NCBI GenBank assembly: GCA_964017145.1
Contig: OZ024840.1
Span: 124,001 to 188,000 of the forward strand
Length of the DNA stretch: 64,000 nucleotides
Source: Agrocybe praecox
Lineage: Eukaryota > Basidiomycota > Agaricomycetes > Agaricales > Agrocybaceae
Direction of reading: 5' to 3'
In this document: positions 1 through 64,000 of the stretch, piece by piece
Layout of the letters: each line of letters begins with the position of its first letter
Position numbering within the stretch: the first letter of the stretch is position 1
Notes under the pieces: model-generated
What the model saw: the letters and a program-made list of their open reading frames with translations, nothing else
Databases searched by the model: none
What the model was told of the DNA's origin: nothing
Made by a program: the position numbers and the translations under genes

Positions 1-2381
1 TGACATGTTTACGTTTTCAATTCATACAGCATCAAGGCGAAAAAGACTTGAAAGGGCCTGTTGACTTTTCCGCCTCGGCGACGATCAAGTTTGACGAAAA
101 CGGGGACGGAGATGATGATGTGGATGTTGACGACGAAGAAGATGTGCCCATGATGCCGTCGTCGGCGAGGTCATCGAGGAGGAAGAGGTCCTTGGCCAAC
201 ATGACGCTGGCGAGTGATTTGGAACAGGGAGACGTACGTGTTTTATTTTATTTTATTCTATCATTTTTATTCCTTTACTGAATCCAATACCTACAGGCCG
301 ATTATCTTCCACCTGGATCTCGTCGGAATGGCGGCGGGGGTGGCGCTGGTGGCCCAAGCCATTCGTCCCATCTTCCGCCCCCACCAATGCACTCGCACCA
401 TGCTCACAGTCGGCTCGACTCAAACAGCGGCTTGGGCTCCTTACTGCCCATCTCGAACGATAGAGGCTCGAGCCTCCGCGACAACACCAACAATGCTTCC
501 ACCTCTTCCTCTCATAACCCTCGTTCGTCAAAGCGGCAACGGAGTGCATTGGACAGTATGGACCCAGGAAGGCGCACCCCAGTCCGTGATATTATGGCTT
601 CTCAAGGACCTCCTCCGGAGCTTTACCTTCCCGAACAGTCCCAGCCGGCGCGATTCAACAGGCAGATGAGGCATGCACATAATATGCCCCCGCCCAGCAC
701 GTCCTCTGGCGGCGGTGCACATTCGCACCCACCGTATAGTCCTGATCCCATGCACGGTGGTGGTGGTGGTCCATATGGTCAGCATAACCCAAACTACACC
801 CCAATGTTCCCAGTTGGTGGACAGGCATCGCCACCACCAAGCTTTATCCCCCTCCATCCATCCCATCATGCGCATCACGACCCGTACGGACCACCGAACG
901 CGTCCTCTAGGGGCTACAGCCCACCACATGTACCTGCATCCCACAGTGGGCCTGGGGGGGCGTATGGTTCTGGACGAGGTGGAGGTCCAGGTGGCAGGTA
1001 CGACGATGGGCCTGCGTATGACCCGTACTTGATGCGTGCGGCACATCCGCCGTACCATCCTACGCCCCCGCCACCACCTCCAAGTGCGATGCAGCGGGAG
1101 CAGAGGCAGCAGGGAGGAGGCGGAGGAGGACCGGATATGTTCGCGGCGTTTTTGGAGGCGGATGAGAGGAGTAGGCAGTCGGAGGCATATGCTGCTTCTG
1201 CTGCTGCTTCTGCGGGTGGTGGGTCGAGGATTGGAGGGCCTGCAGGTGCTGGAGGAGGAGCCGGGTTGGAGTGGCCTTCGCATGGACAATCACAGTCCCA
1301 TGAGACGACTGTGTCGCCGCCGCATGGGCATGGCGATTCGGGAAGAGGTGGTCATGGTATGTTTTTTCTTTCTTTTTTTGTTCGGTTTCTTTTTATTTCA
1401 TTTGTCTTTGTCGTTTGCGCTACGATTTTTCTTCTTGTCGGACTTGCTTTTCGTATACATTCCCCCTTTTCTTTCTTTCTTTCTCCAATGTTTTCAAAAC
1501 GCCTGTCTCGCCCGCCCCGTACCGTTCGACTTTTCTTTTACTTTTTTTTATTCCTTTATATATATATATATTCAAAAGAAACAACTAAATCGAAAACTAA
1601 TTTACCTTTTATTTCTTCTCACCCTTTTCTAGGTCCCGAACCTTCTTCTGAAACGAGCTGGTTCGACATCTTCTCTGGCGCATCGAACAACCCGAACCCG
1701 AATCCAGCAGCTGTGCTCGCAGCCGCAGCCGCGTCAGCTGCGAACCGCGGTCCTGGGTCTGTCGCGGGCTCAGTCGGTGGCGGGTCGGTCACAAGTGGAT
1801 CAAGGCCTGGTACAGCTAGCGGTGGTGGAAATTCGACGAGCGCGAGTATGTCTTGGGAACGTGGGGCTGGTGGAAATGCCAATGGACAGTCCGGGCCGCA
1901 TGTCTTTGGAGGGGCGGGTGCAGGTGGTGGTTTTCCAGGAGGAAATAGTGGGACGAGCTCTGTAGGGGGCAAAGAAAGGACGTCGAGGAAGAATTCGAAG
2001 GAGGTTGCGGGGGAGGGTGGACCTTCGGGCTCGGCGACGAGTTCTAAGAAGACGACGAGTAAGAGCCCAACGGCATCAACACCCGCCACAACGACAACGA
2101 CGAAGACAACCCCACCGGCATCGTCGAAAGAAAAGACTAACAGCAAGGACAGCGTAAAAGCGGAACCAACGTCCACCTCAATGCCAGCACAGCCACTGAC
2201 ACCTGCGAACACGAATGCACGGGGCGAAAACCAGACTCAAGACGTCAATATGAGCGGTCCAGAGCCTTCAGAAGGGTCATCATCTGCTGCTCCTGCTACT
2301 ACTGAGGGTGATGGGGCTGGGCAGAAGTCGGCCAACGCGAAGGAGGCGCAACCAGGTAGTGCTAAACCAACGACAACTTAA
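1..2381 (+). CDS. Gly/Ser/Pro-rich low-complexity protein, C-terminal part
   Basis: Only the 3' part of the gene is present. An intron appears to end at 29 (acag), followed by exons 30-233, 297-1356 and 1633-2381. The frame is continuous across both inner introns (234-296 and 1357-1632) and ends in TAA. No ATG is needed at the left edge, because the open frame runs back to the splice acceptor. The visible ~670 residues are disordered: an acidic Asp/Glu run, a basic RRKR cluster, long His/Pro/Gly-rich stretches (PPPPPP, GGGGGG), an Ala-rich stretch, then a Ser/Thr/Lys-rich tail. No folded domain is recognisable. Composition resembles the long disordered tails of fungal nuclear regulators, but the DNA-binding or catalytic part, if any, lies upstream of the window. 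The function is not known. Confidence 0.75.
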
Positions 2382-3516
2382 TTTCTTTCTTCGTTATGAT
2401 GGGATTGAAACGCTGTATTTCTGAAGATGCTCCTGTTGCCTTTTTCTCTCCTTCGCAGTTGGTTACCTTTTTATACTATTAATCTCTTTTCTTTTCTTGT
2501 CTCGTCGTCGTCGTCGTCATCTTTCTCCTCTTACGCTGTGCTATTTTATATCTCGTCTTCTCTTTCTCTCTCGCGTTATTTCTTGGTCGCGAAAGTGCGT
2601 GTTCTTGTCGTATTACTATCCCTACTTCGTATCGTATATTCCAAATCCAATCTCATAGTTTATATGCCTCATTATGGTGACCCTTATGAGCTTGTGTTGT
2701 CGTAATGCCGGTGTTTTCCCTACTTTCTCGGCATGTGGACCTGGTTGTTCTACGAATGTGAGTGATCTTATCATGATATTCATAAACGGCGTACGGTTGT
2801 CTTCTGCTGCATACTATCTTCTTTGGACACTGTCATCTGATATCTTCAAATATTGGTACATTGCTCGTAGGTGTTGTGGTACCTATCTTATCTGTAGGTT
2901 GATCTTGTTTATATCTCGATACGTGAGAAACCACTCAACTGGAGTGAGGGAATCGGCTCAGGGATTGGCGGTACACGGACATATGTAGCACAAAGCTGGG
3001 TCGTAGACGTACTGCGACCGGATCATCTACGACGGGATCATGATTTTGTTCCGAATCATTTTCAGGTCCTTTTAAAACCTTTTGAATAGACTGGAAGTTG
3101 CCTTGATTAAGATTTACTTCATCCCAGGATACATACGGATCTAATTCACTCTTGAATCAGTCCAGCTCCTCATTGAACAATAATAAGTCGTCGGAACGCC
3201 CGCGGGGCTCTAGTCTATTCTTGCGAAACGCTGGTTTTTTCAATCAGAGAATCGCCAATGAGCCGACTGTATAATGAGCTAGCGCTGATTCGAGGGTAAT
3301 TATGGGATTCCCCCCCCCCCCCCCAAAGTTGAAACAGATTAAAGAGATTCACGTCTTGCATTCGATCACAATCAGTTTTTTCACTGTCGAACCACCGCCC
3401 GGGGACGTTCACTGAAGAGAGTAAACTGTAAAAGTCCGAAGCAATATGGTCTAGTGAGTGTCTCTATACAAATGAGGTCTTGACACATTCTGTAACTATA
3501 CGATTTCATCTCCTGA
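2382..3516. other. Intergenic region, no gene seen
   Basis: T-rich sequence follows the stop codon at 2381 and is probably 3' UTR. No coding exon with splice support is seen. A run of 15 C residues lies at about 3310-3324. Confidence 0.5.
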
Positions 3517-4716
3517 ATGGTGCCTACTCTTTCCGTCTCTGCGGCCCATTTTTTAGGCGTTTTTGTCGGCGCTATTGTCTTTGGTATCCATACCATAACG
3601 CTGGCGTATTGCTTACGCTCATTGACCACGACTGAGCGGGGCTGGAGGCAACGCTCCAACATCAAATGGCTCATGGTCGCCGTTTCTCTGGCCCTGTTTA
3701 TCATCGCAACCTTCGATATTCTGCTCGACTTGTACCAGAACTTGACCATTTTGGTTTCAGAAAGGAATACGGATATCATCGCCGCGGACGAGAAATTCCT
3801 AGACCTATCTGGATGGATTAGCGTCTCAAAGGTGCGTCGTCGTCCGACGAGTAAATTAAATGCGAGCCTCGTGTTTTGTACCCCGAGCTCATCCTATATT
3901 AGCTTGCTTCTGTTGTGTTGCAGTCGGCCATCGGGGATGCTTTGCTGGTACGTGGTACCATTTCATCGTGCGACTAAACCTCCGTAGTTTTCATCTTACT
4001 CTTAGTGTAAATAGGTATATCGATGTTGGATTGTCTACGACGGATATTGGCCAGTTTTAATCGTGCCGACTTTGCTCTGGGTCGCATGTTTCTCGTCGAC
4101 GATATGGCTGGTTGAAGCATCCGTTCACTCAAACCCGGGATTTCAAGTGCTAAAGCAACTGCGTCCTGCAGGACTAATTGTGTGGGGATTAACGGTTACG
4201 CTCAATGTGATAACCACCAGTACGTATAGTACATATATTCACTCACTAAGTCCTCAGCTAATGATTATCATATCTAGGCCTTTTGCTCTGGAAAATCTGG
4301 CGTGTGGTAAGCCTGGACAGCCGGCATACAATTCCAATTTCTTTGCAAGAATGCCCTCGAAAGTCCAGTGTCCTGCAACCAGTCATGCGTATTATTATCG
4401 ACTCTGGAGTATTGTACACCACGACAGCCTTGATTATGTTCATCACTTTCAGCATGGGGAGCAACTTTGTATTTACCATTACAGCTATCGTAAGCCCAAT
4501 GACTGCATGTTCATTTCTTGATTTTGACCACCTAACGAGTCGTCTTCCTTGATTTTTATACAGCAAATACAGGCCGTCGGGGTAGCATTTAACCTGATTA
4601 TCATCCGTGCGGCGAGATTATCAGATCAAGTCCAGAAGAGAGAGAGAGAGGTCTCAGTCCTACGGTTCACGCATTCAACGACAACAACCATAATACAAAG
4701 TCGCATTAATTTATAA
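3517..4716 (+). CDS. Agaricomycete-type seven-transmembrane protein
   Basis: The model has five exons: 3517-3831, 3924-3947, 4015-4219, 4278-4489 and 4564-4716. They join in frame to about 302 aa. Seven hydrophobic segments are visible: TM1 near residues 10-30 (GVFVGAIVFGIHTITLAYCL), TM2 around KWLMVAVSLALFIIATFDIL, TM3 across the exon 1-3 junctions with a DALLVYRCWIVY motif, TM4 IVPTLLWVACFSSTIWLV, TM5 IVWGLTVTLNVITTSLLLW, TM6 starting VMRIIIDSGVLYTTTALIMF, and TM7 AVGVAFNLIIIRAA. The RCW motif after TM3 and the IIIDSGVLY motif before TM6 are typical of a large mushroom-specific 7TM family, usually annotated as hypothetical integral membrane proteins. A role as a receptor is possible but unproven. 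Exon 2 is only 24 nt. The start is the first ATG before TM1. Confidence 0.85.
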
Positions 4717-7700
4717 GAATTAGTTTTCCCTGGAGATATTGTGCCACCTTCAAGTATTTATTTATATGTACTTGTAATTTGTCCTTCTAATGTGCGGAGG
4801 GTTCTAACTTCTAAATCGTATATGGACTAATAACCCGGGTCCTTGTAAATTTTAAGAACTTGAGATATTTCGAGGGATTGAAACACTCGGGATGCGGATG
4901 CGGAGGGATGCTATTCGAATTATTCCTGTGAGTGCTGGAGGCACTTATGTAGATTTTGTGTGGCAAGTTATGTGCGTCATCTTAAGGAAGGTTATCAATG
5001 GGCGCTAATTTCACGATCAATCATGTACCGTGAATGCTGTTCTTCGGCGTGCCCGGATGCATCGCATATAACTGATATGTACAAACCCCATGGGCTACAG
5101 ACCCGGGAATTTGTTTATACTACTTATATTCCAATATTCCGTCAAGTCGCATGGTTTATAAAATTACAGAATATGCAATCAAGCTGAATGGTGATTAAAA
5201 TATTCACTGCGCAAATTACCGAAACCCCGTCGTGTTGAGGGTCGTGGGAAAAAATCAAACAGGCATCGACTTGGATTCTTTCCATCATGATCGTTTGAAC
5301 GTTTTCGTTACCTCAAGGCCTCACTATTGACATTGACAACCAAACGTCCAATGAACTCGTTTCTCCTTTCCAACCTTATCTCGATGAAAAGTCGCGAACG
5401 GAGGTGTTGGAAGATATCGAAGCACATCGGAGTCGGAGATTTTAGATGCGCTGAAGACTAGAGCGAAATATCCGACGAGGTTTGACAACAAGGTATGTCT
5501 GTTCTTCAGGATAAATTTCTACTTTGTTTAACTTACATACAATAAGGTGAATGAAAAGCTCAGAGCTTTCATTGATAATTCGACACTCCTATGCAGATCT
5601 GTACGTAAGTCTTTGGTTATCAGGGCTTGCATTCTCATTTCAGACACCAAATTGTTCGAAGATATTAAGGCAGAAGTGAAAGCTTAAACGATGAAGCTCA
5701 CCTCCATGGAATATGATGAACGGGTTGGCCGAAATTTTCTGAGATATTCCTATGATCTCTGGCACATTGGAATGGCTGGGGGGTTGAAATAGTAAAGGGC
5801 CGCTGTAAGTCAGTGAATCTCGGATAGACATACTATAATCCCTTCGATGAAGCCACAGTTGCTTTACAATCCTGAAAGACTGTTAATAAATGGTCGAGTA
5901 AAATTGGACATAGAATATTGGATAGATACCTTTGGAAGCCCGTCGTCAGATGGGTTCACTGAGGTGGTCACACACGTTGACAGGACTACTGTGTATTCGT
6001 CGTGAGCAAGGATGGGTTACAGAACAGGTAGAACGGGACTGAAAGGATCCACGTTGTGAGTCTGGGGCGCCAGGCTTACAACCTTGCTGGCAGTGAGGAC
6101 CCTCAAAGCCTTAACCGCCATAGCGCGCCCTCCATGGTACGCGGAGTGCATACGATAAGTGACACCAGGCCCACTGACCAACTCCCCACGCAGGTCCACT
6201 TTATCTCTTTTCACGATCTATTACAAATAATAGATCAAAACCCGCAGCAGATATTCATACAATCAGCTATTGACGAATCATGAGTCCATCCGCGCTACAT
6301 CAACGTCTCGTTGCGAAATATATAGGGTGGATTGAGTTTAACTCGCTGAATACTACTATACGATAGCGTCGACATATCACGAGGCCTCCGTCATGTTCTC
6401 TGCCATCCAAGCTGCCATCACGCACCCTTCTTTTTCCACATATCGTCCGTGTAACATCAACTGAATTCATTATCGATGCATTATCTCAACGTCAGGAATT
6501 TCGAATGAAAATAGGAACCAACCAGCCGTTGGAGTGCCGCGTTGCGGCATTGCATCGTGCTTGGCACCGTCGAGGACGAAGGCTCACTCTGACGCTCTGT
6601 AGGGCCTCTGCTGCCAGATGTGTCAGTATCTATTAAAATTTTTGAAAAGAGATTAGTTGCGCAGCAAGAATGATTCCTCCGCAGCCAAGTCCTCAGATTG
6701 TGATTCAGAGATAGGGAATCTCACTGTGTGAAATTACACGACCGAGACGATGGTTCTCAGGGAGTTGTAATCGTGTTTTAGAGATATTACTTGGGTCATA
6801 ACTAGGAAAAGTGGGCCGTAGTTAGCACGACCGTATACATGGAGTGTGGTTGGATTATTATGATCAACGCAATGGATCAGATATAGTATTATTGCGAGCG
6901 TAGCGAGCAACTCAGTGGTATGAGGGGTCCGGCCGAACACTTCCCTCGAACAAGCAAAGCCAAAGTTTAGATACCAGAATCCTACTGATGCAGCGATGCC
7001 GCTTTTCTGTGAGCGATCCCTCAATGATTTTGACGACAAATGTACCTTTTAGCCTGTAAAACTATCATATAACTACCATGTTCTGTGTATCCGACAAAAA
7101 AATGCGTCCTTCTGCGCTCTTTTGCCTTGTTTTTACAACTTTCGAGACAACACGGCCACTTCGCAGCCTCTTGCCGCGCCATCTTTTTGAAATTGTCAGA
7201 CCAGCAACTCGTCCAGTTTTTGTCCCCCTAGCACACAAGTTCTTTATTATGGTATTATGTATGATATGATATACATTTTGGGCAAAATAAATAAGGCCGT
7301 GCTCGCTCTTCTGCGTCCTCGAATTATAGAGTCAGCCTCTAGCTAGCTGGAGCGGCGAGTCATCACGGCAGTTATAAGGCCTTCAAGCAAGTTCAAGCTT
7401 CGGCTTCTGGTCCCGCTTACCGTCGGCTTCTGGTCCCAGTTAGTGCAAGTATTTCAATGCGATAGATTACGATGCCAGCGCTATCGGATGCACAATGCGC
7501 TCCGGCTAGGATGACGAAGCGAGCCTTCCTCCGCCCTGCGGCGGACCTTTACCTAGTAGCTGAGTTGTAATGAGATTACGTCTGCGGACGAAATTACAAT
7601 CTCCGAAATCAATCTTAATTGGTGATATTTTCGAAGCCTTTTTGCCGATGCCTTCTCGTTCGTGCCATCATCATGAGCCACGACCTATTCACCGTTGTCG

Positions 7701-8076
7701 TAAGGTTGACAAGGTAGCTATTATCGATGTGAACATCTGAGGAACCTGTGAAAAACGGCAGGCAAGCTGAAGCTCGCCCTGCGGGATTTAAGGTAGGGAA
7801 GAGACAACCAGGATTCAGAGAAACTTGTAATAGGGGAAGAATCAATCGGACCGCAGAGCTGTCCCACCAACATCTTCTCTTGCCTTCCCAAGCACGTCAA
7901 CTCGGAGCGCTCGTCCAGACCGCGGACCCTTCCCACAATGTTATCTTAGCACAATCGATCCTTCCCACCACCGTCAATGTTATCTCCCTGTACAGCCGCG
8001 CTAGAGAATGGGCCCGGCGATATAAGTATCTTCTCCTCGTGAGATAAGGCCCTCATTCTGCCGCCATCGTCTAGTC
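4717..8076. other. Gene-poor intergenic region
   Basis: Only short open frames without splice support are seen. A possible decayed coding remnant at 5330-5640 is listed separately. A 14-bp direct repeat (cggcttctggtccc) occurs twice near 7400 and 7426. TATA-like sequence (gatataagtatc) lies about 45-60 nt upstream of the next gene's ATG. Confidence 0.5.
5330..5640 (+). pseudogene. Possible decayed coding fragment, unidentified
   Basis: A peptide-like stretch (…TSNELVSPFQPYLDEKSR…) is followed, after a one-base frame change near 5440, by SEILDALKTRAKYPTRFDNK. A plausible intron (gtatgt…aataag, about 5492-5547) then joins to VNEKLRAFIDNSTLLCR. The composition looks protein-like and the splice signals fit, but the frame is broken and no family is recognised. 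It may be chance. Confidence 0.2.
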
Positions 8077-11000
8077 ATGGTTAATCGCAAGTCCAAGTCC
8101 GGTGGACAATCGCAAGGACCCAAGCAAGCCGCAGGAGGAGGGGCATCTCGATCCCCTAACCCTCAAGCTACCAATAAGCCTCGATCTGTAGCTACAGCCC
8201 ATCGTGATTGTAGTAACTCTTCCATCGTCTTCCATTATGCTAACTTCCTCTCAGCTCAGATGATGGGAAATGCTTCCTCAAAGCCTCCAGCATCATCAGG
8301 TCAATATTTAACCCAAGCTCCCCATTCCTCCAATATAAGAGACTGATTGCGTGTTGTCCGGTACAGCTGCTGCACCTAGACCCCCACAACCACAACCACA
8401 AGTCACCGCACACCGTCCATCAAATGGGACTAAACGTAAGCGCTTAAGCCTCTAGCTTCAAACCTGACAAACACTCATATTCTTTACCTCAGCTGGTAAC
8501 GGGGCTCCCAAATCTCAAGGCGCCAACGGTTCGAACTTTGTCAGAGGTAAGCATCAGGGATTTGGAGCTTGCATACATGAACTTTGTAGACCTACACTGG
8601 TCTACACGGCTCGTATAAGCAAATCCCTAAGTCCTGATGAGCACCTTTGACATCTGCTTATCAGTAGTGTCTCTATCACCAGCGGAAGCAATGTCTGTTC
8701 ACAGGGCATCCCAAGATCGATCTGTAAACCAGGGTACGCGTAAGTTCTTCAGAGCATATCGTTCTTTTCCGGTACTAACGGAATCTTTCGTCAGCTAAAC
8801 GTAATGGAAGCGGGCTGAACAACGGCCCTCAGAAAGTCCAAGGGCACTCACCTCAACGTGAGTCTTATCCTTGTCTTTATCCGCGTGGTCTGAGGTTCCT
8901 GTCTTACAGCCAACATTTCTTCGAAAAACGAGGCACCGAAGCCGAAACATTCTCAGGCCTTCTTTGGAGGTAAGCTTATTATCTTCATCCGTCCTTACGC
9001 CATCCAATTAAACGGCTCTAATAGGTCACTCTTCGGCCTCCAACTCAGCGCTGTAAGTATTAACCTGTTATTCATCTGTAACTGGGGCTGAAGTTATTGG
9101 CACCAGGCCTTCATCACCCCGTCCCGGAAACGTCCAACATTTGCATGTGCCCAAAGGTGATCCCATTATGCTTATTCAGATGTCGTCGTGTAACATAAAA
9201 ATCACCGTAAACTAGCACAAGGAGCAACCATATCCGGGAACAAGGTGTTCCAAGACCCGTCGCCGACGTGTAAGACCCCCTATTGTCCCTCACCTTACCA
9301 GTGATTGAATCAGTGTTGCAGCAAAACAGAGTGGCCATACCCAACCTCATGCTCAAAAAGCACAGAACCATGCTCCGACCCCCCCAAAGCGTGAGCTCTA
9401 GCCAATATTTCAATTTATGGTCGCTCATGTTTATTCCATATAACCTACTTTCTTTTCAGCATCGCCAGCTCATCAACAGCAATCAGGCAAAAGTGAGCCG
9501 TCCTACACCCATCGCCGTTTCATTTTAATTGAAGGAGTGTAGATACTGCCACCTTGAACACTTTCCCGAAGGTCCAGGTGGCAGCAACGCACGCTCAACC
9601 CCCTTCGCGTGGTGGTAAGTTTGTGTCATTTCACCCTGTATGCACACCATCTAAACTCGAAGCGCTAGGTCAACCGTCTGCACCACCATCTCAAAGTTCT
9701 GAGAAGCCGTCGCATAAGTCTCAGCAACAACCCAAGGGTAAGCCTCGGTAGTGTATCTGTCCATATGGATAATCAATTTTTGTCTTGTTGGCAGCGCCCC
9801 CGCACTCGCGCCTCATGCAAGAGACATCCAGTAAAGGCGAGTGTTTCAACCTTGGAACTACAATGTTCACGTTGGCTGATGACCATGGAAGGCCACAATG
9901 ACACCCCTCCAAAGCCCTCGACGAACAAGGGAAAGCCGTCTACGGAAAACAGTGTGCTGTCGACCGTTTTTTCATATTTTCCTACTAGATGTGAGATTTC
10001 CCATTTCATGGTCTATTACTTATTTAACCGACTGTGCATCCCCCAGCGCAAGCTCCGGGGAATCCGTCCCATACGTCTCAGCATGCGCAACAAGGCAGAG
10101 GTAAGCCTCAGTAGCATATCTATCCGTAGAGATAATTGATTTTTGTCTTATTGGCAGCACCTCCGCACTCCCGTCCCGCACAGGAAACGTCCAATAAAGG
10201 CAAGTGTTTCGGTGTTGTAATTGCAATGTTTGAGTCGGCTGATGTAAATGTAAGGCCACAAAAACATCCCGACCAAGACCCCGATGAACGACCGGGGCCA
10301 GGGACAACCGCCTACTGAAAGCATGTTGCCAAAAGCATTGTCATCGATTTTCTCTACTGAATGTGAGCTTGCTCATCTTCATAGTCTGTTACTTATCTAA
10401 TCAGATATGTATCCTCCAGCGAAAGGTTCTGCCAATCCGTCGCCTAAGTCCCAGAATGCGCAGCAACACAAAGGTAAACCTCAGTAGTGTATCTATCCAT
10501 TCAGATACTTGATTTATATCTTACTGGCAGCGCCCCCACACTCGTACCCCGTGCAGGAGATACCCAATAAAGGTAAAATTCCGATGTTATAATTGCGTGT
10601 TCAAGTTGGCTGATGTAAATATAAGGCCACAAGAATATCCCGACCAAGACCCCGATGAACGACCGGGGCCAGGGACAACTTCCTACTGAAAGCATGTTGC
10701 CAAAAGTCTTGTCATCGATTTTCTCTGCTGAATGTGAGCTTGCTCATCTTTATGGTCTGTAACTTATCTAATCAAATATGTATCTTCCAGCGAAAGGTTC
10801 TAGCAATCCGTCGCCTAAGTCCCAGCATGCGCAGAAGCACAAAGGTAAGCCTCAGCAGTGTATCTATCCATACAGATAATTGATTTTTATCTTTCTGACA
10901 GCGCCCCCACACTCGCTCCCCGTGCAGGAGATACTCAATAAAGGCAAAAATTTTGATGTTATAATTGCGTATTCAATTTGGCTGATGCAAATATAAGGCC

Positions 11001-14000
11001 ACAAAGACACCCCTCCAAAGTCCCTGAAGAACAACGAGCGCCAGGGACAGCCGCCTGCTGAAAGCGTGCTGCCAAAAGTATTGTCATCGTTTTTCTCTAC
11101 TGAATGTGAGCTTGCCTATCTTCATGGTCCACTCCTTATCTAATCAAATATGTATCCTCCAGCAAAAGGTTCTGGGAATCCGTCGCATAAGTCCCAGCAT
11201 GCTCAGCAACACAAAGGTAAGCCTCAGTAGTGTATCTATCCATACAGATACTTGATTTTTGTCTTACTGTCAGCGCCACCGCATTCGCCCCTCGTGCAGG
11301 AGATAGCCAATAAAGGCAAGTGTTTCGATGTTGTAATTGCGTGTTCAAGTTGGCTGATGTAAATATAAGGCCACAAGAACACCTTGACCAAGACCCCGAT
11401 GAACGACCGGGGCCAGGGGCAGTTCCCCGCTGAGAGCGTTCTGCAGACACCGAAAGTTTCGCCATCAAATCATTTTGCTGGATGTAAGTTACCCATCTTT
11501 ATGGTTCGTTACTTATTTAACCGAATGTGTGTTCCCCAGCAAACGGTACTGGGAACCGATCGGTTAACTTCGTGATTCCTCCTGGATGTATGTTCTTCCA
11601 CTGTGTCATGACGACATGGCTAAATTTACTTCTCTCAGCGACAAACAACTCTGCAACTGTTGGTAGTGGGTCTCTCCACTCTCAAGCTTCGAAGAAACAA
11701 GGGCCAAATGTTGCTAAAGGTAATGATCGCTGAGGTTATCGACATTACATGTACTCACACTTGGTTCAACTCTAGGCAGCGCGAATGTGCCCCAGGCAGC
11801 AGCGGTCAAACCCCAGACCTGGGGGCAGATGTTTTCATCTTGGTTCCGTCCATCAGCGTCCCCTGTTGAAGTTCAGGCTGCAAATAAATCAACCTCAAGT
11901 TCGATGAAAGGTAATGGCATGCCTTCCTCTTTCGTTTCGCATGTTTAACGCCGTCCATCAGCAGAAGATCGCGGCCCTAAACCGCAGGCTCCGAACTCTA
12001 CCAAAGGTAAAACATCCCCAATCAAGCCACATTAGCATCGACTGAAATGACTTTATTATTGTAAGCCAAAGCCAATGATGGCCGGTCGAAATCTCACCCT
12101 GCACTGGACTTGTCCTTTATTCCACGTGAACACTTGAGGAAGGAGCCCATCTTATCAACGAAAGGCGCGAAGAATGGATTACAGGACCTGCCAAAACGAT
12201 CAAACAACTCGGACACATGTAAGATCTTATTGCGATCGCTTTTGCTCGTTATTTTTTATAGCTTATTCCCATACTTTTTCCAGCATCCTCGGCGACTTCG
12301 CCGAAGAACGACCAGGCGCCTACTCATCATAATATGCCAGCGCGAAGTGATGGCGGCCCACAATATCCCTCAAATGTGTCGAAAAAGCCTGAAACGGCCA
12401 CAAATTTGAAATGTAATTAAGCCCTGTGCTCTTTACCCATCGCATGGACTAACTTAAATACCTAGCCGCATTGAGTCATGCCGCGGATCGCTCTCAAATA
12501 TCTAGCAGGCCTCAGGCAGCTGCTGTGCACAATCTAAAGAAATTCACAGTTCGATCGAGCTCTAGCAAAGGTATACCTTCAACGTCACCGTGATCCTATC
12601 AACGACTGACATTTTCTATCCTGGCGCAAGTATTATCCCAGCATGATCCTAAAAAGAAAGCTGCTGTTCGCAAAATCTTACTACGTCAACGTACCCCCAC
12701 CCTGAGGTGGCAAGATTCCGATACTCCTAGGACCGTCTCAGCATACTCCACCTTAACCGCTGCGCCACTCCCATCGCCTCCCAGGAACGAGCTCGAGAAC
12801 AAAGCTGCTCGTAAAACAATTTCCAAGCATCGTGATCTCTTCAAGATCGTCACACCGATCAAGGCCGACGTCTTCAAAAAGTATGTCAAGGACCACCCCA
12901 ACCAACCATTCGTCCAATCTGTTGCCCGTGGGCTCAAGAAAGGATTTTGGCCATGGGCGGACACCAGTGATCCAAAATTTCCTACTACGTATGACGGTTC
13001 GCGTCAGGGTTCTCGCATTACCAGCGAGGATAAAGCCAAGTTTATTCGACAGCAGAGCGAAGAAGAAATGGAGCTCGGGCGCTGGTCGAAATCTTTTGGC
13101 GATAAATTGCTGCCTGGGATGCATTCCGCCCCAATCAATGTTGTTGCGAAAAGCACTCCGGGAAAGTATAGGCTCATTGTCGACCAGAGCAGGGGGCCGC
13201 ACGCTCTAAACTCGACGATTGCAAAGTCTCAAGTCAAGGTCAAGCTCGACAGTATACACGATCTCGGCGATGAACTCCTAACCGCTCGGAAGAAACATCC
13301 TTACGAGAAAATTTGCTTGTTCAAATCAGATGTCAAAAGCGCGTACCGACAGTTGCCAATGCATCCATCGTGGCAGATTAAACAGGCCATCCCCATCGAC
13401 GGTCAGTACCACATAGACCGGTGCAACACATTTGGCAATCGAGGCGGTGGATGGAACTGGGACTCCGTCATTTCCTCCGTCAATTGGATTGCCGCCGAGA
13501 AAAAAGGTGTATCCGGTCTCCTGGGATACGTCGACGATATCTTTGGCTGGGATTTCGAGCGAAACAAAAAGTTCTACAAGCCGTACAAGAAATATCTCCC
13601 TACCAAGCAAGCCCGACTCCTTGAACTTTGGGACGAGCTTGGTATTCCTCATGACGAAGAAAAACAACTCTCCGGCCCTTCCCTTCCTATCCTAGGCTAT
13701 CACGTCGATGCGAATGCAATGACAGTCAAAGTCCCTGACGAGAAGAAGGCAAAGGTAGTTGGATTACTTCGAAGTAACGCTCATGCAGGGAAACCTTACA
13801 CCCTCAACGAGCTGCAGTCCGTTGCCGGGTCTGTTGGCGGCGCCCTTAGTCTTTATCCACGCCTCCGTCCGGGTCTCCGCGTGCTCTTTGATGAGATGGC
13901 AGCGCAGGAGGGGGGTACTACCAAGCTTAAGGTATCACAGCCTGTTGCTCGCTGCTTGTCGTCGTTGGCCGACTTCCTTGAGGATGCCCCGCCTGTGCCA

Positions 14001-14051
14001 ATTGAATACCAGAAGGGAAAAGTGCGCAGTATTGGGGCTAAGACGAAATAA
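8077..14051 (+). CDS. 36-exon gene: low-complexity repeat protein with C-terminal reverse transcriptase domain
   Basis: Exons: 8077-8187, 8260-8299, 8367-8435, 8493-8546, 8665-8733, 8795-8857, 8910-8969, 9025-9052, 9107-9156, 9216-9269, 9322-9390, 9460-9492, 9543-9614, 9669-9737, 9795-9836, 9892-9990, 10047-10100, 10158-10199, 10255-10362, 10420-10473, 10531-10572, 10626-10733, 10791-10844, 10902-10943, 10998-11105, 11163-11216, 11274-11315, 11370-11483, 11540-11587, 11639-11719, 11776-11910, 11965-12006, 12066-12218, 12284-12412, 12466-12570, 12631-14051. They join to about 1,305 aa without a stop, nearly all in phase 1. Residues 1-832 are Ser/Pro/Gln/Lys-rich and disordered, with five ~68-aa repeats at about 281-617. 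The last exon carries an RT domain: a lead-in with GFWPWAD (about 937), YRLIVDQSRGPHALNS, FKSDVKSAYRQLP (catalytic Asp about 1066) and GYVDDIFGW (about 1132-1135). RNase H and recombinase domains are absent. The RT resembles Agaricomycete DIRS-like retroelement RTs. The second acceptor (exon 2) and the exon 5 donor are the least certain splice sites. A host-owned or domesticated RT gene is inferred. Confidence 0.8.
9738..11539 (+). repeat. Tandem array of a ~370-bp exon-A/B/C cassette (five copies)
   Basis: The B exons begin at 9892, 10255, 10626, 10998 and 11370, giving periods of 363, 371, 372 and 372 bp. Each unit holds exon A (42 nt), exon B (99-114 nt) and exon C (48-54 nt), each bounded by phase-1 introns. 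Each unit therefore adds about 68 residues without shifting the frame. The central three copies are very similar in introns as well as exons, while the first copy is the most diverged and the last has a changed C exon. This is a coding tandem repeat, not a CRISPR array. Confidence 0.9.
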
Positions 14052-14439
14052 ATAGTATGTTGATCGACGTCATCTCAGCTATGTGGGTTAATTTTGAAGT
14101 CACAGGGCAAAGACAACGGCGAGAATGGGCGCTTTTTTTAAATTCATGTATAACAGAACGAACCGGGGACTGTACAACCCACATTACAATTTCTAGGACT
14201 ACTTAGTACAACGATTAAACAAAAATAAGTGAAATGAAAAGAATTTGGCCTGCCTTCGCATCTTGCCAGCCTGCGTAAGTGAGTTGCATGGTAATTTAGA
14301 CGGAATTTCTTTCTTGCACGATTTTATCGTATTCAAGACTTCCCAATCTGTAATGAGGCGTTGCGTCAAAATCTGTTGTTGTTTTTTCGCGCTCAAATTT
14401 GGCTCTCGAAGTTTTGTTATCACTGCCTTTGGTATCATT
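14052..14439. other. Intergenic region after the RT gene
   Basis: No RNase H, recombinase or long terminal repeat is seen after the RT stop codon. The sequence is AT-rich with no supported exon. Confidence 0.5.
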
Positions 14440-14725
14440 TTGATCCTACTCTATATACGTCCCATGTTTGCCACCTTGTATTCTTCACAGTCATTTCCAT
14501 TCAATCACCCCATATACACACTTCCTTACTCTTGTCCAGGCTCGTACTTTTTTCATGGCTCGTACTCTCTTCATGGACGAAAATAGACCCTTGTTGTCAC
14601 TGAGGGAACATTCAACAGCGGTCATATTCACACCGGCGGAAAGAGTGAGCAAGGGTATCCAGTAATTTCTGCAGCTTCTAAGTGCATATTTCAACGTCAT
14701 GTAGATGGATATGATAGACTATGAG
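14440..14725 (+). pseudogene. Truncated 5' fragment of a NACHT gene
   Basis: The fragment matches the promoter, first exon and first intron of NACHT gene A, but on the opposite strand. It runs from a cttgtattcttcacag-like leader through an ATG at 14573 to the ATGGATATGATAGACT start of exon 2. Homology then stops. About 25-28 bp are missing inside the first exon relative to gene A, removing the GSIFAGSQ part and shifting the frame. It is a relic of an inverted duplication and is not expressible as a NACHT protein. Confidence 0.7.
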
Positions 14726-14739
14726 CCCGTTATTCGGGA

Positions 14740-17180
14740 CGCATTTCGGATCAGAGAGTGACTGGCCCGTGATTCGATCGTTTTGTCGCTTTCCACATTC
14801 CTTCCATGAGCCATTGAATGTGCCCCTCGACGTCCGCCGCTAAATAGCTTTGTTTAAACGACGATTTGGATAGCGAGGACAACAAAAATGTCTAGACGAT
14901 GTCATCGACCAGCTTTTCCAGATTAGCGGTTGCTTGCTACATACGGATCCGAGGCCTGAGGGGTGTTTAACACATCTCGAACAGATAGCTATACGCGATT
15001 TCTCTCTTTCATTTATTCTCCTTTTATTGAGTGGATGTAAACACAGGCGACTCGTCCCCTTTTTACCATCTTTTGAATGACAGTGGCCGCGATTCACCCT
15101 CCCATTCCATCTCTCGCCTACGCCTATCCGCTCGCACCCCACCATAGCTGTCTGGATTCGAAACAAAGACACTTCCGGGTATTTATAACTTCAATCATAC
15201 CTCTCCGAGCTTCCACATCCCTTACCCGCTTGTCTCCAACAAAGTGCGATACAGGGCTTCGATCCAGGAATTCGTTCCCCCGCGCCGCGACATGGCTGAC
15301 TCCTCTTCAACGAATGTCATCACGGTTGAACAGGAAGAAAGCAAACAAAGTTCGCACATCATATACCCGCTCCGCTCACGTCTCTCATGAGAGCACATTC
15401 ATATACACCGTCTAGTCAGGATGTACGCTGTTGCAGGTAAGCTACATAGTTGAATATGTACATACTGCGCCAAACACTGATATTCTCAGGGGTTGAACAG
15501 ACTGCCATTCTACACTGAATGTCATCCCGCTCCACCATCCGTATTATCGCTCCTAGCAGTGTCATTCCTACAGTCTGTCGTTGACCAACGGGGGGGAGTG
15601 CAGTCCACCCCGGCCTGAATAGGACTGATCCGCAAGAACACGTCCTTCCGGTAGCTACGCGCATGGCCCGGTGCAAAAATCGTGTATTGCATGCGCCCAT
15701 CCCCACCACCAACTACGGACTCCACACCCTCATTGACCGCGTACGATTCGAAGGGCAGCGCGAAGAGGCGGGCAACAAACGCTTTTCTGAGGGGGAATAA
15801 TGGGCGTGTGCTTTCGGTACCTATGGGCCAAGATAGAACTTTGAGAGGACGATGTGGTATGTATTCTTTTGTATATTCTTTCTTTCGCCTGTGGTTTTTT
15901 CGAACAATTTTAGTCGTCCCGGACGCCTCTCTGGTGGATGTTTTTGTGCTTCTCACCCACATAGCCGTTCCCTTTCTTGTTCTGTTTCTATAACGTTGTT
16001 AACCAATTCATTTTCAGAATTAGAAGTTATCCCCACGAAACAACTGAGCCCAATATACCCAGAGTACTCTCCAACTCGTACGAAGCAGATAGGCGCGGCA
16101 TAATTGTAACAAATGGTCCATCGACGACACGAATCTTCAATTCGAATCAAATCCACTGTTACGATAGCACAGCCACAGCCTCCACACGAGCAGAAACTCG
16201 AACACCCAGGAAGAAGATCAGAGATTTATTTCAGTATTTTGGGTAGTCCATGGGTGGCAGAGGAGGATGTATGTTCCGCTGCTGCTGTGGATGGCACGAA
16301 GGCTGAAGCGCTGAAGCGTCAATTGTATGCCGGTGTTCATACTCTCGTCCGATTCGAGAAGACGTCATTGTGGTATGTCTCTTGATTTTTTTCTTCTTTT
16401 GCGTGTATGCGGGGCGTTTTCCATACCTAGACCTGCGCTCGTTGGTTGTTGAGGATGTCATAGAGTTCCTTTTACGCCAATGACGTTTACTTTTTTTTTA
16501 CATTATTTCTTTTTTGTCCTCGCTCATTCTCGCATGTCAATCTGACGGCTTTCTGTTTCCTTTCTCTCAAGATCCCAACAACCTCACTGACTCTCCTAGG
16601 ATCCTCGTTCGGTCTATTCTCGCGACATGTCATCGTTCCCAAACTCGACAGTGGTGCTAACCTCCTGGGCCGGTGCCTGAGGTGTCTATAGGGCGAGGCT
16701 CGCCTGTAGCACGCTACTGGGAGGAGTGTGCCGAAGCTCAACATACGCAAATCAGAATATATCTGGATTCTGGTTCGCCAACGTCGAATTAGAAACCACG
16801 TCGATTTTTATTTTGGCACAGCCACAAGAGTCCACGAATGCGAACACAGGCGAGAGTGGGATTCAAGGCGTTTCTATAAGAGGTTCTGAAGGTAAAGCGC
16901 GTATTGTAAGCTCATGGTTGTCCTTTGCTGACGCTTCCCTGGCTCAGAAGGCCTCAATGACTACCGTGGTCGGCAGAAAATTATGCATTGTTCGAGCACG
17001 AAGGATGGGGAGGTTATCGGGTGCTGTTTCTACGAATTGCATGCTCTCTTCTCCTAGGATATTTGTGTTTCATTCTCGCTATCCTCTCATTTGCTATCGT
17101 TTATAACTTTCTTTCCCGCATTTTGGTCTTATTGCAAATAATTTTCATTACATATTTCATACTAATATTACTAGATTATT
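14740..17180 (+). repeat. Segment X, copy 1 (unidentified, degenerate)
   Basis: The segment lies immediately 3' of NACHT A and is convergent with it. The part at about 14,850-15,750 matches 44,060-44,640 nearly colinearly (shared: cattccatctctcgcctacg-like and cgctcaccccaccatagctg-like blocks). Later parts match copies 2 and 3 (ggcacagccaca block near 16,170). Splice-like signals and short open stretches occur on the plus strand, but no continuous frame could be assembled. It may be a decayed multi-exon gene. Confidence 0.5.
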
Positions 17181-17191
17181 TTCTTGTACGT

Positions 17192-20100
17192 TCAAAGGTG
17201 AGTGCGTAACTTTTGTATCCATGAAGTAACCCCCGTCCGGTTGAATCTTCTCTTTTTTTCCTTTTGCGAAGTTGGCTCTGCTGACATATGTTGGTTATGC
17301 ATACATTATCAATGATAATTCATTTAAATTCATACCTGTGATTCTCTCGTCTGCCTGGTTCAGCTGCGGGATAGATTCTGTTCTCTCTTGTTCCGGTGTT
17401 CCTTCCAACGAATGTAAGTCAAAATACGCCGACCAATGTATTTTGCGCGTACTTGTGATTATTTCCAATTCCTGGGGCGTTTGCTGGGTACGTTCCTCAG
17501 ATTCTGTTCTCTCCTTTTCTGCTGTTATTTTTGATAAGTGTTAGTCGAAATATCACGCATGATTCATTTCACTCGTACCTTCTATCATCGCAACTCCCTG
17601 CTTTCTTTCTGTGCTTTCTGCCTGGCGCTCTGCTCCCGTCTTTCGTTCTGACGAATCTTTGGAAGAAGGTAAGTATGCATCTTATCACAGCTGGGACGTT
17701 CGAACGTCCACACCTGATATCATCGCGACTTCTGTATTTAACCCCGTTATAGTACTACCTCCTTCACTTTCCTCTCGCCCTGGTGTTTCTGTCGATGAAT
17801 ATTAGTCATAAAATCACAAATAATCAGATATGTCGAAACTCAAACCTGCTATCATATCAGCCTCCGCTCCCATTCTCTTCAAGTATTTGTCTATTGCTCG
17901 GCGCGCTCTCCGGCTGACCGCTGGGAACATCATAGACATGGGTGCGAAGGCTTTCTTGCAAAATTCGACGACGTCTGGATCTCGTCCAGCCATTGGGAGA
18001 ATCTCAGGGAGATATTTCAGATAAGCTATATAGCGATACCAGTATCCGCTCCGAGTAGCATTTTGCACAGGCCGATCCCAGTCAAATGATACCAGGGAGA
18101 AGATCGAGAGGAAGGCTAAATGCGTCTTGATTGGAAAGTACTTCAATTTTTTGAGATTTTCGTAGGTCGTGAAATTCGGTCGGCGTCCTTTTCCTTGAAG
18201 AAAGTAAATTAAAACGAGTCTCTCTTCGTTTTTGTGGATATTGTAGAATGAGGTACGCATATGCCATTTCCACGGACGACTAGTTCTCGTCTCTCTGTCC
18301 ATGCGTTCGAGCTTCAGATGCCTCTTCGATTCAACCGTCGTAGTACGGCCTACGTCACAGAGATATTTGAGACAGTATAGCGCTGCTCTGGAGACTATAT
18401 GCGATTGTTCATAATTGGAGAGAATCTTGTGAAAACCATCCCGCAGTAGTGGCCGAATAGTGTGATTGTCTTTAATATTGGACCTCCGACACAGGGCTAT
18501 CCACAGGAAATCCACTTGTCTTTCATTCCAAAGGTTGCTGATTCTGGTATTCGCCTCGATACATTCTGCGACAAACACGAAATTCTTTTTAAAGTTGTTA
18601 ACCCCGTCTTTGGTGCCAATATACCATCGTATGCACTTGTAAAAAATCCGCAGATATTGATCAAAAACATCTTCGAGTTCGTAATATCGTTTTTTCTAGT
18701 ATTCTTTAGGAGTAAGTGTCTTGTCGATTTAGTGACAAGACAAAAACCCACGAGATTTGCAAGTAGAACGATTAATCCCTCAAGAAAAAGGTATTCGGGG
18801 CAATAAATGCAGTGGCTGGAGAAAAGATCTTGGCAAAAAGATTCCATTGGGAACTGTGCGAAGGAATTAAGGAACACCGCTTGGATGGCTGGACTACAGT
18901 CAGGAATCGCCTGGATGAGCTCATCAGAAAAATTGTTTATTGGATGCGGAGATTCATTTGCGTAACGAATGCTCCCCTTGAATTGACACCCTCGGCCTTG
19001 ACCTATATAGAAAGAATGGAAAAATCAGTGATAGTAAAAGACGAGTCAAATAATGACGTACCTGAGAATATCTGAAGTGAACGAATAAAATGGGATGCCC
19101 TCGCGTTTGCCATGCTCATATTATAGAGCTTCTGTCGAGACGGATCAAAAAGAAAGTCTGCCAAGGACTTGTGGAGGATGGACACGCGACAAAAGGGTTC
19201 CTCGTCATGCTGTCGCATGGACACAATAATACCTGCGAGATCGGAAAGTATCGTTTCTGCCTCCCCTTCCGGTAAATCAAGATACGCATCGAGCACAGGA
19301 GTAGAAATCGAGGAGTATAGAGCGACATAACCCAGCAACTTGACAGTAAGGCATGCGTCTTCTGTCTGATTGATTATGTGCAAATACAGTGCATCTAGTC
19401 GTGCAAACGGGAGATCTTTTTGTGGTGGTCGAAGGCCGAGGGCTATCTCGAGTCGTTCATGAGGTTTGTGACGGGGGGACTTCACGAAATTAACTAGAGT
19501 CGAAGCATAGATAAATTGGCCCGACGCCGTGCCTATGAGTTGTTTGATTTTATTTTCACCAGGCCACCGTTCAGGTATCGAAGACTTGCGAACATGGCCC
19601 TCGCGGATCGCCTTGAAATTATCGTGCAAATATTTTTCAATATCCTCATCAGACCTGTAGTCGTCGTCCAGGTGTATAGTGAAGACGGCTGGAGCGAGCT
19701 GTACTCCCTGAATGATATTTTGGATATTGCTTTCCGGACGGCTGCAGACGAGGAATCGAATGGGGCACGGGGAGTAGGATTCTGTGAGATGCCTGATGGT
19801 CTCCAAAACATCGCGCTGGCTTGAATGGTCAACGCACTCGTCAAGACCATCTATAACTATGAGCCAGGGGACATTTTGGGTGTTGGTAGCATGGAATAAC
19901 GGGTCCATCACAAGCGATATGAACTGCGTTTGCAGGGACTTGGTGAAAATAAGGGGGTCTTGAGCGATGTAGTTGGATACCTCAGTACGTGAAGTGCGAC
20001 GCATACAGCAAAGCTGGTAGGCGATTGTCGGAACAAGGGAATTGGAATGATTTCTTGTGCTATCACTAAAACTGAAAAAGAAACTGGCGAGAAGCGTTCC

Positions 20101-20495
20101 TTCACGCGCACATTGCTCGCAAACACTTCTCCCGATGGCGGATTTTCCAACGCCCGCGGCTCCAGTGAGCCAGCTAATGCTCTTTTCACGAGTATCTTTG
20201 TGCACTCCTGCAAGCCAGTCCATGATTGCCTCTATGACCGCCACACGTGTTCCTGGATGGCATTTCGGTGGGTCGAAGTCGTGACCCGAATTATGAAGGG
20301 CGTTGGACGCGACAACCTCCACAAGTCTATCATATCCATCTAAAGTTGAACCATGCACTTAGAAGCTGCAGAAAAGACTGGAAAACCTTGCTCGCCCTTT
20401 CCGCCGGTGTGAACATGACTGCTGTTGAATGTCCCCCCAGTGACAACAACTTGCGATCCCGCGAAAATTGATCCTGAGGGTCGATTTTCATCCAT
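17192..20495 (-). CDS. NACHT-domain STAND ATPase, gene A (intact)
   Basis: The model has nine exons, listed 5' to 3': 20495-20387, 20339-19062, 19002-18752, 18695-17846, 17788-17714, 17656-17579, 17521-17453, 17401-17336 and 17280-17192. They join in frame to about 954 aa. Exon 1 (109 nt, phase 1) encodes a short Gly-rich leader with GSQVVVTGGTFNS. Exon 2 carries NALHNSG…FDPPKCHPGTR, the P-loop GAAGVGKSAIG (about 95-105), Walker B LIVIDGLDE, a VCSRPESN arginine motif, and an ILHKSLADFLFD region near its end. Exons 3-4 encode a helical C-terminal half without recognised repeats. Exons 5-9 encode a Glu/Gln/Ser/Thr-rich tail of related mini-exons, ending in a basic KEKKRRFNRTG segment. NACHT STAND proteins are nucleotide-driven oligomerising switches used in fungal non-self recognition. 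The ligand-sensing repeats usual at the C-terminus (WD40, ankyrin, TPR) are not seen. Confidence 0.88.
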
Positions 20496-20699
20496 GGAAA
20501 GAGTACGAGCCTAGACAAGAGCAACGAAGAGTGTATAGGGGGGTATGGAATGGAACTGACTGTGAAGAATACAAGGTGGGAGACATGTCCCCAAATAACC
20601 CTAATCACGATATACTCTGATCATCATGCCAAAAATGTATATTTAGTTGCATAGCCCAGATCATTTTGTTGACCAAACATAAAGCTTAAAGCGAGGCGA
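20496..20699 (-). promoter_or_regulatory. Upstream region of NACHT A, conserved among the paralogues
   Basis: The block with ggttatgcaactaaata-like sequence and the following pyrimidine-rich leader can be recognised upstream of NACHT C (about 39,520-39,720) and D (about 62,380-62,531). This suggests shared promoter and 5' UTR sequence. No specific factor site can be named. Confidence 0.35.
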
Positions 20700-23040
20700 G
20701 TTAATTACCCCGCACTCTCAGTGAACTGTCAGCGGCGCTCAACCACTCAAGTACTCAACGTTCGACGTTAACAATCATGCCGCTGATCCCATCCCATGCC
20801 TTCCCTCATCCTATATACTCCCTCCAGTCATAGTCGTAGGCTCGACTTGGATGTTGGCGTTTTGCGAGCACTCTCGATTTCGACCGACAAATTTCTGAGC
20901 ATTCACGATATTTTAATGATACCTCCTCCAACTTTTCTCACAGCGTCATCCGCTCGAAACATCAACGACGAGCGTTATAAGAAGCCATCGATCCATGCAT
21001 TCGTTCTCCCTTGCATAGAAGTTGTGGTTGCTCAAATACCCAATCATGATTTTACCTTCTCCCAGCGGGTGATTAGGTAGAAGACGGATGATGCACTTAC
21101 GTCGTCTGTCCATGCGATCGTTCATAAGGGCACATCCAGACACGCCTTCTAGTTGGCACGTACGTTGATGAGGGGTACCCGGTGAGCCAGGTTGTTATAT
21201 GCTCAATACACCAACAACTGATGTTCTCTGGCCGAACAGACGTCTATTCTCCATCTAATTCCATCGCTTTCACCTCGCTCGACCCTTCGCATTACCATTA
21301 CCACTGACATCATTCGCATTGGCTGTTGTCAATGAAGTGGGTCTACCCCAGAATGGGCATTACGGATGTAATGCACCCATCCTCAAGGCCTCACCACCAA
21401 CCCTGGAGTCCATACCCGCCTCGACTGGGTATAATTCGAAGGCAGAGCTCCAGAAAACGAACGGCGTCTGGTTTTCCTCGTCGTTGCCGCAACATAGAAA
21501 TTTGTCGAGGTGGCCGCGGTATGGATTCTTTTTCGCAGTTTTCCATTTAATCTTTCTTGTATACTCCTCAAGCATAGATTTTCTGTTCTTTACGATCTCT
21601 TCACGTTCTTGCTCTTTTTATTGCATGCATACGCACCGTTCCCATTTGTCCGCTTCTCCGACATCGAACTAACCTATTCATTTCTCTTTATATTCCAACA
21701 GCGGCTTCTTCCAACAAACCCAAGAAGAAGATTCTCCGCATATGAGGTCTTGTTAAACTCATAATCCTCAGCTATACCAGCAGCCATCCATCGTGGGTCG
21801 TCGGATGAGGGTCAGTTATACTCTGCAATTTCTCTTACCACGACAACATTAACACATCTAAAACACTCACAGGAGCAGCACCTACTTCGGCGTCAGCCCT
21901 TCCGATAAAAACTACAAACACGCCGCGCGTCGTTGGTCAACAGCTCAGTAGCGAAGAGAATGTTAGCATCGACTCCAATACTGGCACAGCCACATTCCAC
22001 AATCACCCACGGGCAAACGATGGACACCCAAAAAGAAAGTCAGATTCAAGCCAGTGTTCTAGCCGATGCAGGGTCTTCATAAGAGGATGCAGGATTTGGT
22101 ACTGCTGAGCGGATGAAGGCTGGAGCATCCATTTGTATGGTGGTGGCATTCATAGACTCGAGTAATTCGAAAACAGACTGTCGTGGTATGTCTCTCTATT
22201 TCTTTTATCTTTTATTCGCATGCATGCAGGTCTTCTTGTCTCACCTGGAGTTGCTATCATTTTGTCGTCGAAGATGCCATAGAGTTTATTCATACCAAAT
22301 CCAATGCCTTATGTTATTTTTTTGAAACATTATTTTCCCCTTTCTCGCTCATCCTCAAACGTCAAGCTGACCACTTTTTACTCCCTCTTCTCAAGGACCG
22401 CACCGATTCTCCAAAGATGCTCGCTCGGTCTATTCTCAACGTCGTATCCAACAACAAATCGATTACAAACTCGATAGCTGGATAATAACGCCCTGGGTCG
22501 GTACCTGACGCGGCTATAGGACAAGGGTCAGTTGCAGCACTTTACTCATACCGGGAGGATTATGATGAAGCTGGATATGTACAAATGGGAACATAGTTGC
22601 TTGGCCGATGTCGAATTAAAAACAACGTCGATATACAGCACAGCACAGCCACAACAACTTCCCCGGAATACGAACGCAGGCGAAAGTGGGATTTAAAGTG
22701 TTTCTACAAGAGGTCCTGAAGGTGAAGCGCGTGTTATAAAACTCATGGTCGTCTTTTGCTAACGCTTTCGCTGCTCAAGCGCCCTCAAGGACCAGGGTGG
22801 TCTGCACTAAACTCTGCATTGTTCGAACACGAAGGAAGGAAAGGACATCGGGTACTGTTTCTACGACTTATGTGCTGTCCTTTCCTTAGTTTCTTTTGTT
22901 TTATTCTCGCTATCCTGCTCTTGTGTTTGTTGTTTTTCATTGTCTCTAACTTTTGTTTTTACATTTTTCTCTCGGTTACAAAAACTTTCTATTATTCCAT
23001 ACTAATAGTACTGGTTTTTCTATCATATGTTCAAAGGCGA
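20700..23040 (+). repeat. Segment X, copy 2 (unidentified, partly open)
   Basis: The segment is convergent with the 3' end of NACHT B. It includes a stretch RRLDLDVGVLRALSIS at about 20,840 that is matched at the amino-acid level by copy 3 (RRLDLEDVVFRELYVS, about 34,930). It also includes a terminal-exon-like frame at 21873-22108 of 77 codons, beginning after an acag acceptor and encoding a Thr/Pro/Ser-rich basic peptide with HPKRKSDSS. No known domain was recognised. It could be a lineage-specific multi-exon gene; splicing of the rest is unclear. Confidence 0.45.
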
Positions 23041-25276
23041 GTACGGAACTTTTGTATCAATGAAGCAATCCCCGTCTGGTTGAATTTTTTCTTTTTCTCT
23101 TTTTCTCTTTTTGCGTAGTTGGTTCTTCCCACAAATGTTAGTTATGCGCGCATTATCAATAATAATTCATTCAAATTTGTACCTGTGATTATCTCGACAG
23201 CCTGGTTCGTCTGCGTAATCTGAAATTCCGTTTGTTCTTCGCCCGATGATCCTTTCCACGATTATTAGTTGAATAGAGCAAACAATGTATTTCACGCATA
23301 CCTGCAATTATTTTGACTTCCTGCCGCGGTTGAGCTCCTATCTCTTGCTCTGATGCCAGATCTTTCAAGATCGGACATTAGTATCTATGCTATCGCAATT
23401 GGGGCGTTGAATGCCCATACCTGATATCATCGCAACTTCCAGATTTGAGGTAGTGCCACTTTCTTCACACTCCATTCTCTCTTCTCGCTCTGAGATAAAT
23501 GTTAGTCATACAATTACAATTTACAAATGGTATATCGAAACCCATACCTTTTATATCACCAGAGTCGCTGTTTGTTTTCGAGCTATCGTCATCAGACTGC
23601 ATTCTCTTCAGGTATTTATTTACTGCTCGGCGCGCTCTCCGGCTGAGGGACGGGAACATCATAGACATGGGTGAGAAAGGCTTGTTGCAAAATGCTATGA
23701 GCTCCGGATCTCGTTCAGCCATCGGGAGAATTTTGGGAAGATATTCCAGATGGGCTATATAGTCCCTCCAGTATCCTCCTCGAATAGGATGGATCACTAA
23801 TTGAGTCCAGTCAAACGACACCAAAGAAAAGATAGACACGCGGGCGAAATCCGGACTCCGTCGCAAAAATGTTATTTTAGGGAGTTTTTCATAGGTGGAT
23901 AAAAGCACGCGTCGTCGATGGTATATAAAAATAGGTCTCTCTTCGTTTTTATGGATTTTGTGGAATGAGGTACGCATATGCCATTTCCAGGGACGACATT
24001 TTCTTGTCTGCCTCTCCGTGTGTTCGATCTTTAGATATCTCTTTGTTTCAACCGTCGCAGTTCGGTCTGCATCGCAGAGATATTTGAGACAGTGTAGCGC
24101 TGCTCTGGAGACTATACGCGATCGTTCAGAAATGGTGAGAATTTTATGGAAACCATCACGCAGTAGCGCCCGAATCTCGTCATAGTCGAAAGCCCCCGGG
24201 TCATCAGTCGATAATCTCAGGGCCTGGTGCAGCAAATCCAATGGGCTTTCAAACCAAAGTTTGCCGAATTTGATGCTCGCCTTGATACAATCCGTGACGA
24301 ACACGAAATTTCTTTTAAGGTTGTTAACCCCGTCTTTGGTATGAAGATACCACAATGTGCACTGGAAAAGGATCCCCAGATATTGTTTGAAAATGTCTTC
24401 AAGCTCGTGATGCTCTTTCCTCTAATATTCTTCAGAAGTAAGTTTCTTTCCAGTCTGGTAATAAGACGAAAACCCACAAGTTTTGCAAGTATAAATATTA
24501 GTGCATCAGCAAAATCATAGTCAGGGCAAGTGAATGTGTGGCTGGAGAAAAGATCTTGAAAAAAAGATTCCACAGGGAACTTCACAAAGGCATCGAGGAA
24601 CTCCGCTTGGGTGGCCGGACTACAGTCAGGAATTGCCTGGATGAGGTAATAACAATCATTATTTGTTGGATATACACAATTATTTGAAAAAAAAATGTGC
24701 CCCTTGAATCGACAATTTCGGCCTTGACCTATAGAAAGAGTGGAAAGATCGGTGATAGTAAAAGACGTGTCAAATAATGATGTACCTGAGAATATCTGAA
24801 CTGCACGAAGAAAATGTGATGCTCTGGTGTCGGCCAAGCTCATATAGTAGAGCGTTTGTGATCGAGATGGATCAAAAAGAAAGTCTGCAAGGGACTTGTG
24901 GAGAATGTACACACAACAGAATGTTTTCTTTTTCTCCTGTTTCACGGACACAACACTTGAGAGATCGGAGATTATAGCTTCTCTTTGCGTTGCGACTCAC
25001 GGTGCTTATGATATGACTAAGGGGACAAAATGTTTGCATATTGGCAACATGGTAGGTGACTGACTGTGTCACGGAAACACAACTAAGGAACATGTAAGCT
25101 ACTAGCAGCATGTTGGGCGAAAACACGCGTAGCGTGTTTCCCAAGCCAACGGCACTCCACAGACTGAGACGAGACGCGTTACCCGACAGCTAGGAGTGAG
25201 CGACGCATCGTGTGAGTCTCGATTCCCCTGTCTGTAGGAGCGAAAAAATAGCTCACGTCATCATAGGCTTGCTCAT

Positions 25277-28200
25277 TCAGCGCGCCGGTGGTACTGTGAT
25301 GTATCGCGTAAAATCCACCTGAGTACTTGGAGATGACTGCATGTAGGGCGCGAGGATTTGCGCGTGTTTTGTTAGGTATAGTTGAAAGGCATCGCTGGCC
25401 CAGCGTCCTTTTGCCTTCATAACTTCAAATGGCACCCCCCTAAGCAGATATTCCAGTGTGGCGCCGATACGGATCCCATGACCCTGTAGGGGTTCTAGAC
25501 CTGCTGCTCGAGCTGCCGCCGCTACTGTTTTTAAGAATTTTGACTTCGTCAGAGGGCGGTGGCCATCCTTGAACTTGTATGCAAATAGGTGCTCTGTGTC
25601 GGCGGGGTTATTCAGCTGCCTGAATGGGTTATTTGTTAGCGTTTGGCATCAGCCTTGAACGGATAAGCGGGTACCTGTGATGAGCGAGAGCAGCATCGGG
25701 ATCTGTTTCCCCCTCTTGCCGTGCCCAGTGCACGTCCTCTCCAGCCGTGCTCGTCTTCGTACGAGGGAGGCGAAGGACGGTCATCTGGTTTCCCTGCCTG
25801 TCCACCGATGTGCTCAAGCCTGACGTTGTGACGTGCTTTTCTGGGTCAAATGCATCAAGCCGAGGGACTGTGAACTCGCCCAGACGAGCTGCTGCGTAGA
25901 AGCAGGTGGTGAGGCATGCATACACTGCTGCGTCAAGAGGTGCGGCCATGTCAAGCTGCCCTTTTACTGCCAGAATGAAATCCGGGGTGTATGGGCGCCG
26001 TTTTTTCCTCTTGGAGGTGGGTGGTGCCAGTTTTTCTGCGGCATTCAGCATTGTTTTGATTTCACTTTCATTTATATTCCAGCTTATACCGTAGAGGGTG
26101 TGCCATGCTCGCAAGGCATGCACATAGTTATGCAGTGTTTTGTTAGAGTATGCGCCCGCCATGCTTGCCAGAAAGGCCGCCACCAGGACTGGACTAGCAG
26201 GGGTGCGCTGCCACTCGGGAATGCTTTTCGAATCACAGTAGCAGTGAAAGGCAAGCAAACCTGATCCGTACGTCACTAATGTTGACTCTGTCCAGGCATG
26301 TCCCATGACTGACTCAATCTTCTCTAGGTCTTCCATTGACAGATTTATTACTTGCCCTTCGGCGTCTTTCGACTGACGTGAGTGATATGGTTTCCATCGA
26401 TAAAGCCGCTCTCTTGCTAGGCAGTGTGGGCGACATGTGGATTCGATTGGAGTACGATGAGTGGGATATGGGGCTGGACGCGCCGGTCGTGCATTGTCCG
26501 ACGGGGATTTGTCTTGAGAGGAGCTAGAATTCTGTCTGGGCAAGGTATGCAAATTCGTTTTCTTCCTCTTGTCGTTGATTGAGCCGCTGACGCTCTTCGT
26601 CTGAGTAAGGGTTTCCTTGCTTTTGTGTTGGGAAGGATATCGGGCTGTGTGCAGTGTCCAGTTGATTCTCTGCATCGTGTTCGATAATGAAGGGGCGAAG
26701 TTCGACTGGGATGGATATTTTGGGGAGAAGGAGGGCTGCGGGTGGGTAGATGCCCCTTGAGGGGCCGTCCGCTGGGTTGAATCTGCTTGCAATGTATCTG
26801 GTGTGTATAGTAAACTGCGATTTTTTTGTGTACGCAAATATTCTTCGAAATACTTCATTTGTAGGTTTGTTTCGGCTGCGTCCTTTCCACCATCCCTCGA
26901 CAACTCCCATGTTGTCACCGAAGACTTTGAGATGCTTTTGTCAGATGGGCAGATGTGCTCGCATAAGGTCCTTGTAAGGAGTTCGAAACCGACACTTTCC
27001 GCCCATCCAATGTTGCGTCCTTCGGCCTTCCATCCTGGTAATAATTTCCATGCCTGCCATTTGTTACCGATAATGATACCGATGCCGACACCGGAGCTGG
27101 CATCTGAGAAGGCTTGGAAATCATTGATTTCGACTGGTCCAGGGATGTTGCGGAAGATGTGTGGTTGTTGCAAGGTCTTTTTCCACCATTCAAGGTCTTC
27201 TGAAGTGCCGCGAGGTGGGGTGCGTGGTACGAAAGGACGATTATGGAAGATGCTGAGCATGGTCTCCAGAGATGTGAGGTAGGTCCGACCTTCTCTGATG
27301 ATGTGACACGAGTGTAGTAATTTTCCATAAAGACTTTGTAGTTGGTTAAGTGTGTGCGTGTGACGGCTTTGCCATTCAGTAATGCTTGTGAGGTACTTTT
27401 CTTTTTTCGAGTCAGGAAGCGCCACAATTTTAGTATCAAGATCCCAATTAAAACCGAGATATGGTACCACCGATGTGAAAGGAACTGTTTTCGTTGGTTC
27501 CCATGGAATACCCAATATTTTGGAAACATGATCGATGTCAGCATCTGTGTAGCAGAGGTTACTATTAGGCGTCGTTGATAGGTCACGTAAAACCGTGCTA
27601 TTATCTTCGTCAAATTCTGAGGGGCATCCACCTTCCATTTCCCCCCCGCAGAACCATATTCTACTTCCATCTTGTCGACGACCTCCGTTTTCCATAATAT
27701 GTCGGTGCCATTCGCGACGTTTAGCATTATATTCAGATAAGTAAGAGCGTGGGACTGCAAAGAAAATGTGGTCATCAACCCACTTCGATAACGGGCCAAT
27801 ACCAAACGCACGGAATATGTCTGCACCTGCATCTGCAAGCCGACCATATAGCCCACCTGCTGAGGATAGGCCGAAGTTGTTGCAGGTGTTGACAGCAAAT
27901 CTGTTGTCACCTTGAAGGCGAATAACCAAACCCACCCATTGTTCCGGTTTGATTGGTATAGTTCGATATGCTTCTGCCACATCCCGGACCGAAGCTTTTG
28001 ACCCCGGAGGTAAATGAAAAATAATAAAGGCGACTGTGTTAAATGTCCCCCAGGTGCACGGGAACTCATCACTGTTGATTTGAGAATTAATGGATGATGT
28101 GTGCAGGAGTGGTGTATGAGGCGAAGAGAAATTATGTACAGGTCGAAACTTGCCAGGTTTCCCTGGCTTGGGTATGATTGATAATGGGGAAGTTTGAAAG

Positions 28201-28658
28201 GGTCCGATGAGGGATTCGAGTTCGGCTTGAGTAAAAGGTCCGATGTACCTTCCAGTCTGAAATTCTTTGATTTCGATGTCCTGATATGCCTCTGAGAATT
28301 GTTCGAGGGATACATTATTAGGTGGTGTATATGTATTAATAGGTGGTATAATACCAGCGTCGAAGCCAAATTCGATGTCGTGGCATAATGTTGGGTAACG
28401 AGAGGTAAGGTTATATTGTTCGAGTGCATCTCTCCATGCCTTAGAGATATACGGAGTGAGGGCCTTACGCCTTCTGTGCTCGAGGGCAGTCCTGGGCTCC
28501 ATGATCGATTTGTTCGCATCCGGAGCAAATGTGTCGTGCACGATGATCTGTGCTGGCACATCCCATAGGTCGTTGCCAATCCGAGCATAACTGCGATCCC
28601 GAAGACAAGGAGATAAGTCGGCCATTTTCGCTGCGTCGTACTTTGGTCTGACCTCCAT
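25277..28658 (-). CDS. RT / RNase H / tyrosine recombinase region of the DIRS element (frameshifted)
   Basis: One frame runs from ATG 28658 to 25675. A 55-nt intron (25674-25620) joins it to the last exon 25619-25277, giving about 1,108 codons. RT motifs: KPGKFRPVHNFSSPH, SVRDVAEAYRTIPI (catalytic Asp), CNNFGLSSAGG and KWVDDHIFF. RNase H starts with FQAFSDASSGVG and WAESVGFELL, but its second half (VFGDNMGVVEGWWKGRSRNK…FNPADGPSRG, 26910-26524) lies in a different frame after about 26,950. The recombinase part returns to the first frame: TYGSGLLAFHCYCD, YAAARLGEFTVPR, and, after the intron, GHGIRIGATLEYLLRG (His-x-x-Arg) with the catalytic Tyr region GRWASDAFQLYL. The long single frame therefore reads about 150 residues out of register in the middle. 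This copy probably cannot make full RNase H. Confidence 0.82.
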
Positions 28659-29865
28659 CGAATGTTTTGGAGCTGTTGCACACTCTGATGTTGTGTGGAT
28701 TTCGCCCGAGACATACGGCGCAAACTGATGGGCTTCCCGCTGTTGCGCCGTTGCGAAAATGCGATGTGGACGAATCCTCGTTCTTCATCTTGGGCAACCC
28801 AGTTGTTTTCGTAGGATATGGAGCGTACTGTCTACTAGCCCTCCTGGGTGTTGGTGATGCTGAGCGTGAACGCCCTCTGTAGTACGACGTACTTGGGGTA
28901 TGACGTCTACTGGTGGATCTCCCACTTCGGTTTTGAGAGTTTCCTTCTCGATACGGGAAATCCCTCTGAGCTCGGGTTGGTGTTGACACAGTAAAATTTT
29001 GCAGCTCAGTCATGACTTCCGCTCTCCTTTGGTCATGAAATTTGTCCGCCACTCCTCTCAAAGTTGCTGGATTGATGTTCGCTATGTTGAAGCCTTTGTT
29101 CTGATCCAGGGAATCGTGCCACAACCTGCGCATTTTCGCCTGGAATATGATCAGAATTTTGTCGCCATGTGGGCTTAGGCGCATTTCGTGGTCTTCTAAC
29201 TGGAAGTAAAACTGAGCGAGTGCATGTATGTGCTTCTCGGGCCATTCTAGCTGGCTCATGTAGTGGATCATCGAGCTTTTCCCCATGCTCATCTGTCTCC
29301 AGGTGAGGTCACAGTCCTTGATAATATTCTTCGATGCTTTAAAAGCCGCCAGTGGTTTCAGAGCCACCACTCCGTTTATTTCGGAAAATCCAAATGCGTC
29401 GTTCGAGGTGGATCGGTCGCCGCCGTGATCTTCAAGCGCTGCCTCGCATCCCTCGGGGGTAAAGTAGTATAGTTCCACCCATTCGAAATTCTTCAGTTTA
29501 TTGAGCGCGTATGCTGATGGTCGAGGCATGATCACGTTTTCGCATGAAAGATTTTCGTCGAAGTCATTTATTTTGGCCTTCTTTTTTTCTTGAGGGGGCT
29601 CATTTCGTGCTGCTTCCTCGCGTTGTCTCTCCTCTTCGTGACGTCTTGCTTGCTCTTGTTGTTGTTCCTGCTCAACCTGTAGGTTCCAGGCGTCAATTCG
29701 AGCTTGCCGTCCTTGCTGGTATGCCGCTTCTAGTTGGTTAATGGCCTGTTCGGCTGAAGTCTCCGGTCGTGCTTGAGTTATAACCGCTATGACATTCTCG
29801 TAAGTGGGGTCGTGAAAATTAGGAACCGGTTCAAGGTTCGGGTTTTGCAGCTGAGCATCTGGCAT
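28465..29865 (-). CDS. Gag-like protein of the DIRS element
   Basis: This is a 466-residue open frame beginning ATG CCA GAT. The N-terminal third contains a Gln/Glu/Arg-rich coiled-coil-like region (VEQEQQQEQARRHEEERQRE). The middle is a helical capsid-like region (RLWHDSLDQNKGFNIANINP). An Arg/Ser-rich basic stretch follows. The C-terminus holds two Cys/His clusters: CAVCLGRNPHNIRVC, and CSDWQRPMGC followed by H…RHICSGC…HGAQDC. The Cys/His clusters suggest RNA binding during packaging of the element transcript. Its 3' end overlaps the start of the pol frame by about 190 nt in another frame. Confidence 0.8.
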   Translation of the reverse strand: MPDAQLQNPNLEPVPNFHDPTYENVIAVITQARPETSAEQAINQLEAAYQQGRQARIDAWNLQVEQEQQQEQARRHEEERQREEAARNEPPQEKKKAKINDFDENLSCENVIMPRPSAYALNKLKNFEWVELYYFTPEGCEAALEDHGGDRSTSNDAFGFSEINGVVALKPLAAFKASKNIIKDCDLTWRQMSMGKSSMIHYMSQLEWPEKHIHALAQFYFQLEDHEMRLSPHGDKILIIFQAKMRRLWHDSLDQNKGFNIANINPATLRGVADKFHDQRRAEVMTELQNFTVSTPTRAQRDFPYREGNSQNRSGRSTSRRHTPSTSYYRGRSRSASPTPRRASRQYAPYPTKTTGLPKMKNEDSSTSHFRNGATAGSPSVCAVCLGRNPHNIRVCNSSKTFDGGQTKVRRSENGRLISLSSGSQLCSDWQRPMGCASTDHRARHICSGCEQIDHGAQDCPRAQKA

Positions 29866-31519
29866 TCTTCGTGAGTGATAGTTTAGGGACTAGGATATTA
29901 GACTATGATTTATGATATGTTTGTAGCAATGAAAAACAAAGCACGAGTTGACGTCGCTCGTCGCGCTGGAGAGTTTCGCTTTCTGTCCTTGCGAGCGAGG
30001 TGGCAGAGCGAAGGAAAGAAGTGCACGTGATGCACTTCCGTCTGCTCAAAGACGATATTCTAGCTCTTCGCTTGTACCTCGCTTCGCTATAGAAACGAAC
30101 ACATCCCCATCGTGTAAGCCAAGGTACGCCTCTAGCACAGGAGTGGAAATCCGGGAGTTTAAAGCGACATAGCCCAACATCTTGACGGTCAGAGATGTGT
30201 CCTCTGTCTGATTAAGTATGCGCATATAAAGCGCATCCAGTTGGGCAAACGGAAGATCTTTTTTCGGTGGTTGCAGGCCGAGGACTATCTTAAGTCGTGC
30301 ATCAGGTCTATGGCGCGGAGATTTCACGAAATTAATTACAGTCGAAACATAGATAAATTGGCCCGACGCCGTATCTATGAGTTGTTCGATGTTACCTTCA
30401 CCAGGCCACCGTTCAGGTATTGAGTGCTTGTTAACATGGCCCTCGCGGATCTCGTTGAAATTATCGCACAGATATTTTCTGATATCGTTATCAGATTGGT
30501 AATTGTTGCCCAGGGATACTGTGAAGACCATTGGACTCATTTGAACTCCGTGAATGAAATTTTTGATGTTGTTTTCCGGACGACTACAGACAAGGAATCG
30601 GACGGGGCATGGAGAGTAGGATTTTATGAGATCTCTGATGGTATCCAAAATATCGCGCTGGCTGGATTGATCTATGCACTCGTCCAGTCCATCTATAACT
30701 ATGAGACGGCGGACGCGTCGGGCGTCCGTAGCATAGAACAACATTAACGGGTCCATCACAAGGGATACGAACTGCGTTCGCAGGGACTTGGTGAAAATAA
30801 GGGGATCGTAGGCGATATAGTTGGACACCGCGGTACGTATAGTAGGGTGAATACCACAAATCTGATAGGCGATTGTCGATACAAGACACTTAGAATGATT
30901 CCTTGTGCCATCGCTCGAGCCGAAAAAGAAACCGGCAAGCAAAGTTTCTTCCTGCGCACAGCGCTCGCAGATGCTCCTCCCGATGGCGGATTTCCCAGCA
31001 CCCGCAGCTCCAGTAAGCCAGTTGACAGCCTTTTCACTGGTATCTTCGTCTGCTCCTGCAAGCCAGTCTACGATTGCCTGTATGACCGCCATACGGGTTC
31101 CCGGATGGCATCTCGGTGGGTCGAAGATGTGACCCGAATTATGAAGGGCGTTGGGCGTCACAACCTCCAGAAGTATATCATATCCATCTGGAGGACTGAG
31201 ATGTTTAATTTACAATAAGAAAAAAATACTGTGACGTACCCTTTGCTCCACCATGAAAATGGGAGTTTTGAATGCTGGTGAACGTACCACCAGTGATGAT
31301 GGCTTGGGATGCTGGGAAGAAAGATCCCAAACGCTGATTTCCGCTCATGAAATGTCCCCAAAATCGTTAAAATCTGTATCAGAGCGAGAAAGATAGAAGA
31401 TGGAGAAGATGGCAGAGAAGAAACCTAAGTGGGAAACATGTGCGAACGTATATGTATTCTTCGTGACACGGAAAACAAAGTACACATAATCGGGATGGTA
31501 ATAGGATATACGATCCTAC

Positions 31520-34240
31520 AATCCTACAATCCACTCTCTCTCTCTAACTATCTAACATCCATACTAGACAACATTAAAAACCATATCAATTCATAAGGAG
31601 GACAACAAAGAAAAAAGACAAACAGGCGCGCTGTGGAATTCACGAATACAACAGAACAGAACAATAGAACAACAATAACACAACAACATGGTATATAAAA
31701 TTTACATTCTGGATTCTGGATTCTGGGTGGGATGGGATGGCAGTCGAGGGCCAGTACGGCAAGCCAAGGCAAGGTCGTAAACCGTTCACGTTCGTCATCG
31801 TGATAGTCGTATGATGGAGAACAAGGCAACAATGGAGTAATATACAATGCAATGTGTAGTAATAGCGTAGTCAATGAATGGATAGAAGAATGGATAGAAG
31901 AATGGCATGACATGATAATACGGTACAGTAGGGTATGTTAGAAGTCGGAAGATAGAAAAAGAATAAAATAAGGTTTGTATTGGGTTTGTCGTGAGCATGG
32001 ATACATGGATAAATGAATGAATGAAGAGAGGATAGAAAGATACGATGAAGGGAATGGAGAAAAGTAAGAGGACATTCGTTAAAGTGGAGAAGAAAAAAAA
32101 AAGTCTGTCGTCATGAACATGAAGCAAGTTTGGGATACCCAAAATCGGCAGAGAGCACCGAGAGGTGCGTGAGCCGGGGCATCTCCCCAGTGGAGAGGTC
32201 GCATTGTCCAGGGTTACTATCAGCACGCGTGGAGAGGGGACGAGGAGGGTACTTATACGTGAATCCGTCGATGGCTTCGGAGACGGCGGGCGATGATGAA
32301 GGTGACGACGACGACGACCATTCGTCCGGCTCCTCCCCGCCCTCCCGCTACTAGCCCCATCAAACCCATGCACCCCCCAACCCACTCAACGAAATCTCCA
32401 AAAACTCGAACTGCGACCCCGCAAGCTCAAGGCCCTCCAACCTCGGCCCAACAATATCCTCATAGAACGCCTCGCTCGCCTCGAAATCTGTAGCATCGTA
32501 ATCATAATTCGTCCAACTGAGTTTCTTCAAAGGGCGGGCGCATCAGGGGTGAGCAGGCCTTGTGAAGAAGTGACCGTCGTCGCTGAGCCATACAATCACG
32601 AGGACGAGGACGTCGCCGTCGCCGTCGTTCCCGTCGTCGTCCCACCCATAGAAAACGGCACGGCAGGCGAAACAGTGAACACATGGGGGTGCATCGGCCT
32701 CCTCGTGCTCCTATAATCCTTATACAACTCCAAATTCGGACAATACTGCAAAATTAACAACATATCATGCGGAGAGCACTTTTCCATCGCACGCGTCTCG
32801 ACGCGGATCCGGCGCACGAAACGGCCTACATTGTTAGGCAACAAGGACGAATGGTCAGCGGACGGCTTGCGCGACAGCGCGCGGGTTACTGTCGTCGTCA
32901 CTCCATGCGCGTGGATCGTCTGCTGCGCGCGCTTCCGTCCCCTTGTGAGGACACTCAACCACTTCTTCCGTCCGTTTTCCTGCTTTCATCATCCTCCTCC
33001 TCCTACCAACGTCCCTTTCTGCCCAGAACCAACCCTCACCTCAGGCCTCAACCTCAACCAACGCCGTCCCTCCCCCTCCCCTCCCCCACCATCCCCACAC
33101 AACCTCTCCGCCAATGCCCTCGCATGCCTCCCCTTCCTAGTCCACACATCCTCATAAAGCACCTCCTGTGCGACCCAATTCCAGATCCTACAGAATGAGA
33201 CGGGTTCGGGCCCTCCCGAGCCCGAAGACGACTATGAAGGAGAAGAAGACGATAAAGCGGAAGAACAAAACGTCGCAGGGGACGACCCCACAGCCGAATA
33301 ATAAGGATAAAGCGACTGAACCTGCGTAGCCACAGTAGTAGTCGCATGTTTCGACGCCGATAACACTCCAACTCCAACAAAAGGCAGCGCGACCACTAAC
33401 CGAAACACGAGCAGCCAAAGCTCCGTAGGCAGCTGGGGCGTAAACGCCCCTGAATGTCTAGATCGGATAGTCACGAAATTGCTTGTGTTGTTGCTGTTGT
33501 TTTTATTGGGGGCGTTGTTGCCATTGCCAGAGCTACTGCTGCTCCTGCTGCTACTCCTCGTTCCATCCCCAAAACTCTCCGCGCTCTTCCACCTCCTTCC
33601 ACCGACGATGCTGTTACTTGCAAAGGAGCTCTTATGCCCCAGGTGTTAATGTTTCTCGTTCGGAGGGTGTGGCATTTATAGTTGATTTTGTCATTGACGT
33701 TGCTCCTGCTGCCGTTGTTGTGAATGTCGTGGATAATGCACCCGCCGACTCCTATTTTTCTTCGCAGAACGCCCGTTTGAATTCACTTCCTCGTCATCTT
33801 TATTTTCATCAGCCTCTTCATTTTCACCCCTCATCGTAATCGCACACCGCCGTTCCCGTTGCAGAATATCGCCAGGGCTCGTAATGACCTAAGATGAACG
33901 CAACGCGAACGTAACGAAAGAGGGAGCATCAGTACATCGATGTCAGTGCCAATATGCAATGTGATTGGGAAATAGGTGTTGAAGTGGGAATAGAAGCAGA
34001 CGTGACGATGACGAAAGGATGAAAATCCAATGAAAGGAAATGAAAGAACAGAAATAATTTTTGTCGGATACATCACTGTGGTCGTTGCCTGTGACGAAAG
34101 TGACGGCCGTGACTTGGGTAAGCGACGGCGGTTTGGTTTCGGCAGACAAAGAAACTTAGAACAGGTAAAGGCGGGATGAACAGGCCTAAATCCACTGGGT
34201 TCTCAGTTACAAGATACCACAGCTTATATAGTGTACATAG
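31520..34240 (-). pseudogene. F-box-like gene, truncated copy i
   Basis: It is homologous to the intact F-box gene at 54,684-59,998. Recognisable segments in several frames: FTPQLPTELWLLVFR (33,430), PYYSAVGSSPATF (33,290), the RVETRAMEKCSPHDMLLILQ block (about 32,800) and PLKKLSWTNYDYDATDFEA (32,500). The 5' two exons are missing; homology starts inside what is the second intron of the intact gene. A deletion fuses SADFGY directly to 3' flank sequence near 32,135. Frameshifts occur throughout. The 3' flank down to about 31,520 matches the 3' flank of the intact gene. The pseudogene ends about 170 bp before the start codon of NACHT B. Confidence 0.85.
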
Positions 34241-34479
34241 AGTAGCTAAATAAAAGGAGAAATAATGCGAAGAGAAACAGACTCTACCTAACTTCTAAGC
34301 ACTAAAGTAATAAGCAAAAAAAAAAGGAAGTAAGAAATCACGAGGAAAGGAACATGATAGCAGCATAAAAATGAAAGGAAGAAGTTTCAAGGAACATAGA
34401 ATGAAGGGACAAACGAGCAACGAAGGTATGAGAAAATAATATTCGCTACGACATTGTCACTCTGTGATGCGTTTGGCCA

Positions 34480-36717
34480 TGGTATCCTGACTCCTAAGTC
34501 GGTGTGGTGGGCCGAGTTCCCGCGATGTTCGGCACATATCTCGGATCAGACAGAAACCAGTGACTGGCTTTGATTCGATCGCTTTCCGCATTTCTTATGG
34601 TTTAGCTGAACCATGCTGACCGACGATATAGATGATATAGATAGGGATGACGACAGATATCGATGCGCACCCACAATGTCATCGTCGACCAGCTTCTCGA
34701 AATGAGATAATTCCATGCCACATACGGACTTGAGGAATAGTCGAACGTTGGTATTTTGAACGCGGGAAGGTATGTATTTTCTCTGTTTACTTTCCTCACC
34801 ATTTTTCTGAATAAAAACGAACGTAACCCGATTACCTCACCATATCTTAGGCTGAAATATTGATAGAGACAGCAACCCAAGCCGCTCATCCATCTTTCCC
34901 ATGAACTTACGCACTCTCACCCTAGCCATCGTCGCCTCGACTTGGAAGATGTTGTCTTCCGTGAACTCTATGTTTCAATCAGCAATGTCCTCAAATTCTG
35001 GGATATATTTCCAATGATGCCTCCCCGAACGTTCTTCCCAGCATCCCCCACCCGAAACATCCTCATCAACGACGAGCGTTAGCAGGTCCAGGTTTTCGTC
35101 CTCCTGCACATCGTCATGGATGCCTGTACAAAATCACAACTTTACCTCCTCCAATGTCCCCAGGGTTGCACGCAGCGCAGGGGTGTGCATCATATGCTCC
35201 CTACGCCTACGTCGCTCATTTGAGCAAAGCCTCACATATAACATACGGGAGTCGAGACGTACATTCATGGGGGCGAGCCAAGTGGACCGATGTCCTTTCC
35301 CCATCCATAATATCACTATAACCACCAATATCATTTGTATGGACCATCCTCAACGACTCATGGTGAGTACAGTCCACCGCAAATGTTGACGAGGATGACC
35401 AAGACTCGGCTTTGACCACCAGCCTGCATTTCGGTGTACGCCACTCAATATGCAGACACGCAAGGGAGGACAGGATATGTTTCGACAAGCGCAACCATAG
35501 TAATCGGTATTGGTCGGTGCTGATGTGGGTGACGTTGGGGAGAAGTAGTACGTTGGACAGCGTACAATGATTGGATTCACAGCATATCCAGAAAACATCT
35601 ACACGGTACGTATTCTTTTTCCATATTTTTCTATTCGTGTCCATATATAATTCCATCGAACTTTGGGGCGCGATTACCCGTCTTCCCAAAGTTCTCTCTT
35701 CTACATATATGCTCTTGTTACTTTTATCACGCGAACACGCACTTTTTCTTCTCTCTCTTTGTGTTCTTCCATCGTCGAACTTACTGATTCTTTATTCTTC
35801 GTTTTCCAGGACCATCCATTGAAATCAACAAGTTCGAAACACCCGACGATCTTGGGTCGGCTTAAGGGTCGATTACACAGATGTGTCCTAAGGAATGACG
35901 CGGGTGGAAATGTACACAGTATGAATACAGGCGCGTTGTGCGATAGCTTGCTGGGGGAAAAGGATATAGGGCCCAGCGTAGCTGCCTCGATTGTTGGTTC
36001 AGGAAGGGCAATCATTCGAAAGTTAATTGGACTCTGGACATCACGCTGCACCTTTTCCTACGATGACAACCATCCACACATCTAAGCGCCTAACAGGGGC
36101 AACACCTACTTCGACATCATCATCTACAATAACGACTACTTATACACCGTCGTTGTTGGTCCATCGTCCAGCCAAGACTAGTGTATTAAATATCGAGTCT
36201 CGACTGCTATAACGGCACAGCCACATCCACCCATGGGCACAAACTCGAACGTCGATGGAGAAGGCCGGACTCAAGGCAGCGTTCTGGGTGGTTCAGGATG
36301 GTGCAGAGGACATATTACCCACTACTGCTGAACGCTGAGCGCTGAGCGTACATGGACTTGTTACGCTCAGGCTTGAACGCGAAGGGATGGCAATCAGTGG
36401 GCTGAAACGAAAATTGTATTTCCACGTCCTTCTCTTCTCGTTGTCTTTTATTTGATCGTTTGTTGACGGGTTGCTTTCATTTGATTGCGTCTATCGTTTC
36501 CTTTTCTTTCTTTCTTGACGCAACCACTAAATATTCAGTCGGATTGATACTTCTTTATTTCATCGAATATCGTCTATCATACATTCCAAAATATAATTAC
36601 TTTAATTATATTTTGCACGATGTTCTGATCGTTCCATCAGTGGTTTCAAAGATCAATTTACATTCCTTTACTTGTCTACATCAAATAGTCGACAACTCAA
36701 ACCCCCGTTCTCGCCAT
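34480..36717 (+). repeat. Segment X, copy 3 (unidentified, degenerate)
   Basis: It lies between F-box pseudogene i (divergent) and the 3' end of NACHT C (convergent). It shares with copy 2 the RRLDLE… stretch (34,930) and the exon-like block after an acag acceptor at about 36,095 (GATPTSTSSST). Here the block reaches a stop after about 35 codons. Its 5' end resembles 14,740-14,940. A 157-codon minus-strand frame at 35,216-35,689 also looks protein-like (LPNVTHISTDQYRLLWLRLS), so the coding strand is unresolved. Confidence 0.45.
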
Positions 36718-39519
36718 TCAGTCATCTCTCTTCCTCTTTTTGCTGGTTTCTTAGTTTGAAAAGATGTTGGTTACATTTTCACAAATATAATACTGAAGTC
36801 CATACCTGCTTTCCCAGCGTCTCTGTTTGCTCTTGAGTCTGGACTATCGTCTTCGGATTCCATTCTCTCCAAATATTCGTTTATTGCTTGGCGCGCCCTC
36901 CGGCTAAGAGTTGGGAACATTATAGACATGAGTGGGAAAGGCTTGTCGCAAAATTCAATGAGTTCCGGATCTCGCCCTGCCATTGGGAGAATTTTTGGGA
37001 GATATTCCAGATAAGCCATATAATCCCTATAGTATCCGACTCGAATACGGTTGGTCACTAATTGAACCAAGGCAAATGACGCCAAGGAAAAAATCGACAC
37101 CCAGCTTGAACTTTGCAATGTCAATAAGAGAAACCTCATTTTGTGGCGTTTTTCAGGGGTAGAAAAATAAATCTGTCGTCCTCGCACTGTATGATATATG
37201 AAAACAAGTCTTTCTTGATTTTTGTGGATATTGTGGAATGAGGTACGCATATGCCATTTCCAGGAACGACGAGTTCTCGTCTGCCTCTCGATGCATTCGA
37301 GCTTCAGATGTCTCTTCGCTTCAAGCGTCGTAGTACGGTGTATATCACAGAGACGTTTGAGACAGTATAGCGCTGCTCGAGCGACTATACGCGATCGTTT
37401 AGGAATGGTGAGAATTTTATGGAAACCATCGCGCAGTAGCGGCCGAGTCCTGTTATAGCCAATATTGTCCAGGGTATTGAAGGTTTCTCTCTGGGCCTTT
37501 TGCAGCAAATCCAATGTGCTTTCAAAGTACCGCAGGTCCTCGAATTTGATGCTCGCCTTGATATAACGCTTGACGAACACGAAATTTCTTTCAAGGTTGT
37601 TAACCCCGTCTTTGGTACAAAGATACCATAGTGTGCACTGGAAAAGGACCTCCAGATATTGTTCAAAAACGTCTTCGAGCTCGCGATGCTGTTTCCTCTG
37701 ATATTCTTCCAAAGTAAGTGTCGTGCCAATCTGGTAATAAGTCAAAGACTCACAAGTTTTGAAAGCGCATATATTAGTCCTTCAGCAAATTGGTACTTGG
37801 AGCAATCATCACTGTGGCTAGCAAAAAGATCTTTGCAAAAAGATTCCATCGGGAATTGTGCGAAGGCATCGAGGAACGCGGCTTGGATGGCTGGACTACA
37901 GTCAGGAATTGCCCGGATGAGTTCATAACCACTATCATTTAGTGAATCATTTATTGGATGTGGAAAATCATATAAATAATGAGTGTTCTTCTTGAATTGA
38001 CAACCTCGAACTTGACCTATATATAGAAAGAGTGGAAAGATCAGTGACGTTTAGATGTGTCGAATGATGACTCACCTGAGAATATTTCAACTGAACGAAG
38101 AAAATGTGATGCTCTCGTGTCTGCCAAGCTCATATAATAGAGCGTTTGTGATCGAGACGGATCAAAAAGAAAGTCTGCAAAGGATTTGTGGAGGATGTAC
38201 ACGCGACGAAATGTTTCCTTTTCATCCTGTTCCATGGAGACAGTACCTGCGAGATCGGAGAGTATCGCTTCTGCGTCCCCATCATCTAATGCAAGGTACC
38301 CTTCCAGCACAGGAATAGAGATCGAGGAATTCAAAGCAACATAGCCCAACATCTTGATTGCCAAGAATGTATCCGCTGTGAGATTGAGCATGCGCATATA
38401 AAGCATATCTAGTTGGGCAAATGGCAGATCTTTTTGCGGTGGTCGAAGGCCGAGGATTATCTCGAGTCGTTGATGAGGCCTATGACGAGGAGACTTTACA
38501 AAATTGATTACAGTCGACGCATAGATAAACTGGCCTGATGCCTTGTCGATGAGTTGTTTGACGCTGTCTTCACTTGGCCAGGATCCAGGGATTGAATAGC
38601 TGTGAATATGGCCATCGCGGATTTCTTTGAAATTATCGCGCAGATACTTTCTGATATCGTCATTAGATTGGTAATTGTTGCCGAGAGATATTGTGACTAC
38701 CATTAGATTCATTTGAACGCCGTGAATGAAATTCTTTATATTGCTTTCTGGACGACTGCAAACAAGGAAGCGGACGGGGCATGGAGAGTAGGATTTTATG
38801 AGATCCATAATGGTTTCCAAAATATCGCGCTGGCTGGATTGATCTACGCACTCGTCCAATCCATCTATAACTATAAGGCGGCGGACACTCCGAGCTTCTT
38901 GATAGTAGAACACCATTAGCGGGTCCATGATAAGCGATACGAACTGCGTTCGCAAGGTCTTGGTGAAAATAAGGGGATCGTAAGCGATATAGTTGGACAC
39001 CGCGGTACGTATAGCGGGATGGATACCGCAAAGCTGGTAGGCAATTGTCGAAACAAGAGAATTGGAATGATTTCTTGTGCCGTCACTAGAACTGAAAAAG
39101 AAACCGGCGAGCAAAGTTCCTTGTTGCTCACAGAGCTCGCAAACACTTCTTCCGATCGCGGATTTCCCAGCACCCGCGCCTCCAGTAAGCCAGTTGACAC
39201 CCTTTTCACGGGTATCTTCATTTGCTCCTGCAAGCCAGTCCATGATTGCCTGTATGACCGCCACACGTGTTCCCGGATGGCATTTTGGTGGGTCGAAGAT
39301 GTGACCCGAATTGTGAAGGGCGTTGGGCGCCACGACCTCCAGAAGTCTATCATATCCATCTGGAAGACTGAGATGTTTAATTTACAATAAAACAAAATAC
39401 TGTGACGTACCCTTTGCTCCACCATGAAAATGGGAGTTTTGAATGCTAGTGAACGTACCACCAGTGATAATGGCTTGAGATGCTGGGAAGAAAGATCCCA
39501 AACGCTGATTTCCGTTCAT
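36718..39519 (-). CDS. NACHT-domain STAND ATPase, gene C (intact, short tail)
   Basis: The model has five exons, listed 5' to 3': 39519-39411, 39359-38076, 38016-37754, 37697-36806 and 36749-36718. They join to about 859 aa. The leader has GSFFPASQAIITGGTFTS. The P-loop GGAGAGKSAIG (about 95-105), Walker B LIVIDGLDE (about 198-206), VCSRPESN motif and ILHKSFADFLFD are all present. The C-terminal half matches genes A and B, with EDDSPDSRANRD at its end. The last exon adds only ETSKKRKRDD, a basic nuclear-localisation-like tail, in place of the long mini-exon tail of gene A. The frame is uninterrupted. It is flanked upstream by F-box pseudogene ii and downstream by segment X. Confidence 0.88.
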
Positions 39520-40439
39520 GAAATGTCTTCAAAATGGTGGAAATCTGTGTCAGAGTGAGAAATGTCGTATATGGGGGGGATGACAGAGTAGAAACCTGAG
39601 TGGGAGGATGGCATGTGCGGACATATATACCCCCATGCCTTCCGAAGCTATGTTTAGTTGCATAACCCTGCTCATAATACCGCGATGTTGTGTTTCCGAG
39701 AAACATATATACTCGTCTTAACTTGAACCGATTAACTTTTATCTGCCAACTTCAGCGGTGAGCAAGAGGATGATGATCAAAAGCAAATGGGGCAAGACGA
39801 ATTCTGAGCCCTGATGTTCAATTTAATCAGCTATCACTGCGTTCTTCAACTTTCCTGCGGTCATCTCAAATTTCAAGCCTTCAATGTGATTCGTTTGTTG
39901 CAGGATATTTCCGACTTTTCCGAATCCACAACTTGACAGCTCACCCTGTTAGTGAGAACACAGACACTCAGATAAATCACAGGACATAATACGGGCGCAG
40001 AGTGGACCCGAATACCAGTTACCGATTAGTACGTCCTGCCAGAAGCACCCAAATACCACCATATGTATATACCATAAAACTACCTCTTCGCCTTCCTATT
40101 CGGATCTCATCCCCAAGCATACGTATACCTGTAATATTCCCCAAATCGACTCAACTTGCAAGTAGGATCAACGCAGACGATGAAACTAACCGATCAACAT
40201 AATTTACGCACCGGTGCCTTGAGTAAATTGAAAATTTAAATTGGGCGCTTAAAGGGAAATGTGACCTCACTGGAGCCAATAATATAGTCACGCATTATAC
40301 CCGTTCATCTCCGCAAGGACTGCACTTCCTTCTTCTCCTTTTGGGTTCCCGGCTACATCGCGAATCCATAAACATGAAAAATTGGCAAGCAGAGTACACA
40401 TAAATTGGGACGATAATGCGCAATACGATCCTACGATCC
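39520..40439. other. Region between NACHT C and F-box pseudogene ii
   Basis: The part next to NACHT C matches the upstream regions of genes A and D. The part at about 40,070-40,250 is an inverted match to 60,940-61,140, so it is 3' flank of the F-box gene. A (CA)n run lies at about 40,438-40,459. No gene is seen. Confidence 0.5.
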
Positions 40440-43400
40440 ACACACACACACACACACACTACCTATCTAACATCAATACTAGACAACATTAAAATACATA
40501 TCATTTCGTACGTAAGGAGGACAACAAGGGAAAAGACAAACAGGGATACGGAATTCGCAAAGACAACACAACAACAACAAAACACAACAGCACGACAACA
40601 ACATGATATATATACAATCCGGATTCTGGCCGATTCTGGATGGTATAGCAGTCGAGGGCCAATATGGCAAGGCAAGGTCGGTGAACCGACGTTCACGTTC
40701 GTCATCGTGATAGTCGTTACTATACTAGAGAATTCAAACGCAACAATGGAAATGGAGTAATACAGAATGCAATGGGCGGTAATAGCGTAGTTGATGGATA
40801 GAAGAATGGATAGAAGAATGACATGATAATACAGTACAGTACGGTATATTAGGACTTAGAAGATAGAAAAAGAATAAAATAGGTGGTTTGGGTTTGGGCT
40901 TGTCGTGAGCATGAATGAATGAAGAGAGAAAGGAAAGATACGAGGGAGGAAATGGAAGAAATAAAAAAGGAGATTCGTCAAAGTGGAGAAAAAAAAAGTC
41001 CATCGTCATGAACATGAAGCAAATTTTGGATAATGAACATCGAACAGGAAGAAATAGAGACGAGGAGGAAAAGGAACTGTCCGTACGAAGCCAAGCAAGC
41101 AACCCCAAAGAAAGGAAAAGAAACACAGCGCGGGAAAGCTGCATTTTATTTACATCCCCAACCCGGCCCTCTTCAAATTCCCCATCGTCACATTTAACAC
41201 CTCTACAATCCTCCAACCACACCATTCGCTCCCTGCACTGGCGCAGCGGTGTACTCTAGAACTTGAGCACTTTCACGCCGTTTGCGCGGGCTTCGGCGGC
41301 GTCTGCGGCGAGGAGGGCGTGGGCTTGGGTTTGTTGGGATGTTTAGGAGGATTTGGAGAGCGGGAAGGAGGGAAAGGGAAGACGGGTATTGGTTGAAGAA
41401 GCATGCGACGAACATCCAAGCTCGTCGCCGACTCCGACAGCGAACAGCTAGCAGTTGCCATCCGTCCCGTGCGTCTATAGATATCGCTCTCCCAGCTCAT
41501 ATCATGCACGTATCGCAGGGAAGGAAACGCGTCGTTCCTCAACAAGCTCGCGAACTGCTCGAGGAGCATAAAGTACGGGTCTTCTTCGTCAACCTGAGCA
41601 TGAGCATGAGCATGCACAGCAACATCCCCCCTGCGTCTCCTCGCCGCATCGTCCACATCCGCAAGCAGCCTCTTCTTCATATCCCTCACGCCAATAAAAA
41701 CCAGCCCGGGATGCGTAGGCAACAGCACATGCGAAGCGATCCAATCCGGGGACTGCCAGTTCCACTTGGCGTCAGCGCTGCAGATGAATTCTTTCAGGTT
41801 CGGACACCATGCGTTGAGCGGGACGTTGGTTGATCCATGAGCATGGGGGCTTTGTATGTTGTGAAGAGCAGGATGCAGACCGTGAGCGCTTGAGCAGTCA
41901 ACTAGGCCTCCTCGATATCCCCACTCGAATGCCCAAGTTCAAGCTGCACGGTCTTCTCCCCATGCACCTCAAAGAACCTCCTGAACCCACTACCGGAGTA
42001 CCCAAAGTCGACAGAGAGCACCGAGAGGTGCGCGAGCCGGGGCATGTCCCAAGTGGAGAGCACGGTGAACGTCGCATTGTCCAGGGTTGCTTTCAGCAAG
42101 CGTAGAGCGGGGAGGAGGGTATACGTGAATCCGTCGATGGCTTCGGAGACGGCGGGCGATGATGGAGGTGACGACGATGACCCAACGAAATCAGCAGACG
42201 AATGGGTCAACAGACTCGCATTCACACCGCCATTCGTCCGTCTCCTCCCTGCAGAACCAACCCCACCAAACCCATGCACCCCAACGCACTCAACGAAATC
42301 TCTAAAATCTCCAACTGCGAACCCGCGAGGCCCGCCACCCTCAGCCCAACATTGTCTTCATAAAACGCCACTTCAGCCTCGAAATCCGTAGCGTCGTAAT
42401 CGTAATTCGTCCAACTGAGTTTCTTCAATGGACGGGGTAGCAGAGTGGAGGAGCGCATCAGGGGTGAGGCCTTGAGGCCTCCTCGCCTCCCTCTCCTTCC
42501 CAATCCATACATCCTCATGAAGCACCTCCTGCGCGATCCAATTCCAATCCTACACACCCGCGTGAGCAACACTTCCCGCTTCAAGTGGGCGTTGTATTGG
42601 GCGATGCACATGCTGAGGTGGGTGTGGGCCGGGGCGCGGTTGAGGAATGAGATGGGTTCGGGTGGGAGGGCCCGACAATGAAGCCGACGACGATGAAGGA
42701 GAAGAGGAGGAAGAGAAGGAAGAAAACGTCGCAGGCGACGACCCCACAGCCAAATAATAAGGATAAGGCGACTAAGCTTGCGTAGCCAAAGTAGTAGTTG
42801 CCTGTCGATACCGACGAAGAACCCATCTCCACTCCAACACCAAAAGGCGGCACGACCGCAAACCGAAACGCGAGCAGCCAAAGCTTGGTAGGCAGCTGGG
42901 GCGTAAGCAGCCCTGAATGTCTAGGTCGGATAGTGACAAAATTGCTTGTGTTATTGCTGTTGTTCTTATTGGAGGTGTTGTTGCCATTGCCAGAGCTGCT
43001 GCTGCTTGCCGCTGCTCCTCGTCCCATCCCCAAAACTCTCCGCGCTCTTCCTCCTCTTCCACCGACGATGCTGATCCTAGCAAAGATGCCTGAGGCGTTG
43101 AGGTTTCTCGTTCGGCGGGTGTGGCATTTGTCGTTGATTTTGTCATTGACGTTGCTCCTGCTGCCGTTGTGAATGTCGTGGATAATGCACCCGCCGACTC
43201 CTATTTCTCTTTGCACAACGTCCATTTATATTCACTTTCTTTTCATCTTCAAAGCTTCGCCGGCACCCCTCATCGCAATCGCACGTCGCCGTTCCCGTTC
43301 CCATTGTAGGACATCGCCAGGGCTCGTAATGATGTAATATGAATGCAACGCGAAAGTAACAAAAGAGGGAGCATCAGTGCATCGATGTCTGTGTAATGTG

Positions 43401-43636
43401 ATTGGGAAATAGGTGTTGAGATGGGAATAGAAGCAGACGTAGAATGTGGGCGATGACGAAAGAATGAAAATCCAATTAAATGAAATGAAAGAACAGAAAT
43501 AATTTTCGTCGGATAGTGGTCGCCGTCTGTGACGAAAGTGACAGCCGTGACTTCGGTAAGCGACGGCCGTTTGGTTTCAGCAGACATAGAAACTTAGAAT
43601 AGGTAAAGACGGGCTGAACAGGCAAAAAATCACTGG
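40440..43636 (-). pseudogene. F-box-like gene, truncated copy ii
   Basis: This is a minus-strand copy of the gene at 54,684-59,998 with broken frame. Recognisable segments: NFVTIRPRHSGLLTPQLPTK (about 42,920), NRAPAHTHLSMCIAQYNAHL (42,600), PLKKLSWTNYDYDATDFEA (42,430), IDGFTYTLLPALR (42,130), LLPTHPGLVFIGVRDM (41,720) and DAFPSLRYVHDMSWESD (41,520). About 0.55 kb of the middle is missing between the YEDVW region and the PLKKLSW region. A stop follows SGDIEEA. The first two exons are absent, and homology begins inside intron 2 as in copy i. The 3' flank is retained to about 40,440. Confidence 0.87.
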
Positions 43637-43641
43637 GGTTT

Positions 43642-43914
43642 TGTTGGAATAATCGGGGTAAATACAAGCGCACCACGAAGTGGTCACTTGATAGCCGCAG
43701 ATTATCTCGAGGAGATAATCTGCATTTCATTCTTATATTGACATTTGGTGGCATATTATGTGCCACTATCCCTTGTTTTATTTGATTTTCTCCTTATTAC
43801 TTTGTAGCTACATATTTTGTATTTATACTGTAGCTACTTGAATGATAAACCTCGCTTGATTGCGAGGGTCCCTACTACAACCCGAGTGACCTCGAAGACC
43901 CGGTCATTTTAACA
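43642..43914. mobile_element. Solo LTR, 273 bp, with 5-bp target-site duplication
   Basis: The element begins TGTTGGAATAATC and ends CATTTTAACA (TG…CA). The bases ggttt flank it exactly on both sides (43637-43641 and 43915-43919). Paralogous DNA near 34,185-34,200 (cactgggttctcagtt) lacks it, giving an empty site. The TGTTGGAATA start and 5-bp duplication fit a Ty1/copia-type LTR. Inside is a perfect hairpin with 12-bp arms (gcagattatctc / gagataatctgc, 43,697-43,723). No internal region or second LTR is present. Confidence 0.88.
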
Positions 43915-43919
43915 GGTTT

Positions 43920-44870
43920 CAGTTATGATATATTACAACTTATATACTATAGAGTAGGTAAATAGAAGGAGAGATGATGTGAAGGGAAATGGACTCTACC
44001 TAAGTACTAAAGTACTAACTAGTAATAAGTCTAGAAGCAAAAAACAAGCTCCACATATCTCGCCCGAACCATTGAACCTCGATGTCCGACGCTTAGTTTT
44101 GACCAACAATCCGGATAGCAAGGACGACAAAGATGCACCAACGCACCTTTTCCAGATTACAGGGGTTATCTGCCGCATGCAGATTTAAGGAGTGTTTAAC
44201 ATCTCGAACAGACATTTCTCTACATATTTCCTTGATTTCATTTCTTCTCCTTTTACTGAATGGATACCAACACAGGCGACTCAACTCTTTCCGACTATCT
44301 TTTGGATGACAGCGGCCGCAGTTCATCCTGCCATTCCATCTCTCACCTATGCCTATCCGCTCTCACCCCAACCATAGCTGTTTCAACTCTCAACTCGAAA
44401 CAAAGACGCTTTCCGAGTAATAACAACTTTAACCATAATTCTCCGAGCTTCCGCAGCCCTCACCTGTTCAACATCAACAGCGTGCACTACCTTGGACTAG
44501 ATAGAACGGATTCGGAAGAACAGATCCTTCTGGTATCTACGAGGATGGTCCAGTACATAATTTTTTCCATTGAATGCGCCCTTCCTAACCAGTGACCACC
44601 AACCCCGGAGTCCATACCCTCCTTGACTGGGTTTGATTCGAAGAGCAGAGCGGAGGGGCGGGGCAGCCAATGTAAGGCAAATCAAACGTGTGCTCGTTGG
44701 CCAGCATCGAAAGTATGTACTTTTTTCTGTATTCCTTCATTCGCCTAGTATGTGGTTCTTCCAAACATTTTCCAGCGCGTAGTCGGTAGCCTTCGAACTG
44801 CGAGCCAACTATCGTCGGCTGAATACATAGGGCGATATTTATGTAACACTCAAAAAGGACTGCGGTCATT
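43920..44870 (+). repeat. Segment X, copy 4 (partial)
   Basis: The segment matches copy 1 at 14,850-15,750 over about 0.7 kb and lies upstream of F-box pseudogene ii, divergent from it, as copy 3 does relative to pseudogene i. It is truncated at about 44,870, and nothing recognisable follows until the BTB gene. Confidence 0.5.
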
Positions 44871-45738
44871 TCTGTTACTTTGATCCCTTTATTGTTTTGT
44901 CGTCAACTGTCTTGCTGTCAAATTATCTTTCGTCATTCCATACAACTTTTCCTTGATCGACGTCTTTGCAGCGTCATCCGCCCAGACTGGTTCCGAGTGC
45001 ACGACAGGTTATGCACTTTTATCCGGATGCTAGTGCAAATTAAAAGTATGATGATTGTAGTAGAATAGACTAAGGTATATCAAGTACATCGAGCGGTATT
45101 TAAGCTAAACTATGTTATTGTAATATACGAAGGTCATAGCTATATAATAGGAGATATTGCTAAGTTACAGTTGATCCATTGAAGACGAGAGGCACAGTGA
45201 AACAATATGAGTGGCTAACTGGTTAGCCACTAAGTCCGTAACGACGTAGCGTTTGTATTCCAACAGATGCGCCAATCCATTGATTCTCGTTGTCCGAAGC
45301 GTTCGATGAACTTGAACTTAGAAGTTCGAAGCAAGCTACGACAATTGAAGGGCACCTTCTGATAATTAACGTTTCCCGAACTAGATATAGTACAATAACA
45401 TCTACAACTCAGTAGAAGACCCAGAGGATAGCAGAAAGTACATAGTGTCTCATGCTATCCTTTATTTATAGACTCGAGGTTGTGTTCTTTGATGTCGTTA
45501 CTGCAGCTGTTTATAGATCATCTATGTTTTTTGTGTTCGTGTGAAATTTGAATCGTCACTGCCACTTGGTGTTATGTGTGTTCATCACCGTTATTGTTCA
45601 AACTACCCAAGTCAAGGGACTTGTACGAAAACCTCTTCTGCACTAGTGGAACGTATAAAAATGTGCATGCTAAACGATCTTTTCTTCGTCTGCTCAGTGA
45701 CCTTGCTCTTTGCTTACTCGCATAGTATTTTCTCTTCC
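44871..45738. other. Intergenic region
   Basis: AT-rich sequence with no supported exon is seen. Upstream in-frame ATGs of the BTB gene exist (for example 45661) but would add a hydrophobic stretch unlike the family. Confidence 0.4.
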
Positions 45739-46792
45739 ATGTCTGTCACTCACCCTAATGAAGGCGACCCACCATTGGAAAAAGATCCTGTTCTCTGGTA
45801 CGAGGACGCAGACGTCATTTTTAAAGTAGGCCGTCGACTGTTTCGAGTTCACCGCACCATTTTGGCGGAACAATCTACGCACTTCAAGAACCTCTTCTCC
45901 CTTCCTTTTGCTAGGGATCAGGGGAGATACGAGAACTGTGTCGTTATTGATCTTCCTGGTACACGCGTTTGGGAAGCCCATAATCTCTTTCGTTCGCTGT
46001 TGGATCCTGCGTCAGTATATTACACATTATCCCACTACTCGATATCGGTTAACTCTGACGTTCGACATCACATACAGATATCTTGATTACATATTGAAAC
46101 CAGAGTTCACAAACTTTGAGACATTGGTACGCATGCTCAAGGTTGCGGATCAATACGGGGTTTCAATTCTCTTCGGGAAAATTGTCCGCCGCTTGGAAGT
46201 TATGTTTCATCCTTCGTTCGTACCCAGTGCCATTCTGTTGACAGAGGTCAGGAAGATATATGAGCATGAGGTCCAGCCGCAAGCTACAGTGCTGTTGATT
46301 TTAATTCGTCTGGTCGATCTGGTTCACTTGGAATGGCTAATACCTCAGATATATTACTTCTGCTCCTTCATACCTCTTGCGTTCTTCCTCAATTCTAGCA
46401 TGTGGGCGGAAATCGAACCTCAGAGAAAGGACGTGTTTCTCAACCGTCGCGAGCAGGTAATCTTTCAGCGCAACTGTGCCACGGCATGGATGATAGCGAT
46501 CCCCGTACCAAACTGTCAACAGAAGAATGCATGTGGTTCAGCTCAAATGTCTATCATTGGCGGGCGAAACGAAGATATTTTCTTGATCGCTCCGCTCACT
46601 CGAACTTACCTATGGATTAACTATATCAAACATACCAAGCTTTGCGGAGTATGTCGGGATGCAGCTCACAGGATGGCACAAGAATTCGAAACTGACTGCT
46701 GGGACGCTATCATGCAGGGACTGAATATAGGAACTTGGGAAGAGCTAAAGGAAAAGAGGCGCCAGTTCTACCAGGACCCAGTCGCGGAATAA
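45739..46792 (+). CDS. BTB/POZ domain protein
   Basis: The model has two exons, 45739-46010 and 46078-46792, joining in frame (GC+A codon) to about 328 aa. The N-terminal ~100 residues form a BTB/POZ fold typical of mushroom genomes: LWYEDADVIFKVGRRLFRVH, then RTILAEQSTHFKNLFSLP, VVIDLPGTRVWEAHNLFRSL, and after the intron YLDYILKPEFTNFETLVRML. The C-terminal part is a helical region ending near WEELKEKRRQFYQDP. BTB domains mediate dimerisation or cullin-3 adaptor contacts; partners here are unknown. The ATG at 45739 was chosen because it directly precedes the conserved domain. The intron is 67 nt with gtcagt donor. Confidence 0.88.
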
Positions 46793-47022
46793 ATGCTCGG
46801 TAACAATGGCAAAACCTCTGGTCAAACACCTCATCATGGTGATATCTCAAGAGCAAGATAATGGGCCCCGTATGGAACGAGCCCCTTTTTAAGCAACACA
46901 ATCACACAACGGCTGCCTACGTAATATTTACTCAAATTACAAATCAATTACAAATCAGTATCAATTCTCCAGAACTCCACCTCTTATGATCACGTAAAGT
47001 CAAGCGAATCTGATCGGTTTAC

Positions 47023-47822
47023 ATAAAGCACAACTCATACGATCAGGTCAACATCACATGACCAAAAATGTCACCAGCGTGACATTTTACTCAAATTTGG
47101 CAGGCGAAAAGTACAATTTCCTTTGGGGCACTCGCAATTTGGGACAAATAAAAAATCTGTTTGCAACAAAATGTAGATATTTTGAATACAAAACTTTTCT
47201 TGCAAAGGAAATTCCCAAAAAAGGTTCAAATAAGGTGCCCCATGGGATCCGATTTGGACGCGTCCTAACTGGGGTTTGCTAATTACGGACGCGTCGTCGC
47301 GTCTCTCCGCACAGATCCTTTTTTTTTTCAGTGTGTTGCTCACCACATGCCTACAAAAAGAAAATACAATCCTATAGGAAACCTATCCGGCTTTACAAAT
47401 GTGTCGAAAAAAAAGCGAAAAATAGCAAAGAAAAATGATGAAAAAGATAATTCATTAGGGGGTCAAGAAAAGGTGCGTCGCGTTTTTCCTACCCCATTTT
47501 TGTGTCATTTGAATATGCAAAGATGGATCTAGGCAGTGACATGACCTGCAAAAGTTCTGGCTGTGCAGAAAGTTCCAATTTATTGCACGAGTCAAGAGAA
47601 CCACTGGGCTTATATTTTCACAGAATTAAACTTACATGTTTATATAATGTAAACTACGTTTTTATGTACTATTCAACATGTAGATATCAGCATGTGCTAT
47701 AGTGCTACGTCGCATTGTGCAGTGTATGCGTCTTCCAATGCAAGTCGGCGAAGTCCTTCAAGTCCGGTCACACAAAATCACGATCATGTGATGTTGACCT
47801 GATCGTATGAGTTGTGCTTTAT
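47023..47822. mobile_element. Non-autonomous DNA transposon derivative with 39-bp exact terminal inverted repeats
   Basis: Bases 47023-47061 (starting ataaagcacaactcatacga) are the exact reverse complement of 47784-47822, 39 of 39 bases. The outermost bases are compatible with a TA target duplication (ca-TA-AAGC … GCTT-TA-tc), but this cannot be told apart from palindromic ends. The interior carries the 5' end of a gene: ATG 47347, MPTKRKYNPIGNLSGF, then a Lys-rich stretch to a gtgcgt donor at about 47,472. No transposase core follows, so it looks like an internal-deletion derivative of a larger element. The superfamily is not assigned. Confidence 0.8.
47347..47532 (+). pseudogene. N-terminal remnant of a transposon-encoded protein
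   Basis: This is a 61-codon frame inside the inverted-repeat element. It begins MPTKRKYNPIGNLSGFTNVS and is very rich in lysine (SKKKRKIAKKNDEKD). It probably represents a first exon ending at a gt donor near 47,472; the rest of the gene is missing. No domain can be assigned. Confidence 0.4.
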
Positions 47823-48955
47823 CAGTTTTGTACCACATTTGTAACAGTTTGAATTTGATTTTGATGTTCGAAGTACTAGCTATGCTACACATTTTTATCA
47901 TATTGGTTTGTAATAATGACACTATACTCAATGCTGGCTCCGTGGTCTGTTACGCGTGCGCGTACAGTTTATTTAGGCTAAGCGCTAAGGCTCCGTTCGG
48001 ACTCAGAATATACATTTTGATGGCTCATTTTCGTACCACACCCTGGCAGGACGATAATTATAATTATAACTCGGTTCGAACTTGAAAGCGGTGTGAGCGG
48101 CCCGCACTTTCCTACGATGTACGTGCCAACTCACTTTTCTGCCTGAGGTAGTAACCCAGAGTTCCAAACTCATTTGAAACACTATCCATTCATCAACAAG
48201 CTAATTCTCAATTAATTCTGTGACCTTACTGCCACACTCTAGCGGCCTGACAATACCTTAAATGAACTGTCATACCTTGGGCCAATATCGATTATGTTGT
48301 TGGCTTCTCACATTCAAATTTCCACAACTCATGCTCTTTCGACGTGAATAAGAGACTTTGCACACGTTCGGCCTGTGAGCGATTCGACGAGCTATATATG
48401 TATACAAGGGCTCGAGGAGGGGGGGAGACTCTTATACCGGGCATAAACCCCGTATAAGTGGTGCCATCATTCTGATGTAAGTAATATACTTGGAGTAGTA
48501 CATATGTATTAATATTAGCTAATTACGACCGCCCTCCGCGGGAGCGGCTAAATAAACAGATATGTAGGATACACCCGAGTTAAGAATTAACTTTTCCATG
48601 TTGAAATTCTGAATAAAAATCATTTTGCCCTGCAGTAAGCTCTCTTTTTCTCGTTCATATTGGGTGCTTAAGCACTTAAGAGACATGGAACGGTAGGATG
48701 TTTTGTCCTCGAAACCCGCGTGAGACTCCACAGTTATTTTTGCCTCTAATCTAAAGTCCTATAGCAACAGATCATGACACCTAACAATATCTTTACATCA
48801 CATTACAGTCCGTGGATGCCATCAAAAAAGAACGTCATGATAATGATTATAAGAGCTGGATATAAGCTAGTCTACAGTGAACAACTTTTTCCCATCTCTG
48901 TTGCGCGTGTATCATTGTAGCTGTAGGCCTCTAGCCTCTCTAGGCTTTCTTTAAC
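47823..48955. other. Intergenic region
   Basis: No supported exon is seen. A short palindrome-rich stretch (cttataccgggcataaacc… / …cgtataag) occurs near 48,430-48,460. Confidence 0.4.
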
Positions 48956-50638
48956 ATGGGATCTATGGAATCCGAGCTCGCTGCGCTGGAACGGGGTCTC
49001 AAACAACTCGAAGCCGAACGATATACGAAGGGTAGGGAGTACTCCACCAGCTTATGACAAGGGCGCCTTTTAACTCATGAGCCCTTGATATTTTCTATTC
49101 AGTGATCGTACTTACCGCGTTGCTTTACGAATATAGTAAGCGTGCCTACCTGTCTTCACCAGTGTTCGTTTGACCTCTCCCCGATAATCGAATCTATTAG
49201 TTTATACACTAGAAAAAGAGGTAAGCATTTTGCTTGGATGTGTACTCATCATCTAACAGCAGAGTGTTCTCCACAGTATTCTTTGATATGGGTATAAGTT
49301 CAATACTATATCTCGGTAGTTGATATGCTAACACGATCGCTATAGAGAAGTAAATGGAGTTTGCTGAAGGCATTATTCTTGCTCGTAAGCTTTCATTTTT
49401 TACATACAGTATTGAAATCTGTGGATAAAGTCAAACTAGACGCGGTACCATGCAATCGTAACTACATGGTGAGTTGCACTGTCGCAATAGTTCCATAAAT
49501 ATTAAGCCCTAAACTTCCGTTCTGAAGCTATGGAGCCTACGGTAATTCACCATATCAATTTACATGACATTCACTAAGGTGATTGTGCCTTGACCCAGGA
49601 TCGCTTAGCCCAAGAGTAACGAATAAGGTTAGCTCATCGGTTTGTAATACTATAGCTACATCTGTCTTACAATCCCTCAGATGTGTGTTTTCCGGAGTAT
49701 CGTCCCCACCGCTTAGAACCGTATTGACGTACGGCATATGGGTTGAATATAGATGTACGCCTGAAGCATTTATAGATGTGCATTGTACAGGAGGATTAAG
49801 TAACTGCCATAGGTGTAAATTTCATACGGTGGGAGATAATGACGGTGTATCTGTCCTCTGTGCTCATTCAAGGTATGTCTTAACCACAATGCACATTACG
49901 TTCTCTGACTTGTGTTATGCCTCAGCCATACTACAAATTCGTGTTTATGCGCTTTATGGACTCAATCGACGCGTCCTTGCCTTCATGCTTTCGCTTTATG
50001 TCATTGCAGCATCTTTAGGCATGTGGACTGCAATTGATAACATGGTCAAGATAGAGCGTACGTGTTATACGTCCTGATATCTACTCTTATTAAAGCCTCG
50101 ACATTTCAAAGCAATTGCCACGAGCATACCTAGTGGAAAAGCTTGCACGCTTCCACCACTGTTACCAAACACATACGCAATGTGGCTTCCTCAATTTGTG
50201 TTCGAGATGATATTATGCATTTTAGTTGTCTACAGGGGACACCGGGTGTTCAAGGAGAGCATTGAACTGCGGACTAGAGGGTCACTTCTCGTCAGTATCC
50301 TTATACGAGATTCTATTTTGTACTTCATAACGTAAGTTCAACACTAATTTTATTGCCATACTTACGAGGCGCAATAGGTTCTCGGCCGTGTATATGAGCT
50401 GTCTAATTGTATTCATAAATGATAGAAAAAACCAGGTGAGTCCAAAGCCGAGAACGAAGCATAACAAACATCAGTAACATTACTATAACAGACCATGTAC
50501 ATTGTTATACCTGGTTCAACAGCCGCCGCACTCTCTGGGATCATTGGTAGTAGATTAATACTCAATATACGAGAAGCAGCCGAAGAAACGGAGAAGTCGA
50601 CCGTAATTCTCGAACTATCTGAATGGGAGGTATCCTAG
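48956..50638 (+). CDS. DUF6533-type seven-transmembrane protein, multi-exon
   Basis: Supported 5' exons: 48956-49031, 49103-49135, 49201-49220, 49277-49291 (a 15-nt micro-exon), 49346-49384 and 49440-49468. They give VIVLTALLYEY, IYTLEKE, YSLIW, RSKWSLLKALFLL and TRYHAIVTTW, which match the start of the DUF6533 domain. Later exons give ILQIRVYALYGLNRRVLAFM, a TM-rich exon with WLPQFVFEMILCILVVYRGH, FSAVYMSCLIVFINDRKNQ, and the last exon TMYIVIPGSTAAALSGIIGS…RLILNIREA, ending in TAG at 50636-50638. The region between about 49,469 and 49,870 contains one to three further exons whose limits I could not fix. These proteins are mushroom-specific membrane proteins of unknown function, sometimes considered receptor-like. 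Confidence 0.78.
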
Positions 50639-53600
50639 TGTAAGGATATCTATCCACTTATCTACGCCCCATATCAAACAACTCCGCACTCACAAAATAG
50701 GAAACAAACACACTCGGACTCAATGACTTTTTCCAAACTTTCTCTTAATGATGTATAAACAAATATACGGCGTCCATTCGACTGTACCACGCATTGTCAT
50801 AAGTAAGAGTCTAACGCTGTATCCGATTGAGCTAGGCGGGCCATGTACACCCGGCCGTGATCGGCCCGACCACGTGCTTCTTCTTTTGCACTGCCGAGCA
50901 ATACCATAGTATGTGAATAGCGAAAAATAGGCTATATCCCATCCCATCCTATCCTTCTCTTATCTTGCTACCTGACACGAAACTTGAAGCTCTACTCCAA
51001 GCGCACTTCCGAGAATTTAGAATCCTAGATAAGGCACGTCTTTGAATTTATTTCCCTGACATCTGAGTCATTATGACCAGGGTTGAACGTTGAGGAATGA
51101 TACCGACCGATGTCAATATATCTCCAAGTGACAAAGACTCCAGCGACACCAGGATTCAAACGCTCAAAATAAATACATATACATATGTGGTCATCGCGCG
51201 CGCGGATAACTTGTTTAATCGCCGAACGACAATTAGTACGACTCGGAGCTTATGTATGTTACCGCCGGGAATGTCTGACTGTTGAAGGGTTGGATGTTGC
51301 ATAACTTAGCGTAAGTGGTGTGCCTTAGTAGTAGCGGCCATAGTCAGTGATAAGCGTCAGATGGCTAGGTAACTATATATCAGGAATTTCCAAACGCCTG
51401 TGAGCATGGGCGTGGGCGTAGCACAAATAAATATAGATGAATCAATATGGAAGAGATGCAGAAGCATGACTCGGATGGAATTTATCAAGTGTCAAAAGGG
51501 GCTTGACTGATTGAACTTTGAAGCTTTGAGGGTAAAACCCATAACGCAGCAGAAGTAGTAAGCTCAGAAGAAAGAGGCGCATAGAAGTGTAAAAGTAGAA
51601 GGTCTACATAGAACCTACGTATATCCCATACTCTCGTCCTCGTACCTATAAGCTAGAGTCCACAATCGGATATAAGAAAAAGTACAGAGACCTGATAAAC
51701 TGTTACCCTTATACACACGACCTCGCCGCATCACGCTTGGGAGACTCAGCGCAGGTAGGTAGGTATGCCTGAATAGCCTTTTGAGTTTGTCTCTCCGTGA
51801 GCCTGTGAGGCTGAGCAAGAGAAATACCCTGGGAGGGTGAGACCGACACGGGAGGATCATACGTATTGGCATTGGCATATACGTACGTACGTACCTCTCT
51901 AGAGCGTCGTTAGACAGTCGTCTGTCTATCTATCTGTCTGTTTGTTTGTTTGTTTCCTTTCTCCGAGCCCCAACCGGCGTCGTGGAAACGACTTCGGTGT
52001 CACAGAGTCGAAAGTCGAAGGATGACATGGACAGCCTGGGTGAGTGTCGAGCTGGCACTGAACGTGAACCCCGACCAAACACGATCAAGGACTACCACGA
52101 CGTCCTGACATCCTGTCGATCACGTATACATAATTGAATGAACGCCGATCAGTGCTCTTACTAGGATTAGTGGAATCGGACGAGGTGACGCTTGAGCAAG
52201 TTGGTTAAACTTGACCGAATTAATCAAGCAGCGACGTTCAGCGTTTGACTTTGAGCTTAAGGGCTCGACGACGGGCAACGGCCAGAAAATATTATTATGA
52301 CTGTGCTGTGCTGTGGGTATGGGAAAGAGAACTGGAACCCTACACCACGCCGCCTTGTCAACGATGATGATGATGAAGATGAAGATGAAAGAACCTAGAT
52401 GGCTTGTTCGTTCGTTCATCATCCGCGAGTCCGCGATGTGCGCAAGGGTATGTAGCGCGTTTGGGTTGAGCATGATGGTGTTGATTAGGTTTGAGTTTGG
52501 AGGTGGCGTGGGGGTGTACTGTATATCACGGCACTGGGATTCTGCAGAGTATTTACTAGTACATACTGGCACATACCATACCCTATCGTACCATATCTAT
52601 GCTCTCCTCCCCACTGGGATCATCAAGTAAATTAGCTTTAGTAACCGCTTGTGGCTCATTAGCCTCCTCCTACATTGCACTACAACTCGGATGCACATAT
52701 GAGATGGAGATTCGGATCCCCCTGGTTATATTCTCTCTAGGCTAGGTTACTCTTAAAGCTTGGGGACCGACCTGAGGCACGGCCCGCCCAGCGTGGACTT
52801 TCGTTTCGACGTATGCGTGTACTACAGTAGTACGGTACCTTGCTGGTATGTAGGAACCCTCACCTGCGACACTTCGGCATGCACGCAGAATTCCATTGAG
52901 TCTATATGTATACGGTATTAGTACCCATCTCATCTCATCACGTCCTCGTGCCAGGTCCGGCATTCAAATTTAATTTTAGTTTGGTTTATTTTCCTTCCGT
53001 TAGATCCCAACACAACACCCAAACCAGTCGCAGATGTTAATTTAGATTTCTGAATCACGCGCGTGTATGTATGTATGTACGTACGTACGACATGAATAGC
53101 AATAGCACTGCACCCGCGAAGTTTTAAGTAGATCAGTTTATAGAAGTTGAAGGATCTTTTTGTTAGAAAATAAATCGTGTCGGTGTTGGTGATGGTGCTT
53201 AAACGGTTTATCAGGGAAGAAGGACGAGAAGAACGATCGGCATGGGTTATTTGAGTTCTTAACTGCTATGTGATATGATGCTGACTCTACTGCTACTACC
53301 GATGTATGTGGTTATGTGGATGTTGGACTCTGTAGCGCTGGGGTATGTTATGTTGTATTAGGTTAGGCGTAAGGTGCGATTCATCTCTATCTCTCGCCTT
53401 TCACATTCGAAACTCGAACACTTGCGGGACTTGGGGGGAAACAAGGCAAGGGGAGGGACCTGGGACCTGAAATATGATAGTTTGGAGGTACTTATAGTAC
53501 GGATGGATGGACGGATGGATAGATGGATATTGATAACTTCATCTTGCTGTGTGTATATATAGATGACAGAACGCTATCGATATCTCTCGCGGTGCGGTAC

Positions 53601-54683
53601 AGGGCCTGAGATCTGAGACCTGGGGAGGCGGAGGGTATAGCTGTTAAGATTATTTATAAGGTTCGGGGAGTAGTACTATTTATACTTTATACCACACTTC
53701 CACATTTGCGGATTATTTTTGTTTTGTTCTTTTTTTTTTGAAGTTCTATTCGAAGTTCGGACTTGACTTTACCACATGGATATGATATGGAAGTTCTGTG
53801 CAGGGACCGGTGGCGCGCGAAGGTTTTGGGCTTGGGGACGAGACTAGGTTTTGTTTGGATGCAGCTAACGGCTACGTGTGGAATTTGAATGTATGTATGT
53901 GTGTATGTATATGTACACATGAGCACGATATGGCGCGTCGGTTGGCGAGAAGTCACAGTGCATAGTGAGTAATGTAGGTCGGGAGTCATTCAGGCACGGG
54001 GGGATAGGGCTGGGACGATGCTGGTGTGGGGGGGAGGTGCGGGCGCAGTGGCCCGCGGGGGAACAGAAGGTTCGTGTGGAATGGGTATGTACGTTGTTCA
54101 TGGTCAGGTTAATATTAGGGGAGGGTAGTGTGGGCTGCGGTGAAAAGAAGGAAAGGATACGATGTTCTATCAGAGAACGACTGGACTGAAGAGATAAAAT
54201 TATCTGATGCTGATGCTGCTGATGATCGAGGTCCGACGAATGATCTGCCTGCATGATCATGTTTCATTGGCCGCAAGTCAGCTGACGTAAGCCAAATGAG
54301 CGGATGGATGTGCCTTCAGCAGGGTTGCCCTAAGTGGACTAGTACCTCGACTACTACCTTCCGTCCTTCCGTTTGCCCGTTGCCGCTCATTATCGTTTCT
54401 TGCTCGCTCGATATCGCTGTGGACCGCTTTGGGTTTGGGTTTGACGAAGACGAAGACGGAAAAGGAAAAGTCAAAAGAAAAAAAGCAAAACGCACACACA
54501 CACACACACACAGTCGGCGGCCGAAAGAACAAACGAACCTCGATTGATTTGATCCCCATTGCTTGACTTTTACCAACCCCGCTTTGTACGACACCGACAC
54601 GACGCGACACGACACGTACGACATTTCTTCAGCTTTGGCCTGTCTCGGATTGGGATTAACGACCACAAAAGCAGCAGAAAAAA
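50639..54683. other. Gene-poor region with microsatellites
   Basis: About 4 kb without a supported coding exon. Simple repeats include acgtacgtacgtac near 51,883, tctgtttgtttgtttg near 51,930, gtatgtatgtacgtacg near 53,065, and ggatggatggacggatgg near 53,500. (CA)n lies near 54,492. Confidence 0.5.
50804..50841 (-). pseudogene. Possible tRNA-Lys(CUU) 5' half
   Basis: Minus-strand sequence GCCCGCCTAGCTCAATCGG followed by a TAC-AGCG-TTAGACTCTTA-like continuation resembles the acceptor 5' strand, D-arm and anticodon loop (CTT) of eukaryotic tRNA-Lys. No matching 3' anticodon arm, T-arm with GGTTCGA, or 3' acceptor strand follows within about 100 nt. A partial tRNA, or a chance or SINE-like relic, is most likely. 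Confidence 0.3.
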
Positions 54684-57600
54684 ATGAAGACGAGAATTGG
54701 CAAGACGACGGAGCGGGACGAAGGAGGGGATGCCACCCCAGGTCTGTCGGGCTCGTCCCTCGATTTCGCTCCATTTTACTCACTTTTTCTTCTTTTTCTC
54801 TCTTTTCCCTCGTCCCTCTTCCGCTTTTCGTGCACTCCCCCCGCCTCCCCTTCCGTTTTTCTTCTTCCCTCTTCCCTCATCTTTGCCCTCCCTCGTTCCC
54901 CGCTGTTTTAGGTCGACAACGACAGCCCACCACCAAGACGAGTGGCAACACCAGCAGCACCACCGCACTCGCACTCGGACGCACACAATCACAATCGCCT
55001 CCTACGGCCACGCTACCCTCTATGCCCTCCGTGACGCCACACGCACACTTTAATGCCACCACTGCAGTCACCAATGGCGATCCGAACGTTAGCGGAGATG
55101 AGATGAGGGGGTTTGCGAGGTATAGGTGTGTGCCTTTTTCTCTCTTTCATTTTTTTCGTTCCTTTTTCGTCATTTTTATCCTCCCTTTTTCTTTCGTTTT
55201 TCGCTTTTCTTCTTCATATTTTTTTTTTGCTTCTTCCTGATGCCACACTTCCACTTTTCTCTCGTCTCGTCTAATTTCTCTTCTTCTCTCTCGCTCTGCC
55301 CCTTTGTCCTTGTCCTACTGCCTGAATCTGCCCATGTCACGCACCATGTGTGTGTGTGTGTGTGCCCCGCTCTTGCTCCCGAGCCTGAGACCCGGTCGTC
55401 TTCTCTTCCTTTTCTTTTCTCTTCTCTTGTCGTTTTTACCTTCTTCCCATGTCCGTTCACTTTCATGCCCCCCAAGCCTTACATCGCGCATTAACGCGCG
55501 CGTCCGCTATGGGTTACGTTACCGTTACCGTTAAATCTCTTACCTATAATTAACTCTTTCCCCATTTCCCTTTTCCTGTCCTTTAAAACTTCTTTCTCCC
55601 TTTCCCCATTTTGATAAAGGAACGTTTTCTCCTTTTCGCTTGCGCTTGCGCTTATGTGGACGCGTACGCGAAGACCCATCAAGCGTCTCTAGCTTTTGGG
55701 TGTTGGATGCCGGATGTGTATGCACGTTCGCTTGGTTGGTTGTGGGCGGTGTTATTTTCGTCTTTTTTTATATTTTTATTTTTATTTTCATTCCTTGGGT
55801 CATTTTTGTGGGATGCTTTTACAACTTTCGACTCCAGATGCTAGAGGATTCTTATATCTATTTTCCATTTTCTATTTCTATGTCCATCTTCATTTGTATG
55901 TGTTTGAATTTCCTTCCTTCCCTTTCCTTTTTTGGTTCCTTTGCGTGTGTCGTTTTGTCGTTCTCTTCCTATCTGCGTTCGTGAGCTGGATCGGCGTCGG
56001 TCTCCGCGAGCGAACAGGAGGTGTTGGGCCGGAGGATGAGCCGGGATGCGGCTCCTTCTTTTTCGGGTCTTTTCTTTTCCCTCCTTCGGTTGTTTTTAAT
56101 TTTTAATTTTTAATTTTCTTTTTCGTATGTTTTTGGAGTCGGGACTTGTTATTGTGATTCTCTTACTTCTTTCACTTCCTTCTTTCGCTTCTTTATTTGG
56201 CTTTCTCTATTTGCTTTCCTTTCATTGCGCAGCATTACGCACACACTAGGTCTGGGTTCTAGTAGCTCAGTGTCGGATTCGGTATCGGATTCGGATGTGC
56301 TCGTATGTTTTTCTTTGCGTGATTCTTTTCTTTCCCTTCTTTTGTCCTTCCTTCTTTCCTTTCATCCTTCTTTATTTGGTTTCCTTTCCTTTCATTACGC
56401 AGCATTACGCACACCCAAGGGTGTTGTATTGCGCATATGTGTAAGTAGCTCGGATTCGGATACGGTGTCAGTCGACTAATATCCGTGGCGTTCTCTGCGG
56501 TATCCGATTGGGCGGACTCGCTTCTTTCCATTGCACGCTTTTTTTTTCTTTTTCTTCTTCTTTTTCCACCTTCCGTTTTGTTCGTTCGTTCGTTCGTTCC
56601 CTTTTCATTTTCCTTTTCATCTTATTCATTCATTGGCTGCTTCTCTCGGCGCCCATTCATGTGTGTATGTTGTGTTGTCGTTACATACTTCTTACATGAT
56701 GCCGATGCCGGTGTCGGTGTCGGTGTCTGTGTTTTCATATTTTCATTCATATTTACGTTCATTCGTTCGCATTCGTTCGTTCATTCGGTCGTTGATTCAC
56801 ACGATTCCCGTTTGTTTGCCATCTCATCCTTCCATCAGTTGGTCGGTTGCTGTGGTTTACGAAAGAATTCTTCTTTTTTTTCTTTCCTTCATTCTGTTCT
56901 TTCATTTTCCATTTTTCATTTTTCATTTGTTGCGTCTTGCGTCTGACATCTTTCGTCATTCACCCACATTCACATCCCACGTTCTTCTTTCATTCTTTCA
57001 TTTTTTCTATTTTACCATGCTAAACCGATGTACTGACCCCTTTTGCGTTACGTTCATTCATCTTAGGTCGTTACGAGCCCTGTTCGGCGACGGCGACGGT
57101 GGTGTTTTACAAGAACGGGAAATTGGGAGGGCAGCTTTGATGCAGGGTTCTAGTGCGACGAGGAAGAAAGATGATGAGAATGGGAACGAGAATGGTGACG
57201 AGAAAGAGAAAGTGGATTTAAATGCGAGTGCTAAGAAGAAGAGTCGACGGGTGCAACATCAACATCCACAAAAACCCCCAAAAACTCAAAAACAACGGCA
57301 GCAGAAAGGACATCAACATCAACGACAAGGAATGATGTACCCTTCGAATGAGAAAGAGAAACCGCTTAGGCATAAGAGCTCCTTTGCTAGTATCGGTCTA
57401 GTCAGTGGGAGTAGGAGGAAGAGGAGCGCAGAGAGTTTTGGTTTTGTCGATGGGACGAGCAGCAGAGGCAGCACCTCTAGCAACAACAACAACACGAACA
57501 ATTTCGTCACTATCCGACCTAGACATTCTGGGGTGTTTACGCCTCAGCTGCCTACGGAGCTTTGGCTGCTCGTGTTTCGGTTTGCGGTCGCGCCGCCTTT

Positions 57601-59998
57601 TGTTGGTGGCGTTGGGATGGGTTCGTCATCGTCGTCGGCATCGGTGTCGAAACATGCGACTACTACTTTGGCTACGCAGGCCCAGTCGCCTTATCCTTAT
57701 TATTCGGCTGTGGGGTCGTCGCCTGCGACGTTTTCCTCCTCCTCCTCCTCCTCCTCCTCCCTATCTTCCTCTTCGTCGTCGTCGTTCTCTTCGGGCGCTA
57801 CCGACCCTAACCCCTACCCCGAGCCCGTGTCGTTCCTCAACCGCGCCCCGGCACACACCCACCTCGGCACGCGTATCGCGCAATACAACGCTCACCTGAA
57901 GTGGAAAGCGTCGCTCACGCGGGTGTGTAGGATCTGGAACTGGATTGCGCAGGAAGTGCTTTATGAGGATGTGTGGATTGGGAGGGGGAGGGAGGCGAGG
58001 GCGTTGGCGGAGAGGTTGTGTGGGGATGGTGGTGGGGGTGGTGGGGGCATGACTGCGTTGGTTGAGGTTGAGGTTGAGGCTAGCTCTGGGCAGAAACAGA
58101 ACAAGTCTTTGGTGGGAGGAGAAAAGCAGGAAAATAACCGACGGCGGAAGTGGCTGGATGTCCTCACGAGGGGACGGAAGCGCGCACAAGTGATCCACAC
58201 GCACGGAGTGACGACGACGACAGTAACCCGGGCTCTGTCGCGCAAGCCGTCGGTTGACCATTCGTCCTCGTCGCCCAACAATGTCGGCCGTTTCGTGCGC
58301 CGGATCCGTGTCGAGACGCGTGCGATGGAAAAGTGCTCTCCGCATGATATGTTATTGATTTTGCAGTATTGTCCGAATTTGGAGGTCTACGAGGATTATA
58401 GGAGCGTGAGGAGGCCGATGCATCCGCTTGCGTTGAGTGTTTCGCCTATCGTGCCGTTTTCGATGGGTGGGACGATGGCGACGACGGCGACGGCCTCCTC
58501 CTCGGGGCTGTATGGCTCAGCGACGACGGTTACTTCTTCCTCCTCTTCTTTGCAAGGCCTCCTCACCCCCGATGCGCTCCTTCACACACTGCTATCCCGC
58601 CCGTTGAAGAAACTCAGTTGGACAAATTACGATTACGACGCTACGGATTTCGAGGCAGGTGTGGCGTTCTATGAGGATATCGTTGGGCCGAGGTTGGCGG
58701 GCCTCGCGGGTTCTCGGTTGGAGTTTTTAGAGATTTCGTTGAGTGCGTTGGGGGTGCATGGGTTTGGTGCGGCGGGTGCTGGGGTTGGTGCTGGCGCTGC
58801 GGGCAGCAGGGCGGAGAGGAGACAGATGCCGATGAGAGTGGATAGCGGGCTGAATGCGAGTCTGTTGACCCATTTGTCTGCTGATCTCGTTGGGTCGTCG
58901 TCGTCATCATCATCATCATCATCATCGTCCGCCGTCTCCGAATCCATCGACGGATTCACATATACCCTCCTCCTCCCCGCTCTGCGCTCCTTAAAAGTAA
59001 CCCTGGATAACGCGACGTTCACTGTGCTCTCCACTTGGGACATGCCCAGGCTCACGCACCTCTCTGTGCTCTCCGCCGATTTTGGGTACTCTGGTAGTGG
59101 GTTCAGGACATTCTTCGAAGTGCATGGGGAGAAGGTCGTGCAGCTTGAGTTGGGCCATTCGAGTGGGGATATCGAGGAAGCTTGGTTGACTGCTCGTCCG
59201 CCTCCTGCTCTTCATAACACACAAAGCCCCCAAGGGTCAACCAGCGTCCCGCTCAACATGTGGTGTCCGAACCTGAAAGAATTCATCTGCAGCGCAGACG
59301 CCGAGTGGAACTGGCAGTCCCCGGATTGGATCGCGCCACATGTGCTATTGCCTACGCATCCCGGGCTGGTGTTTATTGGCGTGAGGGATATGGAGAAGAG
59401 GCTGCTTGCAGATGCGGATGATGCGGCGAGGAGACGCAGGGGGGATGTCGGTGTGCTTGGTGTGCATGATCAGGATCATGGGCCAGACGAAGACCCGTAC
59501 TTTATGCTCCTCGAGCAGTTCGGGAGCTTGTTGAGGAAAGACGCGTTCCCTTCCTTGCGATACGTGCGTGACATGAGCTGGGAGAGCGATATTTATAGAC
59601 GCACGGGATGGATGGCAGCTGCTAGCTGTTCGCCGTCGGAGTCTGCGACGAGCTTGGATGTTTCTGCTCCTGCTTCTTCTTTGCCATCATCATCATCATC
59701 CCCTGCAGCTGGATCGGGATTCTCCTGGTGGTCCTCCTCATTGCATGCCCCCACCAATACTCGTCTCCGCTTCCCCTCCTTCCCGCTCTCCAAACCCTCC
59801 CAAACATTCCAACAAACCCAAGCCCAAGCCCTCCTCGCCGCCGCCGACGCCTCCGAAGCCCGCGCGAACGGCACCAAAGTGCTCAAGTTCTGGAGTACAG
59901 TCCTGCGCCGATGCAGGGAGAGAGGTGTATGGTTGGAGGATTGCAGAGGTGTCAATGTGACGATGGGGGATTTGAGGAGGGCTGGGTTGGGGACGTAA
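54684..59998 (+). CDS. Large F-box-like protein (intact parent copy)
   Basis: The model has three exons, 54684-54741, 54912-55125 and 57067-59998, joining in exact frame (AG+G codon) to about 1,067 aa. The N-terminus is Thr/Ser-rich. An F-box-like core begins at LPTELWLLVFRFA (about residue 253) and resumes, after a ~110-residue Ser-rich and Gly-rich insert, at RVCRIWNWIAQEVLYEDVW (about 375-395). Downstream are leucine-rich segments typical of mushroom F-box proteins: FVRRIRVETRAMEKCSPHD, LSWTNYDYDATDFEA, LEFLEISLSALG, LPALRSLKVTLDNATFTVLS and LTHLSVLSADFGYSGSG, with several poly-Ser runs between them. F-box proteins usually recruit targets to SCF ubiquitin ligases; that role is inferred by family only. 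The third exon was chosen to start at ttag|GTCG, because the upstream part of the open frame (56,531-57,066) is pyrimidine-rich intron sequence. Confidence 0.82.
55126..57066 (+). other. Long (1.94 kb) intron of the F-box gene
   Basis: The intron runs from gtgtgtgcct to tcatcttag. It is extremely pyrimidine-rich on the coding strand and contains (GT)n near 55,348. It also holds two similar blocks (ctttcattgcgcagcattacgcacac near 56,218-56,245; cattacgcagcattacgcacaccc near 56,391-56,417), each followed by ggattcgg-rich sequence that could be an alternative exon. Confidence 0.6.
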
Positions 59999-62531
59999 AA
60001 TGCACCTGTCTTTACTGTTCCTCGCTTTCGTGGGTGATTGCGCTATGTTTCTTTTTCTTTTCTTTTCTTTTTCGTGGGTTGCTCGCTTGGCTTCGTATGG
60101 ACAGTTTCTTTTCCCCCTCGTCTCTTTCGTCGTGTTCGATGTTCCTTATCCAAAACTTGCTTCATCTTCAAGACGGCGGACTTCTTTTTTCTCTCCACCT
60201 CACGAATTCCTCTTTTTTCATCTTTTTTCACCTTCGTATCTTTCCGTCCTCCCTTCATTCATTCATGCTCGCGACAAACCCACACCAAACCAACCCAAAC
60301 ACACCCTACTGTACCGTATTATCATGTAATGTCATTCTTCTATCCATTCTTCTATGCCTCCATCGAGAACGCTATTACTACATTTATATTGCATTGCATA
60401 TTATTCCATGTTTGTCACCTTTTTCTATAGTATACGACCTATCACGACGCGGTTTACCGACCTTGCCTTGCCATACTGGCCCTCGACCGCCATCCCATCT
60501 GGAATCCACCGGGATCCGGATTGTATACATATATACCATGTTGTTGTGTTATTGTTGCTGTGTTATTGTTGCTGTTCCGTTGTGTTCGAAAATTCCATGT
60601 GCCTGTTTGTCTTTTTCGGATTTCTTTGTTGTCCTCACGAATTGATGTGGTTTTTAATGTTGTCTAGTATGAGTGTTAGATAGATAGATAAAGAGAGAAT
60701 GGGTTGTAGGACCGTATATCCCATTATCATCCCAATTATGTGTACTTTACTTGCTTGCTGATTTTCCATGTTTGTGAATTCGGGATGTGTCCGGGAACCC
60801 AGAACTAGAAGCAGAAAGCGCAGTGCTTGCAGGGCGAGCTAGGTGGACGGCTAGTATATATAGTACAAAGTACTTGTAATGAGTTTGTGCGATGGGGATG
60901 AACGGGTACTATATTATTGACTCCTGTGAGGTATTTCCCTTTGAGCGCTCAAGTTTCAATTGTCAATTTAATCGAGGCGCCGGTGCGTAAATTGTGCTGA
61001 TTGGTTAGTTCATTGTCCGCGTCGATCTTACCTGCCACTCGAGTCGATTTGGGGAATATTACGGGTGTACATATGCTTGGGGATGAGATCCGAATGGAAG
61101 AAGGAAGGTAAAGAGGTGGTTTTATGGTATGTACACATCAAAAGTTTAACATTTTACTTTTTTGTGGTTGTGCAACGCAAAAAGCGGCTAAAAGCGTCAA
61201 AGTAACAAGCTAAGAAACCTAGGTGCCCGAAATCAAAAAATTGATTCCTTGGTGAAACAATAGGAAATAAATTGCACAGATTTAGGGCTGAAATGATGAT
61301 AAAATAGCGTAACTTTTCACCTTTTTTTTTTTTTTAGCTAGTAGCTTTTTTGAAATCGAGAAATATGCTAAAAGAAAAGCGGACAAGTAAATTGCAAGGT
61401 TACCGATGCCATGTGGTGGTATTCCCATGGTGTACCGTATTATCATGCCATGTCATTCTTCTATCCATCACTAGGCGCAGAAATGTATTTATGTAGTTCA
61501 AAAATTCATATATAATTGAAGTGGAAATGCTAACTTTTCGTAACTGACATATTCATTCGAAAATGGACTTGCAGAGGTTGAATAAACCAACCGATTTCTG
61601 TAACCTGAGAAGCGGTTGTTAAAGTCAAAACAATTAAAGAGGGAAAACACACGACTTTCCATTCTCTTTCCAAAATCTAAAAATTCAACATTTTCCCACT
61701 CGAAACATCAGCCCTTTTATGAAGTCAAAAATTCGTCGGGCCGGATTCCTATATGGAGTACCGAAGTTAACATATGGAGTACCGGAGTTACGCCATAAGG
61801 GAATTCCGGCAAGCCAATTTTTAATTGTTCCAAGGGCAGACTTTGCGACTTCGAAGAAGGCTTATTGTTTCTATTTCAAAAAGGAGAACAGAAATAAATT
61901 GGAAAATAGACACTTCCTGACATTCTTTGCTAATAAATTTTTGCAATACAAAAAGTCCTTCGACAATTATGTCTTTACTCATCTCTTTCGTACGAAAATT
62001 TTCTACGTCGTAAAACCAGAATTTTATAGCAAATTATAAGTCAAATTTTCGGACACAAAAATTGATTTTTGCGCGTAGTGCATCCTTCTACACATCCAAA
62101 TATTTTCCACGTACACATTCGTTTGTGTCTCATTGTGTCTCATACCGTCGCTTCAGACTCGAATGTGACGCCCCGTATCGTCAGTCCTTTGTTTTGTTAT
62201 GCTTTATTTATGAAGGAAGGATCCGCAGAATATATAACTCCTACCCCAGCAGATATTGAGTGTGATGTCCATACTGGAGGCCGTCCTATACTGTGGCTCT
62301 GTCTGTCCTCCCAGAATACACCGCGTATGCAAACATCCATGCCGCTCGGGCGAATAAGATTACCGTACTATTACCACGGGCTTGGCTATGCAGCCAAATA
62401 TAGTGTCACGAAGAATATTCAATACATGTACGTTCGCACATGCCTCCCACTCAGGTTTCTTCTCTGCCATCTTCTCTATATGCTATCTTTCTCGCTCTGA
62501 TACAGATTTCGACGATTTCTTCGGACATTTC
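59999..62531. other. 3' flank of the F-box gene, AT-rich island and NACHT D upstream region
   Basis: From 59,999 to about 61,137 the sequence is matched in inverted orientation at 40,070-41,150 and in part at 31,520-31,950. At about 61,140-62,090 lies an AT-rich stretch absent from the other copies, with an imperfect direct repeat atatggagtaccg(a/g)agtta near 61,752 and 61,772. A 37-bp stretch at 60,311 (tgtaccgtattatcatg…) recurs at 61,433. From about 62,380 the sequence matches the upstream regions of NACHT B and C. No gene is seen. Confidence 0.5.
62400..62531 (+). promoter_or_regulatory. Conserved 5' flank of NACHT D
   Basis: The block gtgtcacgaagaatattcaa through cccactcaggtttcttctct to the ATG is matched upstream of NACHT B (31,349-31,475) and, more loosely, C. 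Conservation of non-coding sequence in the same position suggests a shared promoter and 5' leader, or simply recent duplication. Confidence 0.4.
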
Positions 62532-64000
62532 ATGAACGGAAAGCAGTCTTTGGGATCTTTCTTCCCATCATCGCAAGCCATCATCACTGGTGGTACGTTC
62601 ACCAGCATTCAAAACTCCCATTTTCATGGTGGAGCAAAGGGTATGCTATAGTATTTTGTCTTATTGTAAATTAAACACCTCAGTCCTCCAGATGGATATG
62701 ATAGACTGCTGGAGGTTGTGGCGCCCAACGCCCTTCATAATTCGGGTCACATCTTCGACCCACCAAAGTGCCACCCGGGAACACGTCTGGCGGTCATACA
62801 GGCAATCGTAGACTGGCTTGCAGGAGTAGACGAAGATACCCATGAAAAAGCTGTGAACTGGCTTACTGGAGCCGCGGGTGCTGGGAAATCCGCCATCGGG
62901 AGGAGCATCTGCGAGCGCTGTGCTCAGGAAGGAAGACTTCTCGCCAGTTTCTTTTTCAGTTCGAGTGATAGCACAAGAAATCACTCCAAGTCTCTTGTGT
63001 CGACAATCGCTTACCAGCTTTGTGGTATCCATTCCACTATACGTACCGCGGTGTCCAACTATATCGCCTATGATCCCCTTATTTTCACCAAGTCCCTGCG
63101 AACGCAGTTTGTATCGCTTGTCATGGACCCGTTAATGGTGTTCTACGATCAGGAGGCTCGGAGTGTCCCCTGTCTCATAGTTATAGATGGATTGGACGAG
63201 TGCGTGGATCAATCCAGCCAGCACGATATTTTGGAGACCATCAGGGGTCTCATAGAACCCTACTCCACGTCCCCTATTCGATTCCTCGTCTGCAGTCGCC
63301 CGAAGAGCAACATAAAGAATTTCATTCATGGAGTGCAGATGGCTTCCGCCGTCTTCACTATACACCTGGACGACGACGATTACGATTCTGACCAGGATAT
63401 TGAAAAATATCTGCGCGATAATTTCAAGGAGATCCGCGAGGGTCATGTTCGCAAATATTCGATACCTGAAGGCTGGCCCGGTGAAGGCAATATCTACCGA
63501 CTCATAAACACAGCGTCGGGCCAGTTCATCTATGCTTCGACTGTAATCAATTTCGTGAGGTCTCCGAGTCATGGACCTCACCAACGACTTGAGATACTCC
63601 TCGGCCTTCGACCACCGAAAAAAGATCTTCCGTTTGCCCAACTGGATGCTCTCTATATACACATACTTAATCAGACAGAGGACCCATCCCTTACTGTCAA
63701 GTTGCTGGGCTATGTCTCTTTATACTCCTCGATTGCTACTCCTGTACTCGAGGCGTACCTTGGCTTACAGGATGGGGATGCGCAAGATATAATCTCCGAT
63801 CTTGCTGGTATTGTGTCCATGCAACAGGATAAAGATAAAACATTTTGTTGTGTATACATCCTGCACAAGTCCCTTGCAGACTTCCTTTTTGATCTGTCTC
63901 GATCACAAAACCTCTACTATATGAGCTTGGCAGACACCAAAGCATCACATTTCCTTCGTTCAGTTGAAATATTCTCAGGTGAGTCATTATCCGACACATC
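62532..64000 (+). CDS. NACHT-domain STAND ATPase, gene D (5' part, continues beyond window)
   Basis: Exon 1 is 62532-62640 (109 nt, phase 1; GSFFPSSQAIITGGTFTS). Exon 2 is 62692-63978, open throughout. An intron starting gtgagtcatt at 63979 runs off the window at the same position as in genes A and C. Visible domains: NALHNSG…FDPPKCHPGTR, P-loop GAAGAGKSAIG (residues 96-105), Walker B LIVIDGLDE (198-206), VCSRPKSN (about 236-243), and ILHKSLADFLFD near the exon end. The second in-exon acceptor candidate (cctcag|TCC) was rejected because only ctccag|ATGG keeps the NACHT frame. It follows the intact F-box gene in the same orientation. Confidence 0.87.

Follow-up and report, generated by a model that had tools for sequence, protein, structure and literature searches.

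A low-copy, intron-rich gene of Agrocybe praecox ending in a reverse transcriptase: a candidate exapted cellular enzyme

Introduction

When a reverse transcriptase (RT) forms the last exon of an intron-dense gene, does it belong to the host, to an element that moves with its introns, or to a separate unit lying next door? To our knowledge, few cellular RT genes of eukaryotes are known besides telomerase and rvt, and we know of no host RT from the tyrosine-recombinase class of retroelements. The question is raised by a locus of the mushroom Agrocybe praecox at 8077-14051 of the window, i.e., the whole stretch of 64,000 nucleotides that was analysed (G000:C1:124001-188000; positions given without a contig are those of the window). 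For this locus, an earlier note had proposed a single gene carrying a captured or domesticated RT. Searches of the same genome covered 59.2 Mb in 347 contigs.

Results

A 36-exon gene with the reverse transcriptase as its last exon

Guided by homologues, we obtained a chain of 36 exons on the plus strand at 8077-14051, in which one frame stays open for 1,309 codons up to the TAA stop codon at 14049-14051. Its introns, 31 of them GT-AG and four GC-AG, measure 50-69 nt apart from one of 136 nt, and 34/35 lie in phase 1. The 36 exons, four GC-AG junctions, roughly 1,305 codons and almost uniform phase 1 claimed earlier were thereby reproduced to within a few codons. Exons 1-35 (8077-12570, plus; 28-153 nt each) encode a basic, low-complexity N-terminus of 836 residues. 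They are followed by a last intron of 60 nt in phase 1 (12571-12630, plus), which adjoins the RT and is absent from the database proteins P0001, P0005, P0019, P0029 and P0121, and by exon 36 (12631-14051, plus), which encodes an RT of 473 residues plus stop codon without RNase H. Upstream of the start codon, a TATA-like box seen by eye at 8021-8026 (plus) is kept in a second copy of the gene on contig C8.

With the RT exon barred from splicing, an unrestricted exon search gave 37 exons (score 424.4; 1,294 aa) and an all-phase-1 search 35 exons (score 411.0; 1,325 aa). The free search thus came out marginally ahead, and it is the homologues, not the score, that fix the exact chain; exons 4, 8/9 and 16 were adjusted by eye to P0121 and P0122. 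In 20 mononucleotide shuffles of 8080-12630, the all-phase-1 search found no chain in 16 cases and scores of 77.7-101.7 in the other four, vs. 411.0 for the native sequence. A 39-exon chain from a first, composition-scored search was rejected because of false introns inside the RT exon.

The last junction is crossed by several database proteins without introns. P0121, an intronless protein of 1,084 aa from 4 contigs that measure up to 5,280 bases, spans all of residues 640-1325 of a 1,325-aa query at 86% identity; by eye, it extends from exon 5 to the stop codon, and its first residues resemble intron 4 read through. The junction is likewise crossed without intron in P0001, P0019 and P0029, and in P0005 exons 28-29-30 run directly into exon 35 and then the RT exon, exons 31-34 being missing (by eye). 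The intronless contigs are probably RNA-derived, judging from their lack of introns; the database source code "lgn" presumably denotes Logan assemblies of public reads. The form of P0005 missing exons 31-34 is, by eye, suggestive of in-frame alternative splicing. In two gene models of Cyclocybe aegerita, P0122 and P0123, the parts follow one another as in the window gene, with the RT cut short. Residues 1-140 of P0123 start in a P-loop-like protein absent near both copies here; the model then runs into the upstream DNA of the unit read as protein. Such a start could reflect another genomic setting or a gene-model fusion.

Since the layout is kept in the C8 copy and these exons are linked to the RT in the intronless proteins as well, N-terminus and RT form one gene with the RT as end exon, as the earlier note had held. 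Transcripts stopping before the last exon were not seen: intronless P0001, P0005, P0019, P0029 and P0121 all continue into the RT. That the RT exon is a single open frame of 1.4 kb would also suit two unrelated units, i.e., an intron-rich gene stopping short of an intronless RT element, but such an arrangement would demand chimeras in all five of these proteins and leaves aside that both parts were duplicated together as one unit, so that we regard it as very improbable.

A basic N-terminus with a variable cassette array

The N-terminus (836 residues; pI 10.7) is rich in Ser (15.0%), Pro (12.8%), Ala (9.1%), Lys (8.9%) and Gln (8.4%), and a Pfam scan of the N-termini of P0121 and P0122 gave no match up to an E-value of 0.1. 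From this composition, it is predicted to bind nucleic acid or to scaffold a condensate. It includes a tandem array at 9724-11418 (plus; period 372, 4.6 copies), whose cassette comprises three exons and three phase-1 introns and encodes 68 residues. As the cassette is 68 codons long and its introns are in phase 1, gain or loss of cassettes keeps the frame open; the 372-bp cassette appears five times in the window protein and, counted by eye, once in the C8 copy, three times in P0121 and twice in P0122. Among close copies, N-terminus (83.0-91.3% identity) and RT (85.3-91.6%) are nearly equally conserved. The more distant P0029 matches the N-terminus weakly (31% over 87 columns, E 2e-4 with the low-complexity filter off) and has the RSSSSK end of the N-terminus in common with the window gene.

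An intact active site and no RNase H

In the RT exon, the catalytic Asp of motif A lies at 13329-13331 (plus; Asp in 90/91 aligned rows, Asn in one) and the YVDD of motif C at 13527-13538 (plus; every residue in 90/91 rows, one row being gapped). The window gene shares an RT domain with catalytic aspartates with Ngaro/DIRS elements; the RNase H that follows the RT in these elements is absent, and the unit stops ~200 bases past the stop codon. The protein ends 24-47 residues after alignment column 440. Most of the family's database rows (85/89) end 21-47 residues beyond this column and the remaining 4/89 fall short of it, whereas 45 of 49 RNase H-type rows (a set that includes P0096, itself an RT-family fragment) have 119 or more residues after it, aligned as RNase H. 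A scan of the RT exon for Phage_integrase gave no match up to an E-value of 1, and the Pfam scan of P0121 and P0122 revealed no recombinase (Phage_integrase) up to an E-value of 0.1 and no endonuclease. The RT exon itself reaches a Pfam score of 15.2 bits vs. a cut-off of 29.6, and domain-based surveys may miss such RT genes, as their score lies this far below the cut-offs.

Along its whole length, the RT aligns with retrotransposon RTs; of the chains compared with it, retroviral and Ty3 RTs have the most similar fold. In a quick tree without bootstrap, for which the RNase H group was chosen as root and which was built without rows filled under 60% (P0096 and one RT-family row), 90 rows lacking RNase H are separated by a single branch (SH-aLRT 100) from 48 relatives, nearly all of which have it. 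The RT family has one apparent origin.

This family comprises P0001-P0087, the fragment P0096 and P0121-P0123, and was divided by eye from the RNase H type where, in the best 120 of 860 matches, identity and length fall off from P0087 to P0088; P0123, with its RT cut short, was excluded from the counts. Since P0096 ranks below the divide, the 87 members are a lower bound. The closest outside relatives among the matches listed are agaricomycete proteins with RT and RNase H (43-51% identity), and 2/5 of the RNase H-type relatives scanned match a tyrosine recombinase (Phage_integrase) weakly, below the cut-off. Separate, intronless multi-copy elements were not seen among the closest relatives. 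No further family member was found in the best 120 of 338 matches of a profile search, which gave ten new proteins (P0140-P0149; 46-51% identical to P0058) that stand outside all counts. Named carriers among the matches listed are only Cyclocybe aegerita and Tricholoma matsutake, about 1/4 of the database proteins carrying a name; the spread of the family may be patchy, and patchiness would argue against an essential host gene. A scan of viral contigs for relatives yielded 26 pattern matches, none of them confirmed.

Two full copies in the genome

The second full RT copy lies at C8:2136307-2137749 and encodes a protein 87% identical to that of the window. The unit common to both loci, introns included, covers 7879-14255 of the window (plus), its 5' end being at 7878/7879 and its 3' end, uncertain by ~20 bases, at 14233 by BLAST and at about 14255 by eye. 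On C8, the frame is open through the matching all-phase-1 chain of 23 exons and 1,044 aa. Compared on the all-phase-1 chains, the introns of the two copies are 94.0% identical (1,137/1,210 bases), the N-terminal exons 93.8% (1,594/1,699) and the RT exon 93.0% (1,322/1,421).

A protein search of the genome with the RT led to ten places, two of them the full copies; the others are fragments on C2 (43%, 125 residues) and C9 (37%, 122 residues), five matches of 24-27% identity and a single one of 39% (96 residues). A match on C12 adjoins an overlapping frame that resembles a recombinase by eye. When the two ends and two internal segments of the unit were used as DNA queries, only the two loci, the cassettes among themselves and a repeat downstream were matched. 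In these own-genome searches, which skip very common words and limit the number of candidates, neither an intronless copy nor a remnant of the unit was matched, and three stretches of the N-terminus used as queries led to no copy of it lacking the RT. The unit thus has the low copy number without matched relics expected of an exapted host RT gene.

Unrelated flanks and movement with introns

Homology between the two copies stops abruptly at both sides, and their flanks are unrelated. The C8 copy interrupts a member of a repeat family, which resumes at the very base where the unit ends; at 13 further places (8 on C8, 5 on C9; 75-81% identical), the repeat starts within 3 bases of that point. 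Between the left half of the interrupted member and the unit lie 1.6 kb of other DNA, possibly from a separate event, which together with the unit make up an interruption of ~6.5 kb. By comparison with repeat member L039, ~220 target bases are missing at this site, and no target-site duplication was seen at the interruption. In a search for empty sites, the window flanks gave dispersed short repeats only, and it was from the C8 flanks that the repeat family was identified. At the ends of the unit, no pair of inverted repeats of 14 nt or more was found, and a direct comparison of the terminal 260 bases by 9-mers left a single short match per copy, different in each and resembling a chance match; terminal repeats like those of Ngaro/DIRS elements were not seen in the unit.

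Since introns are kept in both copies, copying from spliced mRNA does not fit; the unit moved with its introns, as expected if its DNA was duplicated ectopically or carried by another element. It could accordingly be an intron-bearing mobile element that moves as DNA or unspliced RNA, perhaps via other elements, and that is served by its RT. The abrupt ends, the unrelated flanks and the resumption of the C8 repeat at the end base of the unit all agree with this, as does the start of P0123 in sequence absent near the copies here, unless a gene-model fusion explains the latter. Against it stand the restriction to two copies with neither remnant nor intronless copy matched, the lack of visible common terminal repeats and of a visible target-site duplication, the missing RNase H and the absence of a recombinase match in P0121 and P0122. 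On balance, we consider a mobile unit unlikely, yet it keeps weight because the ends are abrupt and the positions differ.

Several repeats surround these sites. The family that holds the C8 copy (L038-L043; C8:2.01-2.48 Mb and C9:1.87-2.01 Mb) is clustered on two contigs, with the C8 copy in one member. Immediately upstream of the unit, 7379-7651 contains short dispersed repeats with ~40 genome matches of up to 98% identity. Downstream of it, a repeat of ~240 bases occurs at 14452-14697 and again at 20345-20587 (minus), being 77-79% identical to C1:144345-144587 (within the window) and C1:253786-254043.

Weak constraint since the duplication

The dN/dS of the RT exon, proposed earlier as a check, was determined between window and C8 copy: dS is 0.101, dN 0.065 and omega 0.645, with a bootstrap interval of 0.40-1.01. 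By blocks of 80 codons, omega ranges from 0.23 to 2.97 and exceeds 1 in 2/6 blocks. For the N-terminus, omega is 0.59 (0.38-0.88) on the provisional all-phase-1 chain, which was also used for the identities and indel counts and differs in exons 4, 8/9 and 15/16 by tens of codons. In the RT exon, we observed 0 indels vs. 7 in the introns (P 0.004), 0 stop codons vs. 3.7 expected (P 0.02) and 60 residue changes vs. 69.3 expected (P 0.017). All eight gaps in N-terminal exons are multiples of three in length, vs. 4/7 in introns, but this is weak evidence, since the chain search forces exon lengths to be equal modulo 3. With omega near 0.6 and deficits of indels, stops and replacements in the RT, constraint is present but weak.

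This weakness, with an interval for the RT that reaches 1, would also be in line with a once-exapted or once-mobile RT gene decaying here, the window copy being a relaxed duplicate without a job. The terminal branch of the window copy is longer than that of the C8 copy (0.091 vs. 0.038), and it departs four times from residues that ≥95% of the other rows have in common, compared with once for C8; one of the four is a Pro to Ala change near the finger Lys. Decay nevertheless appears quite improbable to us, and more so than a mobile unit: both frames are intact, the RT has no indel, the catalytic residues are kept, and the window copy is not exceptional, as 20/66 rows have four or more departures.

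Other features of the window

On the minus strand, 25629-29889 is occupied by large frames that overlap and resemble those of a tyrosine-recombinase retrotransposon, with RT and recombinase-like residues at 25629-28784 and a Gag-like frame at 28465-29889; a Pfam scan of the region gave a weak Phage_int_SAM_1 match only (E 0.13). Three similar minus-strand frames at 19003-20358, 30046-31209 and 38041-39381 have a P-loop stretch, e.g., WLTGAAGAGKSAIGRS, and look like a repeated cluster of NACHT NTPase genes (both by eye). Also by eye, the frame sets at 41273-43225 (minus) and 56480-59998 (plus) have stretches in common, e.g., KLSWTNYDYDATDFEA, and look like a gene duplicated in opposite orientation, the copy at 41273-43225 being split over several frames.

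Discussion

The architecture of the gene, its splicing (indirectly, via the intronless proteins), the retention of the active site, the lack of RNase H and the duplication as intron-bearing DNA are well supported. The best reading of the locus is a host-type gene, present in few copies, whose product is an exapted cellular RT, with a probability of roughly 0.58; it is favoured because the RT has one apparent origin, has lost RNase H while keeping its active site, and sits in an intron-rich, low-copy gene for which no relics were matched. The unrelated flanks, the position of the C8 copy in a repeat, the weak selection and the few named carriers count against a settled host gene. Of the capture or domestication proposed earlier, the part based on architecture, absent RNase H and low copy number stands, whereas the cellular function is a putative one.

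Under exaptation, an intron-rich gene of an agaric ancestor would have acquired a retrotransposon RT as its terminal exon, downstream of a phase-1 intron; the donor would probably have been a tyrosine-recombinase (Ngaro-like) element. The receiving host gene would have encoded a basic low-complexity protein, and RNase H and recombinase would since have gone. The putative activity of the enzyme is the copying of RNA into DNA; without RNase H, its product would stay hybrid or depend on a host RNase H, and without an integrase, the protein would not itself insert this product. Going further, the family could represent a new cellular RT of mushrooms, derived once, predicted to be catalytically intact and making cDNA for the host, e.g., in a putative genome defence, with a basic, rapidly changing N-terminal scaffold and cassettes expanding like a minisatellite; this fuller picture is a tentative one, to which we give slightly less than even odds.

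If so, a new RT family would be at hand in which the active site is kept down to about 55-60% identity without an RNase H or recombinase match, and its predictions are testable in cultivable mushrooms. Judged by title and start of abstract, no publication on this RT family was found in a search that mostly lay outside subscription journals. A survey of transposable-element fusions in 1,237 fungal genomes required, according to the part of its text available, Pfam matches of at least 50 bits (PMC10799480), and the window RT falls below this threshold with its 15.2 bits.

How does this gene relate to known systems? It resembles the tyrosine-recombinase retrotransposons of Agaricomycotina (Ngaro/DIRS) in that its closest outside relatives are proteins with RT and RNase H, of which 2/5 have a Phage_integrase match below the cut-off. 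It differs from them in that the window unit has neither RNase H nor, in its RT exon, a recombinase match, has ~35 introns, exists in two full copies and has no visible terminal repeats. Ngaro elements are described, in the section of the source available, as forming four groups, three of them in Agaricomycotina (PMC3783388).

As a putative cellular RT without RNase H, the window RT can be set beside telomerase, which is of that type as well. Unlike telomerase RT, it aligns with retrotransposon proteins that have RT and RNase H, and its fold is retroviral/Ty3-like. Some Penelope-like elements have RT genes whose genomic copies retain introns, as do the copies described here, but the kin of the window RT are RNase H-bearing retrotransposon RTs, and P0121 and P0122 have no endonuclease match.

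The rvt genes, finally, are domesticated RT genes of fungi and other organisms, characterized in the available part of their description by an obscure origin and by a large loop, 2a, that separates RT motifs 2 and 3 (PMC5718144). Going by that partial description alone, the window RT differs from them in aligning throughout with retrotransposon RTs. What both have in common, as far as that account extends, is the idea of a host RT gene without mobility domains (PMC5718144).
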